Part shown: one piece after another, positions 1 to 64,000 of the stretch
Numbering within the stretch: the stretch's first letter is position 1
Layout: each line of letters begins with the position of its first letter
Assembly (NCBI GenBank): GCA_028571685.1
Contig: CM053148.1
Location: 84,838,001-84,902,000, forward strand
DNA from: Heterohyrax brucei
Taxonomy: Eukaryota; Chordata; Mammalia; Hyracoidea; Procaviidae
Direction: 5' to 3'
DNA length: 64,000 nucleotides
Made by a program: the position numbers and the translations under genes
The notes under the pieces: model-generated
The model's database searches: none
What the model was told of the DNA's origin: nothing
The model's input: the letters and a program-made list of their open reading frames with translations, nothing else

Positions 1-545
1 GTCACAAACTGTGGTGGTCAAGATTATGTCAACTTGTCAACTCCGTGTTTGGCTTCTGTATCAAGTGGCAGAATCAGGGCCTGTGGTGGCTTCCCTCTAC
101 TCTCTCTACCTTCCACCACCTACTTGTTGTCTGTTCACATTACCAGCAAATTTGCTTTCTTTTGTGTCTAGTTCCTTGACCTGAACTAGCAGCTATTGGA
201 TTCATCAAGCCTTTCAGCCAGCAAGTGAGAGTCCTGTTCCTTGACCTGCCAATCCTGAGTCTGTCAGACTTTTCAGCTCCATAAGTCAGCAGAGATCTTG
301 CAGCCTCACCTCTAGCATGGGATCTGCCGACCTACACAGCCAGTGATCTAGAACTGTGGTCTCTGACTCGCTGACTTTGGGTTCACCAGCTCCTGAGGCA
401 ATGTGAGTCTTGTGCCAGGACTTAAGACATTAGGACATTCAGCTTCTACAATTGTGTGAGCTGTTTCCTTTATATATAAACACTTCCTTGTACATATAGG
501 TGTTACTAGTTTGGTTTCCCTAGAACACTTAGCCTAAGACAACTT
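1..545 (+). mobile_element. MaLR-like LTR (left end outside window)
   Basis: About 540 bp ending in 'cctaagacaac', followed directly by 'ttggtaccaggaatgaggtg', which is how MaLR/ERVL LTRs pass into their internal sequence. A second member of the same LTR family lies inverted at 3190-3722; both share the blocks about 'gatctagaactgtggtctc' and the terminal 'ccctagaa..ac.tagcctaagac'. The family assignment is from memory of MaLR organisation, not a library match. Confidence 0.6.
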
Positions 546-1447
546 GGTACCAGGAATGAGGTGTTACTCTAACAAATACCTAAAATGTGGAAGCAGTTTT
601 AAGACTTTGAATGGATAGAAGATTTAGAAGGAAACGAGGTGAACTGTTAACACTGAAAAAGGTACAGATGGTGAGCAGTAGCAGAACCAGCATGAGACAG
701 TGCTGGAGCTGACCATGGAGCAAGAGAGCTGAGTGTCTGTGCACAGAGTTTTCTTGGTAGGGTAGGGTACCTCTGGACACTTGAATTGGTGAAGCTACAG
801 AGCTTTGGAACTCTTGCCTCAGCAGGGCAGCTGCAGGCTTGAGGTCTGGGCTGTGTGTCCATAGAAAGCAGAAGCTGAAGAGCAAATAGTGTGAGAAGAT
901 GAGCTGCTTCAGTTTCATAAGGTGTGGCCATGATGTCAGGAGTCTGAAAGGGTAGATCCAGGGCTTTCTGTGTTTGTAAGGTAGAATTGCCACTCAGTTG
1001 AGTTTAGGGTGCACCAAAAGCTTATAGGGCAGAGTTTCTGTCCAAGTGGGCCTAGGAGACAGAACTGTAGCACAGGGCGGGGGTCTCCAGTGAGAACCCA
1101 GAGAGTGTGGCCAATACCTAGATTCTGGAGGGGAAAATTATTGTGTAAAATGTCTCAGAGAACTGAAGATTATTTTCAAACCTTTTAGGGCTAATGTAAT
1201 ACCTTCTGATGGCTTGCTTGTTGCCTGTTAATGCCTCCTTTCCCGGGGATTTCTCCCAGCTGTAATGGAAATATCCTTAACTTGTAACTGCCATTGTTTT
1301 TAGAAACAGATAACTTGTGTTCTGAATTTCACAGTTAAAGCAGAATTTCTGGAATCTGGACTTGTACTTTAAGGCTTTTGCTGTGATTGTGTGAATGTTT
1401 TACAATTTGCAAAGAAGTGATTTTTTTTAGAGAACAAAGGGTGGGAT
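546..1447 (+). mobile_element. MaLR-like internal sequence
   Basis: Begins 'ttggtaccaggaatgaggtgttactctaa' style, followed by 'cctaaaatgtggaagcag', the signature start of MaLR internal regions. No long coding frame remains; two short minus-strand frames here are chance ORFs. It sits between an LTR at 1-545 and a different-looking LTR at 1448-1937, so it may be a composite of two elements. Confidence 0.5.
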
Positions 1448-1937
1448 GTCATGGATTGAATGTGTTCTTTAAAACATCTGTAACAATTTGGTTGTGCCGT
1501 AATTCCTGGTATTGTGTGATGTTCCTCCATGTAGCAATTCCTGCCTCTATAATGTTAATGAAGGCGGATATGCAGTAGTTGTGTTGGTAGAGCAAGATTC
1601 AATGTATAAGTTTATTTTGTGCCTTAAGGTGGTCTCTTGAGACATAAAGGAATAATCTGGCAGAGAGAACTGGGAACCTCACACTATCAAGAAATCAGCA
1701 CCAGGAGAAGAGCACATCCTTCAGACCCGAGGTTCCTGTACCAAGATGCTACTTGAACAGACTGATGTTAACACAAGGACATTCCTCCAGAGCCAACAAA
1801 GGTGAAAACTTTCCCAGGAACAGATGGCCTGAATTTGGAGTTGTAGCCTACTGGACTTTGTAAGAATAAACTTCCTTTTGTTAAAGTCTTCGACTTTGTT
1901 GTGCTTCTGTTAGAGCAGTGCTAGCTGACTAAAACAC
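1448..1937 (+). mobile_element. MaLR-like LTR, 'tcatggattgaatgtg' family
   Basis: Starts 'tcatggattgaatgtg' and ends '..gctagctgactaaaaca' after an AATAAA-containing stretch ('gtaagaataaacttcc'), the usual MaLR LTR plan. A related copy lies at 40418-40912 in intron 7 of ADAMTS1-like copy A, and a terminal piece at 55485-55612. Confidence 0.6.
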
Positions 1938-2736
1938 AAACCCTGTGGGACAAACCTACCCTGCCTTATATGGTACTAGTGTGAAAGCAGTGGATATGGC
2001 TTTTCATATCTATAACTTCAAAATCATTCATTTGCAAAACTGAGAATATCTTCTGTATAACCCATCCTCCTTGTTTGACAGACATGAAACTGAGCCTCAA
2101 AGAGATGCCTTCACCAAAATGGTACAACCAGAGTTACACTGGCAGACAAATGAACCTAGCACTAAAAGTTTAAGCTCCATACAACTTAGAATTCTAGTAG
2201 ATCTGGTTGTTCAACAAGTATCCTGCCAAACTTGCTATTCTTTCCAATTATCAAACTTCATTTTCATTCTTAATTGGTACTTTATGGAAATATAACATTT
2301 CTCCCTTAAAATGTTTACAGCTTTTAATAATTCTTTTTCAATCTACAAGGTTCACAATAAATTATGTGCAGTTTGGCTTTTACTATTCAGGTCAGGAATT
2401 TTCAATCTTTATGATCATGTTTAATAATACATTATTAAATTTGTCCTATAGATTGTAGTTATGGAAAATATTTTTTAACATTGCAACTTTAAATGTATTT
2501 GTATTCCTAGAAGAATAACAAAAATTCATCAGCCAACAAATTTTAAACAAGTAGCTCTATTACTTTAAACCAAATATCAATTTAAAAAAATGACTGATGT
2601 GATAACACTACTGACCACTTTCTATAACATTTCAGAGTCTTGTGCAATTAATGAAAAAATAGCGGGCATTGCAATCCACTAAAACAAATTAAAAATCATT
2701 CATTGATTCAACAAATATTTATTAACTACATGCATT

Positions 2737-2896
2737 AGAAGCAAACTGGTGGCATAGTGGATTAAGTGCTACGTCTGCTAACCAAAAGTTCTACAGTTCA
2801 AATCTGCCAGGTGCTCCTTGGAAAATCGGTGGTTCAGTTCTCCTCTGACTTCTAGGGTCCCTGTGAGTTGGACCCAACTCAACTGCAGTGGATTTT
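2737..2896 (+). mobile_element. AfroSINE
   Basis: Contains 'ggtggcatagtggattaag', 'ctaaccaaaagttctacagttcaaat', the 'ccaggtgctccttgga' block and the tail 'gtgagttggacccaactcaac'. This is the tRNA-derived AfroSINE order. It interrupts the duplicated flank. Confidence 0.85.
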
Positions 2897-2995
2897 GGAG
2901 CCTGCATTATGTTTGGCATATATGACTAATTTACTAAAAATACTAAAGTTGAGTGATTTTCTTGCTTTAGACACTTTACTTCCAAAATCAAACAC

Positions 2996-3122
2996 ACTAT
3001 CATCGACTTGATTCCAATCCATTGTGACCCTATAGGACTGAGTAGAAGTGCTCCTCAAGGAGTGCCTGATGGGTTCCAACCACTTCACTAGCAGCCATAG
3101 CACTTAACCATTTTGCCATACT
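2996..3122 (-). mobile_element. AfroSINE
   Basis: Reverse-orientation AfroSINE: tail ('atcgacttgattccaatcc') on the left, body 'ctcaaggagtgcctgatggg', and head 'gcacttaaccattttgccata' on the right. Inserted in the duplicated flank. Confidence 0.8.
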
Positions 3123-3189
3123 TAGCAACAATGAATAAAGAACTTAAGGGTGTGTAGGAGAAAATGTTCTACCACCAGATGCTGTAAAA

Positions 3190-3722
3190 AGACACTGTCT
3201 TAGGCTGGGTTTTCTAGGGAAGCAAAAGGAGTAACACATGTAGGTACAAGGAAAGATTTATTATATAGATAGACAAATATAGATGCAGGAAACAGCTCAT
3301 GCAATCACAGAAGCTGAATGTCCCAAGTTCTGGCACAAGCCTCACGTGGCCATGGAAGCTGAGGAACCCAAAGTCAGCAGGTCAGAGACCAGAGTTCTAG
3401 ATCACCAGTTGTGTAGGTCTGTGGATCCCAAGCTGTTGGCAAGATGGAGCGGCAGAAGCTGGCGAACCCAGGATCGGCAGGCCAGGGAGCAGGACTCTCA
3501 AGTGCCGACTGTAAGGATTGATGAATCCAGCAGCTGCTAATTCAACTCCAGGAACCAGATGCCGGAAGAAGAGAGCAGGAGCTCCTGGCTGCATGAGCAG
3601 ACCAGCAGTAGTAGTGGAAGGTCAAGAGATGAGAGCTGAGAGTCAGGAAGCCACCACAAACCCCACCCTGCCACTTAATATAGCAGCCAAATATGGAGTA
3701 GCCAAGTTGACATAATCCTGAC
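3190..3722 (-). mobile_element. MaLR-like LTR
   Basis: Inverted relative of the 1-545 LTR: starts with 'gtcttaggctgggttttcta', the reverse complement of that element's end. The 'gagcaggactctca' and 'gagtcaggaagccaccaca' blocks are shared. Short plus-strand ORFs here are not genes. It interrupts the duplicated flank, so it inserted after that duplication or was lost from the other copy. Confidence 0.6.
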
Positions 3723-3785
3723 CACCACAGACACCATTTAAAATTTCTTGCTGGACTAGTTCTTTGTGCAATGTTTGTCCAAAAT

Positions 3786-4190
3786 AAGGGATTTAAGTGT
3801 AACATTTTTGAAAATCACATCAGGAGATGTTGTGAGATAATGTTAAAGTTGTTAATAACCCCATGTTTAACAAAGTCTGGAACTGGAACCCAAATTAGTC
3901 AGCAGGGGGAAGGTGAGACCACAGAAGAAAAACTTTCAAAAACTTTTGCTACTGTTTCTTCCCACTCAGCTGAAAGTTGATTGACTATCTAATTAAGAGC
4001 TCCTTTTATTGCCCTCTCCCTCATGCCACACAATAAAGCCAAAACTGAACTTAATGCTATCCTGTTAATTATTACAGCGACACTACAAGACAAAATAGAG
4101 CTATCCCCATAGTGTATCTGATCAGCAACCAATGGACTTGAACCACCATGGTTATAGCTAGTAATGATAGCTCATTTGTCTATGCAAGAA
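3786..4190. other. No recognised feature
   Basis: Past the end of the flank homology and before the RTE. I see no coding frame, repeat signature or gene homology that I can name. Confidence 0.5.
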
Positions 4191-4194
4191 ATTG

Positions 4195-4895
4195 AAAAAC
4201 AGCTACCTGGCCAAGCGACTGGAAGAGATCCATATTTATGCCCCTTTCAAAGAAAGGTGAGCCAACTGAAGGTAAAAATTACCATATACAACCATTAATA
4301 TACGATACGAGTAAAGTTTTGCTCAAGATCATTCAAAAGTGACTGCAACAGTGTATTGACAAGGAACTGCCAGAAATTCAAGCTGGATTCAGAAAAGGAC
4401 GTGGAACCAGGAGTACCATTGCTAATTCCAGATGGATCTTGGCTGGAAGTAGAGAATACAAGAATGATGTGTACCTGTGTTTCATTGACTATGCGAAGAC
4501 ATTTGATAATAAATTATGGCTAACGTTGTGGAGAATGGGAATTCCAGAACATTAATTGTGCTCTTAAGGAATCTGCACATGGGTCAAGAGGTAGTTGTGT
4601 GAACAGAACAAGGGGACATTGCATGGTTTAAAGTCAGGAAAGATATGTGTCGGGGATGTATCCTTTCACCATGTCTTTTCAATCTCTATGCAAAGCAAAT
4701 AATCCAAGAAACTGGATAGTATGAAGAAGAACAAGGTGTCAGGATGGGAGTATGGAGCACTAAGAACCTGCGTTACACAGATAACACCACCTTACTTGCT
4801 GGAAGTGAAGAAGATTTGAAACACTTTCTGATGATGATCAAAGACCATAGCCTTTAGTAATGTATTGCCCTTGAACATAAAGAAAACAAAAATCC
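4195..4895 (+). mobile_element. RTE/BovB-type LINE fragment, reverse transcriptase region
   Basis: Translated in pieces it gives the RTE reverse-transcriptase blocks: 'QAGFRKGRGTRSTIAN', 'CFIDYAKTFD', 'GIPEH', 'CILSPCLFNLYA' and 'LRYTDNTTLLAGSEED'. The frame is broken by stops and shifts (for example after GIPEH), so it is inactive. It ends against the ADAMTS1-like exon-2 fragment at about 4895. Confidence 0.85.
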
Positions 4896-5100
4896 TCACA
4901 ACTGCCGTTGACTTGGCTGCAAGCGTGGTTGCCATGCAGTAAAGACTGGACACAAAACATTTCTTTCGTATAGTTCCAATTCCTCCAAGAAAGCCAGGAA
5001 TGTCATTTGCTAACAGACAGGAATGTCTGTTGCCATGCAGTAAAGACTGGACACAAAACATTTCTTTCGTATAGTTCCAATTCCTCCAAGAAAGCCAGGA
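4895..5100 (-). pseudogene. ADAMTS1-like copy D, exon 2 fragment
   Basis: On the minus strand it reads GTIRKKCFVSS followed by about 20 more residues aligning with the start of ADAMTS1 exon 2, the prodomain/catalytic boundary (family form [19 protein letters not shown]). The fragment stops after about 25 codons, where the RTE begins. The furin motif has changed from RKKR to RKKC. The intron-1 flank to the right (5119-5255) matches the equivalent flank of copies A (about 45160-45290) and B (about 18600-18720). Exon 2 and its acceptor lie inside a tandem duplication. This is a dead relic of a fourth unit; no other exon of it is visible in the window. Confidence 0.8.
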
Positions 5101-5118
5101 ATGTCATTTGCTAACAGT
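4928..5118. repeat. 101-bp tandem duplication across an exon-2 acceptor
   Basis: The unit beginning 'gttgccatgcag' at 4928 restarts at 5029 and runs to about 5118 with essentially no differences. Each copy carries the beginning of ADAMTS1-like exon 2 and the end of intron 1. The near-identity implies a recent event. Confidence 0.9.
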
Positions 5119-5255
5119 CTGTCCAAGAATACTTACCTTTGCAGAGTATGTACAGAAAGCCTAACCAGTCAAGGCAAATAAACATAACAAAAATGCACAT
5201 GGAACAACAATAGCAAGAGTATTTGCGTCTTTTTCATTGGCAATGCCTTTCTGGT
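5119..5255 (-). other. Intron 1 remnant of ADAMTS1-like copy D
   Basis: The string 'gtccaagaatactta' followed by 'caaggcaaataaacataac', 'gcacatggaacaacaatagc' and 'ttgcgtctttttc' matches the intron-1 side of exon 2 in copy A (45170-45290) and copy B (18600-18720). It ends where the L1 at 5256 begins. Confidence 0.75.
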
Positions 5256-8200
5256 AGGATATTTTTCATTCTTGATTTCAAAAATTTCTTTATTTCATCC
5301 TTGATTTCTTCTACGGCCCATTTTTTTTTGACCAAGATGTTTTTCATTATCCTGGACTTCAAATTTCTATCTGTGTTTTTCCTGCTACTGATTGTGACTT
5401 TTATGGTCTTATGGTCTGAGAAGGTGCTTTGAATAATTTAATGGTTTGGATTTTGTTGAGGTTTGCTTTATGTTCCAACACATGGTCTCTTCTGGAAAAT
5501 GTTCCATGTGCATTGGAGAAGGAAGTGTACTTACCTGAATATGTCAGTCAGGTCTAGTTGGTTAATTGTCTCAATAAGATTTTCTGTGCCTTTACTGAAC
5601 TTTTTTCTGGATGACCTGTCCATCACTGAGAATGGAGTGTTGAAATCTCCAAGCATTATTGCAGAATTATCTGTTTCGTTTTTCAGTGTAGTCAGTGTTT
5701 GTTCAATATATTTAGATGCTGTGGTATTGGGTGCATAGATATTTAATACTGTTAAGTCCTGCTTGTGTAGTGAAGTTTTCAGCAATAAGTGGTGATCATC
5801 CTTGTCCACAGTGGGGGATTTTACAGTAAAATCTATTTTATTTGAGATTAGTATTGCCATTTTTCCTCTTCTTTATGTTGTTACCTTGGTATATATTATT
5901 CCATCCTTTAATTTTCAGTTTGCTCATGTCTTTGATTCTAAGGTGTGTTTTCTTTTGATCCAGGATGTCAGTCATTGCCTCTTTATTGGAGCATTCACCC
6001 CATTTACATTCAGTGTAATTATTGATACATATGTGATTAGTGCTGTCATTTTGATGTATTTATTTCTATGTTGGTGGTTTCTGTGTTGCTCTTAATATTC
6101 TGTTCTTGGTCAATCTTCATTATGTTTGACTTTTCATCTTTTTTGGTATAGATTTTGTTTTTGTTGATACTGTTGTACTGTTTCCTGTTTTGATATATTG
6201 TATTGTTACTGTGTTTTGTGGCTACCCATATGAACATCCTTAATATTCTAAGTTTAAATCCAATTTTAACTTCTGTATGCCTTTTTAACTTCCTCTCCAT
6301 CTGAAAGAACTATAACTATGGTAGTATATACCTCTTTTTAGTGTGATGGTGTCATAGTTTTCATGATATGATCACTGATTCCCTTCTTTTAATGTAGTGG
6401 CTTTGATTGAGTTTTGTGACATCAGTTCTACCTTGGCCCCTAGGTCACCGTGAGTCGGATCTGACTCGACAGCACTTGGCTGGCTTGGCTTACCAAGTAG
6501 GATTCTTAATATTGTGTCCTGCTTTGCCACCTTAAATATACACTTAGGGGTTTTGATTTTCTAAGTAAAGAGCTTCTCTCAATATTATTTGCAGTTCTGA
6601 TTTGGTTTTACAGTATCTAAGTTTTTGTTTATCTGTGAATATCTTAATATCATCTTTGTATTTGAGAGACAATTTTGCAGGATATATAATATTTGGTTGT
6701 TAGTTTTTCTCCTTCAAGGCTTTGAATGTGTCATCCCACTGCCTCCTTGCCACCATCATTTTGCAGAGAAGTCAGGCGAAAGCCTCCAGGTCTTCCCTCT
6801 GAATGTTAGCTTTGTGTTTAATCTTTCTGCCTTTAAAAACATCTGTTTATGTTTCAGTTTATCACGCTTGATTATAATATGTCTTGGTGTCTTTCTTTTC
6901 TTGTCTAGTTTTTGTGGCATTCAATATATGTCTTTGATAGCTGTTCTCTTCTTTCATAATTCAGGTAAGTTTTCTGTCAGCCAGTCAACAACTATCCTCT
7001 CTGTGTTTTCAGCTATCCCTCCCTGTTCAGGAACTCCAGTCAATCCTGGATTATCATTCTCAACAGAGTCTCATATGTTTCTTAATGCTTCTTCATTTTT
7101 GTTATTTCTTTTCTCTGATCTATCCTCATAGATGCTGGTGTCAAATGCTGTATCCTCAAGGTCACTAAGTCTGACTTCTATCTCCTCAATTCTGCTCTTT
7201 TGGCTTTGAACTGAATTGTCTAATTCTGTGATTTTGTTATTGACTGCTGAATTTCAGATTGTTGTTCCATCAGTTCAAATAGTTTGATTAACTTTTCTTT
7301 TTTTCTGCTGCGTGTTGTTTAATCTCTAGGAGAACTCTCCATATAATTCTTTTGTACTTGGCCCCTGATAGTTTCAGAAAGGCTTCTTCATCTTGGAAGT
7401 TTTTTTATTCTTTATTTTGAGAATTTTCTGGCACCATGGTGAATGGTTTCTTTAAATGGTTAAATTTAAATTACCATTCAGGAGATGGCTATCTATAGGC
7501 TGTTTAGTTTTTCTGGTGTTACCTCAGCAGGATATGAGGTGCAGTTCTGAGAAGGAAGTTGGTCACCAGCTGCCTCTGTGTACTCCAGTGACTGGCCCCA
7601 GTGGACTCCATGGGTTAGCAAGCTCTATCTCTTGGTTGGAAAAGATAGCTCCCTACTCATGAGTTCACTAGGGAGCTGTCAACTGACCCTATGGTGTTGG
7701 TCAGTAAAGGCTAGAAGAGACATTCAGCAGTTATTTCTCCAGGCTGTCTTATTTTAATAAGTTGAGAGTTGACCAACAGCAGCCAAAATCAATCAGTCCA
7801 TTAGGTGTGGCAGACCCTGCCTTCCAGCTGAAAATGGAAGCACCTCTTTGGCCATCCACAGATGGTATGACATAGTTCAATCAGGGATGGGTTAAGTCCT
7901 TGCTACCGTTCTTAGCTGGGCCACTCCCATAAGGTAAGACTCTCCCACACAGCCTTTCTGCTGGAAAAGCACTTTCCAGACTGGCACTGCTTCTCATCTT
8001 GGGAACTGTACACCTGGTGAGGCCTCCAGTTGGGTGAGTCTGCCTCCCAGCCGACCAAGCCGGCGTTCCACTCGAGCTGCCCTTCCTGTAGTGAAACCAC
8101 AGAATCTATGTTACAGCTTAGACAAGAGAGGGTGAAGGGGCAGTGGTGCCCTCAATTAGCAGCCAGGGTCTCAAATTGTGGCTATCCCATGTAGTGTCTA

Positions 8201-8530
8201 TCTGCTGTTTTATTCACTGTGTACTTATCCCTGTTGGTGAGTGTATTTGCAGGTTCATGCTCATTTCCCATCTCCTGGATGACAATGACAGTGTCAGTTC
8301 CTGGAGTTCACCCAAGAGGTGAGTCAGCAGGAGCCAGATTCAGTGCGTGCTGCCTCATCAGAGAGAAATAGTTTCCCATTTAATGGTTCATAGTCCAATC
8401 TGACAGTGCTATGCCATACCCTAGGGCTTCCCAGGTGTCGGGAGTTCTCCATTTTTGGTTACTAATTCAGACCATAGCTCTCAGAGGATGTTGAGGAGAT
8501 GTACATCTAGTTCACCATCTTGACCCCACC
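5256..8530 (-). mobile_element. L1 LINE, minus strand, lacking the ORF2 reverse transcriptase end
   Basis: Read on the minus strand from right to left: 5' UTR (8530 to about 7350), ORF1 region (about 7350-6550), spacer, then the start of ORF2. Frame 5531-5860 encodes the L1 endonuclease-type block 'LTVLNIYAPNTTASKYI..' and 'IMLGDFNTPFS'. ORF2 ends near 'VEEIKDEIKKF', before any RT motif, at the 5.25-kb edge. Stops and shifts make it inactive. A short SINE-derived piece lies inside at 6436-6492. Confidence 0.8.
6436..6492 (-). mobile_element. Short AfroSINE-tail-like element
   Basis: Contains 'gtgagtcggatctgactcg' and 'acagcacttggctggctt', the reverse orientation of the '(c)caagtgctgtcgagtcgga' core seen at 19440, 25257, 38571, 39757 and 52881. 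Inserted in the L1 between ORF1 and ORF2. Confidence 0.75.
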
Positions 8531-9960
8531 ACCCCATGATTCTTAATGATTCTTCATTTCTCTTGATTCTTTTATCTGATTTTTCTTCATAAATGCTAGT
8601 GTCAGTTGCTTTATCTTCAGTTTCACTAATTCTGCATTCCATTTCTCCAACCCTGCTCTTTTGGCTTTCCATTGAACTGTCTAACTCTGTAATTTTATTA
8701 TTGATCTTTTGAATTTCAGATCTTTGATGTTCTAGCAGTTTGTATACCTTGTTTAATTTTTCATTTTGTTATGCTGCACTTTGTTTAATCTCCATCCTAA
8801 GATGTACAAAGGTTCTATACACAATTCTTTTGTATTCTACCTCCAATAATTTCAAAAAATTTTCTTCCTCTGGCAAGTTTTTTCATTCTTCATTTTAGGA
8901 GTTCTCCTGAGCCATGATGGTCTGTTTCTTTAATGGTTAGATATTGATTGTTTCTTCATGCCATGAGAAATCTGCCAGCTTCTCTGATGTCACTCAGCAG
9001 AAGCTATGACATAGCTCTAAGAAGGGAGTGGGGAAGGACAATGCTGCACTTGGCCGCCAGCTGCTGTTGTGTTCTCTAGGTGAAACTGTGTTAAGTACAG
9101 CTTCTTGCTCAGGAAGATGCTGTGCAGCCTGGTGGTGCTGCTCAATTTGGTATCTAGCCCCAGCTGGAACCTCAGGAGTGGCAGGCCCCACCCACAGACT
9201 GAAAAAGACGGTGACCGACTTATGCCAACTCTCTGGATTCATGCCTGCAGAACTATGGCATCGCTCAGAGAAAGTAGAAGGAAAGGGCACTGCAACACTC
9301 AGCTGCCAGCTGCTGCTGCATTCTCTAAGAGTGACTGTCTTAAGAAGAGCCTCTCTGCTGAGATAGACACTGTCCAGCGGCAGCAGCTAGTACCAGCCAA
9401 GTCATCAGGGGTAGCAGGCCCTTCCTCCTGGCTGACAAAAATGATGATCAACTTGTGGAGTGTGTCTGGTGCCACAGCAGCTGATGACATGGTGTAGCTC
9501 AGAGAGTATGAGGGAAAAGGGCATCACCACACCAAGCTACCAACAACTGAGTCCTCTACCTGTGATTGTCTTAAAAACAGCTTTTCTGCTGAGAGAAGCT
9601 CTTCCCTGTCAGGCACTGTTGCTCAGCACGGCAGCTAGCTGAAGCTGTGCCCTCAGACCTGGATGACTGCACTTGTCAGTTAAGATGGTGTCCTACCTGT
9701 TCTGCCTTTCTTGTGCTGGTGCCAGTAAAATCTATAGCACAGCGCAGAGCAGAAGGGAGGAAAGCACTGGTGCCCTCAGCTGCCAAGCACTACTTGGTTC
9801 TCTAGATTTGACTGTCTCAAATACAGCCGTAGGTCAACCCATCAGCCAGAATCAGCCACAGTGGACTTTTACCAGGCATAGAGGACACATCTCCCATTTT
9901 CCTAGACTTATGGGGTTTCTAGTCCCCTTTGTTTTGTTGGTGATCTGTCAAATCAGTTGT
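8531..9960 (-). mobile_element. L1 LINE 5' part, minus strand, with tandem 5' UTR monomers
   Basis: 8531-8930 is an ORF1 amino-terminal stretch (minus frame 8481-8672 includes 'MESQKSRVGEMECRISE' and a coiled-coil-like run of E/K/D). 8931-9960 is a 5' UTR made of about four related segments. It abuts the 5' end of the L1 at 5256-8530, so two L1s of the same orientation lie end to end. Confidence 0.7.
9000..9850 (-). repeat. Four tandem ~240-bp monomers in an L1 5' UTR
   Basis: Anchor phrases of the type 'tatggcatcgctcagaga', then 'gggaaaagggca', 'agctgccagctgctg' and 'ttctctaagtgtgactgtctta' recur at about 9003, 9249, 9484 and 9730. The copies are diverged but keep order and spacing. Confidence 0.75.
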
Positions 9961-10389
9961 TTACATATAAAAAATTAAACAAGGAATACTTTCAAGTTTC
10001 CTGGAGATGGAGACGGTGGGACATCCTTGTGGTTACGGTGAAGACTGACAATGAATCAGCAAGACAGGGGAGTCTTGACAACAGATGCAAGACTCAGGCA
10101 CCCAAGAAACATTTAACAGAAAAACATTTCATATACAATGACAGAGATAGTGAATAAGGCAATCATTAGAGAGAGGGGGATAAAAAAGAATAATTCTGAA
10201 GTTAAATTGGCTAAATTTATGGCTGAGAGCCAAACTTTTAAAATTTTACACACACATTCAACATTGGACCTACAGGAATAAGAAAGTCTCTCAGCAACCT
10301 TTCAAAGAAAACTACATACTTGGGGAATCCCCACAACTGAACACAAACTTTGCAGGAATAATGAGAGGTTGAAAAACAGGTTGCCAGAC
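9961..10389. other. No clear feature; possible ERV internal sequence
   Basis: No coding frame of note. It runs without an obvious break into the ERV-like leader at 10390 and may be more of the same element, but I cannot identify any protein motif. Confidence 0.35.
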
Positions 10390-11265
10390 AGAAAGCCAGA
10401 ATTAAAGGCCAAGAGGATAGAAATGGGGCTGCAGTTCCCTTGATTGCAGTTTAACCAAGGACCTCCTTATGGAGTCTCAAATCGAATGGTGCACAAATCA
10501 GGTGGTCCCTTACAAAGTCTGCAGACAAGGTGGCCGCTTACAGGGTATGCAAATTGTGCATCAACCAGGAGGCGCCTTATGGAGGGTGCAAACCAGGTGC
10601 CCCTTACTGAGGCTCAGAAATAGCAAAGCAGCACTGGATTCCATCTCTCCCATGAGAAGAGTGTACAGTGGAAGGTAGGGGGCGAAGAGGTGCAGAAATC
10701 TGACCCAAAACCAACTGTCCAGTGAAAACAGCTTGGCAGCTACTTAGAGTTGTCAGGCTTTACCCTGTGGGGCTCCCCGGTACCGTCAAGAACCGGGACT
10801 GCCCTGCAAGATCTCTGAAGTTACTGGTGAGCCTCTGGAGAGCCCGAAGCTCTCCTACCATGGTCACCAAAAATGTTACCATAATAATCGCTGTTGCAGA
10901 CTCATGTAACCTGTCACTCTTAAGCCAATTATGCAGAGACCGGGATCGAATTTTTAAACACACTTTATTCACATGGCCGGCAATCTGAGAAGATGGGGGT
11001 TTAGCATCTTAAAAACCACATTTTCATTTCAGTTCAGGCTAGTGAGTTTCATAGGAAGTTTAGCGGATGGCAGGGGGGCAGGCAAGAGGTACAGGGATGC
11101 AGGTGTTCTGAGGAGACAAGGTTGGAGAATATATAATTTCCTTGTCTCAAGGTCTGTTGTACTTGACATCGGCTGGCTGGTTATTTTTCTAAAGAACAGA
11201 GGGCTGCAAACTGGCATCACTTGGTGTGGTTATTGGTGAAGAATAGTCTGGGAAAACAAACACAA
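10390..11265 (-). mobile_element. Endogenous retrovirus leader and LTR (probably class I)
   Basis: On the minus strand an LTR-like block carries 'gtgaataaagtgtg' (AATAAA) near 10970. About 110 bp later comes 'tttttggtgacc', resembling the primer-binding-site junction of class I ERVs, followed by a GC-rich leader. No gag/pol/env homology is visible. It lies just 3' of copy B exon 6, where exons 7-9 of B would be expected. Confidence 0.5.
10445..10625. repeat. Degenerate ~30-40 bp tandem repeat in the ERV leader
   Basis: A 'caggtggtccCTTAcaaagtctgca' type unit recurs about five times: 'cctccttatggagtct', 'tggtcccttacaaagtctgc', 'tggccgcttacagggtatgc', 'aggcgccttatggagggtgc', 'ggtgccccttactgagg'. 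Spacing is irregular. Confidence 0.65.
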
Positions 11266-11404
11266 ACTCTTTGTGAGTACTGGATAGAAGGGAGTTCAGA
11301 AGTTTCTTTATATGTTAGCATTCCTTAAGGAGAAGGAACTTTTAGTACTAAGAAAGAAACTAGCTAAGAATTTTTTCTACAGTTATTAACTATATCGTAC
11401 TCAC

Positions 11405-11588
11405 TGTTATTATCTGGACAGTTCTGGTTGCAGTATCTGTAGTTCACTCTCTGGCCTACGCAGTACTTTCTTGCAAACTTTGGGACTGGGCTATCACACT
11501 TCCTCATTCTGGCCTGACGTCCTCTACCACATGTCATCATATAATTTCCTCAGGGCCCCCTTGGCCCCCAATGCCCATGAAGAGGTGT
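11405..11588 (-). pseudogene. ADAMTS1-like copy B, exon 6 (first thrombospondin repeat)
   Basis: Minus-strand translation gives TPLHGHWGPRGP-stop and then, in the same frame, Cys-rich residues ending RYCNQNCPDNNS. This aligns with the ADAMTS1 TSP1 repeat. One tryptophan codon has become TGA, and the first Cys of the CSxxC motif is lost. The acceptor 'tttag' and a GTGAGTA donor are preserved. Exons 7-9 of this copy are absent; an ERV and L1s occupy the space to the left. Confidence 0.85.
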
Positions 11589-11910
11589 CTAAAGGAGAAC
11601 ACAAATTGCCTGTGTTAGAATTCTCTAAAGAGATCTTCTAGGAATTAAAGTCAAACTATGGAACACAGGATTAATTATAAAGTCTCTATCTCTCACATTC
11701 CTGCCAGATGACACCAATGGGTTTTGTTCAACTCGTTGGCAGATATTTCAGCATCATTTTGGAGCCCAGTTCTACCCTCGAAACACATGGAAATGCCTTG
11801 AGTTAAAATCAACTAGGTAGCAAATAATTTTTTTATTTCCTCTTTCTGGAAGTGTTTGTTTTCAATATCAGCATTTCAAGGAACATCAACATGTCAGTAG
11901 AAAAACTCAC

Positions 11911-12197
11911 ATGAAAGTGCTGCCTGTTGGTCCTGCTCATACACTTGCCACTGATACACTACTTCTCGTTTCTACTCTTAGTTCCATCTGCCCAAGGGAA
12001 GTCTGCTTTTTGACAAGACAATATCCTGCTGGAGGGCGTGGTGCACCACAGTGTCCTACAGGTGCTGGGTATAAATGAACAGCTCTTGTACTTTTTCCCA
12101 AACATAAGCTAGTGTTGCTGGTTAACATCATACAAGGTCCCTGGTAATTTGGAGGATAGCTTTATGGGACCGTGGGGCCTGTTCAACAAATAGTCTC
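11911..12197 (-). pseudogene. ADAMTS1-like copy B, exon 5 (disintegrin-like region)
   Basis: Aligned in frame with copy A exon 5, keeping [11 protein letters not shown], the LWCTT block and FPWADGT. It carries a TAG just after QQH (family Cys changed to His) and a second TAG where the family has Trp before CI.GKC. Acceptor 'tttacag' and donor 'gtgag' are intact. Nonfunctional as coding sequence. Confidence 0.85.
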
Positions 12198-12627
12198 CTG
12201 TAAAGAAAATGCTGACCAGTATGAATAAATAACCAATGAAAGCATACAAGTGGTAAATCACTTGTTCAGAGCTCCCTCATCAAGTGAGATAATGTAAAGA
12301 AAAGTGATCTGAAAGTATGGAGTTTTTGAGCACAATGCAGGATGAATTCAAATGTTTAGAAAAGATTTTATCATGAATGGTGCTATTTCTCAGTAAATAT
12401 TAACACAAAATAGTTCTTACAATAATTTGAATTATTCCACATTGGGTCCTATTCATCCCGAAGCACAATATGCATGGGCAGATAATATCTAAAAATTGAT
12501 GGTGTTAGGGATGAAGATGAATTCTGAAGGAGGTGAAAGAACATAAGAAAGAGAACAGTTTGTTTACTTAGAAGATTACAGTTGGAACCTGGGATGTCAT
12601 CTAGCAAGAGCACTTTGTACCTCTTAC

Positions 12628-12794
12628 CATGACTCTTATGTAGAAACAATGTAGTCAGTAGGCACTACAGGAAGACCGAGTCAGGCTGAGGTCTAGATCA
12701 GAGATGAATCGAGACATTATATGGGAATCTCCCTTCACTGTGCTCACAAGGGCACATTGCTTTGCATCATCATGAGGCATGTTAAAAACATGGC
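12628..12794 (-). pseudogene. ADAMTS1-like copy B, exon 4 (zinc-site half and C-terminal catalytic domain)
   Basis: Reads [14 protein letters not shown], closely following the family zinc-binding region, then SSCSAY. A one-base deletion then turns the expected ATG into TGA, with SFLDNGHG-like residues resuming in the shifted frame. Both splice sites are plausible ('cttag' acceptor, 'gtaaga' donor). Confidence 0.88.
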
Positions 12795-12974
12795 CTAAGA
12801 TACAATACAAAACCCACATTAAAATACAAGTCATCTCTAACACTTTTCTCCCAACAGAGATTCTTTGGTCTTAAGGCAGTATAATTAGAGGAAGACAGTT
12901 ATTTTTGGAGACACTGCCTGCTTTTTACAGGGTGTAAAGAAACATTTAAGTTTCCAAATGTCTTTTAAAAAGAA

Positions 12975-13165
12975 ACAAAAACTCATTGTCAGGGAGTTGA
13001 TACTGATGCTTTGTGATATTATAGAATAGAGTAGAACTGTCCCATAGGGTTTCCAAGGCCGTGAATCTTTGCGGAAGCCAACTTGGAGAACAGCCAGCTG
13101 GTAAGTTCAAATGGCCAGCCTTTAGGTGAGCAGCCAAGTGCTTAACAGCTGTGCCATAAGGGCTC
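12975..13165 (-). mobile_element. AfroSINE in copy B intron 3 (shared with copy A)
   Basis: Reverse AfroSINE ('cagggagttgatactgatg' tail; 'gcacttggctgctcacc'-type head on the reverse). The A-copy equivalent is 43990-44195, in the same intron with the same neighbouring sequence ('aagtttc..aa.g.tctttt' on the left). Confidence 0.8.
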
Positions 13166-13378
13166 TTCCAAGTGTCTATGACTCCTACTATTTTATTGAT
13201 CATTATAATGAGACCGTATTTTTGAAATTGGGAACATACATTTTCTACAGTTTCTAAGGTGCTTTTATGTCTAAAGCAGCCATCAAATCATCTGAAGATT
13301 CTCCCTCTTAAAGTAGTACATTTATCAGTTCAAATTTTTTAATAGGGCTTAGGTTTTATTATGAAAGTAACTTGTGGG

Positions 13379-16300
13379 AGTGGAACCACGATGGTGGATT
13401 AGACATAGGTCTCCTCAATTCCCTCTGAGAACTAAGGTCGGGAATAATTACTAAACAGAGCAGCATGGACATCCGGGGAGCCCTAGGATTTGGCATACAT
13501 TTGTCAGATCGGACTAGGCATCAGTAGTGGCGTAACTACCTCTCTCAAACGTGAGGCAGTGGTACACTGAAACCTGCTTCTGCTGTCTCACTGTTTGGGA
13601 GGACTACAGGTACTGATGCTTTATTTCTTGTCCAAGAGGAGGGGACTGGGCATGAGCCAGCAAATAGGCTGAACTGTGGTGCTTAAATAAACAGTGTATA
13701 CTGCAGCAGAGAGATTGTATTTGGTCTATCCACATTTTGAGAGCTTGGCTTCCAACTGAGGGCAGAACTGCCCCTCCACCTTCTCTTTTCTGAGCTGCAC
13801 CATAGATCTTGATGTCTCATGGCAAGAAGGTCAGCTTAGATGGGGTGTCAGCATGTCAGCTGTGAGGCAGAGTCATCTACCTGGAGGTCTTAACTGGAGC
13901 TAATTCTCACATGGAGCAGCAACCCCTTTCTGGAAAGAGCTTCTCCAGCAGAAAAGCTGTGTTTAGGACTATGGTGCCTATAGGTACACTTGAGCTTGGC
14001 AGAAGAGAGTGGGAAGGTTGTAATCCCTCCCTAATTTTAACCCCATCATAGCATCTGGGGACAGTCTATGAAGTACTTTAGTTGCCAGCTGGAAGGCAGA
14101 GCCTGCCACACCTGAGGGCCTGACTGATTTCAGCAGCTGTTGGACTGCTCCTTCCTTAGCAGTAAAGTATCTTTTTGAAGTAAGACCACCAGGAGAACTG
14201 ACTGCTGAGTAGTCTGGCAGCATCTATTCCACCCTTCAATGATCCATATTGCAGCACTGGCTGACTTCTCCTCAGTAACTCCATAAGTAGAGAACAGTCT
14301 TTTCCTGCCAGGAGGCAGAGCCTGTCACCCCAGAGAGTTCACTTGGTGTCAGCCACTACAGTACACAGAAGTGGGTGGTGGCCAACTTTCCTCTTAGAAG
14401 TATCACTCAGCTCCTGTTGAGTTAACACCAGAGAAATGAAACAGCTTCTAGATAGTGTGAAGTTGGCAATCAATACTTAACCATTTTAAAAAGCAGTCCA
14501 CCATGGCTCTGGAAAACTTCCAAAATAATCAAAAAACTTCCCAAATGAAGAAGTCTTTCTGAAACTATCAGAATAAAGAATTATATAGGGAATCCTCAAA
14601 GAGATGAAACACAACACAGCAGAACAAAATGAATACTGGAGTAAGGTATTTAAACTGATGAAACATCAACTACCTGAAATCCATCAGCTCAGTAACAAAA
14701 TTACAGAATTAGACAATTCAATATAAAGCCAAAAAGCAGGATTGAGGGAATGGCAGACGGAGTTAATGAGCTTGATGATAAAGCTACTGACACCAGCATT
14801 TATGAGGAGAAATCAGAGAAAAAAAATAAGAAAAATGACAAAGTATTAAGAAACAAATGGGACTCTATTAAGAGCAATGATCTATGAATAATTAGATTTC
14901 CTGAAGAGGGAGAGATAGCAGAAAATACAGACAGCATTGTTGTAGAGTTACTGACAGAAAACTTCCCTGAAATTACGAAAGAGGAGAACACAGATAATCA
15001 AGATACATATCAACTATCACAAAAACTAGACCCCAAAAGAGAGACACCAAGACATATTATAATCAAGCATAATACAATTAAGCATAAACAGAGGCTCTTA
15101 AAGGCAGAGAAGCTTAAAGCAAAGCTAACATTCAAAGGGAAGCCCTGGAAGCTTTTGTCTGACCTCTCTGTAGAAGCGATGTTGGCAAGGAAGCCATGGG
15201 ATGACACATTCAAAGCCTTGATAGAGAAAACCTTCCAACCAAGAATTCTATGTCCTGCAAAATTGTCTCTCAAACATGAAGGTGAAATTAATACATTCAC
15301 AGTTAAACAGAAGCTTAGAGACTTTGTATAACCCAAACCAAAACTACAAGAAACACTGAAGGAAACTTTTTGCTTAGAAAAACAGAAACCTTAAGTGTAT
15401 ACTTAAGGTGGCAATGCAGGACACATCACCCAGAATCCTACTGAGTCGGGGATGTTGCAAAGCTCAATCAAAGCTACAATCTTAAAAGAAGGGAACCAGT
15501 AATCATAGCATGAAAACTATGACATCGTCACACTAAAAAGAGGGATATTTTAGAGTACATATAACCCCTTCAGATGTAGAGGAAATTAGAAAGATATGCA
15601 GAAATTAAAATCTGGTTTAAACTTAGAATAGTAAGAGTCATCATAGCGGTAGCTGCAAAGCAAAGCCACAGTGTGACATATCAAAGCAAGAACTGCAATA
15701 CAGAAGTCTCAATAGATAAATAAATAAATAAATCATCACTGAGAAAGATAAAAACTCAAGCATAAAGAAGAATGACCCAGAAAAGAATATTAAGAACAAC
15801 ATACAAAACATCAAAAAACACAAAAATAAATGCATTAAAATGACAGCACTAAATGCATACCTATCAATAATTACACCAAACATGAATGGACTGAACACTC
15901 CAATAATGAGACATGGAGTGACATCTTGGATCAAAAGATAAAACCTGTCTGTATACTGCTTACAAGAAACGCACCTTAGACTCAAAGATATGAACAAACT
16001 GAAAATCAAAGGGTGGGAAAAAATATAGACCAAGCCAACAACATACAAAGAAGACCAAGAGTGGCAATAGTAATCTCAGGTAAAATAGACTTTAATGTAA
16101 AATCCACCACCGTGGACAAGCATGGTCATTATTTATTGCTGAAAGATTCAATACATAAGAAGGACATAACTATACTAAATATTTATGTAGCCAATATCAG
16201 AGCATCTAAATACATCAAGCAAACACTGACTGTGTTGAAAAATGAGATAGATCACTCCACAGTAATAGTTGGGGACTTCAACCCTTCACTTTCGGTAAAG

Positions 16301-17236
16301 GACATACCATCCAGAAAAAAATTCAGTGAAGACACAGTTATTGTGACAATTAACCACCAAGACCTCATTGACGTACACAGAGCTTTTTACCCATCAACAG
16401 ACAAGTACACCTTCTTCTCCAATGCACATAGAACATTTTCCAGAATAGACTGTGTGTTAGGACATAAAGCAAGTCTCAACAAAATCCAAACTGTTGAATT
16501 ATTACAAAGCATCTCCTCAGAACACAAAACCACAAAAGTTGAAATCAATAGCAGAAAAAAAAAAAAGAAAGAAAGAAATTTGAATTCATGGGAACTGAAC
16601 AACACCTTGGCCAAAAATCCATGGGTTATAGAAGAAATCAAGGATAAATTAAAGAAATTTATGGAATCAAATAGAACAAAAACACATCCTATGAGAACCT
16701 ATGGGATACAGCCAAAGTAATGCTCCAAGTTCAGTTTATCTCTATAAATGCACACACCCAGAGTGAAGAAGTGATCCAAACCAAAGAATTAATCACACAG
16801 CTCGTACAAGTATAAAGAGAGCAACAGAGGAGCCCCTCACACACCAGAAGAAAACAGATAATGAAGATTAGAGCAGAACTGAATGAATTAGAGAATAGAA
16901 GAAAAGTTTAAAAATTAACAAAACCAAAAGCTGTTTTTTTTTAAAAGATCAATAAAATTGATAAACCATTGTCTAGACTTGCAAAAGAAAAACTGGAAAG
17001 GAAACAAATAAGATGAATAAGAAATGAGATGGGAGATGTGTCGACAGACCAAACTGAAATCAAAAGTATTATAACAGAATACTATGAAAGACTGTACTCT
17101 AAACAGATTTGAAAACTTAGAGGAAAAGGACAAATTTCTAGATTCACAATACCTACCAAAATTATCACAAGTAGAAGCAGAACAACCTAACAAACCCATC
17201 AAAAAGCAAGAGAAAAAGTATTTAAAAAAAAAAAAA
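13379..17236 (+). mobile_element. L1 LINE in copy B intron 3, truncated in ORF2
   Basis: Order on the plus strand: 5' UTR from 'tgggagtggaaccacgatgg' (13379) to about 14500, ORF1 about 14640-15330, spacer, and ORF2 from about 15840. Frame 16013-16720 includes the endonuclease blocks 'ITILNIYVANIRASKY', 'VIVGDFNPSLS' and 'YTFFSNAHRTFSRID'. ORF2 ends around 17200 in an A-rich tract before any RT motif. It sits only about 25 bp from the exon-3 donor of copy B. Inactive. Confidence 0.85.
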
Positions 17237-17260
17237 AACTACCAGCTAAAAAGATCTCAC

Positions 17261-17392
17261 CTAACTCATGGGCTGTAGGAAGGCAGCTTGGAAACCATTA
17301 TCTTTTATGACTGAGCAGCTTCTGCTGGGATCACACATAGTTCCATGTTCAGCAAACCCCAATCTGTCACACCTTCTGGAACTATATAAGTT
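17261..17392 (-). pseudogene. ADAMTS1-like copy B, exon 3 (first half of zinc motif)
   Basis: Reads ...[22 protein letters not shown] in frame, then a one-base deletion removes the frame just before the expected TTAHELG. Acceptor 'cccag' and donor 'gtgag' remain. The first Cys of the exon is now Tyr. Confidence 0.87.
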
Positions 17393-17659
17393 CTGGGAAA
17401 GACAAGAATGTAACCTGATTAAAACGGATAAAGCATGAACCTTGGGTCTAAAATGGTTGACCAGGTGACTTCAGATATATGTTGGGGCATCTACAATCAT
17501 TGTTGACTTGTCCTTTAGAAGGACTTCGTAGAACTTGCAGAAATGCAATTTAAGTGCAAAAGCACTGGTGTCAGGTTTATATATATATATTTATTTGTTA
17601 CAACGGAGACAGAAGCTCCTATGATTCTGTCATAAGTGGTATCATCTTCCTGCATTCCT

Positions 17660-18004
17660 CAGAGTGAAAAGAATTGGTGTGTCATAGTGCTCAGCATCCT
17701 GGTCACTGGGTGAATTGTGCTGAATTTTCCAGTCACAGAAGTTTTTCAGTAAGAGGTCAGCATTCAGAAGTCAATCCGGGCCCATTCTCTTTCTCATAGA
17801 TGATCAGGGTCTTCACTACCTCCAGGCTAAATGAATGCCGAATGCTGGGGTGTTTGAACAATCAGGAGGCCAAGGAGAACAAGATAAGAAGGTAGTGCTC
17901 CAGGCCACCACCATGGACATCGGCCACTGACTTGTCGGCCACAAGCGTGGTTTCCACATAGCAGGGCCTGGACTCAAGGCGCTTCACTCTCAAGCTTCCA
18001 GTTC
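17660..18004 (-). pseudogene. ADAMTS1-like copy B, exon 2 (prodomain end and catalytic domain)
   Basis: Begins [12 protein letters not shown], so a furin-type R-V-K-R is kept here, then [19 protein letters not shown]. It contains in-frame stops (TGA after LASLAS-like residues; another after LTSEC) and length changes. The donor GT has become GA. Clearly dead. Confidence 0.88.
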
Positions 18005-18824
18005 CTGTAAGGAAACAAGGAAGGTAATTTTCTCATAGGCATTCTGTCAAAGGATAGTTATGTTTGCAGGATATGAGGTCTGACGATTCTGTAAACTAAA
18101 CTGTTCTAAGTGCTACATACCTCATTGTCTAATATCACTATAGTCACCTTTGAGGTACTCCCCTTGGGAGGCTATGTGCCAACACCAGCACCTAGTCTAC
18201 CCCTCAAAGGAATACTGGAACTGTTTCTGGAATGGGCATTGTGCCTGGTGAATGTGGCAAGATTGAGAATTTAATTGTATAGCTATCTGTGGGGGATTTT
18301 TTAGCCAGTAAACAAATAACTCTATTGGAGCACTCTACTCACCTGATCTGGTCCCCAGTGACTTTTTTTGTTATCCGAAGATAAAGAAAATACTGAAAGA
18401 AAGACATTTTGATGACATTCAGGACTTCAAAGGGAATACAATGACTGCTTTGATGGCCATTCCGGGAAAAGAGCTCAAAAATTACATTGAAGGGTGGACT
18501 AGGCGATCACATACGTGCATAGCTTCCCAAGGGGAGTACTTCAAAGGTGACCTGAGTGATATTCAGAGATGAGTTATGTGGCACTTGTTCTAGAATGAGT
18601 TTACAAACTTAATGATCAGGTCTTATACTTAGGGAAAGTCTAACTTGTCAAAGCAAAACAAAAACACACCCGGAGCAACAATAACAAAAATATTTGTATG
18701 TCTTTTTCACTGAAGATGTTATAAGATTTTTCCTTTAAATAAAGAGATCTGGTTCTCCTGTGAAGGATCAGACTATGTGTTTCGGCAAGCTGGGTTTTGG
18801 CTGTCTTTAAACTCCTCCTATTCC

Positions 18825-18850
18825 GACTCGACGGCACTTGGCCTTGGTTA
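18825..18850 (-). mobile_element. Tiny SINE-tail insertion in copy B intron 1
   Basis: 'ttccgactcgacggcacttgg' is present here and missing from the paralogous place in copy A (about 45395-45410, 'aactctcccatatgaac'), so it is a clean short insertion. Confidence 0.7.
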
Positions 18851-19439
18851 TCTGCACAAGGCAGAATGCAATTATCCTCCCTAGCTGTTCTAAAAACCTG
18901 GTGCAACAGCAGCCTGAAGAACTCCCTGAGCTGCTTTGCACAGTTCAAGACTCCTGTCCTGAAATAGATCATCTGGCTCCATGTGGAAGGTCCTGGGCAG
19001 GGCCAGCATGGCTGCTAAGTGGCAGGGACGAAGGAATCTGCTCTGAGCTCTTGTTCTACAAGTTCCTCTGGTGTGTGCTCATGCCAACTCCAGACACAAG
19101 GATGACTTACTCAGCCCAGCAGCCTACTGACTGACTCCCATGGCCCCAGAGAAATAAGTTCCTGCCTTGGTCTGCAGTTACTTTCTCAAAAGGAGACCAA
19201 GGGCTCTGGATAGACACCCCGTGGGATGTTCTAAGACAGGCAGTGGGTAAATTACCGCTTCCATGTGTAGACTCGCAGGGTAATAAAGTGGAGAATTCCA
19301 AAGAAGAGAGCCACAAGAACATAAGAGAAAAGGACACTAAGATAATAGAACAGTAAGACCTGGGCAGTAAATACTGCAGAAAACAGAGACTGGGAAATGC
19401 TTAGCAGGAAGAATCAGTGAGTCTGTACCTTGGACAGCT

Positions 19440-19498
19440 TAGCCAGCCAGCCAAGTGCTGTCGAGTCAGATCTGACTCATGGCGACCCTTTAGGAGAG
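19440..19498 (+). mobile_element. Short SINE-tail element in copy B intron 1
   Basis: 'gccaagtgctgtcgagtcag' then 'atctgactcatggcgaccc'. Copy A instead has a reverse AfroSINE at almost the same site (45985-46115), both splitting the string 'cagcttaggacagactaatta'. Confidence 0.8.
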
Positions 19499-19954
19499 CC
19501 TAATTAATGCAGTGATAAGCAGAGCAAACCGGGAGCAGGATAGTTGTCTTGGAGGTGTAGGGCAAACTGAGCAATGACCTCTTAAGTAAGTTCTGCTCAG
19601 CCTGCCACCAATAGTTGTTGTCAGTCTCTTAAGGGGCATTGGAGTAGAGGGCAGCAGCCTGCAAAGCAGAGATCACAAGGCAACTGCCCAGAGCCGGTAG
19701 CTACGTAACCCTGAAATCACCGTATTTTTCATTCCTTCTCGTGCTCTGCCTTCCTCTGAAGACAGGGTGAGAGTCCAGGCAGCTGGTTCAAAACATAGCA
19801 CAAAGTTGCAATCACACCAAAGACTACACACAAGCCTTAAATTTAAATGAACAAGGATGGCAAGAAAGCCATTGTTCAGTTTCCTCTAAGGCACTCCACT
19901 GATGTGAAAAGAATGGGATTATTAGTTATCCCAGGTCAAAAGGGTTCACTCTAT

Positions 19955-21215
19955 TGTTGTTGTTATGTGCTGTTGAGTGGGCTGCAAATCATAGCAAACC
20001 TATGTACAATGAAATGAAACACTATCAGCTCCCGAGCCAGGACCATAGTCATTATTACACATGAACCCTTATTGCAGATGCTGTATCAGCCTACCTCGGT
20101 GGGGGTCTTCCTCCTTTTTGCTGACCCTCTAAGAAGCTTGGTGTCCTTCTACAGGGATTGATTCCTCTTGGCAATGTATCTAAATTAAGTAAGATGTTTC
20201 ACAACAATCTTCATAAAATGAAGATTTATATCTCCTGTTTGTCATCAGCTAGAGCAAGAGGATACTCGGTGCTTTACAGTCCAGACAGTTGTGCATCTGG
20301 GCTGTCTCTTTTGTTATATCTATTTAGACTTTATGCTGAGCAAATAATCTGAGATGCTAGACTATATGGAGAAAAGAGGAATTTCAAGATTAGAGAATGA
20401 GTCACTAGAAAACTGTATTAGGCAGATGACACAATTTTGCTTATTGAAAGTGAAGAGGACTTGAAGCACTTACTGATGAAGATCTTAGATCACAGATGTC
20501 TGCATGGATGCTCCTGAACATAATAAAAGAAAAATTCTCATAATTGGAACAATAAGCAGAATCACAATAAGTGGTGAAAAGATGGAGGTTGTCAAAAATT
20601 TTATTTTAGTTGGATATACAATCAAGACTCACAGAAGTAGCAGGCAACAAATCAGAAGACACACCACACTGGACAAATCTGCTGCAAAACAACTCTTAAG
20701 TCCTGAAAAGCAAAACTCTTAAGTCCTGCAAAAGAAGTCTTAAGTCCTGAAAAGCAAAAGCACCTCTTTGAAGACTAAGATGGTCTTGACTGAAACCACA
20801 GTATTTCAATTACATCAAATGTGTGTAAATATTGGACAATGAATAAGGAAGACTAAAAATTCATGCCTTTGAATTATCATGTTTGCATAGAATGTTGAAT
20901 ATATCATGGACTGTCAAAAATAATAACAGATCAGACCTAGAAGAGCTACAGCCAGAGTGATCCTTAGAAGCAAGGAAGGCCAGACTAAGACTTACATACT
21001 GTGGACAAGTGGTCAGCAGGCATCAGTCCTGGGAGAAGGACATCATGCTTGGTTAAATAAAGTGTCAGCAGAAAAGAGGAAGACACTCAACAAGATTGAC
21101 TGACACAGTGGCTGCAACAAAGGGCTCATCCATTATGAGTGAGGCATAAGACCTGGAGGTGGTCACAGGGTCACTATGACTCAGAACCTATTTTGTGGCA
21201 AGTAACAACAGAAAC
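19955..21215. mobile_element. RTE/BovB LINE with 5' inversion, copy B intron 1
   Basis: 19955-20215 is RTE 3'-type sequence on the minus strand; 20225-21215 is RTE on the plus strand ('GRRHNFAYWK'-like region, then 'CAHWTNLLQNNS'-like). The same inverted arrangement at the same intron position occurs in copies A (46590-47770) and C (30305-31520), so it was inherited from before the duplications. Confidence 0.85.
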
Positions 21216-21454
21216 AGCTAATGACCCTTCATTATTACAGGAAATGAAATTTCTTTTTCTTAGCAGAATTTGATGAATTTACTCTTGAGTTCACCACCCT
21301 GGAACTCCAACCATGTTTCTGCCTTCCAGGTCTCTGTCCCTTCAGTAGACACCTACTCACACCAGCCAGCAGGAGTTTACCCACAAGGTGTTCAAATGGA
21401 GAAAGACAGAAGGAGCTGAAAAGAGAAGAGAAAAGACTCTTCTCCTGCTGGCAC

Positions 21455-22135
21455 CTTTTGGCTGTCCAGTGAGCTCTGATTCCCAATAATGTTGTGACGC
21501 CTCAGTCCTGGCATCCTCAGTTTCTGGCCCTGTATCACTGGTAGGCAGAATTTCATCATCCACTACACTACACTTGAAGTCACCACCTCGATCCTTCTGC
21601 CTTCTCCCTAGGACATGGAACTGTAGCTCCTGAAGCTGTACATCCTCTGCTTCTAAGGGTACAAGGGACTCAGTGTCATTGCTCGGTGCAGGCTGGATGA
21701 AGAACACCTTGTCCTGCAGGTGGAAGGCGCCACTCACTCCCTGGCAGAGGCTGAGGGCCACAGTCGATTCTGGGTCTCTATTGGTGACGGTGCCAGAGTA
21801 GAAGCAGTGCTCCGGGTCTCCAAGGGGCTCTGAGAACCGCCCCTCAGATCCTGGTCTGTGCCCTACTGCATGGAGTGTGAAGCTGAGTGCCAGGAAGCCG
21901 TGGTCTGACTGCAGCTCCAGGTGCAGCTGGAGTCCAAAGACATCCAGGCTAAGGCGTATTGTCTCCTTTCCCGTGGTGAGCTCCAGCGTGGGCAGCACGA
22001 ATTCCTCATCCCCTCGGCTGAGCTTCCCAGTATGCAGGGCACCGCCAGCAGCGCTGCAGCTGCTGCGACCAACAGCAACACGGGTGCAGGCTGTGAAGTC
22101 TTGGGCCACCACAGTGGCATCGCGTTCACAATGTC
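21455..22135 (-). pseudogene. ADAMTS1-like copy B, exon 1 (signal peptide and prodomain)
   Basis: The hydrophobic leader (VLLLVAAAAALLAVPC) lies in one frame and the prodomain (DEEFVLPTLELTTGKE, HCFYSGTV, LCQGVSGAFHLQD, FIQPAPSND, CSVVDDE) in another, so there is one frameshift after about residue 40. The family start ATG is ATT here. The prodomain frame is otherwise open to a plausible donor ('aaaag|gtgcc'). The cysteine-switch-like CSVVDDE is closer to the usual ADAMTS1 form than in copy A. Confidence 0.9.
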
Positions 22136-22298
22136 ACCACTTGTCACTTGCCTTCAGGACCTTGTGTGGACTGTTCTGGTTACTGGAGCTCCAATCTGTG
22201 CAGTGATTCCAGTGAGGAGGTTGTCGGTCAGGCCCTGAGTGCTAAGCCCAGCAAGCCCCTCTCCGGATTTTTAAAGTTAATTCTCAGTATTTTTCCTT

Positions 22299-22441
22299 GA
22301 GAAGCCCTAGTCTTACAGAGGTTAAGAGCTATGTTGGCAAACCAAAAGGTCTGCGGTTGGATTTCACCATGTGCGCGCCAGAAACTTTTATGGAGCAGTT
22401 TCACTAGTCCTATAAGGTCACTAAGAATCAGAAACAGTGGA
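22299..22441 (+). mobile_element. AfroSINE in the copy B leader (shared with A and C)
   Basis: 'gttaagagctatgttggc', 'aaaccaaaaggtctgcggtt' and 'tggagcagttt' identify it. It sits between promoter and exon 1. The same insertion is at 48873-49012 (A) and 29100-29245 (C), each followed by 'tcctttgaaa..t'/'attctttgaaattt'. Confidence 0.85.
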
Positions 22442-22444
22442 TAT

Positions 22445-22960
22445 TATCCTTTGAAATTTTTTTCTTTTTTTTTTCTTTAATATGACTGAGTGAAAAGTAC
22501 ATTCCCGTATAAATTTACATGCCCACCTATATGCAGCTTCAACTGCTCTCCCTGCCCAGTGACAGCACACTATTCCTCTCTGCTCCATACATGTCTCATC
22601 CTCACAGCAGTCTCCTTTCCCCTCTTCTCCACCCACTCTCCTTCCTCCAGCCAGAGGTCAGCAGGATGATATCTATCCTATAGATGCATAGAACCATAAA
22701 GTGCATCTGATATATGGTCACTCTGCATCGCCAAGTCCAATCCACTCGTGTCTGAAGAGTGGACCTTCATTATGACTTATGGGCAAGGGTAGCATCAAGG
22801 CCAAGGTCCATGCTCCCAGGGTAACCCTGAAACCCCTGGACCATCAATTGAGGTCTTTTAGTGAAGATCTCAGAATGCACCCTTTTTTATTCTTGTGTTG
22901 CCAGTGAAACTCAACTTAGTGAGCTCCATCGCGGCTATCACTGGTAATTTTATGCCAAAC
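22445..22960 (-). mobile_element. L1 3'-UTR-type fragment in the copy B leader
   Basis: Shares blocks with 27186-27960 and 60590-60815: 'gcccacctatatgcagct', 'ccagtgacagcacac', 'atgcatagaaccataaag' and 'ggaccatcaattg'. The T-rich left end suggests a reversed poly(A) tail. It follows the AfroSINE directly and is specific to copy B. Confidence 0.6.
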
Positions 22961-23217
22961 CTACCGCTTGGAGTCACTAGGGAGGAGGTGCTGCAGCTCT
23001 GTTTGGAGGTGGACTTCTCATTCCAGTGCAGGGTTGGAGGCACCATGTAGTGAGTACTGGAAGGGATAGGTGCCAGGCAACCCTATCAGGCCTCTGTGCT
23101 GGTTGCCTGCTCTTCAGGGCTCTGCTCTCTCAGCTCTGCTGTGTGCCCTGGGTGGTAGTCACTCTGAAGTCACAGCTGCTTTCAGGCAAGTGCAACAAAC
23201 TGCAGCCCTAGCCTTCC
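22961..23217 (-). promoter_or_regulatory. Copy B presumed 5' untranslated leader
   Basis: Collinear with 49030-49270 of copy A. The strings 'cttctcattccagtgcagggttggaggcacc' (split here as 'ccagtgcagggttggag' and 'gcacc') and 'agtcacagctgct' match. It separates the TATA box from exon 1. Confidence 0.7.
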
Positions 23218-23224
23218 TTATATA
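23218..23224 (-). promoter_or_regulatory. TATA box of copy B
   Basis: TATATAAGGAAGG on the minus strand, in the same context as copy A (49271-49277). It is still intact although the gene downstream is broken. Confidence 0.65.
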
Positions 23225-23454
23225 GTCCAGGAACAGTTTTCTACTTCCTCCTTCCTCCTCTGTATTGGTGGCTTCTCTATACAGGTAGACACTGCCCCTG
23301 ATCTCATTCTTGACTAAAATGCACTCATAGCCTCAGGCCAGGGCTCTAAACAGGGTGTGGGAGAGGGTCCCTATCTGCCAACTTTCCACCTGCTTGGTGA
23401 TCTTGGGGCAGAAGACTCAGAACAAGGGGGATACTGAGCGATTTCTTCAGAAAA

Positions 23455-24335
23455 GTTGTGTGTTAAGGTTATAGACTTTCACTGTACTTACTCAATTTGT
23501 ATGCTTAGCAAATAATCACAGAGATTGATAGATACCAAGAATGAATACCAGGAATGGAAGAAGGTGTATTAAAAATCTGTGTTATGTAGATGACACAGCA
23601 TTGCTTACTGAATGGAAGAGGTCTAGAAGCTGTTACTGATGAATATCAAAAATTACTGCTTTCACTACAGATTACACCTGAGCATAAATAAAACAGAAAT
23701 TTTCACATCTGAACCAATAAGCAACATCATGATAAATGGAGAAGAAATTAAAGTTGTCAGGAACGGCATTTCCTTTGCACCCACAACCACCTCACTTGAA
23801 CTCTGCAGTCAAGTAGTCAGGTGAAGTATTCTATTGAGAAATAGCCTACAAAACATCTCTTTAAGCCCTCAAAAGCCAACAACAGCACTTTGACGAGTAA
23901 GATTCCTGACCGAAACCACAGTCTTTTTCACCACCTCATATGCATGAGTTCGAGAGCTGGATAATAAATTAGAATTAAATGTCATTCAACTCCAAGAATT
24001 TGTGACATTCAATTATAATGCTGACAAAGAATGTTGACTACACTAAGCGTCACGAGAAAGAACAAATCTGTCTTGGAAGCGGTACAGTCAGAGTGCTCCT
24101 TAGAAGTGAGGATGGTGGACCTTTGTTACCAGGATGGAGCAGTCTCTGGAGGACAGCATGCTTGGTAAAGTAGTGGGTCAGAGGAAAGGAGGAAAGTCTT
24201 CAGCAGGATAGATTGCCACAGAGATTGTGACAGTGAGTTCCAACACAGCAGTGATTTCAAGGATGGCATGCTGTACACATAGGGCCACCATGAGTCAAAC
24301 TGACTAGAAGCCTCCTAACAAAAACCACAACACAC
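23455..24335 (+). mobile_element. RTE/BovB LINE fragment
   Basis: RTE blocks such as 'CYVDDTALLTEW'-like and 'LHLSINKTEIFTSEPISN' are followed by the usual 3' part ending 'gggccaccatgagtcaaactgac'. Degenerate. It lies in the 5' flank of copy B and has no match at the same place upstream of copy A. Confidence 0.8.
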
Positions 24336-24702
24336 ACATCAAACTAGAAATGGAGACAAATGAGAGCTCCACATACCATATATTATTTACTGATTTGTTT
24401 GAAATTCAGTTATGTTTTTTGACTACGATTGTATTGTCTCAAGAGCACTTGGGAGGATTGTTCGCCATCACCACTATTCATTGTAAAAGATTTGATGGAA
24501 ATTCTTGTGTGTGCTTTCAGGCAGGGCCTTATGCTGCTCACTACAGTGTGTGGTTGGAGCCATCTAATTCTTATTGAACCAAATTATAGTCACTATCCTC
24601 GTCTTGAGACTCTTAAATTCATATTCTCCTAATTTGATTTCTTTCCAAAATTAACCAAACCTACTCATTTTTCTTTTTCTGAATTCAGGATCTCTTTGCC
24701 AA

Positions 24703-24748
24703 ACTCGATCCGACTCAACAGCACTTGGCTTCGGCTTGCCAAACTCAA
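24703..24748 (-). mobile_element. Short SINE-tail element
   Basis: 'gatccgactcaacagcac' then 'ttggcttcggcttgcc', flanked by 'gccaaactc' on both sides, which looks like a target-site duplication. Confidence 0.75.
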
Positions 24749-25256
24749 ATAACTAGTAGGTTTCTTCAGCCACCTGCCATCACCCCCACCACTTCATAGG
24801 CTCACTTGCCTGCCAAGAAAAGAGATACTTTGAAGAAGGAGCAACCTCCAGGTCAATATAACATTCGATGACATAAAAAAATTATCTGATTTTCCTAACA
24901 GTGGCACATGCTTGTGTTGTGTTGATGATTATCATCCTTTATTTCTAGATCAATCTACCATACCCTTGTTTCTGGATCAATCTACCACACTGGTCTCCGT
25001 TTACAATTAACATTATTTCTTGTCATAATTTGAATCAAATTTCCCATTTCAAGGAATGGGAGCAACTGAAAATGCAACAACAACAACAACAAAATCCTAT
25101 TGAAGCTCCCGACATGCAGAGAATTGTTCTTTGCCTTTATCCGTTATATCGTTCTTTCTAACAATCCAGTTCATAATGAATTTAATTCAGTAAGGGTTCA
25201 GTGTGTGCGGAACTTAAATTCTGAAATTTCATTTGGATCTTCACTTCCTGGCCTTA

Positions 25257-25313
25257 GCCAAGTGCCAAGCCCCGTCGAGTCGGATCCGATTCATGGCGAC
25301 CCTAGTGGCCAGG
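25257..25313 (+). mobile_element. Short SINE-tail element
   Basis: 'gccaagccccgtcgagtcgg' followed by 'atccgattcatggcgaccc'. The paralogous flank of copy A has a different, longer insertion about 35 bp away (52881-52983), so the two are independent. Confidence 0.8.
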
Positions 25314-26827
25314 ATATCTTATTTGTTAATCCAATTCCTCGGTTATTTTTATGTGTTTCCAAGTATTTGTTGGTACAAGTTTTCTTTTAAGAAATTAATT
25401 GGTTTTTTTCCCTTAAAATTTATGCCAAGAATTTCTTTTTTTTAAAAAAAAACATTATCATCACAGTACTATGCATTACAGCACTCAGAGGAACAGCAGT
25501 GTTCACGGAATACTAGTTAAGTATTTCCGTAGCCTATTTAATCTGGGGTCAATATTGATTTTCTTCTTGAAGCCTGTTGCATCTATTGGGCATTTATGGC
25601 ATCCTTCTTGCTTGTTATCTCCATTTTATCCCAAGTCCAGACTTGTTTAACTGACCTCTTTTATTTCTCCATAATTTCCTTAAAAGAAATCCTTTCTAGA
25701 GTTCATTTCTACCTGTAAGATTTTGCTCCGTTTTCTCTCCTACCTCCAGAAATACAACTCTTAGAGCATCTTGATCTTAGCCATTGTTTAAAACATACCT
25801 CTCATTCCTTTCCATCCATAAAGGCTTTATCAAGCATCCCATGAAATAACTCCCTATGCACTCTGATGCTTGTCTTAGCTAGTACTGTTAATCTTTAGGA
25901 GTTCTATTCCAGAAAATTGGCTTCCCAAGGGAGAATGTTGATGTGAAGGAACTGAATATTCATCTGCTTTACCTTTCTCTCCAAGATAAGCTGGAACAGG
26001 TTACTTGTAGGTATTTTCAAAAGGAAGAACTAATAAACACATACTGTGATCATGTTCAGGGTACAGTTATTCTTGTGTATTTCTGAACTTTATTCTGGAT
26101 TAAGAATGAGCATTTATATCTGAGGTAAATTGTTTAGAATTTATGTTTATGTGTGACTTTGGTAGCCACATATAATTATTTTGAATTTCTGGTCTTGTAA
26201 TGATCATGCTAAACCCATATTTTTACAGCATATATTTTTCTCTTCTGTATCATAGCTGTTTCATGTGAACACAGTGTATTTTCAAGCTGAACAGTTTCAT
26301 GTCTTCTTGGATGAACTCCAACTGGAGTTACCTGTAATTGATATCTTAGGGACCTTACTTACAGAGTTAATCTGGCTTCCCTCATGCACTGTAAATAAAT
26401 AAAACCATAAAAACACCTAATCTAAGATATTTCTGCAGCTAAGGCAAATATGCGGCATCTGTTCAAATCTGTGTGGAACTACAATTCCACTCACAATTCC
26501 ATTGCTAACTTTCTGTATACCTTTGTTTTAGCTATTTTCTGCTTTCACAGGAGGCACTCGAATGTGTGTTTTTTTTCTTTGGGGTTGGAGCAGCGATGCA
26601 GTACTTCAGTACCATTTTCAAGAACCACACAAATGTCAAGTACTCTTGGGATCTGCATCATCTTTGTTACAGGGCAACAGTCTCCCAGTGTGCAGTTCGT
26701 CTCCAGTGTAAAAAGCTCACAGTGGATCTTATCCGATCTTATCTGGAAGGAGTAACAGAGCTTTACATACAAATGCTGCTGTAAGGTCCATGCTTTCGTG
26801 CTTTATGCTCCCCAGTGCATTTGTGGA

Positions 26828-26985
26828 AACCTTGGTAGCATAGTAGTTAAGTGATACATCTGCTAACCAAAAGGTGAGCAGTTCAAATTCATCAGGTGCT
26901 TCTCGGAAACTCTATGGGGCAGTTCTCCTCTGATACACAGGGTCTCTGTGAGTTGGACTCGACTAAATGGCAGTGGGTTTCTAGA
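26828..26985 (+). mobile_element. AfroSINE
   Basis: 'ccttggtagcatagtagttaag', 'ctaaccaaaaggtgagcagtt', 'gcagttctcctctg' and 'gttggactcgactaaatggc'. Absent from the paralogous flank of copy A at about 54260. Confidence 0.9.
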
Positions 26986-27185
26986 GGATTTACAGATTAG
27001 CTTTGGGTTTTATTTTATTTTGCTTTTTGCACCACAGGTATTCCAAACTGAATAAGTATTTATTCAGATTTGTTATTATTGTTAAGCGTGTATCTCAAAA
27101 TCTAGTAAAATGCTACCAGTTCTTAAAGTCAAAAATGTTAAGGTTTTTAAAGTCATTGGAACTTGAAAGACTTGTTGTTTTCAAT

Positions 27186-27960
27186 AATTTATTTGTTTAT
27201 TTGTTTTTATTGTGATTGACTGAAAGTGCACACTCTAATTTAAATGTGTACACCCACCTGTCTGCAGCTACTTCTGCTCTCCTTGCCCGGTGACAGCACA
27301 CACCTCCTTTCCAATCTATACATGTAATGTTCTTTAATAATCTCCTGTCCCCTCCACTCTACCCTCTCCACTCCCTTCTAGTAAGAGGCCAGTAAGATGA
27401 CGTTTTATAGATGCAGAGAAACATAAAGTACACAGATGATATGGTCACTCTGTGTCCCTGATTCTAATCCACTTCTGTCCAAAGAGTTGACCTCAGTAAT
27501 GATCTGTGATCAGGGGCAGCATCAGGTCTAGAGGCCATGCTCCTAGCGGAACTCCCAGGATTTTGGACCACCAATTGGGGTATTTTAGCGGAATTCTTAG
27601 GGTGCACTCCTCTTTTTCTCATGTTGTGGCTGGGACTTGACATTATGAGCCCCATCATGGCTGTCGTTGGTGGTAGCGAGATAACATCCAGCAATTCTGG
27701 TCAAATGTTGATATAGTCACCCATTCACAGAAGTCCTTCTGTCTTCTGGGCCCTTTTTCCCTCATGTCATTGTTGTACTCGATGATCATCTGTTCCAGCC
27801 GAGTTGGGAGCATTTAGTGTACCTCAGATGACAGCTTGTTAGCTTTTAAGACCCCAGATGCCAGTCACCAATATGGGGTACAGAAGACTCTCTTAGCAAT
27901 ATGCTAGTTATACTAATTAGCCTCAATGTCTCCTGAAGCCATAGTCTCAGGATCAATTGC
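27186..27960 (-). mobile_element. L1 3'-UTR-type fragment at the B/C junction
   Basis: Longer member of the family at 22445 and 60590, extending to 'gcttttaagaccccagatgcc'. It covers the boundary where the plus-oriented flank of copy B meets the inverted flank of copy C. Confidence 0.65.
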
Positions 27961-28019
27961 AAGTTTCTGACCTGAGTTATTAGGGAAAACCATACTATAC
28001 ATTATTTGTTGTGTACCAC

Positions 28020-28808
28020 ATGTACCACAGTTACTTTGAGGATTGAGAGTGCTGTGAACTTTTTAAGTGCTGTGAACCTTTTAAGATGAAAACGTCATAT
28101 TGCCAGAAATTTCCTATACAGAATGCAAATGAAATGAGATAATTGGAAAGAATATTAACATTGAGCCTGGCAATATTTTTACCTATCAAACAATCAGATC
28201 TGTCAAAATTCTTAGAAATATCATATTTTAAATTTACAGCCATTCATTTCTCTTCTGATTTGACTCTGGCTATGACACCTCTTTGAAGTTGTCTTCCATG
28301 TCAGTCAAACAAGGAGGATGGACTGGACAGATAATACTTTTAACTCTGCATTATTTTGAAACCATAAACCATCTCTCCTAGATTGGAAAGGATGGTGCTG
28401 TTGGGGAAGGGGGCACTGTGACAGCCCTCCAAGGAGGATAACCTTGCAGAATGCACTTGGATCTCTGCCCTGAATCTCCCTCCTAGGAAGAACCTTCAAG
28501 GTACTCTAAAATCTCACTTGCACTAGGGATGCTAAGGGAAAAGAGTGTGGTCCCAGAAGTCAGCAGAGGGGAGGGTGCAGTGGAAACCAAATCCTTCTCC
28601 TCTTAGGATCCCCAGCCATATAAATCACAGGTCAGTTTCCCCAAGATTGTTAAACTGGTCACTCAGATTAGGCTGAATTTTCCCTGCCTGAGTTCTACAG
28701 TGAAGAGTGAAGTTTAGCAACAACTCAGCCCACGGGGTGGTGTCTTCCGGGATGCAGAGGCCACCAGGAGGGAGGAGAAAGGGGGATGAAGAAAACCCAT
28801 TCCAGTAC
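28020..28808 (-). repeat. Inverted 5' flank of copy C
   Basis: Reverse complement of the 49300-50100 flank of copy A: 'gaaatttcctatacagaatgcaaatgaaatgagataattggaaag' (in pieces) and 'aaacaaggaggatggac' have reversed matches at 49795-50065. This fixes the direction of copy C as opposite to A and B. Confidence 0.8.
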
Positions 28809-28815
28809 TATCTAA
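28809..28815 (+). promoter_or_regulatory. Mutated TATA box of copy C
   Basis: TATCTAAGGAAGG stands where copies A and B have TATATAAGGAAGG, in the same 'tacta..' context. The single A-to-C change should weaken TBP binding. Confidence 0.6.
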
Positions 28816-29436
28816 GGAAGGCCAGGGATACCCATTTCTCGCACTCCCCTGAAAGCTGGTATGACTCTGCTGTGACAGAAAACCAGGGCATGCAGCAAGG
28901 CTGAGAAGGCAGATTCTTGCAGAGAGAGAAACACCTTGGCACAGCTGTCAGGTAGAAGCTAGAAGCCAGGCAGCAATCCCCCCAAGGTGCATCCAACTCT
29001 ATGCTGAAACAAGAAGTCCTGCCCACCAGCAGAAATGTAGCACCTCCTCTCCATCAACTCCAGAATCCTAGCTGCCATTGGCTTCGGGCAAAATTTCAAA
29101 GAATACTTGCCATTGCAGTCAAGTGCTTTCTGACTCTTGGTGACCCTATCTATAGAGTAGAACTGCCCCCCACCCAATAGATATGAACTGCCAACCATTT
29201 CATTAGCAAAAATATCACTTAATGCCTATGCCACCAGTTTTTCCTCAAAAAATAATAGTAACTGGCATCCTAAACAAGATGTCAATTAAACAGAGAGAGG
29301 CCCTAGAGACTTAGCACTCAGGGCACAGATGATAGGTAGCCCCGTTACTCAGTGCGCTGCAGCAGGCAGTGTCTCCTGGACCTGGACCACAAAGAGCTGC
29401 CCCCCCAAGGTCCAGAAGGCACCTGCTAAGAAGAAA
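28816..29436 (+). pseudogene. ADAMTS1-like copy C, leader region
   Basis: 'aaggtgcatccaactctatgctgaaa' (in two parts) matches the reversed copy A leader ('aaggtgcctccaactctgcactgaaa'). 'gcagtgtctcctgga' then 'ctggaccacaaagagc' matches the block just before the A start codon. An AfroSINE lies at 29100-29245. Confidence 0.8.
29100..29245 (-). mobile_element. AfroSINE in the copy C leader (reads along the minus strand)
   Basis: On the minus strand: 'ctggtggcataggcattaag', then 'ggttggcagttcat', then the 'ggtcaccaagagtcagaaag' tail. It is the C-copy version of the insertion at 48873 and 22299. Gene orientation is inverted here, so the relation to the gene is the same in all three. Confidence 0.85.
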
Positions 29437-30056
29437 CTGAGGGAATATAGAGCCAGTGTGGTGGCTCTGTTGCTGGCAGCCTACACCTGTGTTGCTGCTA
29501 CTGCTCACAGTACGTGACTGAGGACAACCAGGAGCTGGTGCAGCCTCTGCTGGAGCTCACAGTGGAGAAACTAGACCAGGAGCCGTAGGCTTTATGCCTT
29601 TGTTTCCAGGTACACCTGGAGCTGCAGCCAGACCACTGTTTCCTGGCACCCACCTTTGCACTCCAGACCATGGGGCACAGACCAGGGCCTTAGGTGCAGT
29701 ACTCAGAGTCCCACGGCAAACTGGAGCACTGCTTCTACTCTGGCGTTGTGAATGGTGGCCTGCACTCAGCCTCAGCCCTCAGCCTCTGTGAGGGCATGTG
29801 CTGTGCCTTCCACCCACAGGATGAGGGTTCTTAATCCACCGTGCACCTGCCAATGACATCGTGCCCCTCAACACCTCAGCAGCTACAGTGCCACATTCTT
29901 CCGAGGAAGGTGGAAGCATGGAGGCAGAGGGTCCAAGTGTGGTGTTGTGAGTGATGAAACCCTGGCTACCAGTGGTGTGGGACCAGAAGGTAAGGTCACC
30001 AGGGCTTAGGGGTCACATCAAGCCTGGGAGCCAAGGTGCCATAAGACAGCCAACAG
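29437..30056 (+). pseudogene. ADAMTS1-like copy C, exon 1 (prodomain)
   Basis: Recognisable pieces include [41 protein letters not shown] and ALSLCEG. They are spread over different frames with in-frame stops ('agtacgtgactgagg', 'gccgtaggc', 'ccttaggtg'). The family start ATG is lost and the exon-1 donor has changed from GT to GC ('caacag|gcacc'). Dead copy. Confidence 0.88.
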
Positions 30057-30304
30057 GCACCAGCTTGAGACGAGTTCCTCTGTATTCTCTTTTCATTTCC
30101 CGCTGTCCTCACTTTCTCCATTTGAAGGACCTGGTAGGTTGACTCCTGTTGTCTGGCATGAGTACGTGTCTGCTGAAGGGCTATACATACATTCAGGGAA
30201 CCAGAAATGTGGCTGGAGTTTCAAGGTGGCGAACTCATGAGGGAGTTGATCAAATCCCCCTAGAAAAAGTAATTCCATTTTCTGAAATGATGAATGATCA
30301 TGAG

Positions 30305-31520
30305 CTGTTTTTGTTGTTAGCTGTCTTGGTATCAAGTCCTACTCACAGTGACCCTATGTCCCGCTGCCTGGGCCATGCTCACAATGGATGTGATGCTTGA
30401 GCCGATTGTCACAACCGCTGTGTTAATCAATCTCGTTAAGTGGCTTCCTCCTTTCAGCTGACCCTGTCATTGACCAAGAATGATGTCTTCCTCTTGGGCC
30501 TGAACCCTCCTGACAACATACCCAAAGTAAGTAAGTTGTAACCTGTCTTTCTTTGCTTCTAAGGAGCATTCTAGTTGCACCTTTACTATGACTGATCTGT
30601 TCTTACTTTTGGCAGCCCATGATATAGTTGGTATTCTTCACTAACACCACGATTCAAAGGCATTAATTCATCTGTCTCCCTTAATAATTTTTCAAAACTT
30701 GCAAGCTCATATGATGCATCTGAAAACACGATGGCCTGGGTCAGGCCCATATTTGCCCTCAAAGAGACATCTTTGCTTTTCAGCACTTAAAAAAGCTCTT
30801 TTGCAACATATTTTCTGAATGTAATTGGTCTTTTGATTTCTTGATTATTGCTTCCATGGATGTTTATTATGGACTCAAGTAAGTGAAATCATTGACATCC
30901 TCAGTCTTTTTTCCATTTGTCACACTGTTGCTTATTTGTCCAGTTGTAAAGATTTTTGTCTTTGTTATGTTGAGAAGCAATCCATACCAAAGGCTGTGGT
31001 GTTTGATCTTCATCAGCAAGTATATCAAGGGCTCTTCACTTTCAGTAAGCAAGGTTGTGTCATGTGCCTAGCATGGGTTTTTCATGAGTTTTCTTTCAAT
31101 CCTGATACTCCTTTCCTCATCATATAGCCAAGGTTCTCAGGCTATTTCCTCAGCAAAAAAATTGGAATAAATATATATGGAAAGGAGATAGCCCTGATGC
31201 ACACCTTCTTCAAACCATTCAGTATTCCCTTGTTCTGTGACATAATCAACAGAGGACAAACTTTTCTACAGGTTAGGGTGAAAAATCTTACTTATTTTGG
31301 ACATGTTGCCAGGATGGATCAGTCGCTGAAGAAAGACATCATGCTTGTCAGGATACCAGTGAAAAAGAGGAAGACATGGAAGAGGATGGACTGACACAGT
31401 ATTTGCAATAATTGGCTTGTGTATAACAACAATTTGTGCTCCTGGTGCAGGAATGGATAGTGTTCTGTTCTGTTGTAAATAGGTGTGCTATGATTTACAA
31501 GTGAATCAACAGCCCCTAAC
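30305..31520. mobile_element. RTE/BovB LINE with 5' inversion, copy C intron 1
   Basis: 30305-31130 reads as RTE on the minus strand and 31200-31520 on the plus strand ('acatgttgccaggatggatc' and on). This is the mirror image of the arrangement in A and B, as expected for an inverted gene copy. Frames 30867-31052 and 30586-30786 are RTE pieces. Confidence 0.85.
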
Positions 31521-32225
31521 AACAACACAGTGAAACCCTTTTACCTGGGAGAATTGGTAACTCCTTGACTGATGGTTAGATTATATATTAATACAGCAAT
31601 CAATGCCTCTGGAAAATAGTTTAAGTATGGTCAAAAGTACTTGCTAGTGGCTGATCAGCAACAGTAAGTGCAAATGGACTTTGAAATCGGAGCATTCATA
31701 CTTATGAGCTTTGAAGACCTACATAAAATGTAGAAGAAGCATATCCTTTGCTGTTGTCTTAGGCTAAAGGGTTAAATCTGGCTCTGAAATAGAAGATGTA
31801 AATTAACTGGATTGAGATTATCATGTGTCACTAGAAGTGGGTTGTGAAATTATATCCAAGTGGCAGATTCGACATTCAAATAGTGTTATATCGAGCACCT
31901 ACTGTTGGCCGGTGTGGAACCCTGGTGGCATACTGGTTAAATTTTCAACTGCTAACCAAAAGGTCAACAGTTTGAATCCAATAAGCATTCCTTAGAAGCC
32001 CGATGGGGCAGTTCTACCGTGTCCTCTAAGGACAATATGAGTCAGATATGAGTTCATGGCAATTGAATTATTATCTTGTATCATTCTAGACAATGAAGAT
32101 ACACCAGGAAAAAAAAGTGACCAAAAGCTCTCCTTACACTGAAATTAGCTAAAGGCGAGATAAGGGTACATACACAAACAATAAAACAGTAGATAAGTTT
32201 TACAAATGTCTAAGTATTACAAGTT
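31521..32225. other. Copy C inter-exon remnant with AfroSINE at 31914-32075
   Basis: Exons 2-7 of copy C are missing between exon 1 and exon 8. This stretch probably holds intron-7-type sequence, without a match I can prove. The AfroSINE (plus) has 'accctggtggcatactggtt', 'ctaaccaaaaggtcaacagtt' and 'gatggggcagttctaccgtg'. Confidence 0.6.
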
Positions 32226-32428
32226 CTTGGGTAGTATAAATGGTTAAAGCATTTGGCTACTGATTGAAAGACTAAAAGTTCAAGTCACCCAGAGGTGTCT
32301 TGGTAGAAAGACCTGTCAACCTACTTGCTAAGAACCAGACATCACCAGTTCTGTTTTAACACACATAGTGTCATGAGCAACCTAGTGGTAACTGGTAATG
32401 GCTGAGATGTACTGTAGTCACGGTACAA
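32226..32428 (+). mobile_element. AfroSINE, second subfamily
   Basis: 'gtataaatggttaaagcatt', 'ggctactgattgaaagacta', 'acccagaggtgtcttgg' and 'agaaagacctg' give the head and body of the longer AfroSINE variant. The tail is worn ('gagcaacctagtggtaactgg'). Confidence 0.65.
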
Positions 32429-32626
32429 GTCAGAAAGAGAGAATAAAATGTGTACGGAGTTCTGTTTTAACTGGGATGGTCAGGAAAACGGAAGTCTGTC
32501 TGTACTCCACCTTATAGCATTGCCTCTTCTAATGATAACGAGGGACAGTTTCTTAGCTATGATTGCACCAGTACCTTCCCTTGTTTATGTATTAACATTG
32601 GGTGTCTGTTCTCTTTTCCTGATTGA

Positions 32627-32793
32627 GGGTGGTACTCCAGGTAGCCCAGATTCCACCTCTGTCTCTGTACAAGGACAGTATGTGAAAACTGGCTGCAGTC
32701 GTATCATAAACTCTGGAAATTTGATAAATGTGGTCTCTGTAGAGAAAATGAATCTACACATAATAATACAACAGGATCAGTTACTAACACAAA
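32627..32793 (+). pseudogene. ADAMTS1-like copy C, exon 8 (Cys-rich/spacer junction)
   Basis: Reads GGTPGSPDSTSVSVQGQYVK then TGCSRIINSG, matching the ADAMTS1 Cys-rich segment, but three family cysteines are replaced (G, S, Y). A deletion after INSG shifts the frame of the following KCG-CGGNGSTC-like region. Confidence 0.88.
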
Positions 32794-32961
32794 GGAAGTT
32801 TTAAAACGATTTGCTCTCAAATTATCTTATGAGATTTAACTTATTTACAGGCCTAGTAAAACATATAATAGTTACTGATCATTAACATGTCTTCAAGTGA
32901 TGTCAAGGAATCAGCTAGTGAGCAAGGGCTCATTGTATCTATTTTTCTCCCTTTCACACCT

Positions 32962-33732
32962 GGGAGTCATTATAATGTCACAATTCGTACTGGAGCCATA
33001 AACCTTTAAGGGAAACAGAAGAATCAGTGAGAAGCAGAACAAACAGAACCTTTCTTACCATCACATCTGCCAATGGCAGATATCTCCTTAATGGTAACTT
33101 CACCTTGTCTACTTAAGAGCAAGACATCACACACCAGGTAGCAGTTTGAGGTACAGTGGATCCTCAGAAGGGCTGGAAAAGTACTGTTAGTTTTAGCTCA
33201 GTGAAAGAGAGTTTAACCATCCAGGTTCTTATCATGGACAATGCCCTTCCACCTTAAGATGAATATACTTACTTTTTGAAGGGGAAGAAGTCTTTTAATG
33301 CTATCCTTACTTGTCAGAAGAGATTACTGAAGAACGGGGAGAGTGTTCCAAGTCATGTGGATCTGGGTAATAGCAGACACAGGTGGGATATAGAGACATC
33401 AACAGGCAGCCTGCTACAGACTGTGCCAAGGAAGGGAAGCCAGCAAGTATCAGGCCCTGTGCACAGTGAACTGTCCCTGCTGGCATCTACAGAAGTAGTC
33501 ACCATGTTCTAAGACTTGTAGGACGGGTTTCAAAAAGAGACTCTTGAATACTAGAGAATTTGAAAAAAACAAACCAAAATATTAAAGGGAGTCCTTTGGT
33601 TAGAAAACCAGTACACCAGATAACAACCCAAGTCTAGAATACAGAACAGACATGTTGGTCCACGAGAGCTGTGACACTTTAAAGAAACCTAAACATTACG
33701 TCGACTTTTGCACAATCCTGGACTGCAGTTAA
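32962..33732 (+). pseudogene. ADAMTS1-like copy C, exon 9 (spacer and C-terminal repeats)
   Basis: DNA aligns with exon 9 from 'cctgggagtcattataat' (PGYHDI region) through the KKGKKSFNAI block. The end, at 33661-33732, keeps HESCDTLKKPKHY and DFCTILDCS followed by TAA at the family's normal stop. In-frame stops occur early ('cttaagagc' where the family has TTA GAG). A 108-bp L1 piece interrupts it at 33548-33655. The central thrombospondin repeat reads ESVPSHVDLG, so its CSxSC cysteines are lost. Confidence 0.87.
33548..33655 (+). mobile_element. Short internal L1 fragment inside copy C exon 9
   Basis: Closely matches 59034-59140 in the ORF1-ORF2 region of another L1 ('caaaccaaaatattaaaggg', 'agtcctttggttagaaaacc'). 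Neither L1 end is present. Confidence 0.85.
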
Positions 33733-34760
33733 TCAGGCTCAGGGATGAGGGAGAAACAAAGAGCAGAACGGCTGATGCACTGAAATTAAGAAGCCTGAAG
33801 TGACCCAATGTCTCTTGTAGGCTGTCAACCTGGAGTGTCAATGAGATGGGAACTTGGAAATAGATGCAAATAGGATTAGATCATGTGAATGTTCTGCCAT
33901 TTACAAATATAGTAGGATAATTACTGAGAGTTATTAGAATACGATAAGGCTGAAGGGTCTAATTGTTATTTCTTACATCTATTACAAGTTTTTTTTTTTT
34001 ATTAAAAGAAAGAGCTTTGAGGAGAAGGAAGAGTTACTAGCTTAAGAAAGATTACAACCTCTGTTTCCTGTTACTAATTAAATACTTAGCATCATGGGGT
34101 TTGGGAAAGGAGAAAAATGAGATTCTGAGTTTCAGACATGGCTTAAACTTTACCTTGTTAACTTGGGGAGAGAAGAACACAGAAGGGATCTTGGACTAGC
34201 CTTGAATTTTACCAATATGGATTCAGGGCACTTTCATGCCATAATTCCTAGCAAGAGCTTAGACTGTATATTCTCCACCCCGAGATAGACTCAATGAAGG
34301 AAACAACTCTGATGGCCCATCTTTAACTTTTTGTATAACTTTCACTTTTTGTTGTGTAATTAATTTTGGTGAAGAAATAATGAGGTGTAGTTTATAAGAA
34401 TGCATTCACCACACTGAGGCAGAAAGGAAACAGTGACATACCAGGGGCTCCAAAAACCAGAGCCACGGCACACTCGGTACCCTCTGCCTTTCTCTCCTCC
34501 TTTTATCAGCATGCCTTAGGGATGTAGATGTGAAGAAATTCTGTATCTCCAGAAAGTCAGATCACAAAACAAGAAAATAGTTCCAGCACAAGAAAAGATG
34601 CATAGAGTAGGTCCCAGGGGTTTAGCAACACTGTTTGACAATGTGGTAGCTTCTGAGGGGTAGCACGGCCATCCCCAGCAGCCACTCTGACAGCCGTATC
34701 CTGATGAAGGTCCTTCAAGCAAATCAGCTATGACAGAGAATACGTCTTCTTCCATAGGGA
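33733..34760 (+). pseudogene. Copy C 3' untranslated region and downstream homology
   Basis: Follows the normal stop. The last part, 34655-34760 ('catccccagcagccactctgacagccgtat' in pieces, 'cttcttcc'), matches the sequence just 3' of copy A exon 9 read on the minus strand (39155-39065). I assume the middle is old 3' UTR; no reading frame is supported. Confidence 0.6.
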
Positions 34761-34799
34761 TATACTAAAGTATATTACTATAATTTATATGTACCTTTC

Positions 34800-35810
34800 A
34801 AGTATTGATTTATGTCTTTCTTCTACAATTACTAAAATATCTTCTATATTTCAATTATTAGTGGATTTTTGCAGTTCCTCTTCCTCATTCTTAGCCATGC
34901 CACACCAGAAAAGGCGTGTCTTGAAAGCTTTATTCCATTCACATCATTAAGGTCACTCCACTTTGAGTAACCAGCTCTTTCATAGTGGCATTTTGAGTGC
35001 ATTTCAATCAGAAAGGTTCATCCTCCACAACTGTACTAGACAGCATTCTGCTGTTACTCATAGGGTTTTCACTGGCCAATTTATGTACATTTATTTAATA
35101 TATTGTAGCATTTTCTATCACATGTCATTACCAGAAGATTTTTTTTCACTTTTATCTTTTTTATTTAAAATTGGTGTTTCCTTTTTTTTATTAAATAAAA
35201 AATGAAAGTATACATACTCTGTGCTTACAATACTGGGTTAAGAGAGGCGGAGTACACAAGTTGTGTTGAAGTCCCATTAATATTGATCTTCTTACTAATG
35301 TGTATTGTCACCAATTTCACCCAACCAATGCATTGAAAATATTCAAGACCCAAACTGTCAGAAATACCTGCTGTAGCAAACAAGTCACCCAATAACATAA
35401 TGGTTTACAACAGCTGCAGTCAATTATTTACTAACACATTTATAATGCAGACAAGGCTTGACTCCATGAAGCTTTGGCTAAAAGAACCAGAATTTGAGAT
35501 GGAAGAGCTACATCCAAGAGAGATCACTCACATGGCTGGCAAGTCGATGACAGCTGTCAGCTCATCAGAAGCTGTGGCAGGAGCCTTGAGTCCTTTCCAC
35601 TCAGAGCTCTCCAGCAGGGCCTCTCTCTAAACTACTGGGCTTCTTCACAGCGTGGTAGCTGGATTTCAAGGATGATCACCTCAACAAAATACTTTTCATG
35701 ACCTAAAATCACATGGGATCATTTTACCACAGACTTGTAAGTTTACCCGACTGAAATCAGGAGTACTTAGACTCCCACCTCTAACGGGAAAAGTTCCAAC
35801 ATCACATTAT
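34800..35810 (-). repeat. Inverted flank copy, paralogous to 37850-39050 and 50700-51310
   Basis: On the minus strand it reads 'ctcaaagtggagtgacctta', 'atgatgtgaatgga' and 'cttttctggtgtggcatgg', matching 51195-51265 ('ctcaaagtaaagtgacctta' and on) and 38830-38900. The 35460-35640 stretch matches 37920-38140 reversed. It faces its partner at 37850-39050. Confidence 0.82.
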
Positions 35811-36239
35811 AATTACAACATGTGAGACTGGAGATGTAGTCATTTGGGAAAGTACAATCTTTCATGTGAGAAATAATTCACAAGTATAAAGGGGAAATAA
35901 AGCTAAATACAAAAATAAAGTTTTATTTAAAATTATAATTATGCATAAACATATGGGTATGTTAAAGATTAACTCCATGAAAACTTTTGAACAATTTATT
36001 AGATTTTACTTCCACTCCAACTGTTCTTTTTTGGGCTTCCAACACTCCAAATGTGCATTCCAGAAGCTTCATCATTCTTGTCCCTAAAAATGGCCTTTTA
36101 ATAATCATGGCTTATGGTGCCATGACATCCACCAATCTTCTGTACTATGTTGATGTTTATCTCAAATCTTCTAAACGTTATATCAACCCTTGTAGAAAAC
36201 TTAAGATCAGCTTGTAATATGCTATTTTTAAGAGAGGAT
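35811..36239. other. Unassigned centre of the inverted duplication
   Basis: AT-rich, no coding frame of note and no repeat family that I recognise. It lies between the two facing flank copies. Confidence 0.5.
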
Positions 36240-37510
36240 AGAATTGTGACAATTGTTGTTAGATTCTGTTAAGTTAGTTTTCACTGACAGTGACCCTATG
36301 TACAACAGAACGTAATATATGAGGGATCTGGGCCACTCCTACAGACACTGCTATGTTGGAGCCAACTTTTGCAGCCACTGTGTGAATTCACTGAGAGTTT
36401 TGCTCTTTTTCATTGACCTTCTGCTTCACCAATCATGATGTCCTTTCTCAGGGACTGACCCCTCCTGGTGACGCGTCCTAAGTGTGTAAGATGAAGTCTT
36501 GACTTCCTTGCCTCTAAGGAACGTGTCTCTAAGGAACGTGCCTCTAAGGAACGTGCCTCTAAGGAACGTGCTGGCTATACTTCCAAGACAGATTTGTCTG
36601 TTCTTCTGGAAGCACTCAGTATATTAGTTACTTTTTGCCAGTACCGGAATTCAAAGGCATCCATTCTTCGTTAGTCTTTCTCATCTGTTCCTCAGCTTTT
36701 GCACGCACATGAGGTAATAGAAAATTCCAAGACCTGGGTCACGTACACCTTAAGCCCCAAAGTGACATCATTCTTTAAAGAGAATTTTGTAGAATATTCG
36801 CCGATGCAATATCTCACTTGATTTTGTGGTTGCTATTTCCATGGAATTGACTGGTTTCAAGAAAAATGAAATTCTTGACAACGTTGGTCTTTCCTCTGTT
36901 AATCATGATGGTGTTTATTGGTCCAGTTGAGAGAGTTTTTGTTTTCTTTATGTTGAGGCATAATCCATTCTGGAGGCTGTAGGTTATTTGTTTGTTTTTG
37001 TCTTTGTTGTTTTTATTCATTCATTTCTTCATCTGTAAGTGCGACAAGCCTCTAAGCTTTCAGCCAGCATGGTTGTGTCGTCTGCATGATATTGCAAGTC
37101 TTAGTCCAATCCTGATGTCCTGTTCTTCTACATATATTCCAGCTTCTCTGACTAGTTTGCCTGCGTACAGTCTGAATAAGGATGGTGAAAAGATAAAACT
37201 CTCACACACCCCTTTCCCGGTTTGAAAGCACACAATATCTTCTTGTTCGGTTTAAATGACTGCCTCTTGGGCTATGTATGAGTTCCTCGTGAGCAGACAT
37301 CAACGTTCCAGATTTCCCACTCTTTGTGATATTATCCATAATTTACTATGATCCACACATTCAAATGCCTTTCTGTAGTCAGTAAAATACAGGTAAATAT
37401 CTTTCTGATATTCTCTTGCTTTCTGGCAAGATCTAACTGATATCAGCCATGATATCCGGTGCTCCAAATCTTCTGTATCTGGCTAGAACTGTATGATGCC
37501 CACACAAATA
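36240..37510 (-). mobile_element. RTE/BovB LINE, minus strand
   Basis: Typical RTE 3' half on the minus strand. Left end 'gttagattctgttaagttag', then the 'ctgacccctcctggtgacg' region, then 'ggctttgatccacacattcaaatgcc'-like text at 37350 corresponding to the RT block. Minus frame 36814-37020 encodes 'LCLNIKKTKTLSTGPINT', the RTE 'LNIKKTKI' motif. Confidence 0.85.
36511..36570. repeat. 15-bp tandem repeat, four copies
   Basis: 'cctctaaggaacgtg' repeats at 36511, 36526 (first base t), 36541 and 36556 with one mismatch. It is an expansion of the RTE string 'cttctaaggagcatt'. Confidence 0.95.
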
Positions 37511-37634
37511 TATAAAATGACCGTGAGTGAAAGATTTATTGGAAGTCATTAAATAATGAAAGAACCATTGAGATGTGATAACAGCTTCAAAGAATAATTT
37601 TTAAAGTAAATATGTGGTTAGAATAGAATTTTTA

Positions 37635-37792
37635 AAAATCTGTTGCTGTTGAGTAGAGTAAATTCCAACTCATAGCAACCCTGTCATATAGAATAGAGCT
37701 GCGGCATAGGATTCCCAAAAGCAGCTGGTGGATTTAAACTTCCAGCCTTTTGGTTAACAACCAAACTCTTAACTACTGTGCCATCCGATGTC
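37635..37792 (-). mobile_element. AfroSINE
   Basis: 'gttgagtagagtaaattcca', 'gcggcataggattcccaaaa' and 'cttttggttaacaaccaaac' show the reverse orientation, tail to head. It sits at the left edge of the flank copy. Confidence 0.88.
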
Positions 37793-38149
37793 TGTGGTTA
37801 GGTGGGTGCCAAAATGAATTTACTAATGGATGTATGTGCTCACTATCGACAGAGTGATCCTACATGATTTCGGAGGTCAGGTCATAACAGGTATTCCTGG
37901 GACTTTCTTGAAATCCAATTATCATGCTGTGAGGAAGCTGACATGGTTTAGAGAGAGGCCCAGCTGGAGAAATCTATGTGTAAATGGACCAAGGCTCCTG
38001 ACCACAGCTTCAGATGCACTGATAGCTCCTACCAACTTGCCAGTCATGTGGGAGAGCTTTCCTGGATGCAGCTCTTCCATCTCAAATTCCAGTTGTTTCA
38101 GCTTAAATTCATGAAGCTGCAATGACCCTTTCCCATCAAGCCTTGTCCA

Positions 38150-38315
38150 AATTACAAAAAACCCACTGCCATTCAGTTGTCTCTGACTCATAGCCACATA
38201 AGTGGTCAGACGAGGACTGTCCCATAGAGTTTCCAATGAGCACCTGGAGGATTTGAACTGCTGAGCTTTGGTTTAGCAGACTTAGCATTTGAACTACTAC
38301 ACAACCAGGGTTTCC
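38150..38315 (-). mobile_element. AfroSINE
   Basis: 'cccactgccattcagttgtc', 'gtcccatagagtttccaatg' and '..tactacacaaccagggtttcc' at the head. Absent from the paralogous place at about 50875. Confidence 0.88.
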
Positions 38316-38407
38316 AAATTACAAAACTGTTACTAAACACAGTATTGCAGCTGTTGTAAGCTATTATGTTTTGAAGGGGCTTGTTTTCAGAAATAAACCT
38401 AAAATAA

Positions 38408-38560
38408 AAACCCACTGCCATCAAGTCGATTCCAGCTCATAGTGATGCTATAAACAGAAGAGAACTGCCTTGCAGAGCTTTCAAGGAGTGCCTGGTGGAT
38501 TTGAACTGCTGCCCTTCTGGGTAGCAGCCATAGCACTTAATCATTATACTGCCAGGTTTT
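38408..38560 (-). mobile_element. AfroSINE with target-site duplication
   Basis: 'cactgccatcaagtcgattcc' tail and 'gccatagcacttaatcatta' head. The flanking 'tttcagaaataaa' and 'ttttcagtgataaa' look like a target-site duplication. Absent from 50940. Confidence 0.9.
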
Positions 38561-38570
38561 CAGTGATAAA

Positions 38571-38607
38571 GCCAAGTGTCGTCGAGTCGGATCCGACTCA
38601 TAGCAGT
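38571..38607 (+). mobile_element. 36-bp SINE-tail element with palindromic core
   Basis: 'agccaagtgtcgtc' then GAGTCGGATCCGACTC then 'atagcag'. At the paralogous site (50955) the text runs straight through ('taataggtaaccaatatt'), so this is a clean, very short insertion. Confidence 0.85.
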
Positions 38608-39169
38608 AACCAATATGTCTTATTACTGAGGGTATTTTTGACAGTCTGTGTTTTGAACTTTCCTTATACATCAATACTCTTCTGGTAATGTGTCAGAAAA
38701 TACTACAAAAGGAGCTGGCTGTTGAAAACCTAACAAGTAGCAATAGAGCGCTATGTGATACTGTGGTGGAAAAGGAGCCTCACATTGAAAGACGCTCAAA
38801 ATGACACTAGAGAAGAGTTACTGCCTCAAAGGAGAGTGCTCTTTATGTTGTGATGGAGTAAAGCTTTGGGACACACATTCACTGATGTGGTATGACCATG
38901 AGGAAAAAGCGCTGCAAATGTTCACCAATAATCAATAGGTGGAATGTAATGTAGTTATTCTTAGAAGACACATATCAATAGCTCTGAAGTATATGCAAAT
39001 TATAGCAAAATATTTTACTATTAATGAAAAATACTGTGGTCAAGTTGATTCTGACTCATACATATAGAAAAAGACATTTTCTGTTATAGTTGAAGAACTC
39101 TGAAGATATTCAGCAAGATACGATTGTTGGGACAGCTGCTGGGGATAGACCTGCTACACCTCAGTAACC

Positions 39170-39880
39170 TTCACACTGTGAAGTAATGCTTAAATGTTTC
39201 TTTAAAGGGTCACAGCTCTCAATGACCCACACCCTGCAATGTGGCACAGACAATACAAGGTTCTCTTTTGTAATCTTTCCTACAAGACTTAGAACCTGGT
39301 GAGTACTCTCCGAGCTGTCAGCAGTGGCAGTCCACTTCGACACAGGGACTGGTGCTGCCTGGCTTCACTTCTACTTCCTTAGGCAGGGTGGCTGCTGCTG
39401 TCTCAGTGTTCCACATATCTTCCTTGATACCCAGCTGCACATGACTTGCAACACTTGTCTCATTCTTCAGTAACTTATTTGGAGAAGTAGTGTTAGCATT
39501 GCGAGATTCCTTCTTCTTCACAAAAAAAGTGTATTCAATTTTAAATGGAAGGGCATTGCCAACAATAAGGATGTGGATGGTCAAGAGTGCCCTGAGTGGG
39601 CCAAAGCTCAGAATTCTTTCCAACACTGAGAAGGATCCACTGTATCTTACAACATTACCTTTGTACATGATGTCTTACTCTCAAGTGGACAAGGGGAAGT
39701 TACCATTAAAGATACATATGCCATTGGTACCTTTAATGATAAGGAAGGTCCTAGGGTTGCCATTAGTCAGATCCGACTCAATGGCACTTGGCTGCCTCTC
39801 GTATTTCTGGATCCCTTCTGATTCTGCTATTTCTCTTCAATGTTTGTGGCTCAAGTGGGAATTATGACAATGATACCCAG
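39170..39880 (-). pseudogene. ADAMTS1-like copy A, exon 9 (spacer and C-terminal repeats, decayed)
   Basis: Minus frame 39318-39668 keeps spacer motifs: MYKGNVVRYSGS, LERILSFGPL, VGNALPFKIEYTFFVKKKES. Upstream of it the frame is broken by a SINE piece (39757-39797) and a TGA where the family has ..TLEQD.. ('acttgagagtaagac'). The central thrombospondin repeat reads ETSVASHVQLG, so the CSxSC cysteines are gone, as in copy C. The last repeat survives only as ESCDPLKKH in another frame. No usable acceptor AG is obvious at 39880. Confidence 0.87.
39757..39797 (-). mobile_element. Short SINE-tail element inside copy A exon 9
   Basis: Reversed 'ccaagtgccattgagtcgga' + 'tctgact' inserted where the exon would continue RGSRN|NGSFLAIK. 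The flanking exon DNA on both sides remains alignable. Confidence 0.8.
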
Positions 39881-39974
39881 GTGTGACAGCAAGGATAAAA
39901 AAATAAAAGATACAATGAGTTCTTGCTCATGCATTGATTCTTTGATTTATTTTTAAAGACTCTTTGTGCTAGGA

Positions 39975-40135
39975 ATTTCTATTATTTTCTTACATGTGGA
40001 TCCATTTCCTCCACAGATACCACATTCATCAAGTTTTTTTTCCAGAATTGATGACATGATCTCAGCCAGCTTCAATACACTCTCCTTGCACAAAGACAGA
40101 GGTGGAACATGGGTGACATGGAGTACCATCTAAAC
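39975..40135 (-). pseudogene. ADAMTS1-like copy A, exon 8 (Cys-rich end, broken)
   Basis: Acceptor 'ttttccag' is followed by GTT TAG. Compared with the family (GTT GTA GAT GGT) one base is missing, which shifts the frame and puts a stop at the second codon (40132-40130). Beyond it, in the original frame, DGTPCHPCSTSVFVQGECIEAG is followed by a TGA (about 40064-40062) replacing Cys. An extra A in an A8 run then shifts the frame again before DECGICGGNGSTCKK. Three lesions lie in about 160 bp. Confidence 0.9.
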
Positions 40136-40417
40136 CTGGAAAAGAGAACATGTATCCAATATTACACATCAACAAGGCAGAGAGAAAGTCTTCCTCATTA
40201 GCATTAGAAGCACCAGTGTAGTAAGGGGGAGTAGAGACAGAGGTCTGCTTTTCTGACCATCCTAATGAAAATGAACTCTCTACACATACTGCATTCTCTC
40301 CTGATTTATACTATGATTACAATACTTATCCACCATTACTGGTTGTCAATGGGTTGCTTATTCTTCATGAGGTCACTATATGAGTCAAGGCAGAATTGGG
40401 CTCATTTAGGGTTTGTG

Positions 40418-40912
40418 TTATGGATTGAATGTGTATGAAAAAAAAATAGGAGCAGCCAGTTGGCTAGGCAATGATTCCTGGTATTGTGCCTGTTCCTCCG
40501 GGCAGTGAAACTTGCCCCTATGGTGTTAATGATGGAGCATGGGTGGCAGCCATGTTGGTGTGGCAGGACTCCAGGTGTAAGATTGTACCGTGCCTTCAGG
40601 CAGTCTCTTGGCATATACAGGAAAAGGAAACAAGCAGAGAGTTGGGGACGTCCTACCACCCACAAAGTAATGCCAACAGTAGAGCATGTTCTTTGGAAAG
40701 GACCCGAGAGACTTATTATCAGAAACTCGAAGTTCAGGGGAAGATTGATGTCAAGGACTTTCTCCCAGAGCCAACAGACAAAGGCTTCCCCTGGAGCTGA
40801 GGCCCAAAATTTGGACTTGTAACCTACTGTACTGAAACAGAATAAAATTTTTCTTTTTAAAGCCATCCAGTTGTGGGATCTCTGTTACAGTAGCATCAGA
40901 TTACTAGAACAG
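40418..40912 (+). mobile_element. MaLR-like LTR in copy A intron 7
   Basis: 'ttatggattgaatgtg' start, 'gattcctggtattgtg', 'tggacttgtaacctactgta' and 'gaataaaatttttc', then '..gcatcagattactagaaca'. Same family as 1448-1937. Confidence 0.65.
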
Positions 40913-41059
40913 TTTGCAATGGCTGGTTCTTGGGGAACACATTTCCAGGAATGTCTTTCAAGGTACCTCTGGGTGACTTGAACTTTGACTCTTTGAATTA
41001 GTAGCTAAATGCGTTAACCATTTGTACCATGTAAGAACTTACAGTACTTAAAAAACAAA

Positions 41060-41207
41060 CCTACTGTTGTCGATTCCAACCCCCAGTGATGCCATAGACA
41101 GGGTAGGACTGCTCTGCAGTGTTTCTAAGCAGTGTCTGGTGGATTCGAGCTGCCAATCTCCTGGTTAGCAGCCATAGCTCTATACCACTACGCCACCAGG
41201 GTTTCTT
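41060..41207 (-). mobile_element. AfroSINE (copy A intron 7)
   Basis: 'ctactgttgtcgattccaac', 'tctgcagtgtttctaagcag' and 'ctataccactacgccaccag'. The clear head 'actacgccaccagggtttc' marks it as a fairly well-kept copy. Confidence 0.9.
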
Positions 41208-41357
41208 TGACAGTACTCAGCCATGTGTAAAAACTTATCCATCCTTTTGCTATTTGGGTATGGCCTTTATTTCCCCGTTAGCTAACATCAGTGAAAGCAG
41301 AGCTTTTGATCAGTTTAATTATGAGTGTATCCTTAGTGCCTCAAATGATACCAGGCA

Positions 41358-41512
41358 ATTAACCAGTTGCCATCAAGTCAACTGTGACTCATAGTAACTC
41401 TATAAGACAGAGGAGAACCACCACATACAGTTCCTAAGGAATACCTAGTAGATTCAAATTGCTAAGCTTTGAGTTATTTCCTGAGCTCTTAACCACTCTG
41501 CTCTATACCAGG
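41358..41512 (-). mobile_element. AfroSINE (copy A intron 7)
   Basis: 'accagttgccatcaagtcaac', 'tgactcatagtaactctata' and 'gagctcttaaccactctgct' show the reverse orientation. Confidence 0.88.
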
Positions 41513-41756
41513 CAACTGAAGGTGTTTAGTACATCACTACCTGAATGCTGAATCTATAACTTGGGAATACAGCCCAAAGTTCAAATGACACAGGACAATC
41601 TCAATGAAATTAAATTTCATTTTCTATTTCACAGTGAGACTTAACTCCTTACCCTAAAAAAACAGCAAAAGTCATACTGCTTCTACTATTTTATAGTAGA
41701 AACCTAGTTATACAGAAAAATGCATAACTTTTCAAAGGGCTTATCTCTGTATGCTG

Positions 41757-41930
41757 TTATTAGGTGCTATCAATTTGATGCCAACTCAGAGCAACTCCAC
41801 ATGACAGAGTAAAGTATCCGATAGTGTTGACTTTGCTGTCATCTTTCTCCAGGGGAGCTGCTGAGCATATGTGAACAGCCAACCTGCTAGTATCCAAGAG
41901 CTTAACCACTACACCAGCAGGGCTCTTTTT
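41757..41930 (-). mobile_element. AfroSINE (copy A intron 7)
   Basis: 'gtgctatcaatttgatgcca', 'cacatgacagagtaaagtat' and 'ccaagagcttaaccactaca' then 'ccagcagggct'. Confidence 0.85.
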
Positions 41931-42158
41931 CTTTGTATAGAAGAATAACAATAAGCAGTTGGAAGAAGCACAAGTCATGAGTTGATTTAAGCTTCTTTCA
42001 CAACTGAAAATAACATCAGACAGAAAGCAGTCAGTAGCTAACTTGAAATTGAACACATGATCACAAAGGAATTAAAGAAAGCCTATCAAAGGCTGAATAA
42101 AAAGGTAGCAAGTCAAGACCTTGACTTGTAGGCAAATAAGCAGACAAAATGAAATTAC

Positions 42159-42334
42159 CATGGGCTGCCAAATCAAAAAAATTCCAAGGTCTTTGATTTC
42201 ACAGGTAAACTTGCACCGGTTATCTGGGCTAATGCCAGCAAACCTCGGTATGCACTGAATCTCAGACTCGTTCCCAAAGAAATTCATTGGAACGTGATTG
42301 TATACCTCACACCGTTCCTCCCCGAAAGTTTTTC
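42159..42334 (-). CDS. Copy A exon 7 (first part of Cys-rich region)
   Basis: 'tttccag' acceptor, then [27 protein letters not shown] and ending WQPM before 'gtaattt' donor. The family form is KTFREEQCEAHNE..YAGVSPKDRCKLIC..LQPK. A Trp of the family is Cys here (EIQCIP). If intron 7 were retained, the frame would run on to a stop at about 42072; an AATAAA on the minus strand at 41271-41266 could serve such a transcript. Confidence 0.85.
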
Positions 42335-45300
42335 CTGGAAAAAAGAAATGTTGTCAGTTTCCAACCATTAACCACCTATTTGGGGGCATGTCATTCTCAC
42401 CCCCTTCAAAATCCTGGGGTCCACATCTACTCACCCTTAATATGTGGACAGCTCTCAATGTTGCAGGAATTGTAGCCCACTCTAAGGCCTTCACAGGACT
42501 CTCCTCCATTCTTTGGGACAGGGTTGTCACACTTCCTTGTCCTATGCTGAACTCCTCCACCACATGTCCTTGAGCAGTCTGTCCAGGGCTCCCACGACCC
42601 CCACATTCCATGAATGGGAGTCTACATGGAAACACAAAGTGCCATTATTAGACTTGTGTAGAGGTATTTTGGAGAATAAAACAAAAACACATGCAACACA
42701 GAAATAATTATAAAAGCTAGATCTCTCTCATCTGGCCAGAAGATGCAGGTGGGCTTTCTTCAAGTTGATGTCAGATATTTCAGTATCATTCTGAGACACG
42801 TGGGGATGCCAAGAGTTGGAATCATCTAGGTGGCAAATAATTGTTTTTTTTCCTTTCCTTTCCTCTGGAGGGGTTCTTCTTTTCAGTTCTAGCTTTAAAG
42901 AACATGAATGTATCAACAGAAAAACTCACAAGCTTTTTTTCAGTCTTGTCCACACACTCGCCATGGATACACCATTTATTATCCCCACAGTTGGTTCCAT
43001 CTGCCCAAGGAGAGAATTTGGTGTGGCATGACCTCTTTCTGCTGAATGGGACAGTGCACCACAGTGTCTTGCAGGTACTGGCTGTACGACGACAGTGCCT
43101 GTATGCCTCCCCAAACATAAACTGGCACTGCTGATTAACATCATAGAGCGTCCCTGGGAAATCGGAGGGTAGTTGTATGGGTCTCTGTGGCTTGTCCATC
43201 AAACATCTCCCTGCAAAGAAAATGCAAGCCAGCTGCTAGTAAATAACTCGTAGAGTTATGTAGGGGATAGATGACAATTTCAGAGAGCACTCATCAAGTG
43301 AGACAATACAAAGCAAAGTGATCTGAAAACTAGGGAGAGTTTTAACACCATGCTAGACAAATTGAAAACTCTGGAAAGGATTTTATCATGAATAGGGTAT
43401 TTCCCTGTTAAAAGTGCCATGAAATTATTCTTCTAAAAATTTTAACGACTCCACTTTTGGATCTCTTCAACTCAAAGCACAGTATCACATTGGGAACTAA
43501 GATAAAAAATTGATGATTTTTGTGGTGAAGATCAATTTTGAAGGAGTTAAAAGAAAAGGAGAAAAAGGAAGAAAAAGAAGAGAGAGTTTGTTTAACTGTA
43601 AGGATGTAATCAGAAGGTGGGATGTCATCTAGAAAGAGCAGCTTGTGCTTCTTACCATGACCGTTGTTCAGAAATGAAGTAATCATGTAGGCACTGCAAA
43701 GAGACCAAGGCTGGCTGAGGTTCAAATTGGTGGTCAATGGAGACATTATATGGAAATCTGGGTTCAACTCTTTAAAGTCAGCACACCGGACTGCATCATC
43801 ATGTGGCATGTTAAACAAGTGGCCTAAGGAGAAATGTCAAAACCCACATTAAAATATAGATCTCCTACAGCTTTTTTTTTTCCCTCCAGCAAGGATTCCT
43901 TTGTCTTAAAGTGATATAACTAGAAGAAGGTATTTATTCTCTCAGATAGTCAGCTTTTCACATGCTGTAATGAAACATAAGTTTCTAAACGTTCTTTTTA
44001 AAAAAAGTCATTGAGTAGACTGCAACTCATAAGGATCCCTTAGAACACAGTAGAAGTGCCACATGGGGTTTCCAAGGCTGTGAATAGCACCACATCTTCT
44101 TCCTGTGGAGTAAGTGGTGGTTTCAAAGTGGTGACCATTAGGATGGAAGCCAAGTGCTTCATCATTGTGTCATCAGGCCTCCTCCAAATGTCCATAGTTC
44201 CTTTACTTTATTTAACATTAAAATGTGATGTCATTTTTTGAACCTGTAAAAAAATGTTTTCCACAGTTTCTAAGATGCTTCTTCGGCACCTAAAAAAGCC
44301 AGCATATCACCTGAAGCCTCCCTCTTAAATTAACATATTCATTTATCAGTATGAATTCATTAATGGAGCTCACTCTTAATGTAAAGCAAACTTACCTAAT
44401 TCATGGGCTATAGTGAAGGCCGCTCGTAAACCATCATCTTTTACAACTGAGCAGCTTCTTCTGGGGTTACACATAGTTCCAGTAAAAGCCCTTCCTACAA
44501 TGCTACGTGTAACGCAGCTACATAAGTCCTAGGAGTGACAAAGACGGAACTTTATTAATAGAGATGAAACATGACTTTGGGATAAAACTTGATGGAGTGT
44601 GTCTACATATGTTTTGGAGCATCTATGTTCATTGTTGTTAACCTGTCCTTTAGGAGGACTTTGTAAAACTTGCAAAAATACAATATATATGCAAAAACAT
44701 TGGTGATGATTCTTCACAAATGTTTGTTTGTTACAAAGTAGGCAGAACCTCAGATGGATCTATCACAACTGGCATCATCTTCCTGCTCACCTGTCTGGTG
44801 AAAAGAATTGCTGTGTCATAGTGCTCAGCATCCTGGTCACTGAGTGGGTTGTGCTGCTGTTGCCAATTGCAAAAGTTCCTCACTGTAAGATCACCATTAC
44901 AGGTCACTTCTGGTCCCTTGGCTTTCTCATAGATGACCAAGATCTTCACCACCACCAGGTTAACTGAATTCCAAATGCTGGGGTGTTTGTATATCTGGGA
45001 GGCCACCGAGAACAAGGTGAGAAGGTAGTCCCTTAGGCCACTACCATGGAACTCTGCCATCGACTGGTCAGCAACAAGCATGGTTTCCACGTAGTGGAGG
45101 CTGGACACAACAGGCATCTTTCTTACATTTCTAGTTCCTGTAAGGAAACAAGGAACGTTGTTTATCAGCAGTCTATCCAAGAATACTTAAGTCTGTAGAG
45201 TCTGTAAGGAAAGCCCAACCGCTCAAAGCAAATAAACAGAAGTGCACCTGGAACAACAGTGACAAATATATCTGCATCTTTTTTTTCCAATGGAGATGTG

Positions 45301-48300
45301 ATACTTTTAAAGCTTTCTCCTTTAAATAAAGAGGCCTGGTACTCCTTCGAAATGACATGCTACATTGTAATAGAGTTGCTTTTGGCCATCTTTGAAACTC
45401 TCCCATATGAACATGGGGAATGCATACTACCTTCCCCAGCTGTAGTAAAATCTTGGGACAAGGGCTGCCAGCAGAGTGTCCTGAGTCACTCTTCAAAGAC
45501 CAAGGATCCAGTCTTAAATGAGACCATCCAGCTCTGTGAGGAAGGCCCTAGGCAGGGCCAGGGTAGTTTTCAAGGGGCAGGGCCTGAAGGAATCGGCTTT
45601 GTGCATTCGTTCCAGGAGTCTCTGGGGTGCGTGCTTATGCCAACTCCGGGTACAAGGATGACCCACTCAGACCAGCAGCCTATTGCCTCACTTCTACCGC
45701 CCAAAGGAAGTAAGTTCCTGCCTCAGCCTCCAGTTGCTATCTCAAAGAAAGCCCAAGGGCTCTGAATAGACACCCAGTGGGAAGTTCTAAGCAAATTACT
45801 GCTTCTGTGGGAAGACTTGTAGGGGGATAAAGGGGAAAATTCTAAAAAAGAGACACTTGATAAAATTCTAAGAGAAAAAGACACTAAGGTGATAAAATAG
45901 CAAGATCTGGGCTGTAAGCAGTGTAGAAAACAGAGCCTGTGAAATGCTTCGCAGGAAGAATTAGGGAGTATGTACCTTGGGCAGCTTCCCAATCCACTGT
46001 CACTAAGTTGATTCTGAGTAACAGTGATCCTACAGGACAGAGTAGAATTAACCCACAGAATTTATGGGGAGTGCCCATCAAGTGCACTTAACCACTGTGC
46101 CCCCAGTTTCCTTTGACAGCTTAGGACAGACTAATTATGGCAGTGAGAAGGTCTGTAATCTGGGAAGCAGGATAGCTGCTGCAGAAAGGAGGGGAGAGCT
46201 GAAAAGGACCACTGAGTAGATTCTGCTGAGTGGAGGAAGAGCGCTGCCAACAGTTGGTGTCAGCCTCTTAAGGGGCACAGGCAGCAGAGGGCAGTGGCCT
46301 GCAGAGCAGTGATCACAAAGAAACTACCCAGGCCCTCTGGCTGCCCATGCCAGGATCACCATCACTCCCATTCCTTCTCCAACTCTGCCTTCCTCTGTTG
46401 AGAGCCCAGACAAGTGAGTTACAAAATGTAGTGCAAAGTTGCAACCAGACCTAAGAAGACATATGCAAATCTTAAAAACAAATGAGCAGAAATAGAAGGA
46501 GGTCCCTTGCTCACTTTCCTCTAAGGAACACCACTGATGTGAAAAAGAATGGGGTTGCCAATTCTCTCAGCTCAAAAAGTTGCACCCCAGTGTTGTCAGG
46601 GGCTCTAGAGATGGCTGTGACTCATAACAGCAGAACAGAACACTGCCCAGTCCTGTGCCAGGACCACAATCACTATACGTAAACCCATTCTTTCAGCTAC
46701 TAAGTCAGTCCTTCCTGTTGGGGTTTTCCTCTTTTTCATTGACCCTCTAATAAGCATGATGTCGTTCACCAGGGATGGATCCCTCCTGACATGTCCAAAA
46801 CACGTAAGATGTTTCACCCTAATCTGTAAGAAAGGGTTAGTTGTCTGTGTTCTCTCTATTATTGGACTGTCTAAAAGGATACTGAATGGTTTAAAGTTTG
46901 TAAAAGTGTGCATCAGGGCTGTCTCTTTTCATTATACTTATTCAAACTATGCTGAGCAAGAAGCTGAACAATAAGAAGAAGAAATGAGTATCGGGATTAG
47001 AGTAAGACTCATTAAAAACCTGTTTTAGGCAAATGATACAATCTTGCGAGCTGGAAGTGAAGAGGACTTGGAGCACTTAATGATAAACATCAAAGACCAG
47101 CATGGATTGCTTCTCAACATAAAGAAAACACAAGTTCTCAAAACTGGAACAATAAGCAATATTGTGAAAAGCAGACAAAAGACTGAGATTCTCAAAGATT
47201 TCATTTTAGTTGGATCCACAGTCAACACCCATAGAAGCTGCAGTCAAGAAATCAAGAGACCCATTGCACTGGATAAATCTACTGCAAAAGACCTCTCTTC
47301 AACAGGGAAAAGTAAAGATGTCTCTTTGAAGACAATGGTGGGCCTGACCCAAACCATAGTATTTTCAATCACATTATATGCACTCAAATGTTGGACAATG
47401 AAAAAAGACTAAAGAATTAATGCTTTTGAGTTGTGGTGTTGGCCAGAAATATTGAATATATCGTGGACTACTGAAAGCAAGAACAGATCAGTCCTAGAAG
47501 AGGTACAGACAGAACACTCCTTAGAAGCAAGGAAGGCCAGACTGCCACGTATATACTTTGGATGTGTTGCCAGCAGGGACCACTCCTGGGAGAAGTACAT
47601 CATGCTTGGTCAAGTACAAGGTCAGCAGAAAAGAAGAAAGAACAAAAAGAGGGATTGACACTATGGCTGCAACCACGGGCCCAAGCATAACATCCATTGT
47701 GAGCATGGCCCAGGACCGGGCAGCCTTTCCTTCTGTAGGATATGTGTCGCTATGCGCTTGAACAGATTCCACGGCACCTAAAAACAAAAGCATCTTGTGA
47801 TTATTTATTATTTCAGCAACTGGAATTACTTTTTCTAGCAGGATTTGATAAACTCACTCTTGAGTTCACCACCCTGAAACACAAACCGCATTATTGGCTT
47901 CCAGGTCACTGTCCCTTTGGCAGACACATGCATACTCACGACAGCCGACAATTGTTTAGCCACAAGGTGCTTCAGATAGAGAAAGCAGGGACAGTGAGAA
48001 ATGAAAAGAGAAGACAGAAAAACTCTTCTCAGGCTGGTACCTGTTGGTTGGCTTGGGCGCCCTGGCTCCCAGCCTTGCTGTGACCTGTGAGCCCAGGATC
48101 TCTTGGAAGCCCTGGTTGCATCGGCCAGTGCAGGGCACTTAGGGCTTTTACTGTCGCCCATGCGCCTCCTCCGCAGGACATGGAATTGCAGTCGCTTCGA
48201 CTGCTCCTCCTTCACTTCCAAGGGGACAAGGGACTCCGTGTGGTTGTCTGGTGCAGGCTGGATGAAGAAGGTCTGGTCCTGCAGGTGAAAGACTCCGCGC

Positions 48301-48695
48301 ACGCCCTTGCAGAGATTGAGGGTCGCGGCCGAGTTTGGGTCTCGGTTAACAGCCCCAGAGTAGAAACAGCGCGTCAGGTCCTCAACAGGCTCTGGGTGCA
48401 GCGCCTTGGCCTCCGGTCTGCGCCCCACTGTCTGAAGTGTGAAGCCTGGAGCTAAAAAGCTGTGGTCAGGCAGCAACTTCAAGCGCAGTTGGAGACCAAA
48501 GGCATCCAGGCTAAGGAGCACGGTCTCCTTTCTCCGAGCGCGTTCCAGCACCGGCTGCACCAATTCCTCATTCTTCTCAGCCGAGAGCACCCGGGCGCAG
48601 GGCGCCTCCAGCAGGGCTGCAGCTGTTGCGAGCAGCAGCAACAGGCGCACAGGCTGTGAACTCCGGGGCCACCATACCTGCTCCGTCTTCCCCAT
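42159..48695 (-). CDS. ADAMTS1-like copy A: 649-codon open frame over exons 1-7
   Basis: Joining 48695-48041, 45137-44791, 44528-44396, 43823-43656, 43210-42930, 42621-42435 and 42334-42159 gives 1947 nt with no stop. Every junction has GT/AG and the phase expected for ADAMTS1. By family knowledge, ADAMTS1 is a secreted, furin-activated zinc protease that cuts aggrecan and versican in the extracellular matrix. Seen here: signal peptide, prodomain, [12 protein letters not shown] zinc site with a following Met, eight disintegrin-region cysteines, an intact TSP1 repeat (CSRTCGGG) and half of the Cys-rich region. The next codons are Val then stop in exon 8, so the product would be about 650 aa against about 967 in human ADAMTS1, lacking spacer and C-terminal repeats. 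A TATA box is kept. It could be a young pseudogene, or a truncated protease gene. The initiator at 48695 is the ATG equivalent to the family's internal MGN; longer readings begin only at GTG. Confidence 0.7.
42435..42621 (-). CDS. Copy A exon 6 (first thrombospondin repeat)
   Basis: [20 protein letters not shown], then [20 protein letters not shown] and SCNIESCP. All six repeat cysteines and the WxxWxxW run are present. Acceptor 'catgtag', donor 'G|GTGAGT'. The frame tool missed it because the exon is open but carries no start; the longer shadow frame 42354-42635 is not the coding one. The exon matches its copy B counterpart at 11405-11588, which has a stop. Confidence 0.88.
42930..43210 (-). 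CDS. Copy A exon 5 (disintegrin-like region)
   Basis: [15 protein letters not shown]..., [33 protein letters not shown] and [16 protein letters not shown] end at a 'gtgagt' donor. All eight cysteines of the region line up with ADAMTS1. The N-glycosylation-type NKT of the family is DKT here. One codon shorter than the family at the 3' end. Confidence 0.9.
43656..43823 (-). CDS. Copy A exon 4 (second half of zinc motif, Met-turn)
   Basis: With the last base of exon 3 it completes [13 protein letters not shown]. It continues [20 protein letters not shown] and [21 protein letters not shown]. All zinc ligands and the catalytic Glu are kept. 'cttag' acceptor, 'g|gtaag' donor. Confidence 0.92.
43990..44195 (-). 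mobile_element. AfroSINE in copy A intron 3 (shared with copy B)
   Basis: 'gtcattgagtagactgcaac', 'tggggtttccaaggctgtga' and 'gaagccaagtgcttcatcat'. Equivalent to 12975-13165. Confidence 0.82.
44396..44528 (-). CDS. Copy A exon 3 (first half of zinc motif)
   Basis: Reads [35 protein letters not shown] and AAFTIAHEL(G). The length equals the family exon. The second Cys of the family (position 8 of the exon) is Arg, while position 5 has become Cys. Acceptor 'cctag', donor 'g|gtaagt'. Confidence 0.9.
44791..45137 (-). CDS. Copy A exon 2 (activation site and catalytic domain)
   Basis: Starts (G)[18 protein letters not shown] and continues [54 protein letters not shown] and [13 protein letters not shown]. 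The family furin site RKKR|FVSS has become [11 protein letters not shown], leaving only a minimal R-x-x-R. No stops. 'ccttacag' acceptor, 'ag|gtgagc' donor. Confidence 0.92.
45138..46589 (-). other. Copy A intron 1, part nearest exon 2
   Basis: No gene. It matches copy B 18005-19950 ('aagaatgggattattagtta'-type text, 'cctctgttgagagcccagac' versus 'ctgtcttcagaggaaggcag') and copy D 5119-5255. It contains a reverse AfroSINE at 45985-46115. Confidence 0.8.
45985..46115 (-). mobile_element. AfroSINE in copy A intron 1
   Basis: 'ccactgtcactaagttgatt', 'gtgatcctacaggacagagt' and 'gcacttaaccactgtgcccc'. Not in copy B, which has a short element at the same site. Confidence 0.88.
46590..47770. mobile_element. 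RTE/BovB LINE with 5' inversion, copy A intron 1
   Basis: 46590-46870 is RTE on the minus strand ('ctttttcattgaccctctaa'). 46870-47770 is RTE on the plus strand, with frame 47044-47412 giving '[20 protein letters not shown]' and then [13 protein letters not shown]. Same structure as B and C. Confidence 0.88.
48041..48695 (-). CDS. Copy A exon 1 (signal peptide and prodomain)
   Basis: [13 protein letters not shown], then the hydrophobic [19 protein letters not shown], then [75 protein letters not shown] and [11 protein letters not shown]. The polybasic RRRR is a second possible proprotein-convertase site. The cysteine-switch segment is KCPALADA rather than CGVVDDE. Donor 'acag|gtacc'. In frame without stops. 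Confidence 0.92.
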
Positions 48696-49270
48696 GTCGC
48701 TTGCTAGCGAGACAGCGTCTTCAGGAACCTGTGTAGGCGGCTCTCTGTGTTCCAGTTCCAGGAGACACTGCCCACTGCAACACACAGAACAAAGCGATAC
48801 CGTCTGAGCCGTGAGCACGAAGCCTCAGGCTCTGGATTGTTAAAGTTATCAACTACTATTACTCTTTGGGAAACACCGATCGGCTAGTGGTTAGGCACTG
48901 TGTCTGCGAACCAAATGGTGAGACATTTGAATCCACCAGTGCTCCTTGGAAACCCTATGGGGCAGTTCTAGGCTGTCCTATACGGTTGCCAAGAGTCAGA
49001 AACCATTGACAGCAATGAGTATGATCCTTTGAAACTGCGTGCCAAGCCGGTGAGCCGAGGCCCTCCAACTCTGCCTGCGGGGGGGACTTCTTTCAGTGCA
49101 GAGTTGGAGGCACCTTGCGGGGCGGCTGGCTAGGATAGGTGTCCAGCAGTTTGCTCCTACCTTACCGCTGTGCCTTGGTGTTGCTGCCTCTGCAGGGCCC
49201 TGACCCCTCAGCCTCAGTGGAGTCACAGAGCTTCCAGAGGAGTGCAATCAATGGGCAGTCCGTGCCTTCC
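48696..49270 (-). promoter_or_regulatory. Copy A presumed 5' untranslated leader
   Basis: From about 25-30 bp past the TATA box to the ATG. It includes an AfroSINE (48873-49012), so a transcript from this promoter would carry SINE sequence in its leader unless spliced out. Homologous leaders exist in B (22136-23217) and C (28816-29436). Confidence 0.6.
48873..49012 (+). mobile_element. AfroSINE in the copy A leader (shared with B and C)
   Basis: 'cggctagtggttaggcactg', 'gcgaaccaaatggtgagaca', 'gctccttggaaaccctatgg' and 'gttgccaagagtcagaaacc'. Antisense to the gene. Confidence 0.9.
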
Positions 49271-49277
49271 TTATATA
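49271..49277 (-). promoter_or_regulatory. TATA box of copy A
   Basis: TATATAAGGAAGGCACGG on the minus strand, 576 bp before the ATG, with GC-rich sequence and a CCCCGCCC-like site upstream ('actccgcccct' at about 49343). Confidence 0.7.
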
Positions 49278-51399
49278 GTACCGGGATGGGTTTCGCCCCA
49301 CCCCCTCTCTCCTCCTTTCTGGTGACATCCGAATACCTGAAAACTCCGCCCCTCATGCTGCTTGTTTGTAAACCTTGCTCATTGCTGTGGGCACAGGCAG
49401 GGAGCGGGTAATCTAGGCACTGGATCCTAACCACCTGCTTGGCAATCTTGGGGAAGAGGGCCGAAGGGACCCACGATCAGTACTTTGCGTGGCTGGGGCT
49501 CCTAAGTCGAGAAGGTTCTGCCATCCATTATGGCCGCCCCTCCACCTGTTTCTGTGGCCATGCCCCTTTCTCTAGGCACCCTTAATGCAAGTGGGACTTT
49601 AGAGTGCCTGGAGGCTTCTTCCTAGGAGGGAGGAACACGGTGCAGAACTAAGTCCTTTCTCCAGTGTTTCCCTGGTTGGAGGGCTGTCCCTGCACCTGCC
49701 TGCCACCCTACAGCACCTTCCTTTCCAACAGAGGAGAGGGACCAGGTTTATGGTTTCAAAATCGTGCAGAATTGAGAATATCATCTAGCTAATCCATCCT
49801 CCTTGATTGAGAGACATGGGATGCAACCTCAAAGCGGTGCTTTGTCCAAAATGTCACGGCCAGAGTCAAATTACAAGAGAAATGAATGTCACTCTACCAG
49901 TGTAAATGAGTTATTTTTTAGAACTGTAACAGATCTGATTGTTTGATAGCTAAGTGTATTGCCAGACTTGCTATTAATGTCCTTTCCAATTATTTTATTT
50001 CACTTGCATTCTCAATAGGAAATTTCTGACAATATAATATTTGCGTCTTACAAGGTTAAGAGCCCTTAGTAACTCTTTCTCAATCCTCAAGGTAGCTGTG
50101 GTTCACAAGAAATAATCTGCAGTATAGTTTTCCTAAAAATTCAAGTCTGAAATCTGCAAGTATTTTCTTTTCCAGTCATGTTTAATACGTTACTAAATTT
50201 CCTCCTACACTTTTAGATCATGGAAAATAATTTTCAATATTGCAAATTTAAGTGTGTTTTGTGTCTATCAAAGAATAATGAAAATGCCATGGACAACTAC
50301 AATTTAACCATGTAGCTCTAATCACTTAAACCAAAAGCAATTAAACATAAAAAGAAAGGAAACCTGTCTCTAATGAGATAATCCTGTCATGTACTTTCTT
50401 TCTGTCTTCTGTAATTCAAAGACAAAAATCATAAATGTTGCAATACACAAAAACAAATTGAAGAATCATTCAAAATTCAAAAACTATTTTTACATACCTA
50501 CATTAGGTTTGGCATATGTTATTAATTTACTAGAGATACTGAAGTTCAGTGATTTTCTTGTTTTAGACAGTGTCTTCAGAGAGACAAAATAACCTGGAGC
50601 AGGGGAAAAACGGGAAAATGTTCTCTTACCAGGTGGTGGAAAAGGATAGAGTTTAAAATTACTTGAAGGACTAGCACTTTGTGCAATTTTTTTTGTCCCT
50701 AATACAACTAACAGCTACAGCTAACAGCTGCAGATGGCTTGATAACCATCACTAACTTGCCTGTCACATGGGTGAGCTCTCTTGGATGAAATTCTTCAAA
50801 CTCAAATTCTAGTTGTTTCAGCTGAAGCTTCATGGTGCCTAGAGAAGCACTTTCAACCAAACCTGGTATGAATTGAAAATCTCTTAGTCAATAAATGATG
50901 GTTGAGGCTTTAAGCCGTTATGTTTCGGGGTGTCTTGTTTGCAGTAATAGGTAACCAATATTTCCTGTTAAAGCAGGTATTTATGACAATTTGTGTTCTG
51001 AGTATTTCTCATGAATTCAAACTCTTCTGGCAACAATGTGTTGGCAAATACTACAATATTCTAAATGTATTTGTACAGAAAGTGGCAAGTGAAAACCTTA
51101 TGAACAGTGTCAGAACACAGTTTGTGATAGTGGTTGAAGATGAGACCCTGGAGTCCAAGGCACTCAAATGCAGCTGGAGAAGAGCTACTTCCTCAAAGTA
51201 AAGTGACCTTAATGACATGAATGGAGGAAAGCTTTGGACCTGAGTTTGCTGGTGTGGCATGACTGAAAATGAGAAAAAACAGCCACAAACATCTACTAAT
51301 GATCAAAATGTGGAATGTATGAAGCATGAATCTAGGAAAATTCAAAGTTGTCAAAAATTAAATGGGACACATACAGACTGATATCATAGGTATTGACAA

Positions 51400-52690
51400 G
51401 TTGACATAGACTTATGTTGGCCATTTTTAATAGACAATTTTATATGGTCTTCTATGCCATGAATAATAAATTGAAGATGAATGGTATCATATTCATCATT
51501 CAAAAGGACGTTTCAAGATCTTTCCTGAAGTACAGGGCTATCAGTAATAGGGGAAAATCAACACACCTTCAAAGAAAATCAAATAATGAGACTATTATTC
51601 TAATTCATGCAATGGCCAAAGATAAAGGAATTGACAATTTTTATCAATGTCTTTATTCTGAAGACAGGCAATCAGGATGCATTGATAATTACTGGTGATT
51701 AGAATTTAAAATATGGAAACGAAGAAGGATTATTCGATGGAAAATTTGGTGACAGAAATAGCACCATAGAGTGCATGATAGAATTTTGGAAGACCAGGGA
51801 CTTATTCACCAAAAAATACAGTTTTTTAACAGCATAAATGCGAACTATGTACATGGACATGGCCCTTTGGAGAACACGTGGGTCAAATAGACTACAAGTG
51901 TGGAAAAAGATGACGAAGAATATCAAATCACAATAAGGCCAGGGTAAAATAGGACATCAGTTGCTCATATGCAAACTCAGAGTAAAGTGGAAGAAAATTA
52001 AAACAAGTCCACAAGAGCCGAAGTATAACCTTAAAAATATCTCACCTGAATTTAGATTATGTCTGAAGAATAGATTTGACACATTGAACATTAGTGATAG
52101 AAGACTACATAAGTTGTAAGATGTCATCAAGGATATCACATATGAAGAAAGCAAATAATCATTAAAAACACAGTGAAACAGAGAGAACCAAAATAGATGT
52201 CAGAGGATACTCCGTAATTAGCTCATGAACGTAGAGTAGCTAAAGTGAAAAACATAAGTGAACACATAAAAGTGCCGAAGAAAGCATTTCAAAGGGTGGC
52301 TCAAGAAGGCAAGGTAAAATAATGTAATGAAATGTGCGAAGACCTGGAGTTAGAAAACCAAAAGGGAAGAACGTGTTCTTCATTTCTCAAGGTTAAAAAA
52401 AAAAAAAAACAGAAAGAAAAATAAAAACCAAACCCCAAGGTGTGATACTGAAGGATTCTGTGAGCAAACTACTGAACAACACAGGAGTCATCAAAAGAAT
52501 ATGGAAGTTATACAGAGTTAGGGAACCCCAAAAGAAGTGTAACTACTTCAGGAGGTAGCATGTGATCAAAAACTCCTGGTATTGCAGAAACAAGTATAAA
52601 GCTATGCTAAAGACACTGACCAAAAAACAGGCTCCAGGATGTGACTGAATACCCGTTGAAATGTTCCAACAAATGGGTGAAGTTTCTGAT
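51400..52690 (+). mobile_element. RTE/BovB LINE fragment, endonuclease end and linker
   Basis: Pieces resemble the RTE endonuclease end ('GDRNSTIECMIEFWKTRDLF', 'YTWTWP'-like at 51850, 'LLICKLRVKWKKIK') and the linker before RT ('IPVEMFQQMGE'). Many stops. Ends with a poly(A)-like run at 52398 inside. It splits the A flank at about 51400/52650. Confidence 0.75.
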
Positions 52691-52880
52691 GAGGTTACCT
52701 GCACGCAGGGCAATGCTTGCTGCCTTCATCTACTATAACATTCTCTCCTCTAACAACTCAGTTCATGATGCATTTCATTCAATCAATAAAGGGGTGAGTT
52801 TGTACAAAACTAAAATTCTGAGATCTCATCTGGTTCATCACTTCCTGATTTTTTTAATTTATCTTTGTCATTAATTATAG

Positions 52881-52983
52881 CCAAGCCAGCCAAGTGCCAT
52901 CGAGTCGGATCCGACTCATGGCGACCCTAGGGGCCAGGGTAGAACTGACCCCCAGAGTATTCAAGGAGTGCCTGGTGGATTTG
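52881..52983 (+). mobile_element. SINE-tail element, long form, with target-site duplication
   Basis: Core 'gccatcGAGTCGGATCCGACTC', then 'atggcgaccctaggggccag', 'gtagaactgacccccagag' and 'agtgcctggtggatttg'. Flanked by 'ttaattatag' at 52871 and 52984. It shows the full element of which the 36-60 bp copies are parts. Confidence 0.88.
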
Positions 52984-54603
52984 ATTAATTATAGTTCTCA
53001 GTTATTTGTATGTGTTTCCAAGTATTTTTTGGTACGATTTTTATCTTAACAAATTAAATATTTTCCTTAAAGTGTGGGTAAAGGTTTTTTTCCTAACATC
53101 ATCCCAAAGTACATATTACAGTACTCAAAGGAAATTCACTGTTCAGCCAATACTAGGTAAGTACTTCTGTAGCCTCTTAATCACGGGGTTAATGCTGATT
53201 TCCTTTTGGAAGCCTCCAGTCTACCTGTGTTGCACCTTTGGGCATTTAGAGTATCCTTGCTTAGTGTTTCATCTCCATTTTATTCCAAGTTGAAACCTAC
53301 TTAGCTGACCTCTTTTTTTTTTTCTATTTTTCTCTATGATTTTTTTTAAAAAAGAAACAGTTGTTCTAAGCTCATTTCTACTTCTAATATTTTGCTTGAG
53401 TTTCTGCCACACCTTCTGGAATACCACTGGCCCATCCTGATGCTACTCATTGTTTAGGGGATAGTTGAATGTCCTTTCTCTTCACAACGCCTTTCTCAGG
53501 CATTCTAATCTACAGGACTTTCTAATTGCTCTGTTGCTTGTTTTATCTCTAACCCTAGTTTGGGTGTACCAAAGCATATACTACCTTTGGATGCTATATG
53601 GTGATTTATTCTTGAAAATTAACTTCCCAAAGGAAAATGAAGGTATAGCTGATCTAAATATTTATTTTGGATAAGTTTTGAGTTCTTGTTTTCCTTCTCT
53701 AATTCAAAGCTGTTTCATGTGAACATAGTGTCTGTCAACTCAGCAGTTTCATATCCTCTTGGACAGTCATCAACCAGCTTATCTGGAATGATACTTTAGG
53801 GACCCTCCTTACAGATGCACATAAATAAAATCATAAAAGAAAGCTCATGGAAAACCCATAATCCAAGGTATTTCTTCAGCTAAGTCATGTACATCTGTTT
53901 TAATTTGGCAAAACTGTGATTCCACTCACAATTCCATTATTAACTAGTATAAATTTATTTCAGCCCTTTCTGTTTTTCACAGGAGACATTCAAATGTGTA
54001 TCATTTTGTTTGGGATTGGAACAGTGGTATGTATGATGCTTCAAGATCGCTTTCAGTTCCTATTGTGTCAGGCAACATACAAATGTCAAGTATGTCTAGT
54101 CTCTGAATCATCTTTGTTACTGGGCATGATTCTCCCAGTGAGCAGCTCATCTGCAGGATAGAAATCTCACAGTGAAGCATATCACGATGGAACAGAAGAA
54201 CTTTCCATGCAAATGCTGCTGGAATGTCCATGCTTTCACACTGTGCTTTAGGTTCTCTAAAGCATTTACTATCTAGCATGGTTTTTTTTTGTTTGTCCCA
54301 TGTACTACAGGATTTACAAATCAAACACATATTCATTTACAGTCATTATAATTGTTAAGTGAGTATTTGAAAATCCAGTAAAAATCTACCAACTCTTAAA
54401 AAGAAAACTATTAAAAATTTTAAAGTCACTGAAACCCAAAATTTTCTAGGGAAGAATGTACTATGATTTGAGAAAAGACATACAAGCTAAAACAGGGGAG
54501 CCTCAGATGGAACAATTCCCTCTTGTCACTACCCGGGAGCTCAGCATACATCATGTTTTTCAGAGACCAATAAGACAGTTTTTAATCCAGATGACCTAGC
54601 AAC

Positions 54604-54870
54604 AAAATGCTTCCAAAAAAGCAACTACCACCATAGGAATAACAATACTTGTAGAATCAATTATATATATATAAACAAATTCTTGTGGTTTTCTTTTTTC
54701 AGTGTTTAAACCATTATATATTTCCTCTTACAACTTCCAAAATATTTCCAAAAACAACAATCATCATATGAATAGCAGTACTTTATAGAATTCACTATAA
54801 AAAAAAATAAGTTCTACTATGTTTCTTTTTCCAGTTTTTAAACCTCTGTACATTTCTTCTTACAATTTGC
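54604..54870. repeat. ~135-bp tandem duplication
   Basis: 54604-54740 and 54741-54870 share order: 'tccaaaa', 'catatgaatagcagtacttt' versus 'cataggaataacaatacttg', 'tagaatcaattata' versus 'tagaattcactata', 'ttttttcagtgtttaaacc' versus 'ttttccagtttttaaacc' and 'atttcctcttacaactt' versus 'atttcttcttacaattt'. Confidence 0.8.
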
Positions 54871-55089
54871 ATCTTTTAAAAATAATCTTTTTGGAACATC
54901 ACCGTATTCTTTGCATAAATGAACCAATAGAGATAACGATGCACTTACTCCTGTGTTGGGAAAGGCATATAGCTAGTGATATTATTTTGTTTTATTTCAT
55001 TTTATTATTTGTCTAACTCTGTGAACGCTCGATTTGTTATGACTATGATTCCCTTTATTGAGAAGTTCTAGTTTTCCACCATTGAGTTC

Positions 55090-55870
55090 ACTGATCAAAA
55101 GCATTTTGCATAGATTTTATAATTCATTTTGAAGTATAAATCAAGAAAAAGAGAAACATGTAATTTTATTTAGAGACATTAACCTGCTGATGCTGAGTCA
55201 GTTCTAACTCATAGCACACCTATACGACAGAGTTGGAAATGATACATAGGCAATGGGTACTTCTAGATAGACCTACATGGAAAGACTGGTTTTCTTTTGC
55301 TATGTGAATGAGGTCATACCAAAGTAAGGTGAGTCATAAACTGAATAAGTTCTTAGCTATGAAAAGAGCACAACAGAATAGACAAAGAGGTACACATAGG
55401 GATAAGATGGACAATGGAGAAAGACAAAACTACAAGGTCAGGAAGGCTGAGGATTATTGACAAATACTAGAAGCTGAAACAAACAAGGTGGTTTCTTTGT
55501 CTAGAACCACCTTGGGTTCAGATTAACCTCCTGCACTGTGAGAAAATGACTTCTGTTCTCTAAAACCACCCACTTGTGGTATTTCTGTTGCAGTAACACT
55601 ACGTAGTGAAGATACCTTCTGAGTTGTGTCATAATTCAGGATGAGATTGGAGGCCCATTGAATTATCTGATAAATGAATCTAGAACGCCATTTGTGTCAG
55701 ATATGAACATCAATAAAAATAGAAATTATCATCCAGTGTACTAGAAAACCAAAAGAAACTTGTCTTCGGGCTTGTTCTGACACATGGTGACCCTAGAGGA
55801 GGAGAAGAACTGTCCCATACAGTTTTCAAGGAGTAGCAAGGGATTTGAGCTATTGGACTTCTGGTTAGTG
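55090..55870 (+). repeat. Segment duplicated at 62660-63060
   Basis: 'ttataattcattttgaagta' and 'atttagagacatt' match 62680-62740. 'gagttgtgtcataattcagg' and 'atgagattggaggcccat' match 62822-62860 almost letter for letter. This copy holds an extra LTR piece (55485-55612) and a reverse AfroSINE remnant (55760-55865). Confidence 0.85.
55485..55612 (+). mobile_element. MaLR-like LTR 3' piece
   Basis: 'cctgcactgtgagaaaatga', 'ccacttgtggtatttctgtt' and 'gcagtaacactacg' match the LTR ends at 1937 and 40912. Confidence 0.55.
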
Positions 55871-55974
55871 TACTAGAAGCTTTACTCACTTATAATCTGA
55901 CTTATTATCTCACTTATGTTCTTGCAAAGTAGAGCCTCATTACCACCTGCTAAGGAAACTTACAAGAAGAAGGG

Positions 55975-58660
55975 ATGCCAAGATGGTGGGATAGACAGAT
56001 ACTTCCAGTGACCCCTCTAACATCAAAGACCCAAGAGAACAAATTAATCCAGTACACATAATATCCTAGGGGTCCTGGATATCAAATGGAAAGTTGAGAA
56101 ATTGGACTGAGCAACAGGGAAGGGACAGGAGCAGCAGAAATACTTAGGATTCTGCATACCTAACCTGGCAGGAGATGATTGCAGCCATGGAAGTTGGTAG
56201 GAGGCCTCCTCAGCAGGGATGATGGTCTAGAGAATCCATTTATGCCTTCAGAGCTGGTGAGAGATAGCACAAGATTGTTGATAGCTAAGTTTTTGTGTGT
56301 AACCTGCCATGCATAGATCTGAATCTTTCTGTGAAGAAAGTCATATTTCCCTTCTCCCAGCACTCCCCTCTTCCTTCTCTGTGCTGTGTCAGGTGCTAGG
56401 GTCTGATGCCCTTAACTGAGCCGGAAGTAGGATTCTGAAGCTCACCCTGAGCCACTGGTCCCCTCCCTTCTGTGCTTTGCGCCTGACACCATTAACCGCG
56501 CCTGAACCAGAAGTAGGATACTCAAGCCTGTCCTGAACTATTATTCTCCTCCCTTTTCTGCTCTTCTCACAGGCCTGTAGTCTGATGCCATTGACTGAGC
56601 TGGAAGTAGTACTCCATAAGCCTGCACTGGCCCCTGTCCAAGACTCAGAGAGGAACAATTTAACAAAATTGGGAAGGGCATCATAGGGGGTGGGGGTTGG
56701 GGGTGGGGGATGGTTGAATTCTCTTGACTCCCCTAAGCCAAAAAATCAAGGCACAAACTGATTCTTCACTTAGATTCTGACATAAGGGGATAGACCCTCC
56801 TCACAGGCACTCAGGTGTAGCTGTTAGAGCCTTGCCTTACTCAGAAGCTATAGCCAGACACCTGTGCCTATACCAATCACTCCTTCTCATCTAGGACATA
56901 GGCAAGAGCCTGCACCACATACCTGGTAACTGATTGCCTAAACACCTGAGATGAATCCATATAATAAAAGTACACTTACATTAGAGATTCAACGATGATA
57001 AAAAATCAAACTATGACACACAATGAGCTTATTTGTACATTTCAAAAAGGAAGCTACAACATAGTAGGCAAACAGAAAATAAATAAATACAATTTACTGG
57101 TGGTTTGGAATCAGCAGTCCATATGAAAGCACCCAAAATGTAGACCATGAATTCTTCAGAAAGTTCCCAAAACAAAGCATCAAATTTTCAGATAAAGAAA
57201 ATGTCTTGGAACTATCAGAGGTAGAATACAAAAGATTAGTATTAATACCACTGAAAAAGAGGAACACAGTGGGAGGCCTCACACTACCTGATATTACAAC
57301 CTATTACACTGCTGTGGTAGTCAAAACATCCTCATACTTGTTCCAAAATAGATAGATAGACCAGTGGAACAGAATGGAGAATCCAGAACTATCACCATCC
57401 TCCTGTGAATAGCTGATATTTGACAAAGGCCTAAAGGTTGCAGATTGGGGTAAAAACAGTCTCTTTAACACGTGGTGTTGGCAAAATTGTATATCCATCT
57501 GCAAAAAAATTGAATAAGACCCATATCTCACACCTTACACAAAAACAAACTCAAAATGGATCAAAGAACTAAATATCAAACCTAAAACAATACAATTTAT
57601 GAAAGAAAAAAATAGGGACAAAAACAAAAGTTCTAATGCACAGCTCAGATGCACAACAAAATCTTCCCAATGAGGGGCAAACAGCAAAAAAGAAAATACA
57701 TAAACAGAAACTACCAAAAATCAAACACTATGCTCATCCAAAGACTTTATCAAGAGAGTTAAAAGACTACTTATGGAATGGGAAGAAATATTTGACAACT
57801 ACGTATCAGATCGATGTCTTACTTCCATAATCCACAAGGTACTGCAAAGTATCAACAAGAAAAAGACAAACAACCCAGTTAAACAATGGGCAAAGGAAAT
57901 GGACAGAGACTTCACCAAAGAAGACATCCAGACAGCCAAAAGACATATGAGGAAATTCTCACAATCAATAGCTATTAAATAAGTCTAAATTAAAACTACA
58001 CTGAGATACCATCTCCCCTCAAGACTGGTAATAATCCAAAAATCAGCCCCCCCTCCCCTCCTGCCAAAAAAAAAAAAAAAAATTGCTGAAAAGGCTGTGG
58101 AGAGATTGAAACTCTCCAACACAGCTGGTGGGAATGCAAATGGTACAACCTCTTTGAAAAGAAATTCAACACTTCCTTCAAAACCTAGAAATAGAACTAC
58201 CATATGTTTGGACTGTATCCTACAGAAACATGGGCTGTCACATGAACAGATACAGAAACATGAATGTTTATTGCAGCACAGTTCACAATAGCAAACAGAT
58301 GGAATCAACCAAGGTACTCATCAACAAATGAATGGATAAATAAACTATGGTAATACACACAGTGGCACTATGCAATGATTAAAGAAAAAAATGATGATTT
58401 TAGGGAACATTTCATAATTTGGTATCCATTAGAAGACATTACGCTGAGTGAAATCAATCAGCTGCAAAAGGACAAGTATTGTATGAGAGCACCGTTATAA
58501 AGGCTTAAAAACGGACTTATGTACAAAAGACACTTTGATGGCTACAAGGGTGGGGAGGGAGGCAGAGGGTTGTACGTAGGTTAGATAGTTGATAGGAATT
58601 TGGCTAGGTAAAGGGAGTGACAACACTCAGTAGAAACCAGGTCAGCATGACTGGACTACA
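55975..58660 (+). mobile_element. L1 LINE, internally deleted (5' UTR joined to ORF2 end)
   Basis: 55975-57240 is 5' UTR from 'gatgccaagatggtgggata'. At about 57245 it passes into the ORF2 C-terminal region ('GGLTLPDITTYYTAVVVKTS' and on), then 3' UTR with 'agttcacaatagcaaacaga'. Frames 57773-57982 and 58097-58291 are ORF2 pieces. Most of ORF1 and the EN/RT domains are absent. Confidence 0.8.
56400..56645 (+). repeat. Three 80-100 bp tandem monomers in an L1 5' UTR
   Basis: Units begin 'ctgatgcccttaactgagcc' (56402), 'ctgacaccattaaccgcgcc' (56483) and 'ctgatgccattgactgagct' (56582), each followed by 'ggaagtag' or 'agaagtag' and 'aagcct'. Confidence 0.8.
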
Positions 58661-58838
58661 TTATAGTGGAGGACCCTCAGTGAGGTGAATTGACAGTGGC
58701 TGCAATGATGGGCTTAAGCATAAAAACAATTGTGGGCTTGGCAAAAGACCAGACAGTGTTTCGTTCTGCTGTCATAGGGTCACTGTGAGTCAGAACTAAC
58801 CCAACAGCACCTAACAACAACAACAACAGGGATAAGTG
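58661..58838 (+). mobile_element. RTE-derived 3' end / RTE-SINE
   Basis: 'tgacagtggctgcaatgatg', 'ggcttaagcataaaaacaat', 'gggtcactgtgagtcagaac' then (caa)n is the standard RTE 3' end. Confidence 0.8.
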
Positions 58839-58839
58839 A

Positions 58840-61055
58840 AAAGTAACCTACAAAAGAGAATCTGCAAGACTAAATTCAGACTACTAAGCAGAAACCATGT
58901 AGACAAGAAGGCAATGGAAAGACATGCACAAAGCCTTAAAGGAAAATAATTACTTGCCAAGAATTATATATCCAAGAAAATTCTCTCTCAGATATGATGG
59001 TGAAATTAGGATGTTTTTGTATAAACAGAATTCTAGGGAATTTGAAAAAAACAAACCAAAATACTAAAGGGAGTCCTTTGGTTAGAAAACCAGTACATCA
59101 GAGAGCAACCAAGTCTAGAATATAGAACAAAACAGTTGGATATTAACTCAGATACAGGAAACACAAAAATAAATCACAGGTAAAACACTAAATATAGGGA
59201 AACAGGTATCATTATGTAAACATTACAACAAAACAGAGGGATACAAGAATAAACATCATAGATCTTTTGTATGGAGAGGAAATCGAAGTGTTAAAAAGAT
59301 ATTAAGAACAGGTTTAAATCTAGAAAAAGACTGGTAAATATTCTCATGTCAACAAAGGAAATTACCAATCACATATCAAAATAAGAAACAAGAAAAACAT
59401 GAATTCTAAACAAATATAAAACCACCAACATTGAAAAAGACGGAAACACATAAAAAAGTCTCAGCACAGAAAGTTAAAAGGACTTGTATACGGCACACAA
59501 AATAGGCATCAAAACGCCAGCACTATCAGTAATAGCACTGAATGTAAATGAATTAAATGCACCAATAAGAAGATGGCAAACAGCAGATTGCATTAAAAAA
59601 ACAACCTATTTCTATACTGTCTACAAGTGATACAATGTAGACTTAAAGTCAAAGTAGAACTCAGTAGATGGAAGAAAGTATAATAAGCTAATAGCATTAA
59701 AAAGTCAACAGAAATAGCAATATTAATCTATGATGAAAATAGACTGAAGTAAAGTCTACCACATTTGATAAGGAAGGACGTTACATACTGATTAAAGGAT
59801 CAATAGTCCAGGAGAACATAATCATATTGAAAATCTACCCACTCAACAACAGAGCTCCTTAATACATAAAATGAACACTCACTGCATTGAAAACAAAAAT
59901 GGACAACTTCACCGCAGTAGTAAGAGACATCAACACCTCACTCTCAGTGAAGTACAGAGTATTAGGAAAAAACTCAGTAAAGACACAGAAGATCTGAATG
60001 CCACAATCAACCAACTAGACATCATAGACATATACAAAACACTGCACTGAACAGTAGCCACATATGTTTTTTTCCATGGAACATTCCTCAGAAATGACCA
60101 CATGTTAGGACACAAAGCAACACTTAACAAAATGCAGCGCATTAAAATATTACAAAGCATCTTTTTAGACCATAAAGATATAAAAGTAGGAATCAAGGGA
60201 AAAAGAGAAGGGGAAAAAAATCAACACATGAAAACTGAATAGCACCTTACTCAAAAACACTGGGTTATAGAAGAAATCAAGGATGGGATAAGGAAATTCA
60301 CAGAGTTAAATGAGAATGAAAACATATCCTAGCAGAATCCATGTGACACAACAAAAGCTGCACTCAGAGGTCAGTTTATATCAATAATTACACACATCCA
60401 AAACTAAGAAAGGTCTCAAATCAAAGAATTAAGTCTACAACTCAAGTTAAAAGAGAGCAGCAAAAGAAGCCCCCAAGAAACAACAAAAAGCAACTAATGA
60501 AACTTAGAGCAGAGCTAAATGAACTAGAGAATAGAAACATGATTGAAAGAGTTAACCAGTCCAAAAGCTGTCTTTTGTTTTGTTTTAATTAGTTAATTGT
60601 GCTTGAGTGAAAGTATACAATCTGGTTTAAATTAGCATGCCCACCTATGTGTGTCTCCTACTGCTCTCCTTGTTTGGTGGCAGCACACTCCTCCTTTCTC
60701 TTCTATACAAGTCATATCCTCTTAACAATCCCGTTCCCTCTTCTGCACCCTCTCCATTCCTCTCTAGTAAGAGATCAGTAGGACGACATCCCATAGACTC
60801 ATAAAGCTATTTTTTTCTAAGATCAACAAAATTGACAAATCATTGACCAAACTGATGAAAGAAAAATAAGAGTGGAAGCAAATAACTTCAATAAGAAATG
60901 AGGTGAGCAATATCACAAGAGAAACAACTGAAATCAAATGAATCATAATAGAATACTGTGAAAAATTGTACTTGAATAAACTAGACCTAGAGGAAATCAA
61001 CAAATTTCCTGAAATACACTACGTATCAAAACTAGCACAAACAGAAAACAAGCCA
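58840..61055 (+). mobile_element. L1 LINE, ORF1 end and ORF2 start, truncated before RT
   Basis: 58840-59030 ORF1 C-terminal part; 59150-61055 spacer and ORF2 start with endonuclease-type text ('agacatcaacacctcactct') and the 'VIEEIKDGIRKF'-like region. ORF2 ends at 'VSKLAQTEN', before the RT motifs, where a new L1 5' UTR begins. An L1 3' fragment is nested at 60590-60815. Confidence 0.8.
60590..60815 (-). mobile_element. L1 3'-UTR-type fragment nested in L1 ORF2
   Basis: 'gtgcttgagtgaaagtatac', 'gcccacctatgtgtgtctcc' and 'tggtggcagcacactcctcc' match 22480-22570 and 27210-27310. The interrupted L1 string 'aaaagctgt' resumes as 'ataaagctat'. Confidence 0.75.
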
Positions 61056-62675
61056 AATTGGTGGACTAGACACATGTCTCCTCAATTCCCTCTGAAAACG
61101 AAGACCTGAGCTGATAACTGAATGGAACACTCTGGACACCCAGGGAGCCCTAGGACATGCCACAGAATTTTCAGAGTTGTGCACCTCCTATCTGATAAAA
61201 ACAGTGCCCTGCTTAGGCACTACAAGCCATTAAACAGGAAACTTCCTTGCTCTGGCATGAGCTGTTGCATGCTGAGCCCCACTCCTGATGACTCACCGCT
61301 TGGATGGACTGCTGGTACTGACACTTTTTTCTTTGTTTTTTGTTATCCAGGAGGTGGGGGGATGGCATGAGCCAGCAAACGCACTGAACTGCAGTGTGCA
61401 AATAAGCAGAGTATAGTACAGTAGAGAGACAGCGCATGGGATAGCTACATTTTGAGAGCCTGGCTCCTGACTGAGGGCACGACTGCCCCCTCCTACCTCT
61501 CTTTTCTAAACTCTACCACAGATTCTACTGTTTTGCAGTGGGAAAGGCAACTTGGCCAGCTCACCATCTTGGTTGGCTAGAAGGAGGAGTCACACAACCA
61601 GAGGCATCAGCAAGGGCTAATTCCCAAGCTAAGAAGCAGTGTTACTCTGAAAAGTGCTTTTTCAGAAGAAAGCTATGTTTAGCATAGTGTTACCTTATGG
61701 GTAGGACCGACTAAATATAGCAGCAAAGTCATGACCCCTGCCTACTTTGAACTATATGATAGCATCTAGGAGTGGCTGAAGGGATGATTCTATTGTCAGC
61801 CAGAAGGCAGGGCCTGCCAAACCTGATGGCCTGACTGACTTTGGCAGCTTTCAGATCGCTTGTAAATTTTTAAAATAAAACTACCTGGAGAAACAACTGC
61901 TGAGCGGTCAGGGGGCACCTCTTCAAGCCTTTACTCACCCAAAACAGAGGGTTGGTTGACAGCCCCCTAGAGACTCCCTAAGTAGTGCACTGTTTTTATC
62001 AGATAGAAGGTGGAGCGTGCCACCCCAGAGTGTCTGCTGGAGCCAATCACTACAGTGTACAGAGGTGGTTGGTGACCAACTCCCTTCTCAGAACTACACC
62101 TCAGCTTCTGTTGAGGAAACACCAGAGAAGCTAAACAAACTAAATGGCCCAAATGCAGCAAACCATGATCCCAAGCTACCACTAATGACTACCCTGACAG
62201 GGAACACGATGTAAAGTCCCTGATGTAGCCCGAGAAAAATAGGCATGTAGAACTAGAACTCTAAAGATCAGACTTGACAGTCCATCTGTCTGCAGGGTCA
62301 CCTGAGAACATGGCCTCTGTACTATCTGGTAGCCCAAAGTTGAAGCAAATATGGAAGCTAACTCTTCAAAGATTAGACTGGACTATAAGACACAGAGTAA
62401 TTCTAGAAAACAATATGGATCTGAGCTTAAATATACTATACATGAGGCTGTCTGAGCAGCGCTTGTACATAACTGAGATAACAGGTTGCACGGGTACAGG
62501 AGCTGTTTGAACAGATATGGGAAGTACTGGGTGGAAAGGAGTAATGTGCTGTCACAGGGTGGGAGAACAGTTATAGTTACATAGCAATGTGTGTACAGGG
62601 TTTTATATGGCATATTGATGTGGATTGTAAACTTGGACATGAAGCACAATAAAACATTTGTAAAAAGTGTTTGCG
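61056..62675 (+). mobile_element. L1 LINE: 5' UTR, then probably 3' end
   Basis: 61056-62140 matches the 5' UTR at 13379-14490 ('gtctcctcaattccctctga', 'gggagccctaggacatgcc', 'ggcagggcctgccaaacctg'). 62200-62675 has no coding frame and ends with AATAAA ('gcacaataaaacatttg', 62648). It may be an L1 3' UTR joined by deletion of both ORFs; the second part is inferred. Confidence 0.6.
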
Positions 62676-63060
62676 ATTACTTTCTAATTCATTCTGAGGA
62701 ATAAATCAAAGATAAAAGAAATATGCAATTTTTATTTAGACACCCGAACCTATTGGTGTAAGGTGAGTTCTGACTCAGCAATCCTTTAGGATAGGATAGG
62801 ATATACATTCTGAAGTGATGGAGTTGTGTCATAATTCAGGATGAGATTGGGGGCCCATCAAATCATCTAAGAAATGACCCTGTCCTGCCATATGTGTCAG
62901 ATATTAATATAAAAAAACAGTAATATTTAACCTGTGTACTAAAAAACCAAAATAAACCTGTTGTTGTCAAACTGATTCTGATGAATAGTGACCCTAGAGG
63001 ATGGAGAAAAACTGTCCTCAATGTCTCTGCAAAGTTATTATGGCTGTTAAAAAAAACCCA
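62660..63060 (+). repeat. Second copy of the 55090-55870 segment
   Basis: See the match phrases at 55090. Here the LTR piece is absent and 62745-62800 keeps a short AfroSINE-tail remnant ('gtgagttctgactcagcaat'), equivalent to 55190-55260. Confidence 0.85.
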
Positions 63061-63082
63061 AACAACTAAAGGAAACAAGCAA

Positions 63083-63280
63083 AATAACAACAAAAAAAAA
63101 AAAAAAAAAAAACCAATTGCCATCAAGTTGACAGCTTTGTTGCTCCATGCGGTGGTCAGTGACCAATTTTTTGGAAGCAGATCATCAGTATTTTCTTCCA
63201 AGGTACTTCTGTGTGAATTTGAACCATAGGCCTTTCAGTGAACAGCCAAGCACTTAACCATCTGTGCCATCCAGGGCCTA
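63083..63280 (-). mobile_element. A-run and AfroSINE
   Basis: A run of about 20 A precedes 'ccaattgccatcaagttgac'. Then come 'gaccaattttttggaagcag' and 'caagcacttaaccatctgtg'/'ccatccagggcc', the reversed AfroSINE tail and head. Confidence 0.8.
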
Positions 63281-64000
63281 TTACTTCAGCCGTGGTGACT
63301 GATAAAGGTTTTAAGTCATGGTTGTTCTATTCAGGAAGCCCATAATTCTGTCAGTGAGAAAAAGCTTTACTGAATTTCTGCCATATGTAGACTACAACTT
63401 TGTGAACCTAACAAGAGAGGACTGTATTTTTTTTGCAAAAATGTGGTTTTATCATTAAGAAATGTAAGATCCATTCTCAGAGGCAGCAAAAAAAAAAAAA
63501 AAAAAAACCAAAAGCATAAAATCTGGTTAATTCATTTTATGAGGAGTGAATCATAGAATTAGAATTTAGAACATGAAAATCAGTTTAGGCAAATGTGAAC
63601 ACCTTCAAGACATTCCATGCTAACCAAAGTTCATATTGCCTCTCTAATATTTCTTTTTTGGAAACAATTAAAATGACAGTATAATGGAGAAAATGAGAAA
63701 ATGTGCATGATTTTTTGACAGAAGTTTCTTGGCCATTGTGGTGATATCTGTCTCTGTGTACAGATCTAGAATCAAGTTCAGTCTCAGGAAATATTAATTG
63801 TATGTGGCTATTGGCTTTCCAAGTCATCATCAAGTGTAATGATCTTTTTTTTTTTAAGGAACCAAATGGGTCTCCCACCTGGGAAGGGAGAATACCATCA
63901 CTGAACTACTTCTGCATTACTGAAGAGCATTAGGTTCTACAAGTTAGATGGTGACGAGGCATAGAATCATGGGGCTCTGGGTTCTCTTTGTCTTCAGCCA
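63281..64000. other. No recognised feature
   Basis: A/T-rich single-copy-looking sequence with an A-run at 63489. No supported gene, exon or repeat family. Confidence 0.5.

Follow-up and report, generated by a model that had tools for sequence, protein, structure and literature searches.

ADAMTS4 ends after its spacer, without C-terminal TSP1 repeats, and ADAMDEC1 is likewise C-terminally shortened. ADAMDEC1 is a soluble ADAM-like protein that arose by tandem duplication of ADAM28, according to the available part of PMC4963849, where snake venom metalloproteinases are also described as a multigene family that evolved from a reprolysin gene through loss of C-terminal domains, from P-III to P-II to P-I, and in which a non-homologous, stop-bearing exon took the place of the 3′ region. 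ADAMTS1 itself is a matrix-bound protease whose tail determines its substrates; its MDT deletion form keeps the peptide kcat/Km with versicanase activity about 64-fold lower, and heparin does not affect the secretion of variants without the spacer (available part of PMC10033314).

The window analysed here, a 64,000-nt stretch of the Heterohyrax brucei genome (GCA_028571685.1, contig CM053148.1, positions 84,838,001 to 84,902,000), contains an ADAMTS1-like gene, copy A, with relatives that resemble ADAMTS1 and the laboratory series MDTCS, MDT and MD, as far as the available part of PMC10033314 describes them, in exon layout and in propeptide, catalytic, disintegrin and TSP1 domains. The counterpart of MDTCS is c13, along with c12 over the part read, and MDT is matched by copies c4, c5, c16, c9d and c10d. 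Unlike the laboratory forms, the truncations of this family are natural and lie in separate, diverged genes (dN of about 0.18–0.35 relative to own ADAMTS1 across exon 1 and exons 2–6), and copy A carries a short Cys-rich remnant. Copy c13 would end as ADAMTS4 does, after the spacer, but it derives from ADAMTS1 and falls inside a clade from its own genome, and most of the copies read are spacer-less as well. The family shares reprolysin origin, C-terminal loss and a new 3′ exon with snake venom metalloproteinases, as these are described in the available part of PMC4963849; those enzymes are ADAM-derived and act in venom, whereas the present family is ADAMTS1-derived and mammalian, so the likeness is one of workings only and copy A does not descend from the venom family. 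ADAMDEC1, in turn, is a single ADAM-derived gene, and the present family is an ADAMTS-derived array. Among the papers listed by searches of an open PMC library, none reports an ADAMTS1 expansion in its title or the start of its abstract, and the term ADAMTS does not occur in the main texts of two genome papers, one on the Asian elephant and one on the dugong.

Open early exons and a broken 3′ end in copy A

Exons 1–7 of copy A join in phase over 1947 nt (649 codons) without a stop, at the junctions proposed in an earlier sequence-only reading, and the splice junctions are canonical (6/6 acceptors end in AG and 7/7 donors begin with GT; Table 1). The TATA box reported in that reading is present at 49277; a TATAWAR motif lies 633–694 nt before the start-homologous codon in 16 duplicates including copy A, and is absent in 6 of 24 copies. 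The predicted protein contains Pfam matches to PF01562 (propeptide), PF01421 (reprolysin), PF17771 (disintegrin-like) and PF00090 (TSP1). The zinc motif (HExxHxxxxxHD) is whole, as had been claimed, and the Met-turn methionine is kept, with the zinc His, Glu and Met-turn Met unchanged in all eight open truncated copies, copy A included. Of the 28 alignment columns in exons 1–7 where 17 or more of 19 vertebrate ADAMTS1 sequences have Cys, copy A retains 27; the one lost cysteine (Cys to Arg at residue 342, while residue 339 has become Cys) sits in the catalytic domain, and the earlier statement that all disintegrin and TSP1 cysteines are kept is therefore correct. The furin site RKKR is replaced by RKMP, leaving a weak RNVR that fits the minimal RXXR; the RKKR-type site has likewise disappeared from c4, c13 and c17, and is kept in c5, c9d and c10d (c16 unread). 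Identity to the animal's own ADAMTS1 is 92/115 codons in exon 2 and 25/57 codons in exon 7.

Table 1 Features of copies A, B and C, in window positions
Feature	Position	Strand	Remarks
Copy A TATA box	49271..49277	(-)	TATATAA; motif match
Copy A exon 1	48041..48695	(-)	Signal peptide and propeptide; 0 lesions; Pfam propeptide match
Copy A exon 2	44791..45137	(-)	Processing site (RKKR -> RKMP) and start of catalytic domain
Copy A exon 3	44396..44528	(-)	Catalytic domain; end falls within zinc motif
Copy A exon 4	43656..43823	(-)	Remaining zinc motif (to about 43798) and Met-turn
Copy A exon 5	42930..43210	(-)	Disintegrin-like domain
Copy A exon 6	42435..42621	(-)	Central TSP1 repeat
Copy A exon 7	42159..42334	(-)	First part of Cys-rich domain; open, fast-changing
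Copy A intron 7, candidate polyadenylation signals	41266..41319	(-)	ATTAAA 41319, AATAAA 41271
Copy A exon 8 acceptor and following codons	40130..40136	(-)	GTT TAG, immediate stop once exon 7 is joined
Copy A exons 8–9 remnant	39153..40135	(-)	Stops, frameshifts, insert; alignment to own ADAMTS1
Copy B	29477..33729	(+)	Exon 1 (29477-30036) and exons 8–9 (32601-33729), all broken
Copy C	11400..22102	(-)	Exons 1–6, each with at least one lesion
Copy C, relic of new terminal exon	10964..11247	(-)	Exon start 11247, AATAAA 10969

Alignment to own ADAMTS1 revealed 18 lesions in exons 8–9, one of them within an insert, and none in exons 1–7. The damage reported earlier is thus real, with a count of at least four that was too low. 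A Cys-to-stop change was recovered at 40064, and the exon 8 frameshift with immediate stop is additional to the 18 aligned lesions. The SINE piece noted earlier corresponds to a 16-codon insert at 39799, of putative SINE origin. In the 649 aa encoded by exons 1–7, no match to PF05986 or PF19236 was found at E 0.001, and this, together with the broken exons 8–9, indicates a descendant of ADAMTS1 rather than a complete ADAMTS. Frame loss across coding exons, the mark of a pseudogene, occurs in exons 8–9 and not in exons 1–7, where introns are kept. Rfam searches at gathering thresholds gave no match anywhere in the window.

Splicing of exon 7 to exon 8 would end the predicted protein at 650 aa, comprising a signal peptide, propeptide, catalytic domain, disintegrin-like domain, TSP1 repeat and a decaying Cys-rich remnant of about 60 residues. 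Because the stop lies upstream of a possible exon 8–9 junction, the message could undergo decay under canonical splicing, which polyadenylation at an earlier signal would avoid; a further AATAAA occurs at 39951. Nearby, all three exons found of copy B carry a lesion, its exons 2–7 were not found at its locus, and exons 7–9 were not found at the locus of copy C.

A tandem family with shortened tails

Copy A is not a lone survivor but one of a family of truncated genes. A cluster on C9 (83.59–85.18 Mb) encodes ADAMTS1, a second intact full-length copy (ADAMTS1B) and 20 open duplicates, defined by exons 2 and 5 that are nearly full-length and free of stops; in this main cluster, every one of the 20 duplicates whose exon 5 is nearly full-length and stop-free has an exon 2 without stops as well. 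An open exon 9 is confined to the two full-length genes and occurs in none of 17 other places in the cluster. These tallies are fairer than the count of 8 open copies among 13, a biased sample since c4, c5, c13, c16 and c17 were chosen for their open early exons. Phylogenetic analysis groups copy A with the other duplicates (support 99), and then with ADAMTS1B (90), own ADAMTS1 (84) and tenrec (95). It branches early within the tandem family, which is lineage-specific. False assembly duplications are a described genome artefact (available part of PMC9516828); for the main copies this explanation was rejected, with a dS of at least 0.24 for every pair compared (exon 1, exons 2–6); this rejection covers the main copies and not the C9:120.03–120.12 Mb block, where c9d and c10d differ by a dS of only 0.08.

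The tails appear to have been shed stepwise, through a shared exon 9 base loss, broken exons 8–9 and, in one branch, a new terminal exon. All eight duplicate exon 9s read show base loss at one shared spot, which ends the spacer. Exons 8–9 are broken in copy A and c5, and the split between open early and broken late exons recurs in c5 and c17. In c4, c16, c9d and c10d, exons 1–6 are open and exons 7–9 were not found in the DNA read; these four open copies and the relic in copy C have instead a new terminal exon with a common donor, a common acceptor and an AATAAA 265–279 nt into the exon, which is absent from c2, the sixth sequence aligned. An origin of this exon from the old ADAMTS1 3′ UTR, moved close by deletion, was rejected, as it matches none of the available ADAMTS1 or ADAMTS1B 3′ ends.

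Protein searches returned ADAMTS1 as the named top matches of copy A, followed by ADAMTS5 and ADAMTS4, with snake enzymes as distant matches. Among 5.8 billion proteins, the top matches reach 61% for copy A and 64% for c4, and at most 65% over shorter stretches (120 matches listed). This lack of close relatives was rejected as evidence against the annotation, since intact ADAMTS1B also finds none above 86%, or 81% at full length, among the best 120 of 639 matches; the animal's proteins thus seem to be missing from the database, and the absence is uninformative.

Selection on copy A and competing explanations

Substitution rates were computed with own ADAMTS1 and its duplicates. On the terminal branch of copy A (dS about 0.34–0.38), omega is 0.39–0.40 for exons 1–6 (bootstrap 0.29–0.54), away from the value near 1 that would have spoken against maintenance, compared with 0.5–1.04 for exon 7 and 0.58–0.68 for exons 8–9, where both bootstrap ranges include 1. 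Across eight truncated copies, omega is 0.645 for exons 1–6 (2dlnL 59.5), and in six copies the broken exons 8–9 give 0.874, not distinct from 1 (2dlnL 2.2, p 0.14). This contrast supports upkeep of the early exons. Copy A has changed at 62/271 vertebrate-invariant sites vs 134/301 variable sites; the invariant-site changes fall on 17/37 sites in exon 7 vs 45/234 in exons 1–6, and exon 7 is probably not maintained but a remnant in rapid decay. The earlier proposal of early tail loss followed by upkeep is consequently retained for exons 1–6 and not for exon 7. In exons 3–4, around the active site, omega averages 0.99 with invariant zinc ligands. Between c9d and c10d, exon 4 has 13 nonsynonymous changes vs 6.6 predicted by the intron rate (p 0.018), a possible signal of positive selection that is suggestive only, this being one of six exons looked at.

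These results support the reading of copy A as a maintained truncated protease: with a probability of roughly 0.7, it is a C-terminally truncated ADAMTS1 gene encoding a short secreted metalloprotease of about 650 aa, as judged from its sequence. The main competitor, that the truncated gene functioned until recently and is now a young pseudogene still lacking a stop, is unlikely yet deserves weight. Having lost its canonical furin site and one catalytic-domain cysteine, copy A may have died recently, and its changes at invariant sites are about fivefold those of tenrec ADAMTS1 (13/271), indicating weaker constraint. Dead copy C, with its zinc motif kept, has a similarly low omega of 0.53 on its terminal branch, so that a value below 1 shows past, not present, constraint. 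Neutral simulation of exons 1–7 (substitutions only, starting from ADAMTS1B) leaves no stop with a chance of 0.275 after 2% change, but only 0.043 at 5% and 0.001 at 10%, and the intact splice junctions, TATA box, zinc motif and remaining cysteines also argue against recent death.

Two further explanations would dispense with selection on copy A. Uneven decay could reflect chance, or exons 8–9 could belong to another, older dead copy, so that no truncated form was ever maintained; the 2.0 kb gap to exon 7, the duplicate-rich region and the placement of copies A, B and C within 40 kb lend themselves to this, but order and strand are consistent with one gene, and related copies repeat the split or keep exons 1–6 open with exons 7–9 not found. 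Moreover, even spreading would place 18/18 lesions within the last 873 of 2820 nt with a probability of about 7e-10, bearing out the 3′ concentration described earlier, and we regard this account as very improbable. Gene conversion from a working neighbour, for which a dense array on both strands offers opportunity, is just as hard to credit as the means of keeping exons 1–7 open, given that over exons 1–6 the identity of copy A to the 13 copies compared does not exceed 74.8% and that even its closest 40-codon window to any of them differs at 10% of bases.

A possible route from a tethered enzyme to free proteases

If copy A is indeed a maintained truncated protease, the products of its family would be secreted, activated zymogens with peptidase activity kept, no longer matrix-binding and inefficient in cleaving large proteoglycans; with these two properties lost, they would be expected to diffuse and to cleave different substrates, and the surroundings of the active site would be diversifying. 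Judging from the genes, one tethered enzyme seems to have been turned into a set of free, short proteases. More tentatively, and with somewhat less than even confidence, we propose a mammalian birth-and-death array of about twenty free ADAMTS1-derived proteases, with stepwise C-terminal loss, one branch with a new terminal exon and diversifying exons 3–4, that parallels the snake venom metalloproteinases and perhaps serves reproductive or defensive secretion. Since ADAMTS1 takes part in ovulation and has placental expression (available part of PMC10033314), a reproductive role is an obvious one to consider. The natural truncated series provides a sequence set for mapping the residues that set specificity and, if tail-less paralogues are under selection with their lost exons at omega near 1, the catalytic core of ADAMTS1 would be releasable for new work.

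Copy A and its setting in the ADAMTS1 cluster

The window corresponds to C9:84838001-84902000 within the 3.49 Gb genome, and a genome search with an ADAMTS1 protein placed an ADAMTS1-like cluster at C9:83.59-85.18 Mb, with further copies at 120.06-120.09 Mb. A full-length intact gene at C9:83588600-83598500 (930 aa counted from the first in-frame Met) is taken as ADAMTS1 itself, while ADAMTS1B (C9:85172200-85181200; 949 aa) is likewise full length, contains no stops and carries an RKKR site. The hydrophobic signal peptide of this animal's own ADAMTS1 starts at the first in-frame ATG, and the two upstream Met codons of colugo ADAMTS1 are absent from it. Exons lying just beyond the cluster (83.45-83.50 Mb) are ADAMTS5-like, a name given on the basis of synteny. 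In the protein tree, the own copies group with tenrec ADAMTS1 (support 95) and the tenrec sequence is placed as sister to a clade made up of own ADAMTS1, ADAMTS1B and the duplicates (support 84), which suggests that the expansion took place after the lineage parted from tenrecs.

Copies in a block at C9:120.03-120.12 Mb score like those at 84.20-84.29 Mb and lie on the opposite strand; the block is either a recent segmental duplication or an assembly duplicate. Its members c9d (120.08 Mb) and c10d (120.05 Mb) are judged, from order and scores and not by alignment, to be near-duplicates of the main-cluster copies c9 and c10. Separately, nineteen reprolysin (ADAM-like) fragment matches at C21:52.5-65.2 Mb, most with internal stops, suggest another decaying protease cluster.

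Exons 1-7 of copy A, the minus-strand duplicate in the window, join into 1947 nt with no stops, as the sequence-only reading had claimed, and AG ends all six acceptors and GT starts all seven donors. Frameshift-aware alignment with own ADAMTS1 identified no lesions in exons 1-7 and 18 in exons 8-9; the broken state of the latter had been recognized, and the earlier count of at least four was an undercount. Pfam domains matched in copy A are the propeptide, reprolysin, ADAMTS_CR_2 (disintegrin-like region) and TSP1, with no Pfam match to the spacer domain, and the catalytic-to-disintegrin part aligns end to end with solved ADAMTS-1 structures. The exon 8 acceptor is intact, and splicing of exon 7 to it yields Val followed by a stop, so the canonical product is predicted to have 650 residues. 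If exon 7 were instead read through into its downstream intron, the protein would gain a hydrophobic tail, a possible membrane anchor. A disulfide shift is possible around residue 342.

Features of copy A and other elements (window positions)
Feature	Position	Strand	Remark
Read-through tail of copy A exon 7	42074-42158	minus	28 residues, hydrophobic; stop at about 42074
Catalytic-domain Cys change, copy A	44505-44516	minus	residue 342 Cys lost, new Cys three residues before
SINE-like repeat between copy A TATA box and start codon	48870-49025		presumably AfroSINE
Long open stretch	5531-5872	minus	taken to resemble LINE-1 ORF2 endonuclease
Long open stretch	15980-16720	plus	taken to resemble LINE-1 ORF2 endonuclease

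Open 5′ exons and broken 3′ exons among the duplicates

Lesion-free exons 1-5 were found in 8 of 13 duplicates read as DNA across several exons (A, c5, c13, c4, c16, c9d, c10d and c17), a sample that is not fair because c4, c5, c13, c16 and c17 were picked for open-looking early exons; the remaining five (the window neighbours B and C, along with c2, c23 and a C7 copy) are broken. The open part spans exons 1-7 in A and c5, 1-8 in c13, 1-6 in c4, c16, c9d and c10d, and 1-5 in c17. The c5 exons are open singly, and its exon 6 to exon 7 splice creates a stop directly after TSP1. For c16, 48 of 115 exon 2 codons are present in the DNA read, and the genome search found residues 3-115 stop-free.

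Genome-wide exon searches provide a fairer sample. An open exon 5 was scored in 23 of 31 duplicates and an open exon 9 in 0 of 17 (Fisher p 2.8e-7; fragments scored as broken, three 120 Mb copies included and one 97.7 Mb fragment excluded), and the only full-length open exon 9s on C9 belong to ADAMTS1 and ADAMTS1B. In the main cluster, an exon 5 that lacks stops and is nearly full length (at least 85 of 96 residues) occurs in 20 duplicates, and in all 20 exon 2 lacks stops as well. Of 24 copies checked for exon 1 (A, C and loci from the best matches of the genome search, with the end of c22 exon 1 unplaced), 22 showed no lesion there, the exceptions being C and C7; this exon is also broken in B and c23.

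Exon 9 was read as DNA in eight duplicates, and every one of them shows base loss at the same place, near residue 815 where the spacer ends: a single base is missing from A, B, c17 and c23, two are missing from c5, c12 and c13, and c2 lacks three, in frame. No such loss occurs in ADAMTS1 or ADAMTS1B. A mutation-prone spot is an alternative explanation for the shared position; the simplest reading is that one base was lost early, in one event, and that more were lost later. The spacer is open up to this spot in c12 and c13, and c13 reads on to a stop a few codons beyond it, an ADAMTS4-like layout. Over the stretch that starts with exon 7 and runs to residue 812, c13 shows constraint (omega, or dN/dS, 0.26 for c13 with ADAMTS1 and ADAMTS1B). 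The Cys-rich and spacer parts of A and c5 were lost through lesions. Codon and protein trees differ in the copy that they place as the earliest branch, A or c13, and so allow different orders of the truncation steps.

Homology of c4 to ADAMTS1 ends a few bases inside intron 6. From there on c4, c16, c9d, c10d and the relic C have the same arrangement, in which a donor opens an intron of 111-157 nt and an acceptor rich in pyrimidines leads into a new terminal exon with AATAAA 265-279 nt into it; the exon is present in five of six aligned sequences, c2 lacking it. Predicted protein ends are CPNNNSYSSVITKQSDASLQPTFP for c4, CPD for c16 and CPATKG for both c9d and c10d. The new exon has no match to the 3′ ends of ADAMTS1 and ADAMTS1B, and no exons 7-9 were found in the DNA read past exon 6 of c4, c16, c9d and c10d. 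A broken exon 9-like place at 83749014, ~7 kb past c4 exon 6, may be a relic of c4 exon 9.

Selection on the retained exons and the active site

Across exons 1-6 of eight truncated copies, a single omega of 0.645 was obtained and omega 1 was rejected (2dlnL 59.5), with values by part of 0.52 (exon 1), 0.62 (exon 2), 0.99 (exons 3-4), 0.63 (exon 5) and 0.67 (exon 6). For exons 8-9, broken in the six copies used (A, B, c2, c5, c17 and c23), the value was 0.874, not distinct from 1; since the frameshift-tolerant alignment favours similar codons, the true value may be higher. For A, c5 and c17 together, omega is 0.61 in exons 1-5 versus 0.83 in exons 8-9, the latter not distinct from 1, and close pairs gave 0.46 (c4-c16), 0.50 (c5-c17) and 0.37 (c9d-c10d), with bootstrap upper limits of 0.60-0.68. 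Upkeep of copy A exons 1-7 had been proposed earlier, with dN/dS near 1 as the outcome against it; the copy A branch, at 0.39-0.40, supports upkeep for exons 1-6. Because dead copy C has an omega of 0.53 on its own branch, a low value shows constraint over most of a branch and not the present-day life of a gene.

Among the eight truncated copies, one amino acid is kept at 28 of 97 codons in exons 3-4, including the three zinc His, the Glu, the Asp after the last His, the Met-turn Met and five cysteines; average omega over exons 3-4 as a whole is about 1. The c9d and c10d sequences diverge by 5.1% in introns, 9.9% in exon 4 and 2.3% in exon 2, which makes diversifying selection possible in exon 4, adjoining the active site. 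Relaxed constraint is a rival explanation for exons 3-4; their pattern also agrees with an enzyme that is retained while its specificity changes, positive selection not being proved.

Proposed working of the short forms

The natural short copies correspond to a human ADAMTS1 truncation series, named by its metalloprotease, disintegrin-like, TSP1, Cys-rich and spacer parts (MDTCS), in the results drawn on here from PMC10033314. There, cutting to MDT kept peptide kcat/Km and lowered versicanase activity about 64-fold, MDTCS equalled or exceeded the full-length protein, the metalloprotease domain on its own was inactive, and forms lacking the spacer were secreted independently of heparin. Copy A has lost its canonical furin site and would thus need another activation route or be activated more weakly. 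By analogy with the human series, the short forms would be soluble peptidases with changed targets.
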